64,000 bases of DNA from Flavobacterium nackdongense (GTDB lineage Bacteria > Bacteroidota > Bacteroidia > Flavobacteriales > Flavobacteriaceae). Made by a program: the position numbers and the translations under genes. The stretch spans positions 3,720,001 through 3,784,000 of the forward strand of contig NZ_CP037933.1 in NCBI RefSeq assembly GCF_004355225.1, in the 5' to 3' direction. Shown in pieces: positions 1-64,000 of this stretch. The notes below the pieces were generated by a model. The model was not told the origin of the DNA. It searched no databases and saw nothing but the letters and a program-made list of their open reading frames with translations. Each line of letters begins with the position of its first letter. Within the stretch, counting starts at the first letter, position 1.

Positions 1-167
1 CTTTTTGGTCCGGATTGATCGATTGGATTAAGACGGTTTTACTGGAACAAGAACATACCATTAATCCTGAAGACCTAGACTTGTTTAAAATTGTCGATAC
101 GGAAGATGAAGTCCTAGATGTTCTGGATAAATTTTACAAAAAATACGATTTATCTCCTAACTTCTAA
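1..167 (+). CDS. LOG-family (TIGR00730-like) Rossmann-fold protein, C-terminal fragment
   Basis: The window opens inside a gene read in frame 3, giving 54 residues up to the TAA at 165-167. The tail (WIDW-type start, then NPEDLDLFKIVDTEDEVLD and KKYDLSPNF) matches in my memory the C-terminus of flavobacterial TIGR00730/LOG proteins, which cleave cytokinin-type nucleotide monophosphates or related nucleotides. The diagnostic PGGxGTxxE motif would lie upstream of the window, so the assignment rests on the tail alone. The next gene starts 41 bases downstream on the same strand. Confidence 0.6.
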   Translation, partial: FWSGLIDWIKTVLLEQEHTINPEDLDLFKIVDTEDEVLDVLDKFYKKYDLSPNF

Positions 168-208
168 ACCGTTTTCTATAAATAAGTTCACAACTAGATG
201 GTCTACCT

Positions 209-3037
209 TTGAAATCAATTCCAAAATACCTCTTACTACTTTTAGTTTTCTTTGGCTCAACGAAACAGTATGGGCAACATCATTCTCTAATTGATGTAGA
301 AGTCAATATAGACCATAAAACGCTGACCGTACTTCAGGAGATTGAATATTTTAATCAATCTGAGGACAGCTTGACTTCGATTGTTTTGAATGATTGGAAC
401 AATGCCTACTCAACGAAAACTTCACCTTTGGGAAAGCGTTTTTCGGACGAATTTTACAGAGGATTTCATTTGGCCGCCGATAAAGAGCGGGGGAGCACTC
501 AAATAAAAAACATCACTAACAATGCTGCTGTTCCTCTTTCTTGGGAAAGAACTGAAAGAAATCCGGATTTGATTGTTGTGAAATTAAAGCAAAAGCTGGC
601 TCCAAATGAAAAAATAGTATTGCATTTGGATTACATTGTAAAAGTTCCTAGCGATAAATTCACCAATTATGGCTACTCCGAGCGGGGTGGAATGTACCTA
701 AAAAACTGGTTTCTAGCCGCTGCGCGCTATGAGAATCATTCCTTTATAAGGTACAACAATTTAAATTTAGACGATATTACCAATGCCGTTTCAAATTTTG
801 ATGTTTTAGTGCGAATCCCAAAAAACATCCAATTAACAAGCGATTTAAACGAAATCTCTACTACGCAGACTGACCGTTTTACCATTCACAAACTCCAAGG
901 AAATACCAGAACTGACTTCAGTGTTTTTGTCGAGCCCGATACTAGTTTTCGTAGTTTCAAAAATAATACGGTGGAAGTTTTGACCAATTTAAGAGGCTAT
1001 AAAGCGGACGAAATTCAGAAAGCGATTGCTATCGACCGCATCGTCACCTTTACCAGTGACTTAATCGGAAAACCTCATACCGAAAAAATCACCGTGGCGC
1101 AAGCCGATTATGACCGTAATCCGTTTTATGGATTGAACCAGATGCCGACTTTTTTGGTTCCTTTTCCGGATGATTTTCTTTTTGAAATTAAATTTTTGAA
1201 AACCTATTTGAATAATTATTTAAAAAATAATTTGAAGTTAGACCCGAGAAAAGACAATTGGATTTATGATGGGATTCAGGTTTATACCATGATGCGCTAC
1301 ATCGAGGAATATTATCCAGATTGCAAAATGACGGGTCGTATTTCGGATTTTAAATTATTCAAAGGCTTTCATCTTTTAAATTTAGAATTCAATGAGCAAT
1401 ACAGCTATTTTTATTTGCTAATGGCTCGAAAAAATTTGGATCAACCACTAGGAAACTCTAAAAACACTTTGATTAAATTCAACGAACAGATAGCAAGTAA
1501 ATATAGGGCGGGTTTGAGTTTAATTTATTTGGATAACTATTTGGGGAATAACTCAGTTTCTACTAGTATTCGTCAATTTAATGCGCTGAATGCCGAAAAA
1601 ATGGGTGCCCAAAATGATTTTGAAACCCTTTTGAAATCGAATACAAAAAAAGACATTGATTGGTTTTTTAAAACGATTATCAACTCCAGAGAAATTATTG
1701 ATTATAAATTTGCCAATGTTTCGAAAACGACTGACAGCATTTCATTTTCTTTGAAAAATAAAACTAAAATTGCGGTACCCATTTCGGTTTATGGCTTGAA
1801 AAATGACAGCATCGTCTTCAAGAAATGGATAGAACCCAAATTGAACGACAGTATTTATACCTTGGAGCGAAAACAGGCAAACAAAATTGTTATCAATTAT
1901 AAAAATGAAGTTCCGGAATTTAATTTGCGAAATAATTGGAAGAAATTAGAAGGCTTTTACCCTAATAATCGCCCGGTGAAATTTGCTTTTATTAAAGATT
2001 TAGAAGATCCTTACTACAACCAAATTATTTATGCGCCGATTTTAACCTACAATGTTTATGATGGCCTTTCGCCAGGAGTACGATTTCATAATAGAGCCAT
2101 TTTAAATCGTCCTTTTGTCTATGATATCAATCCGACCTATTCGATAAAATCCGAATCATTGACCGGTTCCGCCATTTTTATGATTAACAAGGATTATAGA
2201 AATAGTACGTTCTTTAATGTCCGATATTCCGTTAGTGCTAATTATTTTCATTATGCGCCAGATGCCAGTTATTTGAAAATAAATCCAATGGTTTTAATGC
2301 AAATCCGAAGCGAAGATTATCGAGATAACCGCAAGCAATTTTTGCTGATGCGCCAAGTCATTATCAATCGCGAAAAAAGTGATATTGTTATTGATAGTTC
2401 GCTGCAAGATTATTCAGTTTTCGATTTAAAATACATCAACACCAGAACTGAATTGACGAATCATATTAGCTTCGTTGGGGACGTTCAGTTTTCGGGTGAA
2501 TTTGGTAAAATTTCAACTGAAATACAATATCGAAAATTGTTCGAGGACAACCGCCAACTCAATCTGCGGATGTATGCAGGAGCATTTACATATAACAAAA
2601 GCAATTCGGATTTTTATAGTTTTGCTTTAGACCGACCCACCGATTACCTTTTTGATTATGCTTATTTGGGCAGATCCTCGGAGACGGGACTCGTCAGTCA
2701 AGAATTTATATTAGCTGAAGGCGGTTTCAAATCAAAACTTGAACCGGCCTACGGCAATCAATGGATAACAACACTCAACGGGAGTTATTCGATTTGGAAT
2801 TGGATCGAAGCCTATGGAGATATTGGTTTTGTTAAGAACAGCAATCAAAAGGAAAAATTTCTATTTGACACGGGTATCCGATTCAATCTCTTGACAGATT
2901 ACTTCGAATTATTTTTTCCGATATATTCCAGCAAGGGATGGGAAATTTCACAACCTCATTATAACGAAAAAATAAGATTTGTCATCACTCTCAATCCAGA
3001 TAAATTCATTCAACTCTTTACAAGAAAATGGTTTTAG
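209..3037 (+). CDS. Exported M1-peptidase-like protein with C-terminal beta-barrel, no HExxH
   Basis: 942 residues from a TTG start. The ATG at 198 is in another frame and stops at once, and the TTG start gives a good signal peptide (MKSIPKYLLLLLVFF, cleavage near YGQ). Residues ~25-520 resemble the N-terminal and helical parts of M1 (gluzincin) aminopeptidases, including a helix around DNWIYDGIQVYTMMRYIEE. No HExxH zinc motif is present anywhere, so peptidase activity is unlikely. Residues ~590-942 look like alternating amphipathic strands and end in RKWF, a C-terminal aromatic typical of outer-membrane barrels. The protein is probably a periplasm/outer-membrane pseudopeptidase of unknown role. 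It lies downstream of the LOG gene and 194 bases ahead of the dehydrogenase gene. Confidence 0.55.
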   Translation: MKSIPKYLLLLLVFFGSTKQYGQHHSLIDVEVNIDHKTLTVLQEIEYFNQSEDSLTSIVLNDWNNAYSTKTSPLGKRFSDEFYRGFHLAADKERGSTQIKNITNNAAVPLSWERTERNPDLIVVKLKQKLAPNEKIVLHLDYIVKVPSDKFTNYGYSERGGMYLKNWFLAAARYENHSFIRYNNLNLDDITNAVSNFDVLVRIPKNIQLTSDLNEISTTQTDRFTIHKLQGNTRTDFSVFVEPDTSFRSFKNNTVEVLTNLRGYKADEIQKAIAIDRIVTFTSDLIGKPHTEKITVAQADYDRNPFYGLNQMPTFLVPFPDDFLFEIKFLKTYLNNYLKNNLKLDPRKDNWIYDGIQVYTMMRYIEEYYPDCKMTGRISDFKLFKGFHLLNLEFNEQYSYFYLLMARKNLDQPLGNSKNTLIKFNEQIASKYRAGLSLIYLDNYLGNNSVSTSIRQFNALNAEKMGAQNDFETLLKSNTKKDIDWFFKTIINSREIIDYKFANVSKTTDSISFSLKNKTKIAVPISVYGLKNDSIVFKKWIEPKLNDSIYTLERKQANKIVINYKNEVPEFNLRNNWKKLEGFYPNNRPVKFAFIKDLEDPYYNQIIYAPILTYNVYDGLSPGVRFHNRAILNRPFVYDINPTYSIKSESLTGSAIFMINKDYRNSTFFNVRYSVSANYFHYAPDASYLKINPMVLMQIRSEDYRDNRKQFLLMRQVIINREKSDIVIDSSLQDYSVFDLKYINTRTELTNHISFVGDVQFSGEFGKISTEIQYRKLFEDNRQLNLRMYAGAFTYNKSNSDFYSFALDRPTDYLFDYAYLGRSSETGLVSQEFILAEGGFKSKLEPAYGNQWITTLNGSYSIWNWIEAYGDIGFVKNSNQKEKFLFDTGIRFNLLTDYFELFFPIYSSKGWEISQPHYNEKIRFVITLNPDKFIQLFTRKWF

Positions 3038-3199
3038 CTGAAAATCACTGTCTAAAGTCTGCTGACTAATTGCAGTATTAATAAAGAAATCGATTTAAAA
3101 ATATACATTTTACAACAAAAATTAAAAAATCATAATTTAATTTATAAAAAATTTAATTCTATTTCTTATAATGTATTATGAAAATAGTTCCTTTTTGAG

Positions 3200-3207
3200 T
3201 AAGTTTG
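3200..3207 (+). promoter_or_regulatory. Bacteroidota -7 promoter box (TAAGTTTG)
   Basis: TAAGTTTG fits the TAnnTTTG consensus used by the primary sigma factor of Bacteroidota. It lies 24 bases before the ATG at 3232 and so favours that start over the in-frame TTG at 3205, which would overlap the box. No clear -33 TTTG is seen. Confidence 0.5.
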
Positions 3208-3231
3208 CACCAAAGTTATACTTCGTGTATT

Positions 3232-5640
3232 ATGATAAAAGAAAAAAACAATTCAGCCTTAACTTTTGAAGACTTCAAAACGGAAGTTTTAAAAGACTAC
3301 AAAATTGCTATAACCAGCAGAGAATGTAGCCTATTGGGTCGGAAAGAAGTGCTCACCGGAAAAGCTAAATTTGGCATTTTTGGCGACGGAAAAGAAGTCC
3401 CACAATTAGCTATGGCTAAATTTTTCAAAGATGGTGATTTTCGTTCAGGCTATTATCGTGATCAAACTTTTATGATGGCCATCGGCGAATTGACTATGCA
3501 ACAGTTCTTTGCGGGACTGTATGGTCATACCGATATTGCTCAAGAACCGATGTCAGCAGGAAGGCAAATGGGCGGTCATTTTGTGACCCATAGTTTAAAT
3601 GAAGATGGAAGTTGGAAAGATTTGACCAAACAAAAGAATTCCAGCGCCGATATTTCTCCTACCGCCTCGCAAATGCCTAGAATGTTAGGGCTTGCGCAAG
3701 CATCAAACATCTACCGAAGTATTCCAGAACTAGCGGATCGATCTAATTTTTCTGTTGGAGGAAACGAGATTTCATGGGGAACCATTGGAAATGCTAGTAC
3801 TTCTGAAGGCTTATTTTTTGAAACAATAAATGCTGCTGGCGTTCTTCAAGTTCCCATCGTTTTGAGTGTTTGGGATGATGAATATGGTATTTCGGTTCAC
3901 GCCAAATACCAAACCACCAAAGAAAACATTTCTGAAATCCTGAAAGGATATCAAAGAGATGAAAACAGTAAAGGGTTCGAAATACTGAAAGTAAAAGGTT
4001 GGGACTACCCTAGTTTGATTGAAACCTATGAAAATGCGGCTGATTTGGCTCGGGAACAACACGTTCCGGTTTTAATTCACGTAAGCCAATTAACCCAACC
4101 GCAAGGCCATTCCAGTTCGGGTTCTCACGAACGCTATAAAGATGCCAACAGATTGCAATGGGAACGAGATTTTGATTGTATCAGGCAAATGAAATTATGG
4201 ATGATTGCGATCAATATTGCTTCACCCGAGGAAATTGAAGCGATTGACGCCGAAACGAAAAAGGAAGTTCTTGAAGCTAAAAATCAAGCTTGGAGCGCCT
4301 TCATTAATCCTATTATTGAGGAGCAAAAAGACCTCATTCAAGTATTAGAAAAAATCGCAGCTTCGAGCAAAAATCAAGAAGCAATTCTAAAGCTTAAAAC
4401 CAATTTAGCTCAAATAAAATCTCCTTTGAAAAAGGAAGTTATCAGTACGGCACGAAAAGCGTTGCGATTGATGATTAACGAGAATGGACATCAAGAACTG
4501 TCGTCGTGGATACTAAATTATATCCAACTTAACCAACCGAAGTTTAGCAATAAACTATTTTCTGAATCCAATTTGAATGTGTTTTCAGTGACAGAAGTAT
4601 TGCCTGAATATGAAAACAATGCCAAGGAAGATACCGATGGGCGAATGATTTTGCGTGATAATTTCAATGTCCTTTTTACAAAATACCCTGAAGTATTGAT
4701 TTTTGGAGAAGACGCTGGAAGCATTGGCGATGTAAACCAAGGATTAGTTGGATTACAAGAAAAATTTGGCGAGACCCGTGTTGCCGATGTTGGCATTCGC
4801 GAAGCATCCATAATTGGGCAAGGAATTGGAATGGCATTGCGAGGCCTGCGCCCCATCGCCGAAATTCAATATTTAGATTATTTACTCTACGGAGTCCAAA
4901 TTTTGAGTGACGATTTGGCAACCTTGCAATATCGCACCGTTGGAAAGCAAAAAGCGCCCTTAATTATTAGAACTCGCGGACACCGATTGGAAGGAATATG
5001 GCATTCAGGTTCACCGATGGGAATGTTAATCAATGCGCTTCGTGGAATTCATATCTTGGTACCTAGAAATATGACCAAAGCGGCTGGTTTTTACAACTCA
5101 TTGCTAGAATGCGACGAACCTGCGCTTGTCATCGAATGCCTCAATGGCTATCGACTAAAAGAAAAAATGCCTTTGAACTATGGCGAATTCAAAACTCCAA
5201 TTGGCGAAGTTGAAACTATAAAAGTAGGAACTGATATCACCTTAGTTTCGTACGGTTCGACCCTACGCTTGGTAGAATCAGCAGCGAAAGAGCTGATGGA
5301 AGTGGGTATCAATTGCGAAATTATAGACGTTCAATCTTTGCTCCCATTCGATGTTCAACACGATATTGTAAAAAGTATTGCCAAAACAAATCGACTATTA
5401 ATAATCGACGAAGACGTTCCCGGCGGAGCAACGGCTTACATTTTGCAAGAAATTATCGAAAACCAAAATGGGTACAACTATTTAGACAGCAAACCACAAA
5501 CCCTTACAGCCAAAGCGCATAGACCAGCTTATGGAACGGATGGTGACTATTTTTCGAAGCCTTCGATTGAAGATATTTTCGAAAAAGTGTATGGGATGAT
5601 GAATGAGTCAAATCCGACGAAATACCCTAATTTGTATTAG
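3232..5640 (+). CDS. Branched-chain 2-oxoacid dehydrogenase E1, alpha and beta subunits fused
   Basis: 802 residues from the ATG at 3232, chosen because a -7 box lies just upstream; the longer reading adds nine unlikely residues. Residues ~1-400 are a TPP-binding E1 alpha domain (YYRDQTFMMAIGE region, then GNASTSEGLFFETIN). Residues ~430-800 are an E1 beta transketolase-type domain (IFGEDAGSIGDVNQG, GIREASIIGQGIGMA, IIRTRGHRLEG). Such fusions are common in Flavobacteriaceae and decarboxylate branched-chain 2-oxoacids (or related substrates) ahead of the E2 lipoyl transferase. No E2 or E3 gene is nearby. It is cytoplasmic and apparently monocistronic, followed by a hairpin repeat before a convergent gene. 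Confidence 0.9.
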   Translation: MIKEKNNSALTFEDFKTEVLKDYKIAITSRECSLLGRKEVLTGKAKFGIFGDGKEVPQLAMAKFFKDGDFRSGYYRDQTFMMAIGELTMQQFFAGLYGHTDIAQEPMSAGRQMGGHFVTHSLNEDGSWKDLTKQKNSSADISPTASQMPRMLGLAQASNIYRSIPELADRSNFSVGGNEISWGTIGNASTSEGLFFETINAAGVLQVPIVLSVWDDEYGISVHAKYQTTKENISEILKGYQRDENSKGFEILKVKGWDYPSLIETYENAADLAREQHVPVLIHVSQLTQPQGHSSSGSHERYKDANRLQWERDFDCIRQMKLWMIAINIASPEEIEAIDAETKKEVLEAKNQAWSAFINPIIEEQKDLIQVLEKIAASSKNQEAILKLKTNLAQIKSPLKKEVISTARKALRLMINENGHQELSSWILNYIQLNQPKFSNKLFSESNLNVFSVTEVLPEYENNAKEDTDGRMILRDNFNVLFTKYPEVLIFGEDAGSIGDVNQGLVGLQEKFGETRVADVGIREASIIGQGIGMALRGLRPIAEIQYLDYLLYGVQILSDDLATLQYRTVGKQKAPLIIRTRGHRLEGIWHSGSPMGMLINALRGIHILVPRNMTKAAGFYNSLLECDEPALVIECLNGYRLKEKMPLNYGEFKTPIGEVETIKVGTDITLVSYGSTLRLVESAAKELMEVGINCEIIDVQSLLPFDVQHDIVKSIAKTNRLLIIDEDVPGGATAYILQEIIENQNGYNYLDSKPQTLTAKAHRPAYGTDGDYFSKPSIEDIFEKVYGMMNESNPTKYPNLY

Positions 5641-5687
5641 GGAAAAGTTTTCAAAAAATTAAAAGATATTGAAATTTCTGCCTTTTA

Positions 5688-5737
5688 TCATTCCGTAGGA
5701 ATCTCGACTCACGAGCTTTGGGATTCCTGCAGAATGA
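5688..5737. repeat. REP-like palindrome between convergent genes
   Basis: Left arm TCATTCCGTAGGAATCT (5688-) pairs imperfectly with right arm GGGATTCCTGCAGAATGA (5720-5737). An inner CTCG/CGAG stem (5703-5706 with 5712-5715) gives a branched hairpin. The wording is like dispersed intergenic repeats I know from Bacteroidota (related to GTCATCCCGAGGAACGAGG, seen at 24995). It lies where the E1 gene and the flippase gene converge and could also end transcription. The rest of 5641-5878 holds no gene. Confidence 0.55.
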
Positions 5738-5878
5738 CAAACGAGGATACTTAGGTGCTGTGATTACTTCTTTTGTTGGCAGTCAACCAGAGGAAAAATT
5801 CTGAAATTCATCAACTTTTCGGTATCGCTCGCCTATCAAAAGTCGCTAATCAACAAGTTGCAATTTGAATTCTATATA

Positions 5879-7375
5879 TTACTTCATCAATTTCATTTTC
5901 TTCATATACTTATTGATAACCTGATTGATTTCGATAGAAATTACAAATTTGTAATTAAGATAAACATAAACCAGGGTCAATAGAATCGATTTCAACACAA
6001 TTGAAATTATCGGATTGAAAGGAAAATCCCAAACGTAAAAAGCCACAAAAATGACCAAGGTCAAGGCCAATGAATGCAGCGTTTGCTTGGTAAATGGATA
6101 TAGATCTAATTTTTTTACCACAAAAAGTAATTTGGCTAAACTATATAACGTAATCGACAATAAGGTAGCAAAAGCAGAACCCATAATGCCATAAATGGGT
6201 ATGAAAATCATATTCAAACCGATGGTTAAAATCACCAAAAGGACTCCTAAAAACAGTACCATTCGATAATATTTCGTATTAAAAATAATGGCATTGTTAT
6301 TTCCCAAAATCAAGTCGAAATATTTTGACAATCCTATCATAAACACAACTGGAATACCGCTGAGATACAGTAATTTTTCGTCCTCCGTTTTAAGTCCATT
6401 AAGGATAAGTTCGTATAATTTATTGATATTTACAAAAATACCTAACATTACATAACCGCCCACCATTTGCAAATTGATAGAGGTTTTCTTATATAAGGTA
6501 TTCATTTCATCATGTTTATTCTCGTGCATTAACTTTGCTGTAATAGGATAAACGATTTGATGCATCGAACGACTTGGAACCGAGATGACCAAAGCAATAT
6601 ACGTAGGTATCGCATAGTAAGCAATATTTTCGATTTTCATATATTGATTTAAAATCATTTTATCGCCATCCAAAAGCAGATTAGCTACACTTCCGGATAA
6701 GATAATGTAGAAGGTATAGGTCAAAATATCCTTAGTGTTTTCTGGTATTTCAAACTGAAATTTAGGTTTTTGAATACTAAAAGCATAAAACATTGTTATT
6801 ACTAAAGCCAAAAAATAAACAACAGCTGTGGCATAGACAAAGCCTTCGACAGTTATCCAATTGTAATATACTCCGATTAACAAAAATAGGGAAGCCGATC
6901 GTAGGCCTACTTCTTTGATAAAATTGCCAAAAACAGAATGCATGTGTACGCGCAGCCAAGCATAAAAAATTTCGAAATAGGCCATACATAATCCGATAAA
7001 CGGAATAAGCCAAATGAATTTTTTTACTATTAAATTCTTTTTAGATAAAAACAACAAAATTTCGTCAAAAAAGTAAAACCCTATCATCAACACGGGGATG
7101 ATAGCCAAAAAAGGAAACAAGACCGTGAAAGATAAAAACCGAGATCTTTCCTCATTAGTTTTGTATTGCGAATAGAATTTGACTAAGGTGTTTTGCATCC
7201 CAATGGCAAAAATGGGCATAATAACATTGGCACTCGAAAGAATATAATTCGATAAAGCATAATAGGTGGCGCCAAGAAAAACAGGATACAAATAAATGGT
7301 GTTGATACCACCAATCGCAAAACCGATGTAGGTGATTATGGTGTTTTTAAAGGACTGATTTAATACTATTCCCAT
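5879..7375 (-). CDS. Polysaccharide flippase (Wzx/MATE-like)
   Basis: 498 residues, nearly all hydrophobic, with 12-14 predicted membrane segments. The N-terminus (NTIITYIGFAIGGINTIYLYP) is typical of flavobacterial lipopolysaccharide-biosynthesis flippases of the MOP superfamily. These move lipid-linked glycans across the inner membrane. It starts 15 bases after the stop of the glycosyltransferase gene upstream on the same strand, so the two are probably co-transcribed. The ATG at 7375 directly precedes the first hydrophobic stretch. The exact substrate cannot be read from the sequence. Confidence 0.85.
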   Translation of the reverse strand: MGIVLNQSFKNTIITYIGFAIGGINTIYLYPVFLGATYYALSNYILSSANVIMPIFAIGMQNTLVKFYSQYKTNEERSRFLSFTVLFPFLAIIPVLMIGFYFFDEILLFLSKKNLIVKKFIWLIPFIGLCMAYFEIFYAWLRVHMHSVFGNFIKEVGLRSASLFLLIGVYYNWITVEGFVYATAVVYFLALVITMFYAFSIQKPKFQFEIPENTKDILTYTFYIILSGSVANLLLDGDKMILNQYMKIENIAYYAIPTYIALVISVPSRSMHQIVYPITAKLMHENKHDEMNTLYKKTSINLQMVGGYVMLGIFVNINKLYELILNGLKTEDEKLLYLSGIPVVFMIGLSKYFDLILGNNNAIIFNTKYYRMVLFLGVLLVILTIGLNMIFIPIYGIMGSAFATLLSITLYSLAKLLFVVKKLDLYPFTKQTLHSLALTLVIFVAFYVWDFPFNPIISIVLKSILLTLVYVYLNYKFVISIEINQVINKYMKKMKLMK

Positions 7376-7390
7376 TAATAAGGTAAAAAA

Positions 7391-8728
7391 TTAGAGGTTA
7401 GAGGTTAGAAGTTGCACCAGTTTTTTGGTCAAACTTTTTCGGGAATACTGTTGCAAACCAACAGCATTCGATTGTAGTCTTCCTTCCAAATATTGATTAT
7501 AATAGCCCAAAAGTACACTTTTTAGTTTCATTTTCTCGGAATAATCAAAAAATACGCCCGTGTTGGTAGTGGTAATAATTTCGGCAAAGTCGGAACCCTT
7601 TGGACCAATGGCCACTATAGGCCTGCCCGAAACCATATATTCGAACAATTTTCCGGGGATAATACTTTTGGTATCTTCGGAATTGATTTCGATAAGCAAT
7701 AAAACTTGTGACTTCCTTTGATGCGCAATCGCTTCGGAATGCGAAACATATCCCAAATTATTCAAATACGGATTCAAATCGAATTGAGAAATGGTTTCTA
7801 AAACTTCCTGACTTACTGCTCCAATCAATTTAATCTCCAAATGGGTTTTAAAATCTGGAACTTCATGGATTAATTCGACCAAACCTTCCCAAAGCAATTT
7901 CGGATTTCTTTCGGAAAGGAAAGAACCAATGTGTGCCAAAGTAAATTTTGTATCTAATGTTTGTTTGGCAACATTTTCGGTATCATAACCGTTGGTAATC
8001 ACTTCGATTGGCTTGGTGGTAATGGCTTGAAACTCGGTTTTGGTAGTATTGCTGGTGACGATAATGGTATCGGCAGAATTCAGTACTTTATATTCTAATG
8101 ATTTGTGTTTTTTGGCTGCATAATTCGACAACCGCAAGGATTTGTGGTAGCCAATTGTGGTCCACGGATCACGAAAATCAGCAAACCATTTTAGATTCAA
8201 TTTCTGTTTCAATTCCAATCCAATAAGATGCAAACTGTGCGGCGGTCCCGAAGTGACAATCGTGTCAATCTCATTCTCTTTGATGTAATTTTCTAAAAAT
8301 TCCACCGAAGGTTTTACCCAAAAAACACGGGCATCAGGAATAAACAAGTTGCCGCGAATCCAAAGAAAAGCTTTATCTAAAAAGGATTGTTTTTTCTGGT
8401 TTGGAATAATTCCAGAACTGATTTTCTTGGTTTTATTTTTCGAAAGAAACGAAGCCAATTGATAGGGTTCAAAAATCTTATGTTTAAGAATAATCACTTT
8501 GTTGGAAACCTCGTGTATCAAATTCTCGTCAACAATAGGATAGGTTGGATTCTCCGGAATAAAAACAATCGGCTGAACGCCAAAATCAGGTAAATATTTG
8601 ACAAATTTCAACCAACGTTGCACACCTGGTCCACCAGCTGGAGGCCAATAATAAGTAATGATAAGAAGTTTTAGCCCCCTAGCCCCCGAAGGGGGAATCT
8701 CTAAATTGTCCACAAGATTTGATTTCAT
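7391..8728 (-). CDS. Glycosyltransferase (GT4-like) with repeat-derived N-terminus
   Basis: 445 residues. LLIITYYWPPAGGPGVQRW near the N-terminus and the C-terminal half (NTKSIIPGKLFEY, SGRPIVAIGPKGSD) mark a GT-B retaining glycosyltransferase, likely acting on a cell-surface glycan with the flippase downstream. Its ATG shares ATGA with the stop of the upstream nucleotidyltransferase gene (8725-8728), so translation is probably coupled. Family members normally begin almost directly at the LLIITYYWPP strand. Here residues ~9-20 (LEIPPSGARGLK) are encoded by a GC-rich palindromic repeat (8673-8700) fused in frame. Confidence 0.85.
   Translation of the reverse strand: MKSNLVDNLEIPPSGARGLKLLIITYYWPPAGGPGVQRWLKFVKYLPDFGVQPIVFIPENPTYPIVDENLIHEVSNKVIILKHKIFEPYQLASFLSKNKTKKISSGIIPNQKKQSFLDKAFLWIRGNLFIPDARVFWVKPSVEFLENYIKENEIDTIVTSGPPHSLHLIGLELKQKLNLKWFADFRDPWTTIGYHKSLRLSNYAAKKHKSLEYKVLNSADTIIVTSNTTKTEFQAITTKPIEVITNGYDTENVAKQTLDTKFTLAHIGSFLSERNPKLLWEGLVELIHEVPDFKTHLEIKLIGAVSQEVLETISQFDLNPYLNNLGYVSHSEAIAHQRKSQVLLLIEINSEDTKSIIPGKLFEYMVSGRPIVAIGPKGSDFAEIITTTNTGVFFDYSEKMKLKSVLLGYYNQYLEGRLQSNAVGLQQYSRKSLTKKLVQLLTSNL
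8673..8700. repeat. GC-rich palindromic repeat inside a coding region
   Basis: AGCCCCCT followed by CCCCC-GAA-GGGGG (8683-8695) stands out from the AT-rich surroundings. It is a repeat type often seen between genes in Flavobacterium. Here it lies within the 5' end of the glycosyltransferase gene and reads through in frame. Confidence 0.6.
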
Positions 8729-9192
8729 CTTTGACGATCTTTGTTAATTTTTTCAAGCTCTTCAATATCTAATAAATCTTTCGGGCGATTTGCTGATTTT
8801 TTGGCAATGATTAAATTTTCATAATCTATAAAATAAACAGGTACTTCTTGTAAAATTACAATTGTTGCATTTTGAAATAGATCTTTAAAATTTTCATTCT
8901 CTAATCCTTTAACTGAAGTCATCACATCCAATCTTAAATCATAAGAAATGGTGAAATCTGTAAATCCTGCAACAAATTGCATAGTTTCAATTTGAGGAAA
9001 ATCACCAATTCCAATCGAAGCAAAAGCCAAACGTAGATTTTTTCTATTTTCGATAGTATCTTCTATAAGAATATCAATATCCCCTGTATTTCGGGTATAA
9101 CCATAGATATTTACGGCCAAACCACCAATGGTTAAATAACGAACATTCATTTCGTTGAATACTTTCCAAATATTAAAAATTTCTTGAAGCAT
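8725..9192 (-). CDS. Nucleotidyltransferase-fold protein (AbiEii/MNT-like)
   Basis: 155 residues. LTIGGLAVNIYGYTRNTGDIDILIED carries the GG and DxD pattern of the Pol-beta nucleotidyltransferase fold. LDIEELEKI at the end is typical of AbiEii/MNT-like members that work as toxins or modifiers in two-gene modules. The start overlaps the stop of a 53-aa gene upstream (TAATG at 9190-9194) and its stop overlaps the glycosyltransferase start, so three genes are coupled. It could be a toxin-antitoxin component or a housekeeping nucleotidyltransferase; the sequence alone does not decide. Confidence 0.7.
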   Translation of the reverse strand: MLQEIFNIWKVFNEMNVRYLTIGGLAVNIYGYTRNTGDIDILIEDTIENRKNLRLAFASIGIGDFPQIETMQFVAGFTDFTISYDLRLDVMTSVKGLENENFKDLFQNATIVILQEVPVYFIDYENLIIAKKSANRPKDLLDIEELEKINKDRQR

Positions 9193-9353
9193 TATTTTTT
9201 CTGAATAATTCTAGGGGCATTTTTCAAGGCATAAGAAAGTTCAACCAACGACATAAAACGTTCTATCCTTTCAGAATACAACTTTTGTAAATCAGAAGTT
9301 TTGGTAATCACTTCTTTTTGAGATATGTTTTTTATTTTGTTTTGTGATTCCAT
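9192..9353 (-). CDS. Small 53-aa protein coupled to the nucleotidyltransferase
   Basis: ATG at 9353-9351, stop TAA at 9194-9192, sharing one base with the nucleotidyltransferase start (TAATG). The product begins MESQNKIKNISQ and ends in IIQKK; its middle part is a likely amphipathic helix (LYSERIERFMSLVELSYAL). I recognise no family. The tight overlap and small size suggest a partner or antitoxin of the nucleotidyltransferase, but this is inference from context. Confidence 0.55.
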   Translation of the reverse strand: MESQNKIKNISQKEVITKTSDLQKLYSERIERFMSLVELSYALKNAPRIIQKK

Positions 9354-9395
9354 ATTCAAATATACAATTTTAGAAAGTCATTTAGTCTATTCTCT

Positions 9396-11810
9396 TTACT
9401 CTTGTATCTTTTTTCTTCGCTCAAAATAAATTCCTCCAATAAATAGTAACAACATTCCAATCGAACTAACTAGCGCAATGGTACTGCCCGTTTTTACCAC
9501 TTGCGGCTCAAATTTGAATTCAATAGTGTGTTTTCCAGCGGGAATTTGTAATGCTCGCAAAGCATAATTTGCTCTTAAAATCCCTATTTCTTTCCCATCG
9601 ATAGTAGCTTTCCAACCGTTTTTATAATACATTTCTGAAAAAACAGCTAAACCTTCATTGGTATTATTCGAAGTATATTTGAGATGATTTGGTTTGTACG
9701 ATTCTAAAGTTATTGCTGCCAAGCTATCTTTGGCGAAAGCCTTATTATTAATTTCAAATTCCTTACTATTTATAACTGCCACATTTTTAGTATCTAATTT
9801 ATCTAAAGCTTTCATTTCTTCGTCAGCAGTTTGAACAAATTTTATATTTTTCACAAACCACGCATTTCCATTAGCATTTGGGTTTTGAACTGGAAACGCA
9901 GCATTAGTTGAATCGGTCTGAATAACATATTTGACATTCAGCATATTCAAAATTTCAATATTGTTTTTGGAAATTTGATAATTAAATAATTGCTCCATCC
10001 TTCTAGGATTCACAGCACTATAGCCACCAATAGATTTATGAAAATAAGGAGTTCTGCCCGTTAGATGCCCTGCAATATCAAAAACACGGAAATTACTGGT
10101 GTCTTGCAAAATGGTAAAATCGGCAGGTGTTTCTACAAAAGGCACTTCGACTTCTCTGCTACTGACAAAATCTTTACTGTCAACATATTTTTTATCCACA
10201 AAAAACAAATCCGAAACCATCAAGAATCCTACTAAAATTATCGCAGTATTTTGTGCTAATCTGTTTTTTATAAACAACCATAAAACACCAGCCGAAATTA
10301 GTATAAAGAAACCTGAACGCAGCAAGTCTGCGGAATAAAGTGTCATCCTGTCCGATTTGAGCGCTTCAATAAATTGTGGACCATAATTCTCTAAATAATA
10401 GCTATCATTAGCTCCAGAAAAATCGAAAAAACCTTTGCATAAAAATAAAAGTAAAACTATTCCAAGACTCACAGCTCCTGATTGCCACAAAGCTTTCCAT
10501 CTAAATTCTTTTTCTAATTTGAAAAAAGAATGCAATCCCATAATAGCCAGAACGGGAATACACAATTCAAGAATCACTTGAATAGACGAAACTGCTCTAA
10601 ATTTATCATAAACTGGCACAAAATCAATGAAAAAATCAGTCAAAAGCGGAAAGTTTTTCCCCCAAGAAAGTAGTAAAGAGGCTACTGATCCACCTAAAAA
10701 AGCGTATTTTATCTTTCGTTTATCTGTAAATAAAGCCAAAACAGCTAGAAAAAAAACTACTGCACCAATATATGCTGGCGCAGAAACACCTGGCTGATCT
10801 CCCCAATATGTGGGCATTCCGCTTGAAACATACTCTGCGGCTTGAGCCTCTGGTACTTTTTCGCTAAGCAAAAACTCATAGGTTTTGCTATCAGTTCCAA
10901 GTGGTTCATTACCAGAACCTCCAAAAAGCCTTGGCGCAATAAGATTAAAACTTTCGGCAATACCATAACTATAAGCCGTGATATAATCATAGTTCATAGC
11001 CGATGTGGTTTCATTTTTTGATCCATCAGCATTGAACGTTAATTCACTTTTGCTCCGCATACTAAAATCAGCATATTCAGCTGTTGCCAAAAGACTAGTA
11101 GCATTAGCTCCGATACCAAAAATTCCGGCAACAATGAATGTTCCTGTAGCTAATAAAAGTGATTTGAAATCTTTTTCTTTGATCAATTTGTACAGAAAAT
11201 AACCCGAAAGTATTAATACCAAAATCAACAAATAATAGGTCATTTGAAAGTGGTTGGCATTGATTTCTAATGCAACTGCGAACATAGTCAATAGTCCACC
11301 CCAAATGTATTTCTTTTGAAAAACCATAATAATACCCGCGATAACTAGAGGCATATAACCAATGGCATGGGCTTTGGCATTATGCCCCACGCCAAGAATA
11401 ATGATTAAATAAGTAGAAAACCCAAAGGCTAGCGCACCGAAAAAAGCTTTGAGCGGATCTACTTTCAAAACCAAAAGCAATCCGTAAAAACTAAGAAAAT
11501 ACAAGAATAAATAATCGGCTGGACGAGGTAAAAATCGAATGGCATCATCTAACATTCCAACATAATCATGCGGATATTTGGCTCCCAATTGATAGGTTGG
11601 CATCCCTCCAAAAGCGGAGTTGGTCCAATACGGCTCCTGATGATCTGAAGCTCTAAAATCATTTTGCTCTTTTGCCATTCCGGTAAATTGAACAATGTCC
11701 GATTGAGAAATTTGTTTTCCTTGCAATACAGGATAAAAATAAATGAGAGAAATTAATACAAATCCAAGTAGGACAAGAGCGTGCGGATAGAACTTTTGAA
11801 GTTGCTTCAT
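9396..11810 (-). CDS. YfhO-family integral membrane protein
   Basis: 804 residues with a first membrane segment at ~10-28 and about a dozen more up to residue ~530. A large extracytoplasmic domain follows (ending LRALQIPAGKHTIEFKFEPQ, a YfhO tail signature) and then a final membrane helix and basic end. YfhO proteins are implicated in glycosylating cell-envelope polymers in Gram-positives; in Bacteroidota they are common but poorly defined. It lies upstream of the nucleotidyltransferase/glycosyltransferase block on the same strand, with about 42 bases to the small gene, and downstream of the DUF4834 gene. An envelope-glycan role fits the neighbours. Confidence 0.85.
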   Translation of the reverse strand: MKQLQKFYPHALVLLGFVLISLIYFYPVLQGKQISQSDIVQFTGMAKEQNDFRASDHQEPYWTNSAFGGMPTYQLGAKYPHDYVGMLDDAIRFLPRPADYLFLYFLSFYGLLLVLKVDPLKAFFGALAFGFSTYLIIILGVGHNAKAHAIGYMPLVIAGIIMVFQKKYIWGGLLTMFAVALEINANHFQMTYYLLILVLILSGYFLYKLIKEKDFKSLLLATGTFIVAGIFGIGANATSLLATAEYADFSMRSKSELTFNADGSKNETTSAMNYDYITAYSYGIAESFNLIAPRLFGGSGNEPLGTDSKTYEFLLSEKVPEAQAAEYVSSGMPTYWGDQPGVSAPAYIGAVVFFLAVLALFTDKRKIKYAFLGGSVASLLLSWGKNFPLLTDFFIDFVPVYDKFRAVSSIQVILELCIPVLAIMGLHSFFKLEKEFRWKALWQSGAVSLGIVLLLFLCKGFFDFSGANDSYYLENYGPQFIEALKSDRMTLYSADLLRSGFFILISAGVLWLFIKNRLAQNTAIILVGFLMVSDLFFVDKKYVDSKDFVSSREVEVPFVETPADFTILQDTSNFRVFDIAGHLTGRTPYFHKSIGGYSAVNPRRMEQLFNYQISKNNIEILNMLNVKYVIQTDSTNAAFPVQNPNANGNAWFVKNIKFVQTADEEMKALDKLDTKNVAVINSKEFEINNKAFAKDSLAAITLESYKPNHLKYTSNNTNEGLAVFSEMYYKNGWKATIDGKEIGILRANYALRALQIPAGKHTIEFKFEPQVVKTGSTIALVSSIGMLLLFIGGIYFERRKKIQE

Positions 11811-11854
11811 GTAATCGGTTGGAGTTTATGGTTTATGGTTTTGTGTTCCAGGGC

Positions 11855-12136
11855 TTAATCGATTTCTTCGTAATCAACATATTCCCCCACTTTTTTGGTT
11901 TCGCGAGTTTTCTTGGCATTGGCTGTATCGATTATGATTTCGTCGTTATTAGACGTTTTTTGCCAAGAATTTCCCTGAGCCTGTTGGTATTGTTTTTGGA
12001 AATTTTCGCCCGCTTTTTCCACTACTTTTTTGACTACAATGGGAAAAAACAAACGCACCAAAAACCGAAAGATATAATAAAAAGCTATAATGTAAAATAA
12101 TGTTCTAATAAATCCTGAAAAAGAAGCCTCTTGCAT
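11855..12136 (-). CDS. DUF4834-family small membrane protein
   Basis: 93 residues from the ATG at 12136; a longer reading to 12244 would cross the divergent promoter. One or two membrane segments (FIRTLFYIIAFYYIFRFLVRLFF) are followed by a charged tail with KVVEKAGENFQKQYQQAQ and an acidic end (VDYEEID). This matches DUF4834, a flavobacterial family of unknown function usually next to YfhO, as here (45 bases apart). Confidence 0.75.
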   Translation of the reverse strand: MQEASFSGFIRTLFYIIAFYYIFRFLVRLFFPIVVKKVVEKAGENFQKQYQQAQGNSWQKTSNNDEIIIDTANAKKTRETKKVGEYVDYEEID

Positions 12137-12216
12137 AATCAAAAATTTTTCAGCAAAATTAACAATTCCATCGTTCAAAATTAAAATATCATTCTTAAAT
12201 AAATAATAAAATAATG

Positions 12217-12224
12217 TACATTTG
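12217..12224 (+). promoter_or_regulatory. -7 promoter box (TACATTTG)
   Basis: Exact TAnnTTTG match 36 bases before the ATG at 12260. This supports starting the outer-membrane protein at 12260 and not at the upstream in-frame ATG at 12227, which would leave no leader after the box. Confidence 0.55.
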
Positions 12225-12259
12225 AAATGCGTTATCCCTTTCAAACCAAATATAATGAT

Positions 12260-13195
12260 ATGTACAAAATCAAAAGCTTACTATTTGCAGCAATTTTCAT
12301 CCTTCCTTTACTCCATTATGGCCAACACACGGACCAAATCAATTCGAATAGACCTGGCGAAACCATGTCGGCATACTCAGTTGGGAAATCGGTGATTCAA
12401 GTTGAATCTGGAATTTACGGCATCCAAGAAAATCACAGTATTCTAAATTATGATGCCAGCGGTTTCGGAATCGATTTGACGTTGCGATATGGTATGTTTT
12501 TAGAACGATTGGAATTCATTGCCGATGTACAATACCAATACGAATTCTTTAACCCTGCCATTGCATTTCCTGAGAAATCAGCGTTCAAACAAACCATTTT
12601 GGGAGCGAAATATCTGATTTATGATCCTTTCAAAAACTACGAAAAAAACGTCAATGTCTATAGCTGGAAAGCCAATCACGCCTTCAATTGGCATCAATTT
12701 ATCCCTGCCGTTTCGGTCTTTGCCGGAGCCAATTTTTTCCTAGCAGACAATCCGTATTATTTTTCTCCAGATGCAGCCATTTCTCCCAAAGTTGCCTTGA
12801 TTACCCAAAATCATTTTGGTGATGGCAGTTGGGTTTTTGTGACCAATATTATTGCCGATTACATTGGGACTGATTATCCAAGTTATGGTTACGGGATTAC
12901 GCTGACCAAAGGGTTCAGCCGAAAATGGTCGGGTTTTGTCGAAAATCAAGGCTATAAGAGTGATTTTTATAGTGATACCATAGTTCGTGGCGGAGCTGCT
13001 TATCTGATTCACGATGATTTGCAAGTTGATGCTTCGATAAGCACTAGTTTGAAAGACACTCCCTCGATACTTTATGGTGGAATTGGATTTTCTTGGCGTT
13101 ATGATGCGGGTTACAAAGAAGTACGAATGAAAGTAGATACGGGAGATTCGGATAAAAAGGCCCAAAGAAGAGCGAAGAAAACTAAAAAAGGATAA
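12260..13195 (+). CDS. Outer-membrane transporter-like protein (phenol MetA degradation-like fold)
   Basis: 311 residues from the ATG at 12260. A signal peptide (MYKIKSLLFAAIFILPLL) is followed by TDQINSNRPGETMSAYSVGKSVIQVESG, the usual opening of transporter-type barrels of this superfamily in Flavobacterium. Alternating strands run to the end, where a basic tail (KKAQRRAKKTKKG) follows. The lysine-rich tail is odd for an outer-membrane barrel, which normally ends with an aromatic residue. The GNAT-like gene follows after 24 bases, probably in the same transcript. Substrate unknown. Confidence 0.65.
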   Translation: MYKIKSLLFAAIFILPLLHYGQHTDQINSNRPGETMSAYSVGKSVIQVESGIYGIQENHSILNYDASGFGIDLTLRYGMFLERLEFIADVQYQYEFFNPAIAFPEKSAFKQTILGAKYLIYDPFKNYEKNVNVYSWKANHAFNWHQFIPAVSVFAGANFFLADNPYYFSPDAAISPKVALITQNHFGDGSWVFVTNIIADYIGTDYPSYGYGITLTKGFSRKWSGFVENQGYKSDFYSDTIVRGGAAYLIHDDLQVDASISTSLKDTPSILYGGIGFSWRYDAGYKEVRMKVDTGDSDKKAQRRAKKTKKG

Positions 13196-13219
13196 TTTTA
13201 CAACCCCAATAAAACTATA

Positions 13220-14338
13220 ATGATTACCATAAAAGAAGCTATTACCAAAAAGGAAATGACTGAATTTGTCAAATTTCCTTTCTCCTTATACAAAAACAAT
13301 AAATACTGGGTTCCGCCTATCATCGCCGATGAATTGGCATCCTTCGACAAAACCAAAAATCCTGCATTCGAAAGTGCCGAAGCTTATTTTTATTTGGCTT
13401 ATCAAAACAATGAAATCGTGGGACGAATTGCCGCCATTATCAATTGGGGCGAAGTCAACAACCAACACAAAAAGAAAGTGCGTTTCGGTTGGTTCGATGT
13501 AATTGACGACATCGAAGTGACCAAAGCTTTACTCGAAAAAGCGTATGAATTAGGAAGAAAAAACAATTTGGATCACATAGAAGGGCCAATGGGTTTCTCC
13601 AACTTAGACAAAGTAGGAGTTCTTACCGAAGGTTTCGACGAAATGGGCACCATGATTACTTGGTACAATCATCCGTATTTTGCGGCCCATTTAGAACAAC
13701 TCGGATTTGTAAAAGAGAAAGAATACATCGAAAGTATTTTTCCGTTTTCGAATGTAAAACCTGAATTCTTTTTGAAAGCACAAGCACTCATCAAAAAGCG
13801 ATACGAACTGACGAGTTTGAATTTTACCAAAACCAAAGACATTATGCCGTATGTGGACAAAATGTTTGATTTGTTTAATAGTTCTTATGCTAATTTATCA
13901 TCGTTTGTGGCCATAACCGACGTTCAAAAAGACTATTTCAAGAAGAAATACATCAGTTTTATCAATCCGGAATACATCAAATTTGTAATGGATAAAAACA
14001 ATGATATTGTCGCTTTCAGTATCGTAATGCCTAGTTTTTCAGAAGCATTGCAGAAAGCTCAAGGCAAACTATTTCCTTTTGGATTTTATCATTTGCTCAA
14101 AGCCAGAAAAGACAGTAAAGACGTTGTTTTTTATCTAATTGGAGTTCATCCTGAATATCAAAGTAAAGGCGTTACGGCCATTATTTTTGATGAATATTTC
14201 AAAACCTTCAGTGAAAAAGGAATCGTCAATTGCATCCGAACTCCTGAATTGGAAGAGAATCACGCCATTCATAATCTATGGAAAAACTTCGATCCGCGAA
14301 TTCATTGTAGAAGGAAGACGTTTATGAAGAAGCTTTAA
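13220..14338 (+). CDS. GNAT-like N-acetyltransferase fold protein
   Basis: 372 residues. The N-terminal half has the pattern of a large GNAT-type protein (EIVGRIAAIIN, GPMGFSNLDKVGVL). The C-terminal half contains YLIGVHPEYQSKGVTAIIFDEYF, matching the GNAT motif A (V.P..Q.KG....). Similar flavobacterial proteins are sometimes mislabelled in databases as GTP cyclohydrolase; I see no such motif. Substrate is unknown. It follows the outer-membrane gene by 24 bases and is followed after 30 bases by the Sel1-repeat gene. Confidence 0.65.
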   Translation: MITIKEAITKKEMTEFVKFPFSLYKNNKYWVPPIIADELASFDKTKNPAFESAEAYFYLAYQNNEIVGRIAAIINWGEVNNQHKKKVRFGWFDVIDDIEVTKALLEKAYELGRKNNLDHIEGPMGFSNLDKVGVLTEGFDEMGTMITWYNHPYFAAHLEQLGFVKEKEYIESIFPFSNVKPEFFLKAQALIKKRYELTSLNFTKTKDIMPYVDKMFDLFNSSYANLSSFVAITDVQKDYFKKKYISFINPEYIKFVMDKNNDIVAFSIVMPSFSEALQKAQGKLFPFGFYHLLKARKDSKDVVFYLIGVHPEYQSKGVTAIIFDEYFKTFSEKGIVNCIRTPELEENHAIHNLWKNFDPRIHCRRKTFMKKL

Positions 14339-14368
14339 AAAAATTGCAAAAAAAATACAACCACTATT

Positions 14369-15028
14369 TTGAAAAAAATCAACCACCAATTATTCCATTT
14401 ATTCCTTTGTTTTTTTGTCTTTATTATAGTAACTTCAAGCGCAATAGGGCAAGCCAAAGACAACAACAAGAATTTTAATGCAGGTCTTGCGGCGTACGAA
14501 GCCAATAACTTACCCCAAGCCTATCAAAAATTCTTATTGGGAGCCAAAGAAGGACACCTGAACTCTCAGTACAATCTAGCATTGATGTATGAAAATGGAA
14601 TAGGCGTAAAAAAAAATGAAAAAGAAGCCTTGGCTTGGTATACAAAAGCATCTACAGCGGGAAGTTCTGCAGCCCAATACAACTTAGGAGTTCTTTATGA
14701 AAATGGTAAAGGAGCACCCGTTAACTTTGCAAAAGCCAATTATTGGTATCGTAAAGCTGCGGTACAAAATGATGGCTTGGCTATTGGTAATTTGGGAATG
14801 CTTTATATTCGTGGCGATGGCGTAAAAGTGAACAAAACTGCTGGAGTAGCACTACTTTTACTTTCCATTCAAATTGACCCATCACCAGAGAATACTGCCA
14901 AACAAAATATTACGAAAACAAGCGGACTGACAAAAAATATGATAACAGATGCCCAAGCACTTTCAGATAAAATGTTCAACGCAGGAAAAAATAAGCTAGT
15001 TCCACTAGATCAGTTTTTGAAGAAATAA
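14369..15028 (+). CDS. Exported Sel1-repeat (TPR-like) protein
   Basis: 219 residues from a TTG start, which gives a clear signal peptide (MKKINHQLFHLFLCFFVFIIVTSSAIG). Two to four Sel1 repeats follow, recognisable as SQYNLALMYENGIGVKKNEKEA, AAQYNLGVLYENGKGA and AIGNLGMLYIRGDGV. Such solenoids mediate protein-protein contacts, here in the periplasm or at the surface. It lies 30 bases after the GNAT-like gene. Confidence 0.85.
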   Translation: MKKINHQLFHLFLCFFVFIIVTSSAIGQAKDNNKNFNAGLAAYEANNLPQAYQKFLLGAKEGHLNSQYNLALMYENGIGVKKNEKEALAWYTKASTAGSSAAQYNLGVLYENGKGAPVNFAKANYWYRKAAVQNDGLAIGNLGMLYIRGDGVKVNKTAGVALLLLSIQIDPSPENTAKQNITKTSGLTKNMITDAQALSDKMFNAGKNKLVPLDQFLKK

Positions 15029-15236
15029 AAAAACCAATACCAAAAAGTCTACAAAAAAGTTAAACTACAGGCTATTATTTAGTACTTAAGATCAGCTAAG
15101 ATGAAAGTAGAGATGATTACAGCTTACAAACGGACTCGCCAGATTGGATTTAAAAAAATTAGGTTGGGTATAACTGCAAAAAAAATCTTTCAAATCAACG
15201 AAAGGTTTTTCTGTTTCTAGTCAAACTGATTACTAA

Positions 15237-15254
15237 TTCCGATAGCTATCGGAA
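15237..15254. repeat. Perfect 18-bp palindrome (CCGATAGCTATCGG type)
   Basis: TTCCGATAGCTATCGGAA is identical to its reverse complement. A shortened copy (CGATAGCTATCG) occurs at 57419-57430. It lies just beyond the stop of the minus-strand hydrolase gene in the convergent gap 15029-15273, in which I see no gene. Confidence 0.6.
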
Positions 15255-15273
15255 AGGAACACTGCTAAATTTA

Positions 15274-15915
15274 TTAAAGTAGCCAATGCTTGAAATCATA
15301 AAAATTTTGTGGCGAAACACCGTGACCAATTGGGTATTCTTTGTAGGTTGAATTGATGCCTAAATTCTCCAAAAAAGGTTTTGCCTTTCGGCCCCATTCC
15401 ACAGGAATTACTTGGTCTACCGTTCCGTGAGAAGTGAATATTTTAAGATTCGAAAAGGAGTTTTTCAGATGATTTTCTTCTAAGATCTCTGGATTAATAT
15501 ATCCACTCATTGCCACAACTCTTTGCACTTTTTCGGGATGCGAAAGTGCCACGGCATAACTCAAAATAGCTCCTTGGCTAAAGCCAATTAAAGTCACATT
15601 TTTAGCATCAATTGGATAATTTGCTTCTAATTCATCAATGAATTTAGCAATTAAATCTCTCGAAGTTTTAGCTTGCTCATTATCAGAAAATTTGTTTTCA
15701 TCGGCATCAAAGTTGATGGCATACCAAGCATAACTTCCGTATTGAATATCGTAGGGAGCGCGCGCCGAAACAATATAATACTCGCCTGGAAGTTCCGCGG
15801 CGAATGAAAATAAATCTTGTTCGTTGCTTCCGTAACCGTGAATTAGGAGTAAAAGCGGATTTTTGTCCAGTTTTATTTTGGGTTCTTTTACGAGATATTC
15901 GAGTGATAATTTCAT
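15274..15915 (-). CDS. Alpha/beta hydrolase, phospholipase/carboxylesterase family
   Basis: 213 residues. LLLIHGYGSNEQDL provides the oxyanion strand, GFSQG the nucleophile elbow (Ser113), and the triad is completed by Asp167 (HGTVDQVIP) and His198 (PIGHGVS). Length and motif spacing fit YpfH/carboxylesterase-type serine esterases acting on small esters or lipids in the cytoplasm. No signal peptide. The DUF4870-like gene ends 3 bases upstream, so the two form an operon. Confidence 0.9.
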   Translation of the reverse strand: MKLSLEYLVKEPKIKLDKNPLLLLIHGYGSNEQDLFSFAAELPGEYYIVSARAPYDIQYGSYAWYAINFDADENKFSDNEQAKTSRDLIAKFIDELEANYPIDAKNVTLIGFSQGAILSYAVALSHPEKVQRVVAMSGYINPEILEENHLKNSFSNLKIFTSHGTVDQVIPVEWGRKAKPFLENLGINSTYKEYPIGHGVSPQNFYDFKHWLL

Positions 15916-15918
15916 ATT

Positions 15919-16248
15919 TTATTCGATATTTTTAAATATTTTTTGGAATTGTTCTCCCAATAAAGGAATCAGTTTCATCTGACCTTGTAATGCTCCAAGA
16001 AACCCATAAACCCATAGAATAAAATAAAAAACATAAAAAGCAGAAGATATCATCCAACTATCAAAATAGCCTATAAAGTATCCGATTAAAAAAAACGAAA
16101 TAAATATGCCCAATGCCTGACGAATATGAAAAGCAGCAAACGTATTTTTCTTGTCTTGGTTCATAAAAATAGCGGCAATCGCACCAATAATGGTAATGTA
16201 ACTCACAATTGCAACGTTTTTTCCCTCTTCGATGTTGTTGTTTTCCAT
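15919..16248 (-). CDS. DUF4870-like small membrane protein
   Basis: 109 residues with about three membrane segments (VAIVSYITIIGAIAAIFM, ALGIFISFFLIGYFIGYF, AFYVFYFILWVYGFLGAL). The pattern of a short acidic N-terminus, an FAAFHIRQALG loop and a C-terminal LPLLGEQF is typical of DUF4870/'import component' membrane proteins of unknown role. Three bases separate it from the downstream hydrolase. Confidence 0.7.
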   Translation of the reverse strand: MENNNIEEGKNVAIVSYITIIGAIAAIFMNQDKKNTFAAFHIRQALGIFISFFLIGYFIGYFDSWMISSAFYVFYFILWVYGFLGALQGQMKLIPLLGEQFQKIFKNIE

Positions 16249-16259
16249 TTTTGTTTAAC

Positions 16260-16355
16260 CACAAAGTTCACAAAGCTTTTACACGAAGTTCACAAAGTGT
16301 TTCTTTATATAAGTTTAATAATAGTGTTCTTTGTGCCTTCTTTGTGCACTTTGTG
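16260..16355. repeat. Intergenic inverted repeat (CACAAAG type)
   Basis: CACAAAGTTCACAAAG at 16260-16275 pairs with CTTTGTGCACTTTGTG at 16340-16355 (15 of 16 positions). This kind of CACAAAGTxCACAAAG hairpin is one of several intergenic repeat families in this window. Confidence 0.6.
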
Positions 16356-16363
16356 TTTGAATT

Positions 16364-17617
16364 TTATCCTAAAACTAATTTTCCTTGATTGAATATTCCA
16401 TATACTTTCCCTTTTAGTTCTGTTCCAAGAAAAGCCGAGTTTTTAGATTTGGATAAAATATTTTCGTTTGTAAAAATGCTTTTTCCTTCAGGATTGAACA
16501 AACTAAAGTTAGCGATTTTTCCTTTGGAAATGGTTTGTTTTTCGACGCCAAAAGTAGTTTTTCCAGAAGTCAATTTTTCAATTACTTTTTCCAAAGGCAG
16601 AACGGTTGATAAGGCTCCAAAAGCACTTTCCAAACCGATTGTTCCGTTTTTGGCCAAATCAAATTCCATTTTTTTGTGTTCAATGTCAATCGGATTATGG
16701 TCGGTTGTAATGATGTCAATCGTATTGTCTAAAATTCCGGCAAGCAAGGCTTGTCTATCAGTTTCTGTTCGCAACGGAGGAGAAACTTTGCATCGGGTAT
16801 CGAAATTTTCCAGTTTTTCATCGGTTAAAACCAAATGATGCACGGCAACGCTGCAAGTCACTTTTAATCCTTTGGCTTTGGCTTCTTTGATTAATTGTAC
16901 CGATTTTGCAGTAGAAATGGTTGGAATATGTAGTTTTCCGCCCGTATATTCGAGTAAAAACAAGTTTCTGGCAATTTGCAATTCTTCCGCTAAATCTGGA
17001 ATTCCTTTCAATCCCAATCTTGTTGAAACAATGCCTTCATTGGCAACACCATTGCCTTTGATGTTCGAATCTTGGGCAAAAGCAATAACCAATCCGTCAA
17101 AATCCTGAACATATTGCAAAGCTATTTTTAGCAAATTGGCATTTTCTAAACTCTTGTTGTAATCGCCAAAAGCTATAGCGCCCGCATTTTTCATATCGAA
17201 CAATTCCGCCATATCTTTTCCTTCGCTTTCTTTGGTCAAAGCACCAATTGGGAAAAGTTCCGTTGCAAAACCATTGGCTTTGCTTTTTACAAAATTTACT
17301 TGCGATTGATTGTCGATAATCGGGTAGGAGTTGGGTTGCAAAGCAATAGCCGTGAAGCCACTTTTTGCGGCAACATTCAAACCGTTTGCAATGGTTTCGC
17401 GGTCTTCAAAACCAGGTTCGCCAAGCGAAACACTGCTGTCAAACCAACCTTGTGAAACGTGCAAATTGTCGAGCTTTACTTCCTCGGCATTAACTGTGTT
17501 GGGAAGCGAAGTTCCCATTTTTTTGATGCTGCCATCAACAATTAAAATATCAACGGTTTGGTTGTGAAAAGGACTTTCGGAATCGATAATTTTGGCTTCC
17601 CGGATGATTGTGTTCAT
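16364..17617 (-). CDS. Dihydroorotase-like protein lacking the HxH metal motif
   Basis: 417 residues with the layout of a class I dihydroorotase: short beta domain, TIM-barrel amidohydrolase and late DHN motif (IITTDHNPID). The defining DxHxHxREPG is here DSSVSLGEPG (residues 60-69), so both metal-binding histidines and the following arginine are lost. GFEDRETIANG and HHLVLTDE are retained. Such proteins resemble the non-catalytic PyrC' partners that support aspartate transcarbamoylase in other bacteria, so a structural role in pyrimidine synthesis is plausible. It is often annotated pyrC, but catalysis is doubtful. Confidence 0.75.
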   Translation of the reverse strand: MNTIIREAKIIDSESPFHNQTVDILIVDGSIKKMGTSLPNTVNAEEVKLDNLHVSQGWFDSSVSLGEPGFEDRETIANGLNVAAKSGFTAIALQPNSYPIIDNQSQVNFVKSKANGFATELFPIGALTKESEGKDMAELFDMKNAGAIAFGDYNKSLENANLLKIALQYVQDFDGLVIAFAQDSNIKGNGVANEGIVSTRLGLKGIPDLAEELQIARNLFLLEYTGGKLHIPTISTAKSVQLIKEAKAKGLKVTCSVAVHHLVLTDEKLENFDTRCKVSPPLRTETDRQALLAGILDNTIDIITTDHNPIDIEHKKMEFDLAKNGTIGLESAFGALSTVLPLEKVIEKLTSGKTTFGVEKQTISKGKIANFSLFNPEGKSIFTNENILSKSKNSAFLGTELKGKVYGIFNQGKLVLG

Positions 17618-17664
17618 AATATTTATTTATTTGAAACCTGAGATGTAATTCACGTTCTGTTTTT

Positions 17665-17789
17665 AAACGCATAGAAACATAGTTTTAAAATAATTATAAA
17701 AGACGATTCACTTTATTTGAGAAAATCATAGCTATGCGAACCCAAGAATTGGGCTATCTCATTCTTTTTTTCTATGTTTCTATGTGTTT
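17665..17789. repeat. Intergenic inverted repeat (CATAGAAACATAG type)
   Basis: AAACGCATAGAAACATAG at 17665-17682 pairs with CTATGTTTCTATGTGTTT at 17772-17789 (17 of 18 positions). It fills most of the gap between two minus-strand genes. Confidence 0.6.
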
Positions 17790-17817
17790 AATTTTATTTT
17801 AATTGCATCTAACGTTT

Positions 17818-19746
17818 TTACTTTACGAATCGTATAATTGCCATTTCGGTTAGCAGAAAAAGCAATGCAAATATAACAAACCATTTCCAAATTTGATTGT
17901 CAGTTCGGTCGGTTTGTAGGCTATTGAAAACGGTGTCGATAGAATCGATGGTTTTATAATCGGAAAGTGCTTCGTTATTGGCTTGAGCCAAATCACTTTC
18001 GGTTCTATTGTAGTTAAAACTGATGTTTTGTAAACGTTCATTTTGATTGTAAATTTCAAAATTACCAGCTTGTTCCGGAAAATCATTAAATGTCAATTTT
18101 AATTTGTCGTTCAGAATTTGCTGCACCGGAATAAAGGTTTCAGTCTCGTTTTTGACTTTCAAAATTTCATCTTTGGATAAAGTGGCGTCAACCAAAAATG
18201 GGTTGTTATTGCCAATGCTCAAGGCTATTACACCATCATTTTGATTGTTGATTCCCATTTTGTAAAACGTAGGAACAATCAAAGGCGATTGTTGAAAATT
18301 GGAGTTTTCTAGATCAATTGGAGCTGTGAAAATATAAACGGAAGAAGTAGGATTGTTGATGGAAGTCAAAAATGCAGTTTGGTCTTCGTAATACAAAGCC
18401 GCGGGATTGGAACCTATAATTCCAAAGGACGTTTTTGTTTTTGGATACTGGAAATTATTGATTTTATTTTCGAAAACACCGCTAAACAAAGGATGATTAA
18501 AGTTGATTTTAGTGACCAGTTTTTCCTTGTTTTCCAAAGATTTGAATTGGATGTTTCCAAAGATTTTCAAAAAGGTATTGAGGTTCGTAGTTGAAGCTTT
18601 CGCCGATGGAATAAGAACCAAATTTCCGCCTTTTTCCACAAAGGATTTCAAAGTGGTTTGCAAGGCTTGCGGAATTTCATCGAGTTCGTTTAAGACAATG
18701 GTATTTTGTTTTTCGAGCGCATTATAATCCAAAGTTTCAATCGCAAAATTGTTGAAAGTGAATTCGTCATTGGTGTAAATTCGGGATAAAAAGTTCGATT
18801 TTTCGGGTTGTCCAATGCTGATGATGTTGTTTTTTTTAGGTTTCGAAATATTGAAATACAAGTTGTTGTCATATTCCAGTCCGTTGTCAGTAATGGAAGC
18901 GTAACCGTGGAAATCTTTTTTCGGAATGGTGAAATAAATGGTTTTTTCCTTTGCTTCCATTTTCGTCAAAGTCTTTGCAATCAACTTATTTTGATTGTAT
19001 AAAGCCACTGGAATTTGCTTGCCTTTTTCGCCAAAAGCAGATAATTTCAAGCCAATTTCATAGAAATCATCCAGAGTTTGATGAATAAAAACGCTGTCAA
19101 TCGAAGTATTATTTTGTTGTTCCGCTTCTGGAATAATGAAATAGGTATTGAAATCGCTGTCAATACTTTTTAATTGTTTGGGTTCCAATCCAACGGCATC
19201 CGTAATCACAACAATATCTTTGTTGAAAGCTGATTTCCGGGATTTAATTTTTGCCATTGCGCTTTCCAATTGGAACGGAAGGGCACTGTATTTTAGGTTT
19301 TGTAATTCGGTTCGAATGGATTTGATATCGGTATTCCAAAAGGTTTCGGAATTGGTAATCAGGGAAAAAGTTTGATTTTCGGGTGTGTTTTCGAGTAATT
19401 CCTGAACGGCTCTTTTCAGCAATTCCCCTTTTTGACCTTTGGCTTGCATCGAAAAGGAATTGTCCAAAACGATATACATTTCGTTCGAACTGTTTTTAGT
19501 GTCTTTGGCTTTGAAAAAAGGTTGGGCAAAAGCAATAATAATGGAGGTTAACAATAGTAAACGTGTCGCTAGAAGCAACCATTTTTTGATTTTGGAACTC
19601 TTTCGGGTTTGTATGGAAAGGGCTGTAAGGAAACGGACATTCGTGAAATATTCCTTTTTGAATCGTCGCAATTGAAATAAATGAACCAGAATTGGAATAA
19701 CCAACAAGAAAAGAAAATAGAGGATTTCCGGGTGTTTGAATTGCAT
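17818..19746 (-). CDS. BatA-type membrane protein with von Willebrand A domain
   Basis: 642 residues. The N-terminal BatA domain (MQFKHPEILYFLFLLVIPIL, then HLFQLRRFKKEYFTNVRFL) ends in a second membrane helix (~55-78). A vWA domain follows with the MIDAS start DNSFSM, then a long extracytoplasmic region and a final membrane helix (FVIFALLFLLTEMAIIRFVK). In Bacteroidota such proteins belong to aerotolerance (Bat) or peptide/stress-response membrane complexes. No other bat gene adjoins it, so it may be a stand-alone relative. Confidence 0.85.
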   Translation of the reverse strand: MQFKHPEILYFLFLLVIPILVHLFQLRRFKKEYFTNVRFLTALSIQTRKSSKIKKWLLLATRLLLLTSIIIAFAQPFFKAKDTKNSSNEMYIVLDNSFSMQAKGQKGELLKRAVQELLENTPENQTFSLITNSETFWNTDIKSIRTELQNLKYSALPFQLESAMAKIKSRKSAFNKDIVVITDAVGLEPKQLKSIDSDFNTYFIIPEAEQQNNTSIDSVFIHQTLDDFYEIGLKLSAFGEKGKQIPVALYNQNKLIAKTLTKMEAKEKTIYFTIPKKDFHGYASITDNGLEYDNNLYFNISKPKKNNIISIGQPEKSNFLSRIYTNDEFTFNNFAIETLDYNALEKQNTIVLNELDEIPQALQTTLKSFVEKGGNLVLIPSAKASTTNLNTFLKIFGNIQFKSLENKEKLVTKINFNHPLFSGVFENKINNFQYPKTKTSFGIIGSNPAALYYEDQTAFLTSINNPTSSVYIFTAPIDLENSNFQQSPLIVPTFYKMGINNQNDGVIALSIGNNNPFLVDATLSKDEILKVKNETETFIPVQQILNDKLKLTFNDFPEQAGNFEIYNQNERLQNISFNYNRTESDLAQANNEALSDYKTIDSIDTVFNSLQTDRTDNQIWKWFVIFALLFLLTEMAIIRFVK

Positions 19747-19885
19747 TCTACTTTTAAGTTTGTCAAAGATAGTATTTTGATTTTAGATTTCAGATTTCGA
19801 TTTCAGAAATTGAAGGAATTTAGATTATATTTGGAGAATGGTATTAAAGGATAATCACTAAAAAAACTTGAAATAATATAAAATC

Positions 19886-20998
19886 ATGAAAAATATTCAC
19901 GCAGTACTTCTTTTTATTTTTGCTTTCACTACATTGCAAGCACAGGAAAACAAATTCAATTTAATTGTAGGAACCTACACCAAACCTTGCGATAGCAAAG
20001 GAATTTATGTTTACGAATTCGATTCCAATACAGGTGATTTTAGTCTTAAAAGCAATACTGAAAATATTTTAAATCCCAGTTATTTAACGGTTTCCAAAGA
20101 CAACAAATTTGTCTATTCGGTAAGCGAAAACGATAAAAAAAGTTCCGTTAGTGCGTTTGGATTCGATTCGAAAAGCGGAAAGTTGAATTTTGTAAATTTT
20201 AAAAATGTAAACGCTTTAAATCCTTGTTATGTAATTAATGATGATAATACTATAATTACGGCCAATTATTCTAGTGGTAATATCTCGGTTTTGGCTAAAA
20301 ATAATGATGGAAGTGTTGGCGAAGTGAAGCAAGTGGTGCAACACACCGGAAAAAGCATTAATGCCAAAAGGCAAGAAGCGCCTCACGCTCATATGGTGTA
20401 TTTTTCGCCAGATAAAAAGTATGTTTTGGCCAATGATTTAGGGACTGACAAGGTGTATGTCTACGATTATAATCCAAATGCAACGACGGAAGTTTTAACC
20501 CTCAAAAGTAGTATTGACCTGAAACCCGGAAGCGGTCCACGACATTTAATCTTCAGTAAAGATGGTAAATTCGTTTATGTTTTACAAGAATTAGATGGTA
20601 CAATATCTTCCTTAACATATGCCAAAGGAATGTTGGAAAAAGTGAGTGAAACCACCGTGATTGCTGCTGACTTCAAAGGAGATATTGGAGCGGCCGACAT
20701 TCATATTTCGCCTGACGGAAAATTTTTATACGCCACCAATCGCGGAACTGCCAATGATATTTCGGCATTCAAGATTTTGAAAAAAGGGAAATTAGAATTC
20801 GTGCAAAGAACCAGCACTTTAGGAAAAGGTCCTCGAAATTTCAATATTGATCCAACAGGAAATTTTCTACTGATAGGACATCAATACACCAATGAAATTG
20901 TAATTTTCAAAAGAGATAAAACTACAGGAATGCTTACTAATACTGGAAAAAAGATTGAGTTGTGTTCTCCAGTTTGCTTAGTATTTACGAAAATTTAA
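19886..20998 (+). CDS. Exported lactonase-family (YbhE/Pgl-like) beta-propeller
   Basis: 370 residues. A signal peptide (MKNIHAVLLFIFAFTTLQAQ) precedes a seven-bladed propeller of the 3-carboxymuconate cyclase/6-phosphogluconolactonase type. Its repeats include NPSYLTVSKDNKFVYSV, PHAHMVYFSPDKKYVLA and GAADIHISPDGKFLYATNRG. Conserved His and Arg around RQEAPHAHM and GSGPRHL support lactone hydrolase chemistry. Export argues against the cytoplasmic pentose-phosphate role and for action on an extracellular lactone. It is the last core gene before the island. Confidence 0.85.
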   Translation: MKNIHAVLLFIFAFTTLQAQENKFNLIVGTYTKPCDSKGIYVYEFDSNTGDFSLKSNTENILNPSYLTVSKDNKFVYSVSENDKKSSVSAFGFDSKSGKLNFVNFKNVNALNPCYVINDDNTIITANYSSGNISVLAKNNDGSVGEVKQVVQHTGKSINAKRQEAPHAHMVYFSPDKKYVLANDLGTDKVYVYDYNPNATTEVLTLKSSIDLKPGSGPRHLIFSKDGKFVYVLQELDGTISSLTYAKGMLEKVSETTVIAADFKGDIGAADIHISPDGKFLYATNRGTANDISAFKILKKGKLEFVQRTSTLGKGPRNFNIDPTGNFLLIGHQYTNEIVIFKRDKTTGMLTNTGKKIELCSPVCLVFTKI

Positions 20999-21006
20999 AT
21001 TTTTTT

Positions 21007-21060
21007 TAACCGTAAATTCGCAGATTTTTAATCAATTGAAAATCTGCGAATCTGCGGTTA
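21007..21060. repeat. 22-bp intergenic hairpin at the island edge
   Basis: TAACCGTAAATTCGCAGATT (21007-) pairs with the arm ending in AATCTGCGGTTA (21039-21060), 20 of 22 positions over arms 21007-21028 and 21039-21060. A fragment of the right arm (AATCTGCGGTCATC) reappears at 55933-55946 beyond the other end of the island. The palindrome may therefore have marked the integration region or act as terminator of the lactonase gene. Confidence 0.6.
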
Positions 21061-21087
21061 TCAAATCATTTTTACTCCAAGTCCTAC

Positions 21088-21108
21088 TTTGCACTTAAAG
21101 TATTGTAT
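21088..21108. repeat. Candidate left attachment repeat
   Basis: TTTGCACTTAAAGTATTGTAT resembles the sequence at 55864-55885 with about four differences, one of them a single-base gap. It is followed 64 bases later by the paired TGTTGTAC motifs and then the integrase gene. Confidence 0.4.
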
Positions 21109-21172
21109 TTATTGACTTTACTAAAATCATCAGAGCAAATTTAAGCAACAAAAAGCAATGAAATACTTGTTT

Positions 21173-21192
21173 TGTTGTACCTAATGTTGTAC
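21173..21192. promoter_or_regulatory. Paired TGTTGTAC motifs, possible integrase arm sites (left)
   Basis: TGTTGTAC occurs at 21173-21180 and again at 21185-21192 (12-base period, about one helical turn). The same pair with an 11-base period lies at 55852-55870. Matching doublets near both ends suggest recombinase or excision-protein binding sites. Confidence 0.4.
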
Positions 21193-21296
21193 CTTCGTAA
21201 CACGATGCACCCGAATGAAATGCTAGTGTTTACAAGGCTTTCACCACTTTGCATTATTTTGTAAAGATAGTACAACATTTCTAAATTCCAAATCTT

Positions 21297-22514
21297 ATGG
21301 CTTCAATTAAATTAATCCTCAGAACCCATCAAGCTGACCAAACAGGTCACAGTCCTCTATACATTCGAGTTATAAAAGACAGAAAAACGAAATTTATCAC
21401 TGCTGGAGTGAAGCTCAAAGAGAACGAGTGGGATGAGGCAAAACAGAAGGTAAAAAAGAATCATCCTAATAGCGCAAGAATGAACGCTTCATTATCTCAA
21501 AAGATTGCAGATGCTGAAGGGCAGCTTGCCGACCTGGAGCGCAAAGTAAAATCCGTTTCGATAAACAAAATCAAGGAAGCCATCAAAGGAAAAGAAGTGC
21601 CTAATTTTTTTGATTATGCTTACAAAAGATGCGAAAAAATCAAAGGAAACCTTGCTGTAAGTTCTCATAGAGCATATTACGGAAATATCAAAAAATTTGA
21701 AGAGTATTTAGGAACTCGGGATATTTATTTCGATGACATTACTGTTTCAGTGTTAATGGACTACATTAGTCATTTAAGTAATGTGAAGAAAAATACCAAT
21801 ACCACACAACGCCAAAAGATAATCATCTTGGCAATTATGTTCAAAGAAGCGATTAAAGAGGATATTATTCCGCCACATATGTATCCGTTCAGCAAAATCA
21901 AATTAACACGAAATAACAGCTCTCGTTCCTTTTTGAGCAAAGAACAAATACAAGGTTTATTAAACTTAAATTTCGCTCCAGGATCTATTTCGGAAATTGC
22001 TCGTGATATGTTTGTATTTTCGATTTATGCTGGTGGTTTGCGTTTTAGCGATGTGGTCGATTTACAACACCAACACTTCAACGTTGAGGAAAGCCGAATC
22101 AAAAAGGTAATCCGAAAAACTTCTCGCTTGCATCAGTTCAAAATGGGTAGTGTTGCCCTGAATATCCTTGCCAAATATCAAAAAGAAAATGCACTCGAAG
22201 ACGATTTTATTTTTCCGATTGTCAAGAACAAAGAATTGTATTTCAAAAACGAAGAAACCAAGCATAAAATCATCGAAAGCGGAAATGTACTTTGTAATAC
22301 CTATTTGAGAAAAATTGGAAAAGAAATGAAATTACCCTTTTCGCTTTCATTTCATTTAAGCCGTCACAGCTTTGCCACCAATGCTTTAAATAATGGAATG
22401 AGAATTGAGCACGTTTCTAAATTGATGGATCATAAAGAAATCAGTACTACACAGATTTATGCCAAAATCATCAGCGAAGAATTGGACAAGGCAGTTGACA
22501 ACTATATTTTTTAA
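21297..22514 (+). CDS. Tyrosine recombinase / integrase
   Basis: 405 residues. An N-terminal arm-type domain (ASIKLILRTHQADQTGHSPLYIR) and a SAM-like core-binding domain (~100-205) precede the catalytic domain. Catalytic residues visible are Arg249 (GGLRFSDVV), His353-x-x-Arg356 (HLSRHSFAT), a later His in LMDHKE, and Tyr388 (TQIYAKI). The layout is that of Bacteroidota phage and conjugative-element integrases. It is the first gene of the island, reads inward, and has its own terminator at 22572. Confidence 0.93.
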   Translation: MASIKLILRTHQADQTGHSPLYIRVIKDRKTKFITAGVKLKENEWDEAKQKVKKNHPNSARMNASLSQKIADAEGQLADLERKVKSVSINKIKEAIKGKEVPNFFDYAYKRCEKIKGNLAVSSHRAYYGNIKKFEEYLGTRDIYFDDITVSVLMDYISHLSNVKKNTNTTQRQKIIILAIMFKEAIKEDIIPPHMYPFSKIKLTRNNSSRSFLSKEQIQGLLNLNFAPGSISEIARDMFVFSIYAGGLRFSDVVDLQHQHFNVEESRIKKVIRKTSRLHQFKMGSVALNILAKYQKENALEDDFIFPIVKNKELYFKNEETKHKIIESGNVLCNTYLRKIGKEMKLPFSLSFHLSRHSFATNALNNGMRIEHVSKLMDHKEISTTQIYAKIISEELDKAVDNYIF

Positions 22515-22571
22515 AAAACGTGTCAATAGCCTATTTTATTGACCTTAAACGATTGTTAATAACTTCAACTA

Positions 22572-22600
22572 AAATCCTTTAACAAGGATTTTTTTTATTT
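22572..22600 (+). terminator. Rho-independent terminator after the integrase
   Basis: AAATCCTT (22572-22579) pairs with AAGGATTT (22584-22591) across a four-base loop and is followed by a T-rich run. The remaining gap to 22784 holds no gene, only a weak CTAGT/ACTAG hairpin at 22664-22681. Confidence 0.75.
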
Positions 22601-22784
22601 TATAACTTTACGACAAAGTAAACAAGTAATTTTTAAAGCATTCGAAACGAGTGATAAACGAACTCTAGTAGAAAACACTAGGACTTCCAAAAAGCAACCA
22701 ATTTAAAACCGCTTTTAATTACCTTTCAATACTAAATGAAAACCAAAAAAAACATATTAAAATTTGAATTCAAAGGATCAAAAT

Positions 22785-23672
22785 ATGCAAACAGCTCCGT
22801 TTGTAGAATTATTGGCAGTGCCTGCGGCTCTGGCCAAAAATCCTTTATTTGATATAATCGTTGAGGACAAAATTACTATTCAAAACTATTGCAATGCTTT
22901 AATTGCTAAAATTCTAGAACTCAAACAATCTCAATTTCCTGCATTTATAGATTATCAATTCAACCAGGTAAAGAACCCGGAAATATGGATATGTAAACTC
23001 GAAAAATTATTAGCCAATAATGAAGCCTTTTTTAGCTCCAAAACAGCAATGAGTAGATACAATAAATTGTATTTTTTAATCGAGAAAAAACGAACAGAGC
23101 TGCAATCTTCCAGAGTAAAAGAACCAGTAGTAAAAACTCCTAAAAAATTCATTAATGCAGAAAGTGAAGACCGTCATTTTTCATTTTATGAGTTAAAAAA
23201 GCAGTTGGATAATATCAATGATGACAATCAAAAAATATTGTTGTTAACAAAAGAAATGTTTGAATATCAACAAGCTAATATTGAGTTTATCAATCAAAAG
23301 ACACCGTTTTATGATGCACAATGCACCAAAGAAATAGAGAATATTTATGCCTTACAAAAAATACAAGCGGCAATTGAAGAAGCTCAAAAACTAAAATTAA
23401 GCAGTCCAATACCAAACAAAAAACTAAAATTCAATGGAAATCTCAACCAATTAGTAGATATGTTTTACCAATTGAATCGCGAACTTTTTATTGATGGCAA
23501 ACCTTATATTGACGAAAACACAAACGATCTAGCGGATTGGATTGTAAATTCCTTCTTGGATAAGGAGGGTAAAGAAATAAGTCCCCTAACAGTCAAAACA
23601 ATCCTCAAACCTTCCAAAGAGGATAAACGTCCGAACACCCATAAAAGACTGGACATCGACAAATTGCTTTAA
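22785..23672 (+). CDS. Mobile-element protein of unknown function (295 aa)
   Basis: Starts at the ATG 22785 (MQTAPFVELLAVPAALAKN); a TTG 21 bases upstream would add seven residues. The N-terminal two thirds are helical and charged. The C-terminal ~75 residues (FNGNLNQLVDMFYQL to the KRLDIDKLL end) form a compact module with NDLADWIVNSFLDKEGKEIS. I associate it with RteC-like or element-borne regulatory proteins of Bacteroidota, but cannot name the family with confidence. It lies between integrase and HTH gene, a typical place for a regulator or replication accessory. Confidence 0.6.
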   Translation: MQTAPFVELLAVPAALAKNPLFDIIVEDKITIQNYCNALIAKILELKQSQFPAFIDYQFNQVKNPEIWICKLEKLLANNEAFFSSKTAMSRYNKLYFLIEKKRTELQSSRVKEPVVKTPKKFINAESEDRHFSFYELKKQLDNINDDNQKILLLTKEMFEYQQANIEFINQKTPFYDAQCTKEIENIYALQKIQAAIEEAQKLKLSSPIPNKKLKFNGNLNQLVDMFYQLNRELFIDGKPYIDENTNDLADWIVNSFLDKEGKEISPLTVKTILKPSKEDKRPNTHKRLDIDKLL

Positions 23673-23761
23673 ACAAAATGGTCCCCTGGAGACCAAGTGG
23701 GGACTAAAAGACTTTTTACTACTTCTCACATTTGCACCATAACAATTTAAAACATTTAAAA

Positions 23762-24043
23762 ATGGATGCAATTATCTTCACAAAAGACCAGTTCACAGAT
23801 CTAATGAGCAAATTAGACACTATTCAATCTCAAATTTCTATCAAGGCTGACCCAAAGAAAGAAACCTTTCTGGACAATCAAGAATTCCTATTATTGATGA
23901 AAATTTCAAAACGTACTGCCCAAACCTGGAGAGACGAAGGTAAAATTTCATTTAGTCAAGTGGGAAACAAAATCTATTACAAACTTTCTGATGTTGAAAA
24001 GCTCCTAACGGAACATTACAACAAATCTTTCAAAGGAAGATAA
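23762..24043 (+). CDS. Small HTH DNA-binding protein (excisionase/MerR-like HTH_17)
   Basis: 93 residues from the ATG at 23762. An N-terminal coiled segment (FTDLMSKLDTIQSQI) precedes a winged-helix motif, FLLLMKISKRTAQTWRDEGKIS followed by QVGNKIYYKLSDVEKLL, the pattern of helix-turn-helix proteins in Bacteroidota mobile elements. It probably controls the primase operon or aids excision. The 30-aa ORF begins right after its stop. Confidence 0.8.
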   Translation: MDAIIFTKDQFTDLMSKLDTIQSQISIKADPKKETFLDNQEFLLLMKISKRTAQTWRDEGKISFSQVGNKIYYKLSDVEKLLTEHYNKSFKGR

Positions 24044-24044
24044 A

Positions 24045-24137
24045 ATGAAAGAGTGTAACGGAACTTGCGAAAGTTGTGATTGCAAGCCAATCACAAAAGG
24101 GAAACTTCTAATCTTGAAAATAAATTTTAAAACCTAA
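24045..24137 (+). CDS. Cys-rich 30-aa peptide
   Basis: ATG at 24045 overlaps the end of the HTH gene (TAAAATG context) and the stop TAA at 24135 lies three bases before the primase ATG. The start MKECNGTCESCDCK holds four cysteines at positions 4, 8, 11 and 13; the remainder is basic and hydrophobic (KGKLLILKINF). Tight packing between two real genes suggests it is translated. The cysteines could bind zinc. No family recognised. Confidence 0.45.
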   Translation: MKECNGTCESCDCKPITKGKLLILKINFKT

Positions 24138-24140
24138 AAA

Positions 24141-26240
24141 ATGGTAACAGTCTTTAAAAACTTCAACGAGGTTGTAGAACACAAAACAATTTCAACAATT
24201 TTAGAAGAAATCAAAACAGGAAAGTACAGACCGGGGATCATTTACTTGCGTAAATCACTTGCCGAAAACAAAATAGAAGCCTACAATAAAGCCAAAAAAT
24301 CACTTCCAGCATTCACACCTTCGGGAAAGTTTGTTGGAGGACGAAAATTGGAATTCTTAGCAGAATATTCAAATTGCATCATTCTCGATATAGACAAATT
24401 AAGTGCTGCCGATTTGCAAAATGCAAAGCATTTGGCCAATCAAAGTGAATTCACTTATGCCAGTTTCATAAGTCCATCAGGTAACGGATTAAAAATTCTA
24501 GTTAAAATCAATTCAGACAAAGCCAATCACAAAGAAGCGTTTCTATTGATACAAGCACATTACGAGGCTATTTTAAAACTGGAAATTGACAAATCAGGCA
24601 AAGATGTAACTCGATTATGTTTTTATTCCTGGGATGAAAATTTATATCTAAACGAAAACGCTACCGTCTTTGAATGCGAACCGAAGCAATCTTGTCAAAC
24701 GGAGCTTGTCGAAGCTTCTCCAACCGACAACTCACAACCGACAACCGACAACACCGAAGCGATTTACAATCATTGCATAAAATTTACTGAAAAAAAAGTG
24801 CAATTCGTGAATGGTAGTCGCAACGTCTTTGTACATCAACTCGCCTGTAACCTAAACCGAAAAGGAGTTGCTTTAAACGAAGCTTTGGGGTATATTTTAA
24901 CCGATTTTGGATATGATGAAAAAGAAGTAACACAAGCTGTCAACAGTGCTTACGGAAATAGTCACGAGTTTGGCAAAAATGAAAAGTCCAAAATTGTCAT
25001 CCCGAGGAACGAGGGAACTCATCAACCTACACCTACTCCCGAAGACGAAGACGACGAAGACAAACCAAAACCAACCCAAATTGACCGTTTAGAGTTGTTT
25101 TTATCAAACAAATATGTATTTCGGCACAATATCGTTTCAGGCAAATTAGAGTTCCAATATTTCGGCAAAAAGAAATGGAATGTGATGAATGATTTTATAG
25201 AAAACTCAATGCTTAGGGAATGTTTAAAAGGTAGAATTAAAACAAACCTATCTTCATTACGAAATTTATTGTATTCTGATTTTTGTGTGCTGTTCAATCC
25301 ATTTGAAGATTACTTTTTCAATTTACCAACCTATGATGAAAAGACCGATTATATTAGCGAATTAGCGAATACAATAACTACCACAAAACAAGACCTTTGG
25401 CAGCAATGTTTTAAAAAATGGTTAGTTGCTATGGTGGGTTGTGTTCTCGATGATAAAGTAATAAATCATACAGTAATTGTCTTCAGTGGCAAACAAGGTT
25501 TAGGAAAAACAACGTGGGTGGAGAAACTCGTTCCGAAACCTTTAAAAGAATATCTATTTTCTGGAACCATAAACCCTAACAACAAAGATACTCTGGTGCA
25601 GCTTTCAGAATGTATGTTGATTAATTTGGACGAGCTCGAAAATTTAAACCGTTCTGAAATTGGATCACTCAAAGAAATCATAACAAAAACTCAAATCCGA
25701 ATGCGAAAAGCTTACGGACACAACAACGAAACAATGCCCCGAAGGGCATCGTTTGCCGGAAGTGTCAATACAGCACAGTTCTTGAACGATAGTACAGGTA
25801 GCAGAAGGTTTCTTTGTTTTGAATTAGAAGGCATCAAATACCAACACAATGTAGATATTAATATGGCATTTTCACAAGCATTGTTCCTTTTCAAAAGTGG
25901 TTTTAGATTTTGGTTCGACCAAGAAGAAATAAAATCCATCACCGAAAACAACGAACAATACCAGATACACAGCCCAGAAGAAGAATTATTATTAACCTGG
26001 TTTGAACCTTGTGATAGAGATATTGCCACATTATTTCTAAATGCCTCACAAATTGGGGCTAAATTAGCGGAGAAGGCAAAGATTAACTTAAATGATGGAA
26101 CAATAAACAAAATTGGAAAGGCACTGAAAAAACACAATTTCGTAAAACTAATGCGGAAAGGCAGTCCAGTGTATGCGTTAAGAGAGTTTTCCTATGAAGA
26201 AGTGGATGAAGCCAACAAAAAATCCGAAACACAAAAGTAA
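24141..26240 (+). CDS. VirE/VapE-type primase-helicase protein (BT4734-like N-domain)
   Basis: 699 residues. Residues ~1-180 resemble the BT4734/VirE N-terminal primase-like domain (SNCIILDIDKL, FISPSGNGLKILVKI). A linker follows (~185-300), then a VirE/VapE P-loop helicase with Walker A GKQGLGKTT (450-458), INLDELENL as Walker B and a GSRRFLCFEL arginine region. VapE-type proteins drive replication of phage satellites and related elements. The linker contains two stretches encoded by dispersed repeats (residues 185-193 and 285-292). It follows the Cys-rich peptide by three bases. Confidence 0.85.
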   Translation: MVTVFKNFNEVVEHKTISTILEEIKTGKYRPGIIYLRKSLAENKIEAYNKAKKSLPAFTPSGKFVGGRKLEFLAEYSNCIILDIDKLSAADLQNAKHLANQSEFTYASFISPSGNGLKILVKINSDKANHKEAFLLIQAHYEAILKLEIDKSGKDVTRLCFYSWDENLYLNENATVFECEPKQSCQTELVEASPTDNSQPTTDNTEAIYNHCIKFTEKKVQFVNGSRNVFVHQLACNLNRKGVALNEALGYILTDFGYDEKEVTQAVNSAYGNSHEFGKNEKSKIVIPRNEGTHQPTPTPEDEDDEDKPKPTQIDRLELFLSNKYVFRHNIVSGKLEFQYFGKKKWNVMNDFIENSMLRECLKGRIKTNLSSLRNLLYSDFCVLFNPFEDYFFNLPTYDEKTDYISELANTITTTKQDLWQQCFKKWLVAMVGCVLDDKVINHTVIVFSGKQGLGKTTWVEKLVPKPLKEYLFSGTINPNNKDTLVQLSECMLINLDELENLNRSEIGSLKEIITKTQIRMRKAYGHNNETMPRRASFAGSVNTAQFLNDSTGSRRFLCFELEGIKYQHNVDINMAFSQALFLFKSGFRFWFDQEEIKSITENNEQYQIHSPEEELLLTWFEPCDRDIATLFLNASQIGAKLAEKAKINLNDGTINKIGKALKKHNFVKLMRKGSPVYALREFSYEEVDEANKKSETQK
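24691..24720. repeat. GGAGCTTGTCGAAGC-type dispersed repeat within the primase gene
   Basis: The stretch GTCAAACGGAGCTTGTCGAA reads in frame as CQTELVEAS. This is a dispersed repeat type usually found between genes; a relative (TCCTGAGTTTTTCGAAGGA) occurs at 59186-59204. Confidence 0.5.
24993..25016. repeat. GTCATCCCGAGGAACGAGGG-type dispersed repeat within the primase gene
   Basis: Reads in frame as IVIPRNEG. It is related to the intergenic palindrome at 5688-5737. Both repeats fall in the same flexible linker. Confidence 0.5.
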
Positions 26241-26316
26241 ATTTAAACCAAAGTGGAAATCAAAAGTTTCCACTTTTTTTCTGCAATTTAATCCTGAAAA
26301 ACTTTGTTCAAAAAAA

Positions 26317-26555
26317 AGGGTGTAAGGGGTGTAACCACTTTTCAACACAAACATTTTTTATTTTTTTTATTTTTAAACTTTCGGGTAACATCAGACCATA
26401 ATAAGGCAATAGAGTAAAGCAGTCGGATTAGTTTGCGCTTATACAGCCATATTAGTCTGTTTTTTTTATTCCTAAAAAATAAAAAATGTTTTACCCGTTT
26501 TTCCCTTACACCCTACACCCTAAATTTATTTTCACTTATTTTCACTTATTTTCAT
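26317..26555. repeat. Inverted repeat plus three tandem 10-mers (possible control/origin region)
   Basis: The gap 26241-26660 has no gene. AGGGTGTAAGGGGTGTAA at 26317-26334 is mirrored by TTACACCCTACACCCT at 26506-26521. Directly after it TTATTTTCAC is repeated at 26526-26535 and 26536-26545, with TTATTTTCAT at 26546-26555. The tandem repeats are phased one helical turn apart. Their place between the replication gene and the restriction operon suits an origin, operator or both. Confidence 0.5.
26392..26468 (+). ncRNA. Candidate small structured RNA ending in a terminator
   Basis: CAGAC (26392-26396) and GTCTG (26455-26459) close a structure of about 68 bases whose next stem layers (ATAATAAGGC against GCCATATTAG) pair imperfectly. 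A run of Ts follows immediately (26460-26467). The interior (CAGTCGGATTAGTTTGCGC) is less AT-rich than its surroundings. It may be a small RNA or leader, or simply the terminator of the primase gene. Confidence 0.4.
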
Positions 26556-26597
26556 CCGTTTACGGTTTTCCTCATTTTTCTTACCATTGCATTTTAG

Positions 26598-26605
26598 TAT
26601 ATTTG
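26598..26605 (+). promoter_or_regulatory. -7 promoter box (TATATTTG) of the restriction operon
   Basis: Exact TAnnTTTG match 55 bases before the hsdM ATG and downstream of the tandem 10-mers, which could serve as its operator. Confidence 0.55.
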
Positions 26606-26660
26606 TAAGAAATAGTAATTCACCGCAATAAAAACACTAAATAAAAAACAAAAAAACAGA

Positions 26661-29108
26661 ATGGCAATTAAAAAATCCGAATTATATAGCTCACTTTGGG
26701 CAAGTTGTGACAAGTTAAGAGGTTCTATGGAGCCAAGTCAATACAAAGATTATGTGTTGGTTTTATTGTTTGTAAAGTATGTTAGCGATAAATATTCAAA
26801 TGATCCAAACGCTTTAATATTTATTCCAGAAGGCGGTAGTTTCAAAGATATGCAAAGTCTGAAAGGACAAAAGGATATTGGAGAAAAAATGGATATGGCA
26901 ATTACCAAACTGGCTAAAGAAAATGATTTAGTTAACGTTATTGATGTAATTAGTTTTCAAGACGAAGAAAAGTTAGGTAAAGGAAAAGAAATGGTCGATA
27001 AGCTAACAGGGCTTATTACTATTTTCGAAAATCCTGCTTTAGATTTTAGCAAGAACAGAGCTGAAGGCGATGATATATTGGGTGATGCCTATGAATACCT
27101 GATGAGACACTTTGCTTCTGAAAGTGGGAAAAGCAAAGGCGAATTTTATACTCCTGCCGAAGTAAGCCGTGTTTTGGCAAAAGTAATCGAAGTAAACAAA
27201 GGAAATAAAGAAAAACAGACTGTTTATGACCCAACTTGTGGTTCAGGTTCCTTATTGCTAAAAGTAGCTGCCGAAGCTGATAATAAAGTTAATTTATACG
27301 GACAAGAAAAAGAAACGGCAAATGCTTCTTTGGCGCGTATGAATATGATTTTGCACAACAACCCGGAAGCAGTAATAGAAAAAGGACAAAGCACAATGTC
27401 CAATCCGTTGCATAAAAATGAATTGGGTGATTTAAAAACATTTGATTATATCGTTGCAAATCCACCTTTTTCATCTAAAAATTGGACTGATGGCTTTGAC
27501 CCAGCTAACGACATTTACAACCGTTTCGAAGAAGGAAAAATTCCACCAACCAAAAATGGAGATTATGCGTTTCTATTGCATATCGTAAAATCATTAAAAA
27601 GCACTGGTAAAGCAGCTTGTATTTTACCACACGGTGTTTTGTTTCGCGGTAATGTAGAAGCCGAAATTAGAAAAAGTCTAATTCAAAAAGGCTACATCAA
27701 AGGTATTATTGGCTTACCTGCCAATTTATTTTATGGTACTGGTATTCCGGCTTGTGTGATAGTCATTGATATGGAAAATGCTGAAAACACTAAAGACCTT
27801 ACTGATGATGAAAAAGGGATTTTTATGGTTGATGCCAGCAAAGGATTTCTTAAAGATGGTAACAAAAACCGTTTAAGAGAACAAGACATACATAAGATTA
27901 CCGATGTTTTCAACAAACATACTGAAATACCAAAGTTTAGTCGCTTGGTAAGTATTACTGAAATTAGCGACCCGAAAAACGATTTCAATCTAAATATTCC
28001 AAGATACATAGACATTCAAGAAGTAGAAGACATTCAAGACATCGAAGCGCATTTACTGGGTGGAATACCAAACGAGGACATCGACGCTTTAAAAAAATAC
28101 TGGGATGTCTATCCTTCGCTAAAAAAAGAATTGTTTGTTGCTAATAAACGACCTAACTACAGCGACCTGAAAATCGCCAAAGAAGATATCAAACAAACCA
28201 TTTTCAATCATCCAGAATTTGTGGCATTTAGTAAAGAAATGGACAAGCTGTTTAACGATTGGAAAACACAATACACTATTTTTCTAAAACAATTAACAGC
28301 TGGTATCAAACCAAAACAAGTAGTTCACACCATTTCAGAAGCCATCTTAACAGCTTACACCGGTAAAGCATTGATGGATAAATACGATGTATACCAACAC
28401 GTTATGAACTATTGGAACGAAACAATGCAGGATGATACCTATATCATTGCGGTTGATGGTTGGAAAGCAGAGCCGTATAGAATATTGGTTAAAAACAAAG
28501 CTGGTGTAGAAACCGATAAAGGTTGGGATTGCGACTTAGTTCCAAAAACACTAGTTATAGACCGTTATTTTTTACCAGAAAAAACAGCACTTCAAAAACT
28601 AGAAGCCGACAAAGAAGCTTTAGCTGCAACACAAACTGAGTTGGAAGAAGAACACGATACTGAAGAAGGCATTTTTTCTGACTTTGATAAAATCAACAAA
28701 GGAACAGTGCAAAAACGATTAAAAGCTATTGATACACCGAAACTAAAAGCAGAAAATGCCGAAGAAATTACGGTGCTAAAAACCTTTTTAAAATTGGTAG
28801 AGAATCAAGCGCTACTAACTAAAAAAATAAAAGAAGCTGCTGCCGAATTAGATAAAAAAGCATTAGCCAAATACAAAATACTAACCATTGATGAAATTAA
28901 ACAGTTGGTAGTTGAGGACAAATGGATGACTAGCATAGAAAAAAGTGTAAAATCTGAAATGGAACGTATCAGCCAACGCCTTACAGGACGAATAAAAGAA
29001 TTAGCTGAACTATACGAAACGCCTCTACCCAAACAGACCAAAGACGTTGCCGATTTAGAAAGCAAAGTAACTGCTCACCTTCAAAAAATGGGATTTGTAT
29101 GGAGTTAG
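26661..29108 (+). CDS. hsdM: Type I restriction-modification methyltransferase subunit HsdM
   Basis: 815 residues. The N-terminal HsdM helical domain (SLWASCDKLRGSMEPSQYKDYVL) is followed by an N6-adenine methyltransferase with SAM motif DPTCGSGSLLL (Asp190 on) and catalytic NPPF at 267-270, then a long C-terminal extension (~480-815) rich in charged helices. Classical HsdM is nearer 500-550 residues; the longer form is common in Bacteroidota. It modifies the host sites that HsdS selects and also supports cleavage by HsdR. It overlaps hsdS by 10 bases and heads a six-gene operon. Confidence 0.95.
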   Translation: MAIKKSELYSSLWASCDKLRGSMEPSQYKDYVLVLLFVKYVSDKYSNDPNALIFIPEGGSFKDMQSLKGQKDIGEKMDMAITKLAKENDLVNVIDVISFQDEEKLGKGKEMVDKLTGLITIFENPALDFSKNRAEGDDILGDAYEYLMRHFASESGKSKGEFYTPAEVSRVLAKVIEVNKGNKEKQTVYDPTCGSGSLLLKVAAEADNKVNLYGQEKETANASLARMNMILHNNPEAVIEKGQSTMSNPLHKNELGDLKTFDYIVANPPFSSKNWTDGFDPANDIYNRFEEGKIPPTKNGDYAFLLHIVKSLKSTGKAACILPHGVLFRGNVEAEIRKSLIQKGYIKGIIGLPANLFYGTGIPACVIVIDMENAENTKDLTDDEKGIFMVDASKGFLKDGNKNRLREQDIHKITDVFNKHTEIPKFSRLVSITEISDPKNDFNLNIPRYIDIQEVEDIQDIEAHLLGGIPNEDIDALKKYWDVYPSLKKELFVANKRPNYSDLKIAKEDIKQTIFNHPEFVAFSKEMDKLFNDWKTQYTIFLKQLTAGIKPKQVVHTISEAILTAYTGKALMDKYDVYQHVMNYWNETMQDDTYIIAVDGWKAEPYRILVKNKAGVETDKGWDCDLVPKTLVIDRYFLPEKTALQKLEADKEALAATQTELEEEHDTEEGIFSDFDKINKGTVQKRLKAIDTPKLKAENAEEITVLKTFLKLVENQALLTKKIKEAAAELDKKALAKYKILTIDEIKQLVVEDKWMTSIEKSVKSEMERISQRLTGRIKELAELYETPLPKQTKDVADLESKVTAHLQKMGFVWS

Positions 29109-30358
29109 TAAACAGTAATTTAAAAAAAACTGAATTGGGTTTAATTCCTCAAGATTGGTCAATTTATACAGTCAGAGATTTAATAGAATTATTAACAGAC
29201 TACGATGCAAATGGCAGTTTTTCATCAGTAGCTGAAAATGTAAAGTCATATGATTATGAAGAATATGCCTGGTATGTTAGATCAACTGACCTAGAGAACA
29301 ATTCAAGTATGAATAAAGTCAAATATGTAGATAAATCATCTTATAATTTTTTAAAAAAAACAGCATTGTATGGAGGTGAATTACTTTTTTTAAAGAGAGG
29401 TGATATTGGAAATGTCTACCTATTTGAAATGAAAACAGAAAAAGCTACTGTTGCTCCTAATTTATATTTATTGAAATTAAATAAAATCACGGACTCTAAA
29501 TACTTGTATTATTATTTTACATCAAATATAGGCCAACTTCAATTAAAAAGTAAAAATGCAAGTTCTACTTTAGGAGCATTATATAAAGATGATGTGAAAT
29601 CAATTTTTGTTCCACTTCCTCCAACATTAGAAGAACAAACCGCCATAGCCAATGCCTTATCCGATGCAGATAATTTAATAAAAGGTTTAGAAAAAGTCAT
29701 TGCAAAAAAACGCAATATCAAGCAAGGAGCAATGCAAAAACTATTGCAGCCTAAAGAAAAATGGGAAGTAAAATCGTTTAAGGATTTATGTTGGTTTCAA
29801 GAAGGTCCGGGACTAAGAAATTGGCAATTTACTAAAAGAGGGATAAAAGTTATTAATGTAACGAATTTAGAAAATGGATTATTAAATTTAGACAGGACTG
29901 ATAGACACATTTCGTTAGATGAATTCCATAAAATGTATGAACATTTTGAAATTGATGAAAATGATATTGTTGTAGCAAGTTCTGGTAATAGTTATGGAAA
30001 AGTAGCAGTTGTAAGAAAACAAGATTTACCATTGCTTATGAACACCAGTGTAATTAGGTTTAAACCATTGAGTAATTTAGATTATAATTTTTTATTAATC
30101 TATTTAAAGTCTTCTCAATTTAAAAATCAAATTGACCTTTTAATAACAGGCGGTGCACAACCAAATTTTGGACCTGTACATTTAAATCAGATTACAATAA
30201 ATATGCCTCCAACAAAAGAAGAACAAACAAAAATAGCATCTGTTCTTTTAGATATGGATAATGAAATACTTGCATTAGAAACAAAATTGGAGAAATATAA
30301 AAGTATTAAACAAGGAATGATGCAGAACCTTTTAACAGGTAAAATTAGATTAGTATGA
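29099..30358 (+). CDS. hsdS: Type I restriction specificity subunit HsdS
   Basis: 419 residues with two target-recognition domains (~8-180 and ~215-385). Each is followed by the conserved spacer helix pattern: PPTLEEQTAIANALSDADNLI then KKRNIKQGAMQKLL, and PPTKEEQTKIASVLLDMDNEI then KSIKQGMMQNLLTGKIRL. It chooses the bipartite DNA target for HsdM and HsdR. Each recognition domain can be exchanged between strains, so the target cannot be predicted. It overlaps hsdM by 10 bases and mcrB by four (ATGA). Confidence 0.95.
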   Translation: MELVNSNLKKTELGLIPQDWSIYTVRDLIELLTDYDANGSFSSVAENVKSYDYEEYAWYVRSTDLENNSSMNKVKYVDKSSYNFLKKTALYGGELLFLKRGDIGNVYLFEMKTEKATVAPNLYLLKLNKITDSKYLYYYFTSNIGQLQLKSKNASSTLGALYKDDVKSIFVPLPPTLEEQTAIANALSDADNLIKGLEKVIAKKRNIKQGAMQKLLQPKEKWEVKSFKDLCWFQEGPGLRNWQFTKRGIKVINVTNLENGLLNLDRTDRHISLDEFHKMYEHFEIDENDIVVASSGNSYGKVAVVRKQDLPLLMNTSVIRFKPLSNLDYNFLLIYLKSSQFKNQIDLLITGGAQPNFGPVHLNQITINMPPTKEEQTKIASVLLDMDNEILALETKLEKYKSIKQGMMQNLLTGKIRLV

Positions 30359-32142
30359 AACAACACCACGCCGAAGATATTTATCAATTTTATGATAAAT
30401 TCATACAAGATTTTTTAATTGATGGAAATAGTATTTTAAGTGCTCATACGGGTATTCTAAATGATGATACCATCAAAGGATGTTTCTTTAATTATATCGA
30501 AAATTACAATGATACCAATGGTAGTTTTGATGCTAAAGTAACTGATCAATTTAAAAATGCTGATTTACCTACTCGATTGGTTTTTGCACACGCAGAATGG
30601 TTATGGTCTTTTGCTGTTGATGATATAAGAATTCCAACAAAAAAAGGATATGTAAAAAGAATTACTAATCTATCCGAAGAAGAATTAGTAGATACTATTT
30701 ATCCTGTTGGTTTTGGTAGTGCAGGACAATGGCATACAAACAATAAATATGAGGAAATTAAATTCATTTTAATTCTAATTCGTTTTATAAGACAAAAAAT
30801 TGTTCTTGGAGAAATTACAACAGTTCAGGAAGCTAAAGACTGGATAGAATATATATGCTTGTTCCAAAAATACGGTACAGAAAACACAACCTATATTTTA
30901 CCAGATACGTTTAAAGCTGAATTACAGGAAAAAAGTTTAGCCGTAACCAATATTCTTACGTATGCTGGTAATCCTGATAATTATGAAAGAATAGCTTCTG
31001 AAAATCACAAAAATCAAATCCTTATTTCATTTTGGGGTTTATTATCCGAAGCACAAAAAGTTGATGAAAGTCTAAATACTGATGATAAAATTCTATTAAT
31101 CAGAAAAGAACTGGGAGCATTAACGCATCCTAATTTTGATTTTTATGAATTTGACTATGCTAGGATTTGGAATTATTCATTAACAGAAGAAGGATTTTCG
31201 GAAGTTCAAGGCTTGCAATACAAAAAAGCAATAATATTATATGGTCCTCCGGGAACAAGCAAAACATTTACAGCAAAGCACTTGGCTGATGCTTTAATTA
31301 CCTATGCTTATCTCAAAAATAAAGCAAATGTCACTACCTTTTTCAGAGATAAACCAGATGTAACCACAAATAGAATTCACCATCTACAATTACATCCTAA
31401 TTATACCTATGAAGATTTTATTGCTGGTTATCAATTAAAAGACGGAAATACCCAAAAAACACCAGGTACACTTTTTAAGATTTGTGAGAAAGCAAAAGCC
31501 GATTTAGGTGTTACACCAAACGACGATATGCCACACGTATTAATTCTTGATGAAATCAACAGAATTGATTTATCAAGATTATTTGGAGAAGTATTCTCAG
31601 CTCTAGAAAATAGAGACCAACCTATACAAGTTGGTGTTGGAGATTTAGAACTTACAATTCCAAGAAATCTATATGTTATTGGTACAATGAATGAAATTGA
31701 TTTTTCATTAGAAAGAATAGATTTTGCTTTACGCAGAAGATTTTTATGGTTTTTCTATGGTTATGATGAAAATACATTGAGAAACATCATTCACCATAAA
31801 AACAGAACCTTAGGTGCTAACTTAAGAATGGAAGACGAAATGAATAGATTTATAAGAAACGCTACGCAACTTAACCGCAAAATTTCTTCAATACCAGAGC
31901 TAGGGAAACAATACCAAATAGGTCATACTTTTTTTGCTGAAATTGTGGAGATTTACAAAAGTTACAAAGAAATTGGAGGTTATAAATCGCTAAAATATCA
32001 GTTATATAGAGGTGATGGTGCTACTAATATTTTATGGAAAATTTCATTAGAACCAATGTTAGTTTCTTTCCTAGGCAATATGGAATTAGAAGTTCAAAAT
32101 GAAATATTAAAAGAGTTAAAAGTCATTTACAATCAAAATTAG
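30355..32142 (+). CDS. mcrB: McrB-like AAA+ GTPase
   Basis: 595 residues. The C-terminal half is an AAA_5/McrB motor: Walker A GPPGTSKT (297-304), Walker B LILDEINR (Asp399, Glu400) and the McrB-type MNEID (445-449, matching the MNxxD GTP-specificity signature), then DFALRRRFLW. The first ~290 residues would recognise the modified or foreign DNA; I cannot assign them to DUF3578 or another known reader. McrB rings translocate DNA with GTP and activate McrC. It starts within the hsdS stop (ATGA), so it is translated from the restriction operon. Confidence 0.9.
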   Translation: MKQHHAEDIYQFYDKFIQDFLIDGNSILSAHTGILNDDTIKGCFFNYIENYNDTNGSFDAKVTDQFKNADLPTRLVFAHAEWLWSFAVDDIRIPTKKGYVKRITNLSEEELVDTIYPVGFGSAGQWHTNNKYEEIKFILILIRFIRQKIVLGEITTVQEAKDWIEYICLFQKYGTENTTYILPDTFKAELQEKSLAVTNILTYAGNPDNYERIASENHKNQILISFWGLLSEAQKVDESLNTDDKILLIRKELGALTHPNFDFYEFDYARIWNYSLTEEGFSEVQGLQYKKAIILYGPPGTSKTFTAKHLADALITYAYLKNKANVTTFFRDKPDVTTNRIHHLQLHPNYTYEDFIAGYQLKDGNTQKTPGTLFKICEKAKADLGVTPNDDMPHVLILDEINRIDLSRLFGEVFSALENRDQPIQVGVGDLELTIPRNLYVIGTMNEIDFSLERIDFALRRRFLWFFYGYDENTLRNIIHHKNRTLGANLRMEDEMNRFIRNATQLNRKISSIPELGKQYQIGHTFFAEIVEIYKSYKEIGGYKSLKYQLYRGDGATNILWKISLEPMLVSFLGNMELEVQNEILKELKVIYNQN

Positions 32143-32144
32143 TT

Positions 32145-33464
32145 GTGAGTTTAGAAACCATCATATTAGAAGCTAACGATTGTTGTTCCTTTAAAAATCA
32201 GGAAGGACACAGCGAAGCAATTCAATATTTTATATCTAAAAAAAACAATCTAAATATTTTCAATTTTGGTAAAAAGGATAAAAATGAGGATGAAGAAATA
32301 GCTTATTTTAATTATCGTGATGCCAAATGGTATGCTGGAAGATTTATTGGCGAAGCAGTTTTTGAGTTTAACAATTTAAAATATAAAATTACCATCAATC
32401 CCAGATTTGGGAATACGCAACTTTTTAGGATGCTGGAAGAAGTGTATAATATCAGACTTCCACATTCAAACAACAATTTAGAAAAGCAAAAAGAATACCA
32501 GTATCTCATAAAAAAATTAATTTCTTTTTTGTGGTTAAATCTTTTATCTAAAGCCAATAAACACGGAATTCCTAAAAACAACAGCATCAAGTTTCAAAAA
32601 GGAGCTACTATAATAGGAAAATTAGACATCAGAAAATCTATTTTGCCAATTTACACCGAAGAAAAAATCATCAGTAAGTACCACGAGAAAACACCTAATA
32701 AAATAATTACCAGCATTTTAAAAAATGCGCATAGAATGTTGAAATCAGAGTATCATTTAACAAATGAAATGATATCAATGAGTTCTAAAAATGCCATAGA
32801 GCAACTATACACAACAAAAATAGATAGCGGCTATATCTCTGAAAACGATTATAATAAAATACAGTATCGAGATATTTATTTATCATATAAACCAATTGTA
32901 GATTTATCTTGGGATATAATTAAAAAAAAGAATTTTGGTAATAGTGAAGATAAAAACAAACAGGGATTAAGTTTTTTTTTAGATGTTGCTGAAATATGGG
33001 AAATGTATTTAAGGGCAATTTTAAAAAGGCGTTTCTTAAAAGACGGATGGATAATTAGAAATGATAAAATTACAACCTATAAAAACAATGATTTTAGCAG
33101 AACTCTAATACCTGATATTGTTTTAGAAAGAGGAAATGATGTAATGGTTTGGGATGCAAAATACAAACGAATGGAATTTGTTTATTTTGACTATGATCGA
33201 GCAGACTTTTTTCAAATACACACTTATATTACTTATTTTAAGCAAAATAAAAATGTTGTGGCTGGTGGTTTGTTATATCCTTTTTCAAAGGAGTTTGATA
33301 GTTATAGACAAGAACGAAACAAAGCAAATAGTTTATATGCTGAAGAAAAAAACAACATTCAATTTGTAGTTGACGGAATAGATTATTCCAATTTAACAGA
33401 TGAAAAAATTAGTACTGAAGAAGTAAATTTTCTTGATAGAATTTCCGCAATAATAAACCGATAG
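32145..33464 (+). CDS. mcrC: McrC-like endonuclease subunit
   Basis: 439 residues from a GTG two bases after the mcrB stop. The N-terminal beta-rich McrC region (AKWYAGRFIGEAVFEFNNLKY, INPRFGNTQLFRMLEEV) connects to McrB. The C-terminal PD-(D/E)xK nuclease shows LIPDIVL (Asp324) and VWDAKYK (Asp337, Lys339). With McrB it should cleave DNA carrying a modification recognised by the McrB N-domain. Here it sits between the type I subunits, four bases before hsdR. Confidence 0.9.
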   Translation: MSLETIILEANDCCSFKNQEGHSEAIQYFISKKNNLNIFNFGKKDKNEDEEIAYFNYRDAKWYAGRFIGEAVFEFNNLKYKITINPRFGNTQLFRMLEEVYNIRLPHSNNNLEKQKEYQYLIKKLISFLWLNLLSKANKHGIPKNNSIKFQKGATIIGKLDIRKSILPIYTEEKIISKYHEKTPNKIITSILKNAHRMLKSEYHLTNEMISMSSKNAIEQLYTTKIDSGYISENDYNKIQYRDIYLSYKPIVDLSWDIIKKKNFGNSEDKNKQGLSFFLDVAEIWEMYLRAILKRRFLKDGWIIRNDKITTYKNNDFSRTLIPDIVLERGNDVMVWDAKYKRMEFVYFDYDRADFFQIHTYITYFKQNKNVVAGGLLYPFSKEFDSYRQERNKANSLYAEEKNNIQFVVDGIDYSNLTDEKISTEEVNFLDRISAIINR

Positions 33465-33468
33465 ACCA

Positions 33469-36400
33469 ATGAGTAAAGTAGGACAAATAGAAAGAGCAAC
33501 ACAAAACCGTATTGTGAAATGGTTTCAAGATACTTTGAAATACGATTATTTAGGTAATTGGGAAGAAAGAGAGGGCAACAGCAATATCGAAGAAGACGAA
33601 TTGCGTAAATACCTGCAAGGCACTAAAAAGTATAGTGAGGAGCTGATTAACAAAGCAATATTTGCTTTGAAAAAAGAAGCTACAATAAATTCTAACGACG
33701 ACCTTTTTACAGCTAATAAAGAAGTCTATTCCTTATTGCGTTACGGTACTTCCAAAAAAGTAGAAGCCATCAAACGACCAGAACACGTTGATTTTATTGA
33801 TTGGGAAAATCCATTAAATAATAATTTTGCTATCGCCGAAGAAGTAACGATTAGAGGAGCTAAAGAACGCAGGCCCGATATTGTAATCTACATCAATGGG
33901 ATAGCTCTAGGTGTTTTAGAATTAAAGAAAGCAAGTGTTTCGGCAAGTGAAGGAATTAGACAAAACTTAAGCAACCAACTGCATTTATTCAATAAGTCAT
34001 TTTTTACAACCATACAATTTGTATTAGCCGGGAATGACAGTAATGGTTTGTATTATGGTACAACCAAAACAGAAGAAAAATATTTCCTAAAATGGAAAGA
34101 AGATAACGATGTCTATGATCCTAATGTTATTCTATTAGACAAGCACATCGAACAGTTTTGTAACAGAGAACGATTGCTAGAAATAGTTCACGATTTTGTA
34201 ATATTCGACCACGGAACAAAAAAACTGTGTCGTCCAAATCAATATTTTGGTATAAAAGAAGCACAAAAATATATCGCAAGAAAAGAAGGCGGTATTATTT
34301 GGCATACACAAGGTAGTGGCAAAAGTTTAACAATGGTTTGGTTGGCAAAATGGATTTTAGAAAACAATCCGAAAGCTAGATTATTAATCGTTACAGACCG
34401 AACAGATTTAGATGAACAAATTGAAGGCGTATTTCTTGGAGTTGGTGAAACCATTACAAGAACTAAAAGTGGTGCCGATTTAATTTCAAGACTTAACAAT
34501 ACTTCACCAAGACTGCTTTGCAGTCTGGTTCATAAGTTTGGTGGTAAAGAAGACAATGCTGCCAATGAATTTATTGAAGAACTAAAAATTTCAAAAGATT
34601 TTCAACCCAAAGGAGATTTTATTGTTTTTATAGATGAGTGCCACAGAACTCAAAGTGGAGAGCTACACAGTGCTATGAAAACTATTTTGCCTGATAATTC
34701 CATTTTTATTGGTTTTACGGGTACACCTTTATTGAAAAAAGACAAGAAAAAAAGTTTAGAAATTTTTGGTAGATACATTCATTCATACAAATTTGACGAA
34801 GCAGTTAGAGATGGAGTAGTGTTAGATTTATTATACGAAGCTCGTGATGTGGACCAACACGTTTTTGACCAAAAAGGTATTGATGAATGGTTTGCAATTG
34901 TAACGCACGGTATGAATGATATTCCTAAAGCGGAACTCAAGCAAAAATGGGGTACGATGCAAAAGGTGTTAAGTACTAAAACACGTTTAGAAAAAATAGT
35001 TTTCGATATCAAAAAGGATTTCATTACAAAACCAAGGTTAAAAGATGGTAGAGGGAATGCAATTTTGGTAGCTAGAAGTATCTATGAAGCTTGTCGTTAT
35101 TACGAGATTTTCCAATCCTTCGGAATAAAAAAATGCGGTATAATTACCAGTTTTGAACCTAATGAAAACAGCATAAAAATAGAAGAAACAGGAGCTGGCG
35201 AAACCGAAAAGAAAGAGCAGTTTGAAATCTACCAAAAAATGCTCAAAGATTATGATTTCAAAGATGCAGAAAGCTTTGAGAAATTTGCTAAAAAGAAATT
35301 CAAGGAAGAACCTGCAAATATGCAATTGCTTATCGTTGTAGATAAGCTGCTAACTGGTTTTGATGCAATACATTGTACCTATTTGTATATCGACAAACAA
35401 ATGCAAGACCACGGTTTGTTTCAGGCAATTTGTAGAACAAATAGATTAGGCAAAGAAGAAGAAAACGATCCATATTACAAAGAGTTTGGATATATAGTTG
35501 ATTATAAAAACCTATTAGAAAACTTAAATAAATCCATTTCAGATTACACATCAGATGCTTTTGATGAATATGATATTGATGATGTGAAAGGATTACTTAC
35601 CGACAGATTAGAAAAAGCAAAAGAACGTTTGGAAGATGCTATTGAAGCATTACACCAATTGTGCTTAGACATTCCAGCACCAAAACAATTAGAACAGTAT
35701 TACCACTATTTCTGCGGTGACCCAACAAACAAAGACGACTTAAAAGACAACGAACAAAAACGTTTGACTTTATATAAATTGGTAGTGGCTTTAATTAGAG
35801 CATATAATAACATTGCTTCAGAAATAATTGAAGCGGGTTACACTCAAGTAGAAGCCGATAAAATCAAAGACAAAGTAAACTACTACGCAGAATTAAGAAA
35901 CAGTATCAAACACTATTCTTCTGATTATATCGATTTGAAGAAGTATGAACCAGATATGCGCCAAATGTTGGATATGTATTTAACAGCAGATCCAAGTCGT
36001 GTATTATCTAATTTAGGAGAAGCAACACTTTTACAATTGATAGTTGATAATGGTATTGAAGAAGCAACTGATAAACTTCCTAGTAGTATTAAAGGAAACA
36101 GAGGTGCAATGAGTGAAACTATTGAAAACAATATGCGAAAAACAATCATTCAGGAAATGCCAATCAACCCGGCATATTATGAAAAAATGAGTGTTTTGTT
36201 GGTAGAGTTAATCCGATTGAGAAAAGAAGGAGCGATATCGTATGAAGAGCTGTTAAAAGAATATGAAGAATTAGCACGAAGCATTCAACCTAATACGAAG
36301 AAAACCTATCCAGCCACTATTGATACAAAACCAAAACAAGCATTATATGACAATTTGGATAAAAACGAAGAACTGGCAAACGAATTAGACCAGCAAATTA

Positions 36401-36552
36401 GAGACACAAAAGATGATGATTGGCGAAGTACACACATCAAAAGAAGAAAAGTAGAAATAGCAATTAGACAAGTATTGGAAAGCAATGGCATTAATGATGA
36501 ATTGATGTTAAGTAAAGTATTTGATATAGTTTCTAATCAAAGAGAATATTAA
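33469..36552 (+). CDS. hsdR: Type I restriction endonuclease subunit HsdR
   Basis: 1027 residues. N-terminal PD-(D/E)xK nuclease with RRPDIVIYINGIALGVLELKK (Asp137, Glu151, Lys153). SF2 translocase follows with Walker A GSGKS (282-286), FIDECH (Asp389-His392), FTGTPLL and late QAICRTNRLGK; helical C-terminal part binds the methylase core. It translocates and cuts unmodified DNA. Length and order fit HsdR of the EcoR124-type. It follows mcrC by four bases and precedes the metallopeptidase by one. Confidence 0.95.
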   Translation: MSKVGQIERATQNRIVKWFQDTLKYDYLGNWEEREGNSNIEEDELRKYLQGTKKYSEELINKAIFALKKEATINSNDDLFTANKEVYSLLRYGTSKKVEAIKRPEHVDFIDWENPLNNNFAIAEEVTIRGAKERRPDIVIYINGIALGVLELKKASVSASEGIRQNLSNQLHLFNKSFFTTIQFVLAGNDSNGLYYGTTKTEEKYFLKWKEDNDVYDPNVILLDKHIEQFCNRERLLEIVHDFVIFDHGTKKLCRPNQYFGIKEAQKYIARKEGGIIWHTQGSGKSLTMVWLAKWILENNPKARLLIVTDRTDLDEQIEGVFLGVGETITRTKSGADLISRLNNTSPRLLCSLVHKFGGKEDNAANEFIEELKISKDFQPKGDFIVFIDECHRTQSGELHSAMKTILPDNSIFIGFTGTPLLKKDKKKSLEIFGRYIHSYKFDEAVRDGVVLDLLYEARDVDQHVFDQKGIDEWFAIVTHGMNDIPKAELKQKWGTMQKVLSTKTRLEKIVFDIKKDFITKPRLKDGRGNAILVARSIYEACRYYEIFQSFGIKKCGIITSFEPNENSIKIEETGAGETEKKEQFEIYQKMLKDYDFKDAESFEKFAKKKFKEEPANMQLLIVVDKLLTGFDAIHCTYLYIDKQMQDHGLFQAICRTNRLGKEEENDPYYKEFGYIVDYKNLLENLNKSISDYTSDAFDEYDIDDVKGLLTDRLEKAKERLEDAIEALHQLCLDIPAPKQLEQYYHYFCGDPTNKDDLKDNEQKRLTLYKLVVALIRAYNNIASEIIEAGYTQVEADKIKDKVNYYAELRNSIKHYSSDYIDLKKYEPDMRQMLDMYLTADPSRVLSNLGEATLLQLIVDNGIEEATDKLPSSIKGNRGAMSETIENNMRKTIIQEMPINPAYYEKMSVLLVELIRLRKEGAISYEELLKEYEELARSIQPNTKKTYPATIDTKPKQALYDNLDKNEELANELDQQIRDTKDDDWRSTHIKRRKVEIAIRQVLESNGINDELMLSKVFDIVSNQREY

Positions 36553-36553
36553 A

Positions 36554-37270
36554 ATGCACCAAATAGAAGTAAGTAATTTTTCCATTGATGTAATTAGAAA
36601 GAGCATAAAAAATATGCACCTTTCGGTTTATCCACCAACAGGTCGGGTACGAATTGCTGCACCATTAAATGTCGATGATGAAGCAGTCAAATTATTTGCA
36701 ATTTCAAAATTAGCCTGGATAAAAAAGAACCAACGAAAATTTGAAATGCAAGACAGACAAATGCCTAGAATATTTGAGCAAAGGGAAAGTCATTATTTCG
36801 AAGGCAAAAGATATTTATTGCGAGTAACAGAACAAAATGCGCCACCAAGAGTAGAAATAAAAACAAAAACATACATTGATTTATTCATCAGACCAAATGC
36901 AACAGTAGAGCAAAGACAAAATTGCATTAATGAATGGTATCGCAAACAATTAAAAAGTCAAATCCCACAACTCATAAAAAAATGGGAACCAATAATTGGA
37001 GTATCAGTATCGGATTGGGGAGTAAAACAAATGAAAACCAAGTGGGGAACTTGCAACATTGAACAAAAAAGAATTTGGATTAATTTGGAACTGGCGAAGA
37101 AACCTCATTATTGTTTAGAGTACATTATTGTCCACGAAATGATACATTTAATAGAAAGACATCACAACGATAATTTCTTAGCTCAATTGGACAAAAACTT
37201 ACCTAAATGGAAGCTCTATAAAGACGAATTAAACCGTTTACCAGTAAGTCACGGTGAATGGGAATATTAA
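36554..37270 (+). CDS. YgjP-like (DUF45) metal-dependent hydrolase
   Basis: 238 residues. VHEMIHLIERHH contains HExxH (His194, Glu195, His198), preceded by KWGTCN as in YgjP/DUF45 (M48-like) peptidases. This family is often the last gene of type I restriction operons, as here, one base after hsdR. The role is unknown; suggestions such as turnover of restriction subunits remain inference. Confidence 0.85.
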   Translation: MHQIEVSNFSIDVIRKSIKNMHLSVYPPTGRVRIAAPLNVDDEAVKLFAISKLAWIKKNQRKFEMQDRQMPRIFEQRESHYFEGKRYLLRVTEQNAPPRVEIKTKTYIDLFIRPNATVEQRQNCINEWYRKQLKSQIPQLIKKWEPIIGVSVSDWGVKQMKTKWGTCNIEQKRIWINLELAKKPHYCLEYIIVHEMIHLIERHHNDNFLAQLDKNLPKWKLYKDELNRLPVSHGEWEY

Positions 37271-37313
37271 GGATAATTGATTAGTTATTATTTTTCATTT
37301 AAATCATTAGAAT

Positions 37314-40300
37314 TTGAGTAATTTAGAAAAAAACATCCGGATAAATAAAGTACTTAGAGAATTAAACATTTCTCTTGAGAGAGCAATCGATTTTTTAAAA
37401 ATTAAGGGTATTCAAATAGAATGTAACCCCAATACAAAAATTGATGACAATACTTATCAGATTTTGGCGAATAAATTTTATAATGTGGAAAATAAAAAGA
37501 ATCAAATAATTCCTGAATCAGATAAAGACAAAATTTTTAAAGGAATAAATTCTTCAAATAAATTAGTAATTAATGAACATAGAGATTTTCTAATATTAGA
37601 ACAGAAAGAGAGAAGTACAATTTTAAAAGATTATGCTACTGGAATAACCTATCCTTCAAAAAAAATAACAAAACTAGTTGGGGATAATATTAAAATGCAA
37701 ATAACATCTATAGAAGATCCTGAAAAACCAAAATTTCATTACAGCGTATTAAATGATTTTGTCGAAAACAAAGAATATGAATTTGACATCGTTGAAAAGC
37801 GAGAAAAAGGTTTTAAAATAGAAAATTCAGAAGACTTTTCATCATTTATACCATTGTCATTTGAAACCCAAATTGAAAATGGAAAAAAAATAAAATTAAC
37901 TGTGGGAAGAATTGATTTAGAAAAAAATCAATTAATTTTTAAATCACTTGAAAAGAAGAGAAAAGAAATAGAAATACTTCCAATCGAAACTAATAAAATA
38001 AACCCAGAAGACTTATTTACTCAAGGAGAAAAGTATATTTTTAACGTTAAAGGATATAGAATAATTGATGAAAAAACATCTATATTAATTGTAGAAAATC
38101 AAGGATACATCGCTAAAGTTAGAGCTTTTGACTATCAAAATGAAAATAATCTTCCTGATAAAATCACTTGTTTAGTAAAAGAGGTTACCGATTATAAAAT
38201 CTATCTTATTCAAGATAAATATGCCACACTCAAACATCTTTATGCTGAAGATAAATACTATAATTTTAAAGTTTTAAGTTTAGAGATTGACGATAAAAAC
38301 AATGCACAGTTTTATTTATTACAAGATACTTATGGCTTTTATCATAAACTTTACTTTCACGAGTTCGATAGTACTGGTTTTGCCTCCATTGGGGTTAATG
38401 AAAAACAATCCTTTTACCTTAGAAAAATAGACGAAAAAGGACATTTAGTTTTATACCAAAAATCAGTATCAAATCTTGGCGTATTCATCACTGTTGAATC
38501 ACTTTTTGAAAATATTAATCAATCGCAAAATGTAAATAAATATTTTTTTGAACTCAAAGAAGAATTAAATAAAAACATATACAGAAAACAACCTTTTACA
38601 CAACTTTTTGAGGATTATGAAAATAAAGAAAATTTATGGATTTTCTCTTATTTAAGCTTTTTAGAAACATACATTCAATCTTTGGTCAAATACAATCTCA
38701 TAGAGAAAGCCTTTGAGTTTAATCAAATCATTATTGATATTGAAGAATGGATGTTGGAAGGTTCTGATTTTCTTCAAAAATTTGGTCACGAAAAGAGACA
38801 GCTTATTATTACTAAAGCAGAAGACCAATTAGACAAAGCAAAAGCAAGAGGAGAAGCCCTTAATTTAATAATAAATGAAAATAGCGAAAGTTATATTCAG
38901 GAGGTATTAGATATACTTCGATTGAGTGGTCATTTAAGAGGGAATAAAATAAATGTCTTTAAGTACATAATTCTGTCTTCTCAAGATAGTATTCACAAGA
39001 AAACGAACGAGATTATTGAAATAGTTTTATTATTAATAAAAGCGAACCTTTTAGACATAGTTGATATTAATAATTTATTAAGCATACTTCAAAAAAGGAT
39101 ATATTTTGAAAGATCAGAAATCAACTATAATTTTATTCAAAATAAAACAGACTATTTTAATGACGAGGCCAAACTAGGTTTCCAAAATATTATTAAAGTT
39201 TTAGGATTACAGATTTTATTATTTAAAAAAACAAATAGCAACCAGAAGGCAATAATTAGGTCTGCTATATTGTGTCGCTATTTAAGCTTTTTAGCTGATA
39301 ATCTTGACACAAAAAAAATGTTTTTAAATAAGGCAATTAATTGCATAACTACAAATGAACCTCTTGAACTCTCTCCTGAGATGATTACAAAATTTGATAT
39401 AGATAAATATGCACATTCATTTGAAAATTCATCTGTATCAATAGTAAATCATTCATTTTCTGCAAAACTTATTTATAGTCTAAATGGCGCTATTTATAGT
39501 ACATCAAATGGTTGGGTGCTTTTGTCAAGACAACAATTTTCAAATGTACATAGCAAAAATGAAATTAACCTAAATTCATTGGCTACTTTTTTTAATAATC
39601 AAATAGCGGTTGCATCACCTTATGATTTAAAATTAAAACTACAAAACACCAACAATATTGAAGAGTGTATTGCAAATTGGCGTAATTACTATTCAGTTAC
39701 TGAAAATCATCATAAAAAGCTGAGTCATAGTAATGACAAAAACATATTAGGGCTTAATGTCACTGTTATAGCTAAAAACTATTTAAAAGGAAATAACAAT
39801 GCATTATTTGTTAAAATAAGTGATTCCACTCTTGAAGGAGAAGGAATATTACATATTAATGAAGTTGCAAATGTACATTTTGATGGCCTAAATGATATTA
39901 TTAATCCTGGTGATGAATTTAATTCTGAAATTATTAATATTTCAGATAAGGGTTTGTCATTTTCAATTGCAGATGAAGTATGGAAACAAACCGTTAAAGA
40001 AGTAAATGAAAATGATTTAGTAGATGCTAAAGTACTTAGTATTTTAGGAAATAACATTTTCATTATAACAGAGAATGGTCATTATGCACATATAAAAAAG
40101 TCGGGAAATTCAAATACCCTTGAAGAAAGAAAAGTTTATAAGTTTAAAATTGAAAGTATAAATTATAATGAACAAAAACTAAATTTAACATTCATAGCCA
40201 ATTCAGAGAGAATGTTTAATGAAAAAACAGCCTTAAGAACGTTTCTCGAGAGAACTAATATTATTAAAATACCTGAAATTATTGAGGAGGATAATAACAA

Positions 40301-42056
40301 CATTAATTATTCTCAACTTATTTATGAATTAATAATATGTATTGAAAGTATAATAGTTTATGAAGTTGATAATATTAAAAAACTGGAGAATTTTGAATTA
40401 TTAAAACTCTTAGCATCAATTTCTTACAACAACAAATCCTACTATTTTAACGCTTATATCACTTATCTTCAAAATATTGATAAATTTAAAAATGAAGATT
40501 ATAAAACGAAGAATTTTAAATATGAACTAATTGATGATAAAACAACAAATCTATTTAAAAATCTGGATTCGATTAATGACATTTATAGATACTTGAATTT
40601 TTATAATAAAAAGGATAGTGTACAAGAATTAATTCAACTCATTAACGAGGAAAAAGAAAAGGGAAATACTAAGTTGTTAAATATACTTTTAGCACATAAC
40701 TTATTGTATTCTGAGAATCCTGATGAAATTATTTTGCAACGAACCAAAGATTTAATTTACGAATACCTTTCTAATGAAAAAGTCAATACTTTTAATACTA
40801 TAATTTCTCCAATACAAAATGAGGAAGATATTGAATTAGAAAAAGAACTAGAAAATGAGATTCAAAAACCACAAAATGAGCCTACAAATCTTGGTAAAGA
40901 AGGTTCATATCGTGAATTTAAAACATCATTTATATATTATGCAGGTACAAATACCATAGATATTGAAAAACAGTCTTTTATTATTATTAAAACAATTGCA
41001 GGTTTTCTAAATGCTAAAGGAGGTAGCTTGTTTTTGGGAGTCAATGACAATGGCGAAATTATTGGTTTAGAAAATGATTACAAATACTTCGGTTCATCAG
41101 CAAACCACGATAAATACGAAAGAGAAATCAGAAGTGCTATTGTAAATTTATTTAATAAAGATGTAAATAGTCAAATTGAATTTAAATTTCACAAGTCCAT
41201 TAATTTAGAATATTGTGAAATAATTGTTCCTGAATATGAAAAACCAATTCCGTTACAAAATAATTTTTATCAAAGACAAGGCAACGAAACTAGAATAATA
41301 ACCGGTCACGATTTAGTTTTATTTTTTGAAAGAAAACTTCAAAATAGTTTAGTGTCTGAAAGATTAACATTTAATATTAATAAAGAAAGTAATAATGGGA
41401 AAAACACAAAAGATTACCCTTTGTTAGATCAACCTATTGAGCTTACTCTTTTCCAGGAATCTCCTGATTTTTATGCTGACCAAAAATCCTCAAATGATCA
41501 GTTAATTATTGATTATAACAATAAAACACCTGAAACCTTAGCATATTTATACATTTTTATTAATGGTAAATATTTACTCAGCCGTAAAAAAATGTTAGAT
41601 TTTAAAAGTGCTGAGGAAATAATTATTTATAACAATATGAAAAAAGGATTTCTTCTTCAATGTTATGATAATGGTTGTGTCAATAAAGTTGAAGTAAGAA
41701 CATTATTAGATAAAACTTTTAGCTTTTTACATAGTGGCGCTTTTAGCACAGAGGGGAATCTTATTGGTTTGTTTTTAATAAAAGAAGATTGCCTCATCGA
41801 AGTCAATTCAACTAGAAATGAAATTCAATATGTTAAGCTTTTTAAAACAGTCGATATTACAACTCACAGCCTTTTAAAGTTAAAAGGAAACAATATTGTT
41901 CAGGAAGATTTTGATAAATTAGATAACTTCAAAATAATTGACATCGGTCATAAAGAGAAACTTTCTAGAATTATCTATGCGTCAAAACAAAGTTTAGGGG
42001 TTAAAATTAACAATCCATCATATAAAAACGAGATAGAATACCTTATTTCAATTTGA
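37314..42056 (+). CDS. Giant IF-2-N / OB-repeat / Schlafen AlbA_2 protein
   Basis: 1580 residues from a TTG start. Residues ~8-50 (IRINKVLRELNISLERAIDF, then LKIKGIQIECNP) closely match the N-terminal domain of Bacteroidota translation factor IF-2. Several beta-rich OB/S1-like segments follow (~90-330, and a clearer S1-like pair at ~813-965 with GEGILHINEV and PGDEFNSEIINIS). A helical middle and a second helical block lead to a Schlafen AlbA_2 domain at ~1193-1345 (GKEGSYREFKTSF with Glu1196, Glu1201, Lys1203; FLNAKGGSLFLGVNDNGEI). A beta-rich end follows. The parts suggest an RNA- or ribosome-linked defence factor; this is inference. Very AT-rich. It stands alone, 43 bases after the operon. 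Confidence 0.7.
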   Translation: MSNLEKNIRINKVLRELNISLERAIDFLKIKGIQIECNPNTKIDDNTYQILANKFYNVENKKNQIIPESDKDKIFKGINSSNKLVINEHRDFLILEQKERSTILKDYATGITYPSKKITKLVGDNIKMQITSIEDPEKPKFHYSVLNDFVENKEYEFDIVEKREKGFKIENSEDFSSFIPLSFETQIENGKKIKLTVGRIDLEKNQLIFKSLEKKRKEIEILPIETNKINPEDLFTQGEKYIFNVKGYRIIDEKTSILIVENQGYIAKVRAFDYQNENNLPDKITCLVKEVTDYKIYLIQDKYATLKHLYAEDKYYNFKVLSLEIDDKNNAQFYLLQDTYGFYHKLYFHEFDSTGFASIGVNEKQSFYLRKIDEKGHLVLYQKSVSNLGVFITVESLFENINQSQNVNKYFFELKEELNKNIYRKQPFTQLFEDYENKENLWIFSYLSFLETYIQSLVKYNLIEKAFEFNQIIIDIEEWMLEGSDFLQKFGHEKRQLIITKAEDQLDKAKARGEALNLIINENSESYIQEVLDILRLSGHLRGNKINVFKYIILSSQDSIHKKTNEIIEIVLLLIKANLLDIVDINNLLSILQKRIYFERSEINYNFIQNKTDYFNDEAKLGFQNIIKVLGLQILLFKKTNSNQKAIIRSAILCRYLSFLADNLDTKKMFLNKAINCITTNEPLELSPEMITKFDIDKYAHSFENSSVSIVNHSFSAKLIYSLNGAIYSTSNGWVLLSRQQFSNVHSKNEINLNSLATFFNNQIAVASPYDLKLKLQNTNNIEECIANWRNYYSVTENHHKKLSHSNDKNILGLNVTVIAKNYLKGNNNALFVKISDSTLEGEGILHINEVANVHFDGLNDIINPGDEFNSEIINISDKGLSFSIADEVWKQTVKEVNENDLVDAKVLSILGNNIFIITENGHYAHIKKSGNSNTLEERKVYKFKIESINYNEQKLNLTFIANSERMFNEKTALRTFLERTNIIKIPEIIEEDNNNINYSQLIYELIICIESIIVYEVDNIKKLENFELLKLLASISYNNKSYYFNAYITYLQNIDKFKNEDYKTKNFKYELIDDKTTNLFKNLDSINDIYRYLNFYNKKDSVQELIQLINEEKEKGNTKLLNILLAHNLLYSENPDEIILQRTKDLIYEYLSNEKVNTFNTIISPIQNEEDIELEKELENEIQKPQNEPTNLGKEGSYREFKTSFIYYAGTNTIDIEKQSFIIIKTIAGFLNAKGGSLFLGVNDNGEIIGLENDYKYFGSSANHDKYEREIRSAIVNLFNKDVNSQIEFKFHKSINLEYCEIIVPEYEKPIPLQNNFYQRQGNETRIITGHDLVLFFERKLQNSLVSERLTFNINKESNNGKNTKDYPLLDQPIELTLFQESPDFYADQKSSNDQLIIDYNNKTPETLAYLYIFINGKYLLSRKKMLDFKSAEEIIIYNNMKKGFLLQCYDNGCVNKVEVRTLLDKTFSFLHSGAFSTEGNLIGLFLIKEDCLIEVNSTRNEIQYVKLFKTVDITTHSLLKLKGNNIVQEDFDKLDNFKIIDIGHKEKLSRIIYASKQSLGVKINNPSYKNEIEYLISI

Positions 42057-42179
42057 TCTATTTAATTTTTTTTTAAACCAGTTAAAACCCAATCAAATTG
42101 AACTTAGAACCAAAATAATATTCAATGCCAAATTCATTTACTATATAAAACTTAAGGTAATAAATAAAAAATAAATATT

Positions 42180-43061
42180 ATGGAATTCATTTTAGATTTA
42201 CCCGAAAAACTCTTCACACCAACAGAAGTTTTATATTTAAAAAGATATGGAAATAAACTCAAATCTTCTGAAAGAATAGAATTTAAAAAATTTGAATTTT
42301 CCCCAGAGGCAAAAGGCAAAATTGAAAGTTATCAGATACTTTTGCAGGAACGAGAAGCACTTGCTATTGAAAAAAACATCGATTATTTATGGATAAAATA
42401 TAATAAAAACCTATTTAATTGGGGTGAAATTTATAAGATTTTAAACAATATGAATAATGATGAAATACAAACACTTTCAGCAATTCTTAAACTAAATACT
42501 TGTTCAAAAGAAGATATTATTCCAGCATTGATAAGTAATAGTGAAGGATTGTTTGATTCTTCTATTGATAAACTTTCCTATAAGTCAATACTGGATAAAA
42601 TAAAAGACAAACTTAAAATTCAAAATGAATTTAATTCTGATGGAGATACCGAAAAAGCTATTGCTGCTAAAGTCTTAAAAGATTTTTTATTAAAAATGAC
42701 GGAACAGCAAAAAGCAGCGTTTGAAAAAGAATTAATTGAAATTACAAGAAAAGAAAAAGGAATTATTTACAAATCAGGAACTGTATTTGCAACATTAACA
42801 GCTGCTCAGATTTCCGGATTTGGGGTGTATTTATTAGCTTCTTCTTCATTAAGTTTTTTATCCGGGGCTATCGGTTTGAGTTTACCCTTTGCGGCATATA
42901 CAACTTTATCAACTGCCATCGGAGTTATTATTGGCCCAGCTGGTTGGATTGGTATGGGTTTATTTACATTATGGAAAATAAATGAAGTGAACTACAATAA
43001 AATTATTCCGGCTGTAATTTATTTAAGCTGGCTCAGAGAAAAATACACGAAAGAGTTTTAA
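42180..43061 (+). CDS. YaaW/UPF0174-like membrane-active protein
   Basis: 293 residues. A helical, charged N-terminal part (~1-200) precedes two hydrophobic segments (~205-230 and ~235-262). The end GVIIGPAGWIGMGLFTLWKI and NYNKIIPAVIYLSWLREKY resemble the C-terminus of YaaW/UPF0174 proteins. Function is unknown in that family. In this context a soluble sensor with a membrane-perturbing end is an attractive but unproven idea. It lies between the Schlafen-type gene (123-base gap) and the AlkB operon. Confidence 0.6.
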   Translation: MEFILDLPEKLFTPTEVLYLKRYGNKLKSSERIEFKKFEFSPEAKGKIESYQILLQEREALAIEKNIDYLWIKYNKNLFNWGEIYKILNNMNNDEIQTLSAILKLNTCSKEDIIPALISNSEGLFDSSIDKLSYKSILDKIKDKLKIQNEFNSDGDTEKAIAAKVLKDFLLKMTEQQKAAFEKELIEITRKEKGIIYKSGTVFATLTAAQISGFGVYLLASSSLSFLSGAIGLSLPFAAYTTLSTAIGVIIGPAGWIGMGLFTLWKINEVNYNKIIPAVIYLSWLREKYTKEF

Positions 43062-43197
43062 TCTTAAAATCAACAATCTTAGCTTCTTTTGATTTGATTT
43101 TTTAAATAGGTAAGCAGCATCCCATTTGATATCAACATAAACAATAAAGTGCAATCAATATTAAATCAAAGCATAATCAAAGAACATCAATTTTAAT

Positions 43198-43205
43198 TAC
43201 ATTTG
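43198..43205 (+). promoter_or_regulatory. -7 promoter box (TACATTTG) at the AlkB operon
   Basis: Exact TAnnTTTG match ending only three bases before the ATG at 43209. Transcription from it would give an almost leaderless AlkB message, or would favour the later in-frame ATG at 43224. Confidence 0.45.
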
Positions 43206-43208
43206 TAT

Positions 43209-43838
43209 ATGGCGCAATTAGATATGTTTGGGGGTAATGGAAATGATAATACTTTTCCTAAAACGGGTTTAAATAAAATCACTAATGGTGAATTTATTTA
43301 TTTGCCCAACTTTTTCTCAAAATCTGAAAGTGATTTTTACTTGAAAGCATTGACAGAAAAAGTAATTTGGAAGCAAGAATCTATGAATATATATGGGAAA
43401 AATATTGACTTTCCTAGACTAACTGCTTGGTACGGTGATAATGACAAACCCTATTCGTTTTCTGGCATTACACTTTGTCCTACTCCCTGGAATGAAGAAA
43501 TTCTTGCTATTAAAAATAAAATTGAGCCTGAATCCAAAGTAGTTTTTAATAGTGTTCTTTTAAATAGATATAGAAGCGGTTCCGATTCAATTTCTTGGCA
43601 TACTGACGCAGAAAAAGAACTGGGTAAAAATCCAGTAATTGCATCCGCTAATTTTGGAGAAACACGAAAGTTCCAATTAAGACATCGTATAACAAAAGAA
43701 AAATTGGAGATTGAATTAAAACACGGAAGTCTTTTAATAATGCAGGGAGAACTACAACACTTTTGGCAACATCAAGTTCCTAAATCAGCTAAACCATTAA
43801 AAGAAAGAATCAATTTAACTTTCAGAGTAATACTATGA
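43209..43838 (+). CDS. alkB: AlkB-type Fe(II)/2-oxoglutarate dioxygenase
   Basis: 209 residues from the ATG at 43209; an in-frame TTG at 43203 lies inside the promoter box, and the ATG at 43224 is an alternative. The fold is marked by FPRLTAWYGD, NSVLLNRYRSGSDSISWHTD, the iron ligands His131, Asp133 and His188, and RINLTFR (Arg200 and Arg206) for 2-oxoglutarate. AlkB enzymes oxidatively remove alkyl groups from DNA or RNA bases. The stop overlaps the next ATG (ATGA), so it is coupled to the DUF1848 protein. Confidence 0.92.
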   Translation: MAQLDMFGGNGNDNTFPKTGLNKITNGEFIYLPNFFSKSESDFYLKALTEKVIWKQESMNIYGKNIDFPRLTAWYGDNDKPYSFSGITLCPTPWNEEILAIKNKIEPESKVVFNSVLLNRYRSGSDSISWHTDAEKELGKNPVIASANFGETRKFQLRHRITKEKLEIELKHGSLLIMQGELQHFWQHQVPKSAKPLKERINLTFRVIL

Positions 43839-44854
43839 ATTGGCAAAAAGTTGAAATAGTAAATGATGATGGAGAAACAGTTTTAGCTCAAGCACCTGTA
43901 ATTGTGTCAGCCAGTCGCTCAACAGATATCCCAACATTTTATGCAGATTGGTTTGTAGAAAGATGGAAAGCCGGTTATGTGAAATGGAAAAACCCTTTTA
44001 ATGGAGTACCTCTTTATGTTTCTTTCAAAAACACAAGAGTAGTTGTTTTTTGGACAAAAAATCCAAAACCAATGATGAAACACCTTGATTTCTTGGATAA
44101 AAATGTCAAAAATTATTATTTTCAATTTTCATTAAATGATTATGACAAGGAAGGTTTTGAAGGCAAAGTACCTCGTTTAGAAAGTAGAATAGAAACATTT
44201 AAAGAACTCTCCAAAAGAATTGGAAAAGAAAAAGTAGTATGGCGTTTTGACCCATTATTGCTGACAAACGAAATTGATGTAAAGGAGCTGTTAAAAAGAC
44301 TGGAGAAAATTGGCGATGAATTATTCAAGTACACCAATAAGTTAGTTTTTAGCTTTGCTGATATTGGCATTTATAAAAAAGTAGAAAATAATCTTAACAG
44401 ATCTAATATTCAATATATTGAATTCACTTTGGAAACAATGTTGGAATTTGCAGAAGGCTTACAAAAGTTAAATAAAAAATGGGGATTAGAACTAGCAACT
44501 TGTGCCGAAAAGTTCGACTTAAATAAATACGATATCAATCACAACAAATGTATTGATGACGATTTAATGATAGACTTATTTCATCAAGATGAAGAATTAA
44601 TGAAATTCTTGGGAGTAGAATTTATAGAACCCTCATTATTTGATGCAACAACAACTATAACGAAAACAAAAAAGATAAAAGACAAAGGTCAAAGAGAAGC
44701 TTGTGGTTGCATTATGAGTAAAGACATTGGCGAGTACAATACTTGTCCGCACGAATGCGTTTATTGTTATGCAAATACTTCAAAGGAAGCAGCCTTTGCT
44801 AATTACAAATCACATACTGTGAACCCAAAAGCCGATACTATAACAGGAAAATAA
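43835..44854 (+). CDS. DUF1848-family protein with C-terminal Cys cluster
   Basis: 339 residues. The N-terminal part (VIVSASRSTDIPTFYADWFV, RVVVFWTKNPKPM) is the signature of DUF1848. The C-terminus holds Cys290, Cys292, Cys304, Cys308 and Cys311, the last three as CPHECVYCYAN, which resembles a radical-SAM-type CxxxCxxC and suggests an iron-sulfur cluster. DUF1848 chemistry is not established to my knowledge. Coupling to AlkB by ATGA and to the helicase gene nine bases downstream implies a joint nucleic-acid repair or modification role (inference). Confidence 0.8.
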   Translation: MNWQKVEIVNDDGETVLAQAPVIVSASRSTDIPTFYADWFVERWKAGYVKWKNPFNGVPLYVSFKNTRVVVFWTKNPKPMMKHLDFLDKNVKNYYFQFSLNDYDKEGFEGKVPRLESRIETFKELSKRIGKEKVVWRFDPLLLTNEIDVKELLKRLEKIGDELFKYTNKLVFSFADIGIYKKVENNLNRSNIQYIEFTLETMLEFAEGLQKLNKKWGLELATCAEKFDLNKYDINHNKCIDDDLMIDLFHQDEELMKFLGVEFIEPSLFDATTTITKTKKIKDKGQREACGCIMSKDIGEYNTCPHECVYCYANTSKEAAFANYKSHTVNPKADTITGK

Positions 44855-44863
44855 TTCTTTGGT

Positions 44864-47800
44864 ATGAACGAATATCTTACTGCTATAGAAAACTTACAAA
44901 ATCCTTCCTTTCAAAAGATAAGGACTTTAGCAAACAATAGCATTTCTCACTTAACGCAATTTGAAAAAGATACACTTTGGGCAGAATTACAACACGGAGT
45001 AGCTCTGCTTAATACCCACGAACATTTGTGTCAATATTTGCGGTCTTTTGGAAATATGCACCAAGCCAAATTAATTGATGCCTTTCAACAATTACCGCCT
45101 AAAATTTTTAAAAATGGCTTTGAAATAATTGATTGGGGCTGTGGACAAGGATTGGGTACAATAAATCTGTTCGATTTTATAGCAAATATTGGATTTGCAA
45201 ATAATGTAAAAAAAGTAACTTTAATCGAGCCTTCAAAAGAAGCATTAGATAGAGCTTTTAAACACACGAATTGTTATCTCAAGAATCAAAATAACATAAC
45301 AACAATTAACGATTTTTTTGAAAACATAACTGAAAACCAACTTAAAAGTGAGCTTGGAATTCCTGTTATCCATATTTTTTCAAATATTTTAGATGTTGCT
45401 CAAATAGACTTAAAACATCTTGCTAAATTAGTAGATCAAAGCGTTTTATCTGACAATTACATTGTCAGTGTTGGACCTCTTAATGCCACAAACCGTAGAA
45501 TAGATGCATTTTATAATTATTTTGATGTTCCAATAATATACGAACAAGAGAATCGATATTTCAAAGAGAAATCTTGGACATATAAATGTAAAATATACAA
45601 ATTAGAATACAACCAAAAAGGAAATCTTATTCCTATCGAGTTTTATCCATCCGTACAATTTCACGCAGCCTACGAACTAGATGCATACAAAACAGCGAGA
45701 CGAAAAACAGATTGTAAATTATTTGATGCTTTTTCAAATTTTGAAGTTAATGCACCCTTCGATATTGGCGCAAGTGTTTATAATGATGTTCATTCCATTT
45801 TTGCGGTATTAAATAATATAATAACGAGAGGATTACCTACAAAGGCGAGCTTATTTATAGAAGAAACTTTCTGCCAAACTTTTGAAAATACAACAAAAGA
45901 AAATAATTTAGGGGAGATTTATTTTAAAAGTAAAAACTCAATTAATTACGATCAAATCTCTGATGATGTTCTAAATATACTCAACAACAAAACGACAGGC
46001 TACAACATTTCAAATGAATTTATAGAATTGCTTTCCCCAATTGCAATTGCTCGTTTTCAGAAAATGATAATAGAAGCAATCTTGACAGGAAATCTTTCTA
46101 TTGAAAATGAAGCCTGGAATGTACTTGTTGAGGAACAAGATGTTCCTTTTGCTGCTATTGCACTTAAGGATTTACAGGACAGTTTTTTTCATTTAACACA
46201 GCTTAGTTCGGAATACAATAATTTAAAATTTCCAGAAATCAAATTAGATATTATCTGCAATGAAGAATTTATAGACTCTCCTTTGCATTTAAAAGCTAAC
46301 GTTAATTTTGTTGTTAAACCATTTCATTTAGAGAAAATATATGATTTAGTGGTTGATATGGCAATGTTAAAATCTGCATCTATTGACAAGATTACTTTTA
46401 GTAAATACAAGTGCAAAAATAATTGTTACTTTAATGTTCGCTCTACAAATTCAAAAAGAAGCAGCAGAACGATTTACACATCAAGTTTAATAAAATACAA
46501 CAAACTTGTAGAAAAAGATTCACAAGGAGGTTTCGTAGAAAACGAAAAACAAAAAGAGCATCTAACCTATTTTTTACAACTTCTTTTTAGAAAAAATGAA
46601 TTTAGGCCAGGACAACTTCCTATACTAGACAGAGCGCTACAAAATCTTCCTGTAATTGGTCTTTTACCAACAGGAGGAGGTAAATCACTTACCTATCAAA
46701 TTGCAGGACTACTTCAACCAGGAATAACTTTGGTAATAGACCCTCTTAAATCATTAATGAAAGACCAATACGATGGTTTGATTAGTAGTGGTATTGATTG
46801 CTGTACGTTTATAAATTCAACAGCAACTCCAAGCGAAAAAAAACAGAGAGAAACACAATTGGAATCATCGCAATTGCTATTCGCATTTGTATCTCCAGAA
46901 CGCTTAGCGATTTTAGAGTTCAGACAAAGGTTAAAAAATATGCACGAATACAACGTATATTTTTCCTATGGAGTAATTGATGAAGTGCACTGTGTTTCGG
47001 AATGGGGACACGATTTTAGATTTTCATATCTACATTTAGGTCGAAATCTATATAATTTTGTAAAAGCCAAAGATGGCCCTATTTCTCTTTTTGGTCTTAC
47101 GGCAACTGCTTCTTTTGACGTTTTGGCAGATGTAGAGAGAGAACTATCAGGTAATGGTGCCTTCTCATTGGATTCAGAAACAACTGTTCGTTATGAAAAC
47201 ACCAATAGGTTAGAACTACAATACAAAATCGAAAAAGTTGATATCAGTTTTAAAGAATTTGATATTAAATTTAAAGGAATAATATTAGACCCTAGTTTGC
47301 CTAAAATAATTGATATAAATAATGACAAAATTGTTCATACCTCGAAAAGCAATTATTTGCAGAATTATTTATCCGAAATTCCTAATTATATCAATGAATT
47401 ACAAATAAATTCAAACATTGATTTAATCAAAACTAGATTTTTAATAAGGCAAAATAACGAAGATAATTTAGACAATGATCTGTTTATAAATATGCCTGCT
47501 GATTATATTCAAACAAAACACGAATACCCGCAAGCGGGTATTATTTTTTGTCCACACGCACAAGGAACTGGCATTTCAGTACAACAGAACCATTCAAAGT
47601 TAAATGATGTTTACCAAAATATAGGTTCTTTTTCAGGCAAAGACACCGATGGTAGTTCGATGCAAAATCTTGAATTATTCCGAAATAATGAATTACCAAT
47701 AATGGTTGCTACCAAAGCATTTGGTATGGGAATTGACAAACCAAATGTTCGATTTACATTGAATATGAACTATTCGAGTTCCTTAGAAAGTTTTGTTCAA

Positions 47801-49342
47801 GAAGCAGGAAGAGCAGGAAGAGATAGGAAAATGGCTTTGTCAGTTATATTTTTATCAGATTATGAAATTTCAAAAATAAAAGACAATTTTAATGATAATA
47901 CCTTTCCTATACCAATAATTAAAAATTCTTGGTTTAAAAAAGGAGGTTTGGAAGAGGTAATTCAAAAATACAACTTAAAAATTCCGAAAGAATATATTGA
48001 AACTGCCAGTCCTTCAAAAGATTTGGCAAAGTTGTATTGTGATTTTGCTGACAGTACTTTTCAAAACAATCAATGCGAAATTATGAAATGCCCGCATCTC
48101 CAAAAGTGTGAAATTAAAAACATTTCACAGGAAAGTAAGGGTTGGAAAACAGAAGAGGAAATAAAAACAAAATTAACTGAACAAGATAAAAAACTAAACA
48201 AAAAATATCTAAAATACCTAAGTGCCGATTATGAAACCGTAATGTATTTTTATAATACTAATTTCAAAGGAGAAACTTTTGAAAAAACCAATATGGTAAA
48301 TATTCTTAATTCTAGTGATGTCTTTGTAGAATTAGATAAAATTCGTTTACCTAAAAAGGGTTTTCTTGATAGTCTCACAGGAGTTAAAGATAATGAAAAA
48401 GTAATAGTTTATGTTCCATATAATCAAGGCGTCAATGATACTGATATCTCAAAAGCAATATACAGAATGTGTTGCATTGAACTTATTGAAGATTTTACAC
48501 AAAATTATAGTGCAAAAGAATTTAGAATAGTAGTTAGAAAAAAAGCGGAAGGATTATATTTTGAAGGTTTAAGAAAATTTTTGCTGAGATATTATACCAA
48601 TGATAGAGCATTAGTTGAATTAGAAAAAGCAAAAAACTATGATGTTAAAGTTAATGAAATACCTATTATTACTGAAATATATAAATGTTTGGCATATCTA
48701 ACAGAATTTGTATATGATAAAATATCAGAAAAAAGAAAAAGAGCCATTGATGATATGCGTAATTTCTGCATCGAGGGAGCTGATGAAAGTAAAAGCTGGA
48801 CAGAAAGAAACGAGGATTTAAAAGATTTTATATACTACTATTTCAACTCAAAATATGCAAAAAAAAATTATATCGCCGATAATGGAGAACCCTATTCTTT
48901 AACAAACGATACAGACGGAGGTAAAATATCTAATCCAGAAATAGTATTAAAATATTTAAAAGTTACAAAAGACAAAATTATAGGAGTAGGAACTCCAATT
49001 GATAATGTCAAGCATTTACAGGGTGCTGTACGATTGATAAAAAGATCACTCACGGATAGTAATCCTACTTTATTGTTACTAAATGCTTTTACTTTATTGT
49101 ATTTAGGAACAAAAAACAACAATAACCTTGAAGTTGAACTTAGGAATAGTTATTTGGATGGAATGTCTGAAATGGCAGAACGAATGGAATATGATATTTC
49201 ATTTTGGAAGTTATTTTCTGATTTTAATTCAAATATTGGAAACGACATTGAATATCAAAATTTTGAACAATTAAAAACAGAAGCAAAATTGATGATTCAC
49301 AGTAATAAACTAAAAGAAATAGCTGACAAATACACTATGTAA
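44864..49342 (+). CDS. Methyltransferase-like domain fused to RecQ-type helicase
   Basis: 1492 residues. Residues ~1-260 resemble a class I SAM-methyltransferase fold (IIDWGCGQGLGTINL, Asp90-Gly96; VTLIEPSKEALDRA). A ~300-residue region without a recognised domain follows. Residues ~570-1075 form a RecQ-type SF2 helicase: Walker A PTGGGKS (602-608), DEVHC (706-710), FGLTATA and QEAGRAGRDRK (979-). A CxxxxxKCPHLQKC stretch near 1065-1090 looks like the RecQ zinc site. The helical C-terminus has no clear HRDC. Nine bases after DUF1848 and one before the coiled-coil gene. I know no named system with this fusion. Confidence 0.8.
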   Translation: MNEYLTAIENLQNPSFQKIRTLANNSISHLTQFEKDTLWAELQHGVALLNTHEHLCQYLRSFGNMHQAKLIDAFQQLPPKIFKNGFEIIDWGCGQGLGTINLFDFIANIGFANNVKKVTLIEPSKEALDRAFKHTNCYLKNQNNITTINDFFENITENQLKSELGIPVIHIFSNILDVAQIDLKHLAKLVDQSVLSDNYIVSVGPLNATNRRIDAFYNYFDVPIIYEQENRYFKEKSWTYKCKIYKLEYNQKGNLIPIEFYPSVQFHAAYELDAYKTARRKTDCKLFDAFSNFEVNAPFDIGASVYNDVHSIFAVLNNIITRGLPTKASLFIEETFCQTFENTTKENNLGEIYFKSKNSINYDQISDDVLNILNNKTTGYNISNEFIELLSPIAIARFQKMIIEAILTGNLSIENEAWNVLVEEQDVPFAAIALKDLQDSFFHLTQLSSEYNNLKFPEIKLDIICNEEFIDSPLHLKANVNFVVKPFHLEKIYDLVVDMAMLKSASIDKITFSKYKCKNNCYFNVRSTNSKRSSRTIYTSSLIKYNKLVEKDSQGGFVENEKQKEHLTYFLQLLFRKNEFRPGQLPILDRALQNLPVIGLLPTGGGKSLTYQIAGLLQPGITLVIDPLKSLMKDQYDGLISSGIDCCTFINSTATPSEKKQRETQLESSQLLFAFVSPERLAILEFRQRLKNMHEYNVYFSYGVIDEVHCVSEWGHDFRFSYLHLGRNLYNFVKAKDGPISLFGLTATASFDVLADVERELSGNGAFSLDSETTVRYENTNRLELQYKIEKVDISFKEFDIKFKGIILDPSLPKIIDINNDKIVHTSKSNYLQNYLSEIPNYINELQINSNIDLIKTRFLIRQNNEDNLDNDLFINMPADYIQTKHEYPQAGIIFCPHAQGTGISVQQNHSKLNDVYQNIGSFSGKDTDGSSMQNLELFRNNELPIMVATKAFGMGIDKPNVRFTLNMNYSSSLESFVQEAGRAGRDRKMALSVIFLSDYEISKIKDNFNDNTFPIPIIKNSWFKKGGLEEVIQKYNLKIPKEYIETASPSKDLAKLYCDFADSTFQNNQCEIMKCPHLQKCEIKNISQESKGWKTEEEIKTKLTEQDKKLNKKYLKYLSADYETVMYFYNTNFKGETFEKTNMVNILNSSDVFVELDKIRLPKKGFLDSLTGVKDNEKVIVYVPYNQGVNDTDISKAIYRMCCIELIEDFTQNYSAKEFRIVVRKKAEGLYFEGLRKFLLRYYTNDRALVELEKAKNYDVKVNEIPIITEIYKCLAYLTEFVYDKISEKRKRAIDDMRNFCIEGADESKSWTERNEDLKDFIYYYFNSKYAKKNYIADNGEPYSLTNDTDGGKISNPEIVLKYLKVTKDKIIGVGTPIDNVKHLQGAVRLIKRSLTDSNPTLLLLNAFTLLYLGTKNNNNLEVELRNSYLDGMSEMAERMEYDISFWKLFSDFNSNIGNDIEYQNFEQLKTEAKLMIHSNKLKEIADKYTM

Positions 49343-49343
49343 T

Positions 49344-50195
49344 ATGAATACAATAGAAAAATCTTTAACCGAAATTCAAAAGAATTTAGAAAAATTAGAA
49401 TCCGCACGAAATCAAGTGCTTGACGTTACCAAAAGCAGTAAGGAAATATCTGAATTAATGATTGATTTGGTAAAAAACATAAAGGAGGTTCAAGTAATCA
49501 TTAGTGGCGAATCTGATTCGTTCATAAAAGGATTTGTAAAGAACGAGAAGAAAGTTGATGAAGCCGTAAAAGGGATAATCGATAAATGGCAATTTTCTGT
49601 TTCGTCATTAGACAAGAGCTTAAGTTCTTTTACTAACCAGATTTCTGAAAAAATAAACCAAAGCGGTGATAACATTACATTTAAAACAAATTCATTTCTC
49701 GAAAAACAAGATGTTGCTTTTAATGCTAATATATCTAATTTAGAAAATTCCAATAAGGCTTTAAACGAGTTTAAGAAAAGTTTAATTGAATTTGATTTTT
49801 ATGAGCAAGTAAAACCAATTGAACTAAAAATAGAAGAATTTGAAAGATTAGTTTCCAAAAGAATTCACGAATCTTATAAAGAAACAACTAGAAATACGAA
49901 TCAAATAGCTACTGATTCTCTAAAAGCTATTCACGATTTAAATCTACCTACTCGTTTAGATAAATTAGATGCAAATATTTCAGGAATACCCACAATTATC
50001 CAAAATGTACAAAGTAGCCTTGATAATATAGAAACCAGTATCGGTGATAAACTAAAAGATTCGGCAGACAAACAAGCAGTTTTACTTTTGGCTTTTGAAA
50101 AGAAATTAGAAACCATTGCTAAAAAACAACAAACAAATGCTTACATCACTTGGGCAATAATTATAATTGCTACAATTACTATAATAACATTTTAA
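49344..50195 (+). CDS. Tail-anchored coiled-coil membrane protein
   Basis: 283 residues. Long helical, heptad-like segments (EIQKNLEKLESARNQVLDV, then regions at ~50-180 and ~215-260) end in a single C-terminal membrane helix (AYITWAIIIIATITIITF) with no residues beyond it. This is a tail-anchored protein facing the cytoplasm. It follows the helicase gene by one base, so it is probably co-translated and might tether the helicase complex to the membrane or act as effector. Family not recognised. Confidence 0.7.
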   Translation: MNTIEKSLTEIQKNLEKLESARNQVLDVTKSSKEISELMIDLVKNIKEVQVIISGESDSFIKGFVKNEKKVDEAVKGIIDKWQFSVSSLDKSLSSFTNQISEKINQSGDNITFKTNSFLEKQDVAFNANISNLENSNKALNEFKKSLIEFDFYEQVKPIELKIEEFERLVSKRIHESYKETTRNTNQIATDSLKAIHDLNLPTRLDKLDANISGIPTIIQNVQSSLDNIETSIGDKLKDSADKQAVLLLAFEKKLETIAKKQQTNAYITWAIIIIATITIITF

Positions 50196-50273
50196 AGTCA
50201 TTAAACACCAATTTACTTATATATTTTGATGCTAGACTAAAAATTAATTTATGTATTTAAATAAAATCAATAA

Positions 50274-51338
50274 ATGACACCAGAACAACTAAAATTAGCA
50301 CAACAACTTGCAGAACTAGGCGATGTTACCATTGTAAAAAGGGGCACATCAAGTCTTATTAAAGCTATTTCAGCAATGAATAGCGAAGCACTTGAATTAA
50401 TTTTAGAAGATAATGTTAGTTATCAAGATACTACCAAAACAATTTTCCTTCAAAAACTGAAAGAAGTTTTCAAGGATTTCCAAAAAGAAGACAATAAACT
50501 TATTCCTTATGAGGGTAAATGTAATTCCGGTGAATGTACCAATAAAAATAAAAAAGGTATAGCCTTTGTTGGAAATAAATCAAATCGTTATATTAATTTC
50601 ATTATTGAAGAAAAAGAAGACGGCACAGTAAAGGACATATACACTTGTTCGGTTTTTTGCACTAATGAGAATGTTATCAATGAAAATAAAAGAAAACTTG
50701 ATATTACGGTTTATAATGATGAAAAGGTAAATTTTAAACCTTCATCTTCATATAACTATTTAAAAAATAAATCAATCACTGCTCTGAATGAAATAAAGCA
50801 ACTCAATGACTGTGAAATTTCAAAAGATGAAATAATTACTTGGATTAAAAGCTATGAAGAATTATACAATTCTATGAATTGGATAAATAATTTTTACAAA
50901 CATCATTATTCGTTTTACTGGCTTTATTATCATATCAATGAAATTTATAAATTCTTAATAATTGAAAATGAAGCTAAAATAGCGATTGATGAATTTAAAT
51001 CTATTAATCTTGATAACGAAATAGATTTATTAAAATGGTTAGTAAAGTATGAACATTTATATTACGAATTGATATTATTATGTGCTAATATAGTCACTGA
51101 AGAAAGCTTGCAAACTGGAAATTCTCTTTTACACAAAGACTATACTGTTTACTTCAAAACAAACATTTTACAAAACTGCATTGATTTACAAGAACTTATT
51201 GATAACCACTACAACGAAAAATTGAATAAATACAATACACTAACTCAGGAAGAACAAGAAAATCAGATACCTTTTGATGATGATTACGAAAATACTTCAT
51301 CCTTAAAATACCACTTAGAAAAAAGGGGCATTATCTAA
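50274..51338 (+). CDS. Cys-rich protein of unknown function (354 aa)
   Basis: The N-terminal helix (TPEQLKLAQQLAELG) is followed by a compact segment with four cysteines, GKCNSGECTN and then DIYTCSVFCTN (~82-132), spaced like a zinc-binding treble clef or ribbon. A long helical C-terminal half follows (~150-330), rich in Tyr, Trp and Leu. It starts 78 bases after the coiled-coil gene and closes the cargo operon. Family not recognised. Right after it the gene-free hairpin region begins. Confidence 0.65.
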   Translation: MTPEQLKLAQQLAELGDVTIVKRGTSSLIKAISAMNSEALELILEDNVSYQDTTKTIFLQKLKEVFKDFQKEDNKLIPYEGKCNSGECTNKNKKGIAFVGNKSNRYINFIIEEKEDGTVKDIYTCSVFCTNENVINENKRKLDITVYNDEKVNFKPSSSYNYLKNKSITALNEIKQLNDCEISKDEIITWIKSYEELYNSMNWINNFYKHHYSFYWLYYHINEIYKFLIIENEAKIAIDEFKSINLDNEIDLLKWLVKYEHLYYELILLCANIVTEESLQTGNSLLHKDYTVYFKTNILQNCIDLQELIDNHYNEKLNKYNTLTQEEQENQIPFDDDYENTSSLKYHLEKRGII

Positions 51339-51886
51339 TCATTATCTCATTCAGCTGCACAAAACTTTCATTTAGTCCAAGTATTCCCAAACTCAAGTCT
51401 TTGTTTGCTTCATTTCGCTAATTACTTTTCCAATAACGAGAATATCTTTTTTCGTTCAGTGGTAAATAGGAAGTTTTACATTTCAGTAATCACTCCTTTG
51501 CCAACGCTCCAAAAAAAATTACTGGCACAGTTTTTATCAAAAACACGTACGCTTCGCAACTTGCGCCAGTAATTTTTTTCCCCAAGCTGTGTTACATAAT
51601 TGAGTATTATAGTTCATTACAAAGCTTTTATATTGTTTTTTTGGTTTTTGCAATGAAGCTATAATATCATTTATGTAAAACAGCCGCCACACCCAACGCG
51701 CAAGACAGTGGCTCCAGGACAGTCTTTTTAATTGCTTCCTCGCACCGGCCTGCAATAAAAAAGACCATCCTTCGCCACTGTCATTAACAACGTTCGCCAT
51801 TTCATAAGAATGTTTACGGAACTACCTAATTTCAAGAACGTTCACGGTCACTGTTTTTAGCAACTTGATGTTTAAATCGGTAAGTA

Positions 51887-52185
51887 TTTGCATTGTTTTT
51901 GTGCGTGTCTCAAATTGCTTATCAACTCTATTTCTAACATTCACGACATAGGAATAAGCAATTTGAGACACCCACAAAATCAAAAGAAGCCAGCAAGAGT
52001 GTGGTTTTTTATTTGCTAGAAAACCCGAAGTAATTGCTTCAGCGGAAAAGCCGATGCCATACCGTTCCTAAATATAAAGTTGACCAGCCCGAAGCATTGT
52101 CTTTCTTTCAAGTCTTTGGCATCGACTTTTCCACAAAAGCAATCAGAAACACCCCAGTAAGCAAATAAAAAACCACACACTTGCC
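51887..52185. repeat. Hairpin unit 1 (two hairpins with conserved junctions)
   Basis: CATTGTTTTTGTG leads into a perfect 18-bp stem (51905-51922/51954-51971). The joint CCCACAAAATCAA (51971-51983), then GAGTGTGG and a perfect 19-bp stem with layered inner stems follow, closed by CCACACACTTGCC. The junction words recur in unit 2. Confidence 0.65.
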
Positions 52186-52216
52186 TGCGCTACTGCCCCA
52201 TCGCACTAGGTATTAT

Positions 52217-52405
52217 TTTTTCATTGTTTTTGTAAGTATTGAAAATCACTTGAAACTTTCGCATTATAATAGAAAAACCTCCGTAAAGTGATTTTCAATA
52301 CCCACAAAATCAAGTCCAAGAAAGAGTATGGATTTTTAAAACAGAAAAATAATAGGAATGGATTTTATATTTCTTTTTTCTGTTTTGAAAATCCACACAC
52401 TTTCC
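52217..52405. repeat. Hairpin unit 2 (same junctions, different stems)
   Basis: CATTGTTTTTGT leads into a perfect 16-bp stem (52236-52251/52286-52301). The joint CCCACAAAATCAA (52301-52313), then GAGTATGG and a 24-bp stem with two mismatches follow, closed by CCACACACTTTCC. The stem sequences are unrelated to those in unit 1. Confidence 0.65.
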
Positions 52406-52819
52406 GAAAACCATCCTCTTCCAAATCAACTCCCATTCCTTCAAAAAACTTCCGATTATACGATGACGATTGGTAAATGAAATCAAAACAAAAAATAAAA
52501 AAAAAGAAGGCAAAGGTAAGTTCCAGGTTTACAAAAAAGCAAGTTCGAGCCTCCGGTTTTTGATAAAATCTCCACCCATAACGGTTCGCAACAACATTCA
52601 ATTCCGACTTCACGCCCACACTCCCGATGATGTATCGGGTAGTATTTTATCAAAAAAACTTGCTTTTTTGAAACCTTCCACTTGAACGAATGGCTTTCTT
52701 TTTTTTCCTTTTTTTTCTTTTGAAAAATTTAATGGGCGGAGCGTAGCGAAGCACATTGGTCTTTCAACCGAAACCCTGCGGAAAATTGAAAATCTAACCC
52801 ATTTTTAAAGCCGAATGTT

Positions 52820-53242
52820 ATGCTAAATTTCATCATCAAGACCCACCGAAAAGACACCGTTTACACAAAACCCCATTTATTTGTACTTAACAAGGGGATG
52901 AACAGCGGAAAGCCACAAAAAACGCCATTTACTAACAGTTTTGTTATCATTTTTCAAAACGAAGAGGACTGCGAAAGCCTTTTTTTCATCGCATATAGTT
53001 TATGGCAAACAAAATTCTGGCATCAGTATTTAGTAGGTTCGGTTATTTCGTTTTTGCGTCTTCCAGATTTCAAAAAACAATTCAATCCACAAGCCAGTTT
53101 GATGATGATGGAGCACGAGCAGCACCAAAAAAATGTTGCAGCTCTCAAACTTCTGGAGAAAAAAGAAAAGCAATACAAAGAGGATATGATGCTTATAAAT
53201 GACATCCGCAGAGCCATTTTATACCGTTATTGTAGAAAATAA
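52820..53242 (+). CDS. DUF6943-like small protein of Bacteroidota mobile elements
   Basis: 140 residues. FIIKTHRKDTVYTKPHLFVL, then NKGMNSGKPQKTPFTNSF and an aromatic helix (FFIAYSLWQTKFWHQYLVGSVISFLRLPDF) with a charged end. I recall similar proteins, labelled DUF6943, on integrated elements of this phylum. The function is unknown. It follows the hairpin region, and a hairpin at 53244 directly follows its stop. Confidence 0.6.
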   Translation: MLNFIIKTHRKDTVYTKPHLFVLNKGMNSGKPQKTPFTNSFVIIFQNEEDCESLFFIAYSLWQTKFWHQYLVGSVISFLRLPDFKKQFNPQASLMMMEHEQHQKNVAALKLLEKKEKQYKEDMMLINDIRRAILYRYCRK

Positions 53243-53243
53243 A

Positions 53244-53273
53244 ACAATCCTGGTCCTTGCGGACAAGGATTGT
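53244..53273 (+). terminator. Hairpin after the DUF6943-like gene
   Basis: ACAATCC (53244-53250) pairs with GGATTGT (53267-53273), and TCC/GGA extend the stem inside. A T-run is missing, so termination is only suggested by position. Confidence 0.45.
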
Positions 53274-53385
53274 CTGCACCTTATTCCCAAGCAAACTAAC
53301 GCATAAGTGCAATATGATTGCACCACTTAAATAAAACGGAGAAAAGCAAAGCAATCCACATTTATTAACTGCTATAAATGAAAAA

Positions 53386-53408
53386 AGCTCCAAATAATGG
53401 AGCTTTCA
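53386..53408 (-). terminator. Terminator of the minus-strand phage-like genes
   Basis: AAAGCTCCA (53386-53394) pairs with TGGAGCTTT (53400-53408). On the minus strand the stem is followed by a T-run (53383-53388 read in reverse), placed right after the stop of the last minus gene. Confidence 0.75.
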
Positions 53409-53427
53409 AAGTGGTTTTTAACCGTTT

Positions 53428-53670
53428 TTAAGGGTTTGTTATTGGCTCTTCTTCCGATTTTACAGCAGTTTGAGAAACTACTGAAATAATACTTCCGCCC
53501 AGAACCAAATAACCAGCTGCACTCACCAAGCCAACTGGCAAAGCAACCGGGGAAGCTATGATAATTCCGCCAACGGATGCCAAGGCAATCCCAACTGTTC
53601 GAAGAACTTTAAACCATTTTGGAGTTGGTGCCAAAACTCTTTCTGCCAAATTCATTTTATTATTTTTCAT
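53428..53670 (-). CDS. Small two-helix membrane protein, holin-like
   Basis: 80 residues. A basic N-terminus (MKNNKMNLAERVLAPTPKWFKVL) precedes two hydrophobic helices (~24-45 and ~47-66) and an acidic tail. Its size and place next to another small membrane protein and the DUF5675-like gene resemble holin genes in lysis cassettes. It overlaps the upstream gene by 11 bases. No sequence family is recognised, so the lysis role is inferred. Confidence 0.5.
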   Translation of the reverse strand: MKNNKMNLAERVLAPTPKWFKVLRTVGIALASVGGIIIASPVALPVGLVSAAGYLVLGGSIISVVSQTAVKSEEEPITNP

Positions 53671-53923
53671 AATCTTGATTTTTAAAAATTGATAATTCTA
53701 AATTGTGTACTCTTTTTTCGATGTATTCTACTTTTTGGTTAAGTAAATCATTCCCGCTTTTGAACTCGGTTTTGATGATTAAAGCCATCGTTTTTACTTC
53801 AATCAAATCTTTCTCCATACTCTTGAAATCAGTGTGTAATTGCTTGATAAAATAAGCCACAACCGAGAGTAACAAGGTGATCAGTGTTCCAAAAAGTGCT
53901 GCTATGGCATTAATATTTTCCAT
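53660..53923 (-). CDS. Small membrane-anchored coiled-coil protein
   Basis: 87 residues. An N-terminal membrane helix (AIAALFGTLITLLLSVVAYFI) is followed by a charged coiled coil (~35-82). The layout fits a phage spanin- or holin-accessory-like protein. It starts 12 bases after the DUF5675-like stop and overlaps the next gene by 11 bases, so the three genes form one operon. Confidence 0.5.
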   Translation of the reverse strand: MENINAIAALFGTLITLLLSVVAYFIKQLHTDFKSMEKDLIEVKTMALIIKTEFKSGNDLLNQKVEYIEKRVHNLELSIFKNQDYEK

Positions 53924-53935
53924 TGGATTTGCTTT

Positions 53936-54388
53936 TTAAAATTGAAAATTATTTTCAATGGTAAATTTGTTAGAAGGATCCTTTGCCAATGCAACCAACT
54001 TGGGATAAATCATTTTGTAAGCTGCTATACTTTGGGTAACTTGAAAATCGCCTTCAGCAAATTGGAAACCAAAACCACAAAGCGGACAACCGGCAGTATC
54101 TTTTATAGTATTTCCGACGTGGATATAGACAAAACTGAAATTCGGTAATCCCGAAATCTCAATCATTCCCTGGTGTAGGTTTCCAAAAGCTCTCTTGTAA
54201 TCCGCATTTTTTGCTCCCCAAGTGTTGAGTTTTAATTCAAAAACACCTGTAGGAATGGCAGTTTGTGAAGCAATCTTCACTTCCCTGATTTTATCTTCTA
54301 ACAAATAACATTGGAAAATCCCGTTGATATACAACTGGCTCAATGTACTTTGTTTGCCTTGGGCGACCCTGATTATTTTATTTTCCAT
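53936..54388 (-). CDS. DUF5675-family protein
   Basis: 150 residues from the ATG at 54388; a 20-residue upstream extension would run into the terminator at 54412. Features seen are GKQSTLSQLYINGIFQCYLLED, IPTGVFELKL, GMIEISGLPNFSFVYIHVGN and AGCPLCGFGF. I associate this pattern with DUF5675, found next to phage-type small membrane genes in Bacteroidota and suspected of peptidoglycan-related action, though unproven. It opens a three-gene minus-strand operon. Confidence 0.7.
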   Translation of the reverse strand: MENKIIRVAQGKQSTLSQLYINGIFQCYLLEDKIREVKIASQTAIPTGVFELKLNTWGAKNADYKRAFGNLHQGMIEISGLPNFSFVYIHVGNTIKDTAGCPLCGFGFQFAEGDFQVTQSIAAYKMIYPKLVALAKDPSNKFTIENNFQF

Positions 54389-54411
54389 TGTTTTTGTTTT
54401 AAGGAGTTGAT

Positions 54412-54441
54412 AAAAAAAATCCCTCGTTTTTGGCGAGGGAT
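54412..54441 (-). terminator. Strong terminator behind the 267-aa gene
   Basis: ATCCCTCG (54419-54426) pairs with CGAGGGAT (54434-54441). On the minus strand a T-run follows (54412-54418). It separates the 267-aa gene from the DUF5675-like operon. Confidence 0.8.
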
Positions 54442-54456
54442 CCTTCAAGGGTTTTT

Positions 54457-55260
54457 CTAGAAAGCGTCCTCGACTTTCAAGCAGTTCCCACTGGAGAACA
54501 AGTAATAGTTTCCACCTACTTGTTGGTAGAACTCAATTCCGATGCACTGCAAAACGGTTGTGTTTACCGTTGGAACTGCTCCATTAGGTAAAGTTGCAAC
54601 AATTGTTGTAGCAGGAACTGGAGCGTACAAATCCAAAAAGTCACTGTATTGAATATCGCTTATCTCATTCAAAGCTGCATCCATAGGATCATAGCTGTTT
54701 GTGGTAGCGTTATATTCAAAATCACTCACTACTGAAAGAGAGCTAATCAAACGGAAGTGTGTGGCACCAGATGGAGCACTCACCAAATTAGCTGGGTTAA
54801 AATCAGCAACTACAAACTCTCCGCTTTCTCTACCAACTGTATGAGTTAATGAGTAAGGAGCATTGAAAATGCCATTGAAAGAAGAGTTTTTGTCAAACTC
54901 GAAACCTTTCAAGTAATTACGTTGGGTACTGATTTCAATTTTTCTGTAACCCCTAGCTTCAGTTTGGTCTTCCAAGTTGATTTTCTTCATAATTGAAGTT
55001 AATCTTCCTGTAACTTGACTGTCGGCCATTTGTTTCATCACCTGAGATAAGCCAGTTCGAACCGCTTTCCCAGCTTTGGCACAAGCGCCAAATTCATTCA
55101 TATTCTCACGAGTTCTCTCGAACTCTGGTGCAGTGTTTACCTGATCACCACTAGGACCGCCAACCATTCCGGCGAAGTAACCTTCTTGTCCTTTAATTTT
55201 GAAGTGTCGGATATCTCCAAGAGTTCCGACATACTTAATAACACCTTTCTGTCTTGCCAT
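54457..55260 (-). CDS. Conserved-type 267-aa protein of unknown function, possibly structural
   Basis: The start MARQKGVIKYVGTLGDIRHF and the stretch FERTRENMNEFGACAKAGKAVRTGL match a type of protein I have seen repeatedly in Bacteroidota elements without a known role. The C-terminal part is rich in Val, Thr and aromatic residues (~150-267) and likely beta-structured. It has no signal peptide, its own promoter region shared with the divergent nuclease gene, and a strong terminator. That suits a highly expressed product such as a virion or particle protein, but this is inference. Confidence 0.6.
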   Translation of the reverse strand: MARQKGVIKYVGTLGDIRHFKIKGQEGYFAGMVGGPSGDQVNTAPEFERTRENMNEFGACAKAGKAVRTGLSQVMKQMADSQVTGRLTSIMKKINLEDQTEARGYRKIEISTQRNYLKGFEFDKNSSFNGIFNAPYSLTHTVGRESGEFVVADFNPANLVSAPSGATHFRLISSLSVVSDFEYNATTNSYDPMDAALNEISDIQYSDFLDLYAPVPATTIVATLPNGAVPTVNTTVLQCIGIEFYQQVGGNYYLFSSGNCLKVEDAF

Positions 55261-55319
55261 TTTTTCTAATTTTTAAAAGTTAATATTTGCTTGCAATTGC
55301 AGTAACAAAGTTCAATGAT

Positions 55320-55327
55320 TATCTTTG
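55320..55327 (+). promoter_or_regulatory. -7 promoter box (TATCTTTG) of the nuclease gene
   Basis: Exact TAnnTTTG match 31 bases before the ATG at 55358. The in-frame TTG at 55325 lies inside the box and is therefore not the start. Confidence 0.5.
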
Positions 55328-55357
55328 AATATCAATAACTTAAAATACTGTAAATCA

Positions 55358-55849
55358 ATGCAATACAACGCAAAAGCACCGTACATAGTGGAAACCCACT
55401 GGCAAATTGAAGAAGTCCTTGATGGCGATAGCATCATCATTTGCCATCGTTTCACTCAAATGAAAAAAGAAATCCGTCTTTATGGCTTGGATGCACCAGA
55501 AGTAAAACTAAATAGGAAGATGATGGAGGATGAAGAGAAAAGCAGTTTGCCTGCCCAATTATTGCTCCAATTTGGTTTGCAATCCTTGCACTTCGTTTTG
55601 TCGGTTGCACCGCCCAAAACGGTTGTAACTATCATTACTGAACAGGAGAACTATTATGACTACTGGAACAGGCAATTAGGGTATGTAATATTACCAGGAG
55701 GAGAATGTCTAAATGATTTGCTTTTGATTAATGGGTATGCCAAAGCAACCCAAAACTATTACTGCGGGAGGTTGGCGGAATATCAAATGATGAACCGCCA
55801 AGCGCAGCTTAATCAATTAGGAATTTACAGTTTTGTAAAAAGTTTTTGA
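55358..55849 (+). CDS. Thermonuclease-like (SNase-fold) protein
   Basis: 163 residues from the ATG at 55358. VLDGDSIIICHRF, IRLYGLDAPEVK and GYVILPGGECLNDLLLINGYAKA follow the staphylococcal-nuclease pattern (metal Asp in DGD, Arg in RLYG, DAPE). The later catalytic Arg of SNase would fall in YYDYWNRQLGYV. No signal peptide is seen, so it would act inside the cell or in a particle. It is the last gene before the right end of the island, divergent from the 267-aa gene. Confidence 0.75.
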   Translation: MQYNAKAPYIVETHWQIEEVLDGDSIIICHRFTQMKKEIRLYGLDAPEVKLNRKMMEDEEKSSLPAQLLLQFGLQSLHFVLSVAPPKTVVTIITEQENYYDYWNRQLGYVILPGGECLNDLLLINGYAKATQNYYCGRLAEYQMMNRQAQLNQLGIYSFVKSF

Positions 55850-55851
55850 TT

Positions 55852-55870
55852 TGTTGTACTTATGTTGTAC
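55852..55870. promoter_or_regulatory. Paired TGTTGTAC motifs, possible integrase arm sites (right)
   Basis: TGTTGTAC at 55852-55859 and 55863-55870 (11-base period) mirrors the pair at the left end of the island, immediately next to the candidate attachment repeat. Confidence 0.4.
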
Positions 55871-55885
55871 TTAAAAATATTGTAT
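55864..55885. repeat. Candidate right attachment repeat
   Basis: GTTGTACTTAAAAATATTGT (then AT) is the partner of 21088-21108. Beyond it the core DEAD-box gene follows within 65 bases. Confidence 0.4.
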
Positions 55886-55950
55886 CATCTTTAACCCCTG
55901 AAAACACTACCCCTTACAGGCGTAAGGATGTTAATCTGCGGTCATCTTTT

Positions 55951-57300
55951 TTATTTTTTATCCTTACGCTTCTTGGCTTGGTTTTTCAACATATTTCTAT
56001 TGACAGAACCGTGTGTTTTTTTCTTGGTTACACCAGGACCACCCAAATTGACTTTTTTGTTCTTTTTGCTTTTCTCGTGGAATGCACCATCGCCTTCTAG
56101 TTTCACCTTTTTCATCATAAACTTCATCGGCTGTCGGTCTTTTTCAGGTTCGATGAGTTTTGTTGAAATTTCTACGGTTTCAGGGAAAGTCTCTGCTGGC
56201 AATTCCATATTCATTAATAATTCGATGGCAAATTTTGATTCTTCTTCACGAGGCGTAATCAAACTGATCGCTGTTCCAGAAGCATCGGCACGACCGGTTC
56301 GCCCAATACGGTGCATATACAATTCAGGAAGTTCGGGCATTTCAAAGTTGATAACGTGGGTGATATTCGAAATATCCAAACCTCTCGCCATAATATCGGT
56401 AGTGATTAAACCACGTAGATTTCCCGCCTGAAATTCAGCCATCGTACTCAAACGATAATTTTGGGATTTATTGGAATGAATGACACCAAATTGACCCTCA
56501 AAATCTTCCTCGATTCGAGTGTGAACCATATCCGAAATTTTCTTATTGTTCACAAAAACCAAAACACGACTCATATCTTCATTGGTCTGTAACAAATGCT
56601 TCAGCAAATTAATTTTGGTGTTGAAGTTTGGAACATTATAAGTTATTTGCGTAATATTTTCTAATGGAGTTCCCGATGCCGAAAGCGTAACTTCTTCAGG
56701 ATAATCAAAATAGTCATTCAAAACAGCATCTACTTCATCCGTCATTGTGGCTGAAAATAAGATGTTTTGACGTTTTTTAGGCATCATAGCCAAGATGGCA
56801 GTCAATTGGGTACGGAAACCTAAATTGAGCATTTCGTCGAACTCATCGATGACCAATTTTTGCATATCTTCAAAACGGATGACATTGTCTAATGTTAAAT
56901 CCATTACACGTCCTGGAGTTCCTACCAGAATATCGCAACCTTGATAAACCGTTGTTTTTTGAGTATTGATGTTCACACCTCCAAAAATACCAATGGTGCG
57001 AACCGACATATATTTGGTTAGTTTTTCGACTTCTTCTACCACTTGAACAACCAATTCACGTGTTGGAACCAGAATCACAATTTTGGGTGTATGAGTAGTA
57101 GAAAATTTGTATAGTTTCAATAATGGCAACAAATAGGCGAATGTTTTACCCGTTCCGGTTTGTGCAATTCCCATCATATCGCGTCCTGACATTATCACAG
57201 AAAAAGTTTTTTCCTGAATGGGAGTTGGTGTGGTAAATCCTAAATCATCGATTGCTTTTTGTACTGATTTGGGAAGATTGAATTGTTCGAAAGTGGTCAT
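55951..57300 (-). CDS. DEAD-box RNA helicase (RhlE-like)
   Basis: 449 residues. Q-motif FEQFNLPKSVQKAI and TPIQ, Walker A AQTGTGKT, PTRELVVQ, motif II as DEFD (VIDEFDEM, a variant of DEAD), SAT and the C-terminal HRIGRTGRADASGTA. The Lys-rich tail (~415-449) binds RNA. Such helicases remodel RNA in ribosome assembly or decay. It is a core gene that bounds the island; its stop lies 65 bases from the candidate right repeat. The gap 57301-57563 behind its start has no gene. Confidence 0.93.
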   Translation of the reverse strand: MTTFEQFNLPKSVQKAIDDLGFTTPTPIQEKTFSVIMSGRDMMGIAQTGTGKTFAYLLPLLKLYKFSTTHTPKIVILVPTRELVVQVVEEVEKLTKYMSVRTIGIFGGVNINTQKTTVYQGCDILVGTPGRVMDLTLDNVIRFEDMQKLVIDEFDEMLNLGFRTQLTAILAMMPKKRQNILFSATMTDEVDAVLNDYFDYPEEVTLSASGTPLENITQITYNVPNFNTKINLLKHLLQTNEDMSRVLVFVNNKKISDMVHTRIEEDFEGQFGVIHSNKSQNYRLSTMAEFQAGNLRGLITTDIMARGLDISNITHVINFEMPELPELYMHRIGRTGRADASGTAISLITPREEESKFAIELLMNMELPAETFPETVEISTKLIEPEKDRQPMKFMMKKVKLEGDGAFHEKSKKNKKVNLGGPGVTKKKTHGSVNRNMLKNQAKKRKDKK

Positions 57301-57418
57301 AAAACGTAAATTTTGTGCAAAGGTACGTTTTTTCTAACTAATGGAATTTATGGTTGTTGCATTCTAGGGCATTCGCATTTAAAAATCAAAAAAAGAAGAC
57401 ATTAGATACACTTCTAGC

Positions 57419-57430
57419 CGATAGCTATCG
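57419..57430. repeat. CGATAGCTATCG palindrome
   Basis: Perfect 12-base palindrome, a shorter copy of the one at 15237-15254, in the gap between the helicase and DUF418 genes. Confidence 0.45.
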
Positions 57431-57563
57431 AGACTCGCCACAAATTTAACGATAAGTCCATAATTTTAATGGATTTGTAATCAGTGAGGCTTTCGGCCTA
57501 GTTGCATTTGACAGGAGTTTACCTTGCCAATAGCTGTATTTGGTAATTGGTGAATGTATTTCA

Positions 57564-58799
57564 TTACTCTATTTTTTGTATTTCGGTAATCTTAAAGGAT
57601 TGCCACCTGCCATTTGTACCGCTTCTCCATAGCCATTCCAAAGGACCAAACCTATACTTGCTAAACCACCATTTGCAAAATAGTATTTGAATGATAAAAA
57701 ATACAAATCCAAGGCCAAGTGCTACTGTACCTGATAACTGTAATAAAAGTCCAAGTCCAAGTCCATAGAAAATAAAAATTCCAAAAGCAGATTGCAATAC
57801 ATAAGTGGTCAGTCCCATTTTACCAACCGGTATCAATTGACTAACTATTTTATTGGTGCTACTAAGTTTGAAAAAATAAAGGAAGATAACGATATATAAA
57901 AGAGGCATAAAAATATTAGAAGCATCTTTGGCAATTGAGCCAACATAATGAATAATTTCGGTGTTGGTTGGTTTCGAAAAGTAATAACTTACTATTGTCA
58001 AAGGTATGCCTATTAAAGCTGAAATTGAAATTATTTTGACCAATGGGATTTTGTCTATTTTTTCGTGCCATTTTTTACGACCAATCCAAAGTCCTAACAA
58101 GAACAATCCCGGTATAACCCACAGTCTTCCACTAAATTTTAGGTAATTGTATTTGTTGTAAAAGCCAGTAGTACTGTTAGACACAAGCAATTTTCGGTAT
58201 TCACCTTTAAGGATCAAATCAAAATAAGCATTCGCTTGTGTAACGGGATTATTTTCAGAATTATTGAAAGCTATGTTTTTAGTTTCTTTTATAATTTGGA
58301 CTGTTTCCTGTCTTGATTTTTGAAGTAATGAAATGGAATTCGTAACCATAGAAGGCCCGTTGAAAGCAAGAAATAACCCAAGAATCAAAATGATTTTATC
58401 TGGTACTTTTCTAAAAAAAATTAACGCGAAACCAAAGACTGCATAGACGGTCAAAAAATCACCTCTGTAATGAATATGGTGAATAAATCCTATCAGGAAT
58501 AACAGCACTAATCTCCAGATAAATTTCAAGGAACTAGAACCTTTTTTTTGGTCTAAAATTAAATAGAAACTCAGTCCAAATAGCATCGAGAATATGGCAT
58601 AAAATTTTCCAACAAACAGGTTTTGAATTACAACCTGAGCAAAACGGTCTAGCGGATATACAATATTAAATCCCAGATACTGAGGCGGTGTCATACTTGC
58701 CAAATAGCCTTCAAACATATGGGTCATTATAATGCCAAATAACGCAAAGCCGCGCAACGCATCAATTTGCTCAATTCTTTTTATTGTAAGGTTTTGCAT
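57564..58799 (-). CDS. DUF418-family membrane protein
   Basis: 411 residues from the ATG at 58799, where the usual DUF418 opening begins (MQNLTIKRIEQIDALRGFALFGI). About ten membrane segments and the end FGPLEWLWRSGTNGRWQ are typical. An open frame continues 68 codons upstream, but that part is encoded by a dispersed repeat and is not family-like. The role of DUF418 proteins is unsettled; transport or acyltransfer has been suggested. Confidence 0.85.
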   Translation of the reverse strand: MQNLTIKRIEQIDALRGFALFGIIMTHMFEGYLASMTPPQYLGFNIVYPLDRFAQVVIQNLFVGKFYAIFSMLFGLSFYLILDQKKGSSSLKFIWRLVLLFLIGFIHHIHYRGDFLTVYAVFGFALIFFRKVPDKIILILGLFLAFNGPSMVTNSISLLQKSRQETVQIIKETKNIAFNNSENNPVTQANAYFDLILKGEYRKLLVSNSTTGFYNKYNYLKFSGRLWVIPGLFLLGLWIGRKKWHEKIDKIPLVKIISISALIGIPLTIVSYYFSKPTNTEIIHYVGSIAKDASNIFMPLLYIVIFLYFFKLSSTNKIVSQLIPVGKMGLTTYVLQSAFGIFIFYGLGLGLLLQLSGTVALGLGFVFFIIQILFCKWWFSKYRFGPLEWLWRSGTNGRWQSFKITEIQKIE

Positions 58800-58885
58800 T
58801 TCTTTTATATGATTTTCTTTGTTAAAGGGTTGCGCCACAAGGACTGCTAACAACAATTTGTGAAAAAACTTGCACAATCGCCCCG

Positions 58886-58985
58886 TAAAGATACTAAAAT
58901 ACTTGTATGAATAATACAGATTTGCTTTATCGAACCTCGTAACAGTTGGGATGCTTCGGGAAGAAGAAAATCCAATCAAGAGTTG
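58886..58985 (-). repeat. Dispersed ~90-base repeat, copy 1
   Basis: GATACTAAAATACTTGTATG and the GATGCTTCGGGA word downstream recur in diverged form at 60109-60176. Both copies lie upstream of minus-strand genes. The gap 58800-59296 holds this copy, a hairpin (59100-59120) and the repeats described below, but no gene. Confidence 0.5.
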
Positions 58986-59099
58986 CAATTTATTAGTTAT
59001 CAAGACTGCAGTTTGGCACTATATCGGGTCTTAAATAAAAAAGTCAACTCCACGTTTTCTTTTATACTTATCCACTTTTTAAAAAGGTATCTGCAAAAA

Positions 59100-59120
59100 A
59101 AGAGGACTCAAAATCCTCTT
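59100..59120. terminator. Hairpin terminator candidate
   Basis: AAGAGGA (59100-59106) pairs with TCCTCTT (59114-59120). An A-run stands before it, so it could end transcripts on the minus strand coming from the PIN gene. Confidence 0.5.
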
Positions 59121-59185
59121 ACTACTCTTTTTAAATATGATACGAAAACTCCAAGGCGTTGATGGATTTGGAATCAATGAGCCTA

Positions 59186-59204
59186 TCCTGAGTTTTTCGA
59201 AGGA
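59186..59204. repeat. TCCTGAGnnnnTCGAAGGA dispersed repeat
   Basis: TCCTGAGTTTTTCGAAGGA is an imperfect palindrome of a widespread bacterial repeat type and is related to the one inside the primase gene. Confidence 0.4.
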
Positions 59205-59220
59205 TTCAACCCCGGTTTCA

Positions 59221-59250
59221 TTACTTCGTCCGTTCGCAGTCGCTCGGGTG
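59221..59250. repeat. Left inverted repeat flanking the toxin-antitoxin pair
   Basis: A 30-base sequence starting TTACTTCGTCCGTTCGC is present in inverted form at 60063-60092 with 27 of 30 positions equal. Together they bracket the PIN/DUF6364 genes. Confidence 0.6.
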
Positions 59251-59296
59251 CGCGGCTTGCAGCCGCAACGAAACCCAGCGCTTGGCAGTAGTCGCT

Positions 59297-59710
59297 TTAT
59301 ATAATACTACTTAAATATTCCTCAGACGTCATAATCGGAATTGTAGCATTCTTAAAATCTTTTCCGTTTCTAGTTATAATTATTGAACAGTTAGTTTGTA
59401 AAGCAGTAAAATATTGAACAGCATCTTCAAAATCTTTGAAATTCGAATTCAACGCTTTGTCAATTGTTTCTTCATTAACCTCACAAACCTCACAGATTAT
59501 TTTAAACTTTCGAAGTTTATTCAGAACAGATTCAGAACTTTCATATTTATTCAAAACATAATCTATCGTCGTGAATGACAGAGGTGAGACAATTATAGTA
59601 AGTTTTTTTTGATCTGCCAAAGTAGCAACTTTAGCAATAGAATCAAAAAAAGGAACTCTTTCTCCTAACAAATCTAATATAACGTTAGTGTCTAAAAAAA
59701 TTCTGCTCAT
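59297..59710 (-). CDS. PIN-domain toxin (VapC-like)
   Basis: 137 residues. The PIN nuclease begins IFLDTNVILDLL (Asp7). Further acidic residues follow in FKDFEDAVQYFTA, and ITRNGKDF and TSEEYL near the end are typical of the family. Such proteins cleave RNA and are held inactive by the antitoxin. The ATG lies in the stop of the antitoxin gene (ATGA at 59707-59710), so the two are coupled. Confidence 0.88.
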   Translation of the reverse strand: MSRIFLDTNVILDLLGERVPFFDSIAKVATLADQKKLTIIVSPLSFTTIDYVLNKYESSESVLNKLRKFKIICEVCEVNEETIDKALNSNFKDFEDAVQYFTALQTNCSIIITRNGKDFKNATIPIMTSEEYLSSII

Positions 59711-59955
59711 TTGTATTTTTGTTCTAAATAATCAGCACGATCTTTTTTATAATCATAATCAGCTGGAATTTTAATTCCTGAAGAAAGACTTTTTACAAAT
59801 GGCGAAATTTGTATGTCATTATTTGTTTTATCTGAAGTCAAAGAATTAAGATAGTTTTCTATAATTCTAGACAAGCTTAATTTTTTTTCAGACGCATAAT
59901 GTTTAGCTTTTTCAATTATCTCTTGGTCAAGCTTTAATGTGAGTTTAGCATTCAT
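59707..59955 (-). CDS. DUF6364-type antitoxin
   Basis: 82 residues. LTLKLDQEIIEKAKHYASEKKLSLSRIIENYL is a ribbon-helix-helix pattern, followed by an acidic, flexible end that would cover the PIN active site (YDYKKDRADYLEQKYK). Antitoxins of this type also repress their own promoter. It overlaps the toxin gene by four bases and has a -7 box at 59977. Confidence 0.85.
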   Translation of the reverse strand: MNAKLTLKLDQEIIEKAKHYASEKKLSLSRIIENYLNSLTSDKTNNDIQISPFVKSLSSGIKIPADYDYKKDRADYLEQKYK

Positions 59956-59976
59956 AGCGAAAAATATTTATACGTA

Positions 59977-59984
59977 CAAATATA
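59977..59984 (-). promoter_or_regulatory. -7 promoter box (TATATTTG) of the toxin-antitoxin operon
   Basis: On the minus strand TATATTTG fits TAnnTTTG, 22 bases upstream of the antitoxin ATG. Confidence 0.55.
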
Positions 59985-60062
59985 TGAATTTAGGACGGAA
60001 TAAATGTGAATTTCGATTTTTTTTGCGATTACTGCCAACCTCAGACTGTGAAGAAACATCCA

Positions 60063-60092
60063 CACCCGAGCGATAGCGAACAGACGAAGTAA
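60063..60092. repeat. Right inverted repeat flanking the toxin-antitoxin pair
   Basis: CACCCGAGCGATAGCGAACA (continuing to GAAGTAA at 60092) is the inverted counterpart of 59221-59250. Confidence 0.6.
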
Positions 60093-60108
60093 TCTTCCCT
60101 ACAAATAT

Positions 60109-60176
60109 ACTAAAATACTTGTAAGAAAAATACATATTTTGTATATTTAACACTGCAACACTCCCGACGCTTCGGG
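60109..60176 (-). repeat. Dispersed repeat, copy 2
   Basis: ATACTAAAATACTTGTAAG and GACGCTTCGGG correspond to copy 1 at 58886-58985. The gap 59956-60347 holds promoters and this repeat but no gene; an open frame across it is a by-product of the repeat. Confidence 0.5.
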
Positions 60177-60322
60177 GCAAGGAATTTCCCGCTACCAGCT
60201 GCAAGTAGTCCCCTTAGAAGACAGCATCAACCAAGACAATCCGGTTCGATTTATTGATTTTATCTGTGTACCAACGTCCAAAAGTTATAGCAACCACAAT
60301 AATTTCCCCAAACAAAAATTCG

Positions 60323-60330
60323 TAAATTTG
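60323..60330 (+). promoter_or_regulatory. -7 promoter box (TAAATTTG) of the copper ATPase gene
   Basis: Exact TAnnTTTG match 18 bases before the ATG at 60348. Confidence 0.6.
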
Positions 60331-60347
60331 TACCTCAGAACTACAAA

Positions 60348-62843
60348 ATGAAAAATACGTATACCATTACAGGAATGTCTTGCAACGGCTGCCGCACCAA
60401 AGCCGAAAAAGCCTTAAATGAAATGGAAGCTGTGGAAGCCACTGTAACATTAGAGCCACCAATAGCAACAATTATAGCTGAAAAATCAGTTTCCCTTTTC
60501 AAACTCCAAAAAGCATTGTACAAGGCGGGTAATTATGTTATTAGTGAAATAGATGCTTCCAATTCCATATACAGCACACCACAAGCCAGCACAATGAATG
60601 CCTTGGCTTTACCCAGCTCTGCTTCGGGAAAATACTATTGTCCGATGTTTTGCGAAGGCGATACAGTCTATGATACCCAAGTTGGTTGTCCTGTATGCGG
60701 AATGGATTTGGTCAAAGCCCCAGATTTGACCGCTACCAAAACGAAGTACACTTGCCCGATGCATCCCGAAATTGTTCAAGATCATCCCGGCGATTGCTCC
60801 ATTTGCGGACTGGATTTAGTGCCAAAGCAAGCTGTTGAAGAGCAAGATACAGCCTATCTGGATTTGTGGCGCAAATTGAAAATCGCATTGGTCTTTACGA
60901 TTCCTGTTTTTATCATTTCGATGCTGGAAATGGTACCTAACAATCCGTTATTGCAGCTGATGGAAACCCAAAAATGGAATTGGGTACAATTTGTTTTGTC
61001 GCTTCCTGTAGTTTTTTATGCAGGTTGGATGTTCTTTGTCAGAGCTTGGAAATCGATGCTGACTTGGAATCTCAATATGTTTACACTGATAGGAATTGGA
61101 ACGGGCGTGGCTTTTTTGTTTAGCGTGGCGGGACTTCTATTTCCCCAGTATTTCCCTGATGAATTCAAGCACCACGGCACAGTTTCGCTTTATTTTGAAG
61201 CTTCGGTGGTGATATTGACTTTGGTTTTGCTAGGCCAATTAATGGAAGCCAAAGCCCACGGACAAACCAATAAAGCTATCAAAGAACTGCTGAAACTCGC
61301 ACCAACTGAAGCGACTTTAGTTTTAGATGGACAAGACAAAGTAATCTCAATTCACGATATCAAAAAAGGCGATTTCTTGCGTGTAAAACCCGGAGAAAAA
61401 ATCCCAGTCGACGGAAAAATTGCTGATGGCGAAGGCACTATAGATGAGTCGATGATTTCGGGAGAACCCATTCCTGTTGATAAAACAAGGGGCGATGGGG
61501 TGATTGCAGGAACCATCAATGGCAATACATCATTCGTGATGCTAGCCGAAAAAGTGGGTTCGGAAACGCTGCTTTCGCAAATTGTACAAATGGTCAATAA
61601 TGCCAGTCGCTCGAGAGCGCCTATCCAGAAATTAGCTGATAGGATTGCCAAATATTTTGTACCAACGGTGGTTATTATTTCAGCATTGACCTTTATAATT
61701 TGGGCGAATTTTGGCCCTGAACCTGCAGCGGTTTATGGTTTTATCAATGCGGTAGCAGTGTTGATTATTGCTTGTCCTTGTGCTTTGGGCTTGGCCACGC
61801 CTATGTCAGTGATGGTTGGAGTAGGCAAGGGCGCCCAATCGGGTGTTTTGATCAAAAACGCCGAAGCTTTAGAAAATATGAACAAAGTAAATGTCCTGAT
61901 TACCGACAAAACCGGAACCATTACGGAAGGAAAACCTTCGGTGGAAAAAGTTTTTTCTGTGAATGATGAAGCCGATACTTTGTTGCATTACATCGCTTCC
62001 CTAAACCAATACAGTGAACATCCATTGGCGCAAGCCGTCGTGAATGATGCCAAAACTAAAAATATCTTGCTAACCGAAGTCAAAGATTTCGAGGCTATTT
62101 CCGGCAAAGGTGTTACAGGAACGGTAGCCAATAGAAAAGTAGCTTTAGGCAATAAAAAGCTGATGGAACAACTGAATTCAGCTGTCGCTGAGGATTTGGA
62201 AACTAAAATCAGTACCGAACAAAAACTGGGCAAAACAGTCTCCTATATTTCCGTGGACGGAATAGCGGTGGGTTTTGTGTCCATTTCCGATAAAATAAAA
62301 GCCACTAGTGCAAGTGCCATAACCGAATTGATGCGGCAAGGAGTGGAAGTCATTATGATTACGGGTGATAATGAAAATACGGCAAAAGCCGTCGCCACGG
62401 AATTGCATTTATCTGGTTTTATTGCTAATTGTTCGCCCGAAGACAAACTGGTGGCAATCCAGCGCCTGCAAGCCGAAGGGAAAATCGTAGCTATGGCAGG
62501 CGACGGCATCAACGACGCTCCGGCATTGGCACAAGCCAACATAGGCATCGCAATGGAAACCGGAACAGATGTCGCGATGGAAAGTGCCCAGATTACCTTG
62601 GTTAAAGGTGATTTACAAGGCATTGTCAAAGCCAAAAACCTGAGTCAAGCTGTGATGCGAAACATCAAACAGAATTTGTTTTTTGCGTTTATTTACAATG
62701 TGTTGGGAATTTCAGTGGCTTCAGGATTGTTGTATCCTATTTTTGGATTGTTGTTATCGCCAATGATTGCGGCGGCTGCGATGAGTTTCAGCTCGGTTTC
62801 GGTAATTGCAAATTCATTGCGATTGCGAAGTTTTAAAATTTAA
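60348..62843 (+). CDS. copA: Copper-type P1B ATPase
   Basis: 831 residues. An HMA domain with MSCNGC (Cys12, Cys15) is followed by two heavy-metal-binding ribbons (YYCPMFCEG with VGCPVCGMDL, and CPMHPEIV with DCSICGLDL). Then come eight membrane helices, the ion-channel motif CPC (476-478), DKTGT with phosphorylated Asp520, SEHPLAQAV and GDGINDAPAL. The double YHS-like ribbons and CPC point to Cu(I), perhaps Ag(I), export from the cytoplasm using ATP. It is monocistronic with its own promoter and shares a hairpin with the convergent rimK gene. Confidence 0.93.
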   Translation: MKNTYTITGMSCNGCRTKAEKALNEMEAVEATVTLEPPIATIIAEKSVSLFKLQKALYKAGNYVISEIDASNSIYSTPQASTMNALALPSSASGKYYCPMFCEGDTVYDTQVGCPVCGMDLVKAPDLTATKTKYTCPMHPEIVQDHPGDCSICGLDLVPKQAVEEQDTAYLDLWRKLKIALVFTIPVFIISMLEMVPNNPLLQLMETQKWNWVQFVLSLPVVFYAGWMFFVRAWKSMLTWNLNMFTLIGIGTGVAFLFSVAGLLFPQYFPDEFKHHGTVSLYFEASVVILTLVLLGQLMEAKAHGQTNKAIKELLKLAPTEATLVLDGQDKVISIHDIKKGDFLRVKPGEKIPVDGKIADGEGTIDESMISGEPIPVDKTRGDGVIAGTINGNTSFVMLAEKVGSETLLSQIVQMVNNASRSRAPIQKLADRIAKYFVPTVVIISALTFIIWANFGPEPAAVYGFINAVAVLIIACPCALGLATPMSVMVGVGKGAQSGVLIKNAEALENMNKVNVLITDKTGTITEGKPSVEKVFSVNDEADTLLHYIASLNQYSEHPLAQAVVNDAKTKNILLTEVKDFEAISGKGVTGTVANRKVALGNKKLMEQLNSAVAEDLETKISTEQKLGKTVSYISVDGIAVGFVSISDKIKATSASAITELMRQGVEVIMITGDNENTAKAVATELHLSGFIANCSPEDKLVAIQRLQAEGKIVAMAGDGINDAPALAQANIGIAMETGTDVAMESAQITLVKGDLQGIVKAKNLSQAVMRNIKQNLFFAFIYNVLGISVASGLLYPIFGLLLSPMIAAAAMSFSSVSVIANSLRLRSFKI

Positions 62844-62846
62844 TGT

Positions 62847-62888
62847 ACCATATAAGTCATTTAAGTTTTCTTATATGACTTATATGGT
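62847..62888. terminator. Bidirectional terminator between copA and rimK
   Basis: ACCATATAAGTCAT (62847-62860) pairs perfectly with ATGACTTATATGGT (62875-62888), and TAAG/CTTA extend the stem inside. It occupies the whole 53-base convergent gap. Confidence 0.75.
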
Positions 62889-62896
62889 TTAAATTT

Positions 62897-64000
62897 TTAC
62901 TTCAATTTAAAATTCTTCTCGATAGCCAAAATCATTTCACCTGCTATATCTTTATTGGTCGCGCCTTCAATACCTTCAAGACCCGGCGATGAGTTGACTT
63001 CGAGTAATAAGGGTCCTTTTGTAGAGCGAATTATATCCACTCCCGCAACTTTCAAATCCATAGCTTTGGCGGCACGTATGGCGATTTTTTTCTCTCCGGG
63101 AGTAGGTTTTATGACAGAGGCGGTTCCTCCTAAATGAATGTTGGCTCGGAATTCGCCTGGCATCGCTTCTCTTTGAATAGCTGCCACAACTTTGCCATCA
63201 ACCACAAACAAGCGTAGGTCTTTTCCGCTAGCTTCTTTGATGAATTCTTGTACTAATATGTTAGCATTCAAACTTTTGAAAGCATTGATGACACTTTCGG
63301 CAGCTTTTTTGGTTTCGGCCAGAACGACTCCTTTTCCTTGTGTTCCTTCGAGTAATTTTACAATTAAAGGCGGGCCACCAACCATCGCAATCAAATCGTT
63401 GGTATCTAAGGGAGAATTGGCAAAACCCGTGGTTGGAATATCGATACCGCTTTGCAAAAGCAATTGTAAGGAGAATAATTTATCACGTGATTGGGTAATG
63501 GCAGTCGATGAGTTCAAACAAAACACATTCAGTGCTTCGAATTGACGCGTCAAAGCGCAGCCATAAAAGGTAATACTAGGACGAATTCTGGGAATTATTG
63601 CGTCGAATTGATTGAGAATAATACCGCCACGATAATGAATTTCAGGTGTTTTGGCATCGAGTTTCATATAGCATTCTTTGATATTCAAAAAGTGCATTTC
63701 GTGACCCCGCATTTCACCGGCCTCCATGATTCGCTTGTTGCTGTACAATTCAGGGTTACTTGCCAATAATCCGATGCGTAAACCGGAACTGTTTTTTATT
63801 GCATTTTTATAAACTTCTTTTAAATTATCAGGTGTAGTTTGCCCTAAAAGATATTGTTGCTCGGGATCGACCAAAACCCTGCCGCTCATCGCTTCGCGAC
63901 CTAAAAGCATTCGGAAACCCATAGAATCACGATTGGTCAAGGTCATTTCGATCACCCATTTCGAATTGCCTATATCTAATGTGGTTTGAATCACATAGCG
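62897..64000 (-). CDS. rimK: RimK-family alpha-L-glutamate ligase, C-terminal part
   Basis: 367 codons up to the window edge; the frame stays open at 64000, so the start lies outside. The first ~45 residues ([16 protein letters not shown]) are the end of the RimB-like (zinc-protease-like) domain that Bacteroidota fuse to RimK. Then follows the ATP-grasp ligase: [39 protein letters not shown] (nucleotide loop), [39 protein letters not shown] (metal ligands). RimK adds glutamates to ribosomal protein S6 or other targets. Confidence 0.9.

Follow-up and report, generated by a model that had tools for sequence, protein, structure and literature searches.

A very large conserved folded element beside DUF6943 genes in integrative elements of Flavobacterium: a probable giant non-coding RNA

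The island and its host element

The window, that is, the whole 64,000-nucleotide stretch of Flavobacterium nackdongense DNA that was analysed, contains a gene-free island at 51336-52820; the end of a cargo gene (51338) lies at its left edge, and the gene for a DUF6943 protein starts at its right edge (52820). The island lies in a presumed 35-kb integrative element that includes the following genes.

21297..22514, plus strand: tyrosine integrase of the presumed element (PF00589, Arm-DNA-bind_5)
24141..26240, plus strand: VapE-like primase-helicase (PF05272, PF08800)
26661..36552, plus strand: cargo, a type I restriction-modification system (HsdM, HsdS, HsdR) with AAA and McrBC-component genes between
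52820..53242, plus strand: DUF6943 protein of 140 aa, the divergent neighbour (PF22105, E 8.3e-56)
53428..53670, minus strand: 80-aa hydrophobic module protein
53660..53923, minus strand: 87-aa hydrophobic module protein
53936..54448, minus strand: DUF5675 protein (PF18925, E 2.8e-26)
54457..55260, minus strand: 267-aa protein, similar to 252-aa module proteins of loci L021 and L022
55325..55849, plus strand: SNase-like nuclease, right end of the module (PF00565, E 3.5e-10)

The cargo also includes a 1580-aa protein (37314-42056) that gave no PADLOC match and a 1492-aa protein (44864-49342) with DpdF/RecQ-like helicase parts. The 267-aa module protein gave neither a family match nor a clear fold match.

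The 140-aa neighbour of the island scores 188.2 bits against the DUF6943 family PF22105, for which the curated cut-off is 27, and in the Pfam scan this was its only family above cut-off, with no Methylase_S match. The protein is predicted to resemble half of an HsdS specificity subunit, with one target-recognition-like domain and a long helix. It differs from HsdS half-subunits in its size, in the lack of a Methylase_S match and in its linkage to a structured island.

The module of relatives has a 67-aa gene after it, and in 44 of 68 tails (some places being counted twice) CCTCTTTCTCCGC lies 172-248 nt beyond that gene. The exact sequence ATCCCTCTTTCTCCGC occurs once in this genome, as the 3' end of tRNA-Ser(TGA), and therefore many such elements sit at tRNA-Ser 3' ends. 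The right ends of L021 and L022 and L286 1499-1586 are among the cases in which the module ends at the tRNA-Ser(TGA) 3' end, and a few other tails appear by eye to end at other tRNA-like sequences. The right end in the window differs from the tRNA-Ser type, and the ends of this element are putative. A near-identical 14-nt sequence, AATCTGCGGTyATC, is present at both ends of the presumed element (21049-21062 and 55933-55946), as are GTTGTAC repeats; both are possible attachment sites.

Anatomy and conservation of the fold

An earlier note on this DNA had read eight long hairpins at 51512..52676, several of them with perfect stems of 16-19 bp. An inverted-repeat search of 51000-53200 gave 20 inverted repeats and placed the main arms where they had been read, at 51512/51562, 51893/51954, 51993/52160, 52224/52286, 52320/52375, 52529/52657 and 52557/52644; the arms are 13-30 nt long and 89-100% complementary. 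Perfect stems of 16-19 bp can be true at most of inner runs: the sole perfect pair among the main repeats is 52557/52644, with arms of 13 nt, and the others are mismatched when extended. There is an extra perfect 12-nt pair, 52370/53157, spanning 775 nt, and two hairpins beyond the inverted-repeat list, 51586-51684 and 51704-51782, emerge from the comparative fold. The region is indeed gene-free, as the note had it, since no ORF of conserved length runs through 46 islands; their longest ATG ORFs are spread over bins from 30 to 150 aa.

Read along the minus strand from DUF6943, the order is H8, B2, A2, B1, A1, H3, H2, H1 and then LE.

52484..52722, minus strand: H8, layered inverted repeat adjoining DUF6943 (four helices of 10-24 bp, 94-97% of cells paired)
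52540..52542, minus strand: candidate -33 element TTG (TTG-N21-TACCTTTG is exact in the window)
52511..52518, minus strand: candidate -7 element TACCTTTG (TAnnTTTG), from the promoter-pattern search
51512..52508, minus strand: putative giant RNA of about 1.0 kb (promoter pattern, terminator-like H1, fold z-score)
52320..52404, minus strand: B2, short form of unit B (inverted repeat and comparative fold)
52223..52313, minus strand: A2 (inverted repeat and comparative fold; match to model R2 at 52221-52315, E 2.6e-12)
51990..52187, minus strand: B1, stacked helices (45 pairs in 3 helices, 96.4% of cells paired)
51893..51983, minus strand: A1 (inverted repeat and comparative fold; R2 match, E 4.7e-14)
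51704..51782, minus strand: H3 (22+6 pairs, 99% and 95% of cells paired)
51586..51684, minus strand: H2, the part found across Bacteroidia families (comparative fold and matches to model R1)
51512..51579, minus strand: H1, A-run/T-run stem, terminator-like 3' end (inverted repeat and comparative fold)
51336..51425, plus strand: LE, sharp left boundary of the conserved unit (locus comparison; repeated between cargo genes elsewhere)

A and B together form a unit of about 330 nt. When 47 loci were searched with R2 (E <= 0.001; the E-values of R1 and R2 are rough), two A hairpins were found opposite the DUF6943 strand in 38 and one in six (L175, L177, L195, L196, L198 and L203); L022 has three, L021 has six, and L186 consists of two islands with two each. 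Most R2 loci also match on the other strand with lower scores, as hairpins do. H8 is upstream of DUF6943 in the compared loci.

The hairpins of the island are far from chance. Both strands were folded over 51512-52508 (997 nt), giving -350.5 kcal/mol for the minus strand and -285.1 kcal/mol for the plus strand; 60 dinucleotide shuffles of the minus strand gave -235.0 +/- 9.5, so that z = -12.1. The whole 1487-nt island folds at -382 (plus) and -465 (minus), compared with -218 to -347 on either strand for 13 control stretches of 1487 nt elsewhere in the window.

Conservation of the fold was examined in an alignment that began with 78 islands, from which 23 without a detected H1, nine near-identical ones and then L021, because of its extra units, were dropped to leave 45 non-redundant islands. 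The consensus has 292 pairs in 20 helices of at least four pairs, with 93% of cells paired, and 87 of the 292 pairs show double changes. Covariation was scored with an R-scape-like script, which used a G-test with average product correction, a FastTree tree, Fitch reconstruction and 20 null alignments in which substitutions were reshuffled per branch. The covarying pairs that the earlier note had proposed to look for in homologous islands are present: 31 of the 292 reach E < 0.05, 10 of them with E < 0.001. The 31 fall in half of the 20 helices, and nine of these 10 helices hold at least two. Only four of 860,016 column pairs exceed every null score, and all four are in the structure. H3 contributes 6+3 significantly covarying pairs, A1 has double changes in 13 of 27 pairs and B1 has 16 pairs changed on both sides. 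The B hairpin has 118 double-changed cells against 36.8 expected, a number reached in none of 500 shuffles, and its covariation score is above those of all 500 shuffles and all slid versions. The island is thus a real, conserved and very large folded element, and the expectation of a structured region of more than 1 kb in a mobile element is borne out in its homologues. Large regions with extensive covarying secondary structure, as found here, are what is looked for in giant ornate RNAs.

The mismatches left within stems show which strand folds. In 72 islands linked to DUF6943 (80 named loci less eight with fewer than 600 nt upstream), folded without G.U pairs, the plus strand has 934 A.C mismatches vs 153 G.T; because these are mostly plus-strand A.C, which is minus-strand G.U, the minus strand is the folding strand. 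It is also the more stable strand in 72 of 72. A set of 24 islands, partly the same loci, gave 335 A.C and 43 G.T, and a strand-neutral consensus built without G.U has 305 G.U vs 96 A.C on the minus strand. Composition (G 0.145 vs C 0.211 on the plus strand) alone predicts a ratio of about 1.6, and the 13 control stretches gave 62 A.C vs 34 G.T, with the minus strand better in eight. The bias is absent in L182, L185 and L194 (G.T:A.C of 5:5, 4:3 and 3:4). In Flavobacterium the functional single strand is therefore the minus strand, although counts of G.U against A.C cannot firmly tell an RNA from single-stranded DNA.

In the five islands linked to DUF6943 that come from other genera or families (L270, L271 and L277-L279), the minus strand is again the better folder in every case. 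Mismatches are few in L277, L278 and L279 (A.C 9, 7 and 8 vs G.T 3, 1 and 0), and L270 and L271, from two other families, show no bias (0:0 and 2:2). Seven R1 matches without DUF6943 fold better on the minus side in six cases and equally in one. Four phage-like contigs from IMG/VR (L207, L210, L212 and L226) encode a DUF6943 relative, and the 1.3 kb upstream of it folds clearly better on the minus strand.

Copies, relatives and boundary sequences

The same genome has further copies, L021 (2.7 kb, with its six A hairpins) and L022, and partial copies L023-L025. An insertion element carrying two transposase ORFs (L022 5160-6460) breaks the L022 copy in two, and in a fragment at L024 4358-4683 H2 is absent between H1 and an H3-like sequence, which would fit a loss of this hairpin.

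Some DNA match occurs in 59 of 101 genomes of the genus, many of them weak. At E <= 1e-4, R1 matches 32 of the 101 and the DUF6943 gene is present in 32; 26 have both, six and six have one alone and 63 have neither (p = 5e-13, with kinship ignored). Wider searches (E <= 0.001, rough E-values) gave R1 matches in 57 of 299 genomes of the family and 16 of 395 of the class, and 15 of 37 R1 loci, with that of the window excluded, show DUF6943 within 1.5 kb on each side. DUF6943 relatives are encoded in 486 stretches, of which 80 named loci were kept, mostly from Flavobacterium, Flavobacteriaceae and Bacteroidetes bins and also from Mariniflexile and Confluentibacter. Loci L148 and L150 belong to a culturable carrier, Flavobacterium aquatile LMG 4008. 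A Comamonas-binned contig with DUF6943 (L169) is probably contamination. The island recurs upstream of DUF6943 in many Flavobacterium genomes and, in shorter form, in other genera of the family (L277-L279) and in two other Bacteroidia families (L270 and L271), with R1 on the opposite strand in all five.

At the left, the conserved unit begins sharply at LE, and the DNA upstream of this boundary is unrelated between loci. There are 53 LE matches when partial ones are counted, and 36 of them come after the stop codon of an ORF that is 80 codons or longer, a count made without a chance control. Copies of LE, with or without H1 and part of H2, lie between cargo genes in L025, L063, L067, L282 and L283, and the right-hand break points of such solo copies vary, falling in H1, the H2 left arm or the H2 right arm. 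LE recurs there in one orientation, like a cassette boundary (L063 10745-13087, L067 2166-15795, L025 3494-4371, L282 and L283). By eye, LE holds a small hairpin in which the TCCAAGTATTC loop is conserved while the arms vary.

R1 matches were also found in other Bacteroidia families with no DUF6943 within the stretches examined. There the H2-H1 motif is near a pair of tyrosine recombinase genes in L272, L275, L276 and L280 and near a single one in L273; a CHC2-type primase was confirmed in three of these five (L272, L275 and L276).

RNA or folded DNA strand

The candidate promoter sits in the distal arm of H8. The pattern TTG-N17..23-TAnnTTTG, which we take to be of the Bacteroidetes type, has an exact minus-strand match in 29 of 75 loci, with 2.3% expected in shuffles, and an exact plus-strand match in none of the 75. 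Loci with one mismatch (16/75) or two (27/75) show no excess over shuffles (29% and 50%), so the exact class is the only one above chance; in three of the 75 the pattern was not found at all. The signal is tempered by the relatedness of the loci and by the position of the motif inside a conserved hairpin arm. Beyond the genus, three of the five DUF6943-linked islands (L270, L271 and L277) have an exact TAnnTTTG, followed by a T-rich stretch, 231-275 nt before the DUF6943 start. The L021 box reads TACCTTTA and is not an exact match. Together with H1, which looks like an intrinsic terminator and carries T-runs on both strands, the candidate promoter brackets about 1.0 kb on the minus strand.

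We think it probable that the island encodes a giant structured non-coding RNA of integrative elements, previously undescribed, which probably acts with DUF6943. Transcription of the minus strand, divergent from the DUF6943 gene, would start near 52508 at the promoter inside H8 and end at H1, giving an RNA of about 1.0 kb. Such an RNA would be made of fixed 3' domains (H3, H2 and H1) and a tandem A-B unit, usually with two A hairpins, and may fold into a modular scaffold; in an integrative element whose cargo varies, it would be a part that stays constant. A ribonucleoprotein of the RNA with DUF6943 could then act in the life cycle of the element. The G.U bias extends to H8 (184 vs 14 cells), part of which lies upstream of the proposed start site, and this start does not account for it.

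The main rival is that the minus-strand hairpins are a folded single-stranded DNA substrate, recognised by tyrosine recombinases and serving the insertion of cargo cassettes. The attC sites of integrons, in which the bottom strand folds, and the att hairpin of CTX-type phages are folded single strands that tyrosine recombinases recognise. The island is like them in its bottom-strand folding, in cassette-like cargo with a repeated boundary, LE, often right after a cargo gene, and in the recombinases nearby in some families. H2, read by eye, also has a pair of inverted boxes (TTACATAAT / ATTATAG); its spacer is asymmetric and its tip varies. The DNA reading stays alive because the H2-H1 motif is near tyrosine recombinases in other families. 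However, the island differs from these sites in having about eight large hairpins over more than 1 kb; one hairpin would be enough for recombination, yet about 290 pairs are kept. The right break points of solo copies vary instead of falling at one site, and in the window the integrase is about 29 kb away, with none inside the island. The conserved promoter pattern and terminator-like end, which attC and att hairpins do not share, favour RNA over DNA, and in our judgement the evidence of LE and the recombinases weighs less than the promoter and a conserved fold of such extent. The RNA reading is somewhat weakened, and the DNA substrate gains, because L270 and L271 lack mismatch bias and only the exact promoter class beats shuffles. 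Even so, we regard the DNA substrate as somewhat unlikely. A broader scheme, which we consider doubtful, is a cassette-capture system of a new kind in Bacteroidia: an RNA or a folded bottom strand in which H2-H1 and LE would mark where cargo (defence genes, for instance) is inserted, the partners being tyrosine recombinases and, as an adaptor, DUF6943.

It is quite improbable that the inverted repeats work as duplex or cruciform DNA, such as operators bound by a dimeric DUF6943. The predicted resemblance of DUF6943 to half a type I specificity subunit, a DNA-binding fold, and the position of H8 between two divergent units would suit such a role, but double-stranded sites predict no strand bias, contrary to the 934 A.C vs 153 G.T counted, and a sequence-specific site would not allow the arms to vary while pairing is kept. 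A leader or read-through RNA of the plus strand, acting like an attenuator on the cargo or DUF6943 mRNA, would fit the island being directly upstream of DUF6943 on that strand and the T-runs of H1 on both strands; it is more improbable still, since the plus strand folds worse in all 72 islands and has no promoter pattern. Ordinary terminators or decayed REP-like repeats, suggested by hairpins with T-runs and raised as unrelated decayed repeats in the earlier note, are refuted by significant covariation and by an order and spacing of units that are fixed in many species.

To our knowledge, few bacterial RNA classes of the size and complexity of the putative giant RNA have been described. Membership of GOLLD or ROOL, of which the earlier note was reminded, did not hold up. 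No Rfam 15 family matched anywhere in the window at gathering score, and the 47 matches over 51300-52850 at E <= 5, all below gathering score, were mostly microRNA hairpin families and included neither GOLLD nor ROOL; membership of either was rejected. The island is not GOLLD or ROOL but is the same sort of object, since in both cases a structured region of very large size lies in a mobile element. It is unlike them in its occurrence in Bacteroidia, its tandem A-B units and its linkage to the gene of an HsdS-half-like protein. According to PMC12286853, phages and prophages carry GOLLD and ROOL, which often lie close to tRNA islands; what GOLLD, ROOL and OLE do is called still poorly understood there, and homo-oligomeric RNA-only complexes are described for all three; the association of many island elements with tRNA-Ser 3' ends is a further likeness. 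The available parts of PMC9723704, PMC2864571 and PMC11109978 hold no mention of the element. If the RNA reading is true, this is a further class of giant RNA, one that Rfam 15 lacks, and the fold predicted for its linked protein can be interpreted. The role of a giant mobile-element RNA would become directly testable, as there are many loci to compare, culturable Flavobacterium has several copies per genome and the repeat numbers form a natural series; in L021, if the same start and end places are taken, the RNA would be about 2.2 kb long.
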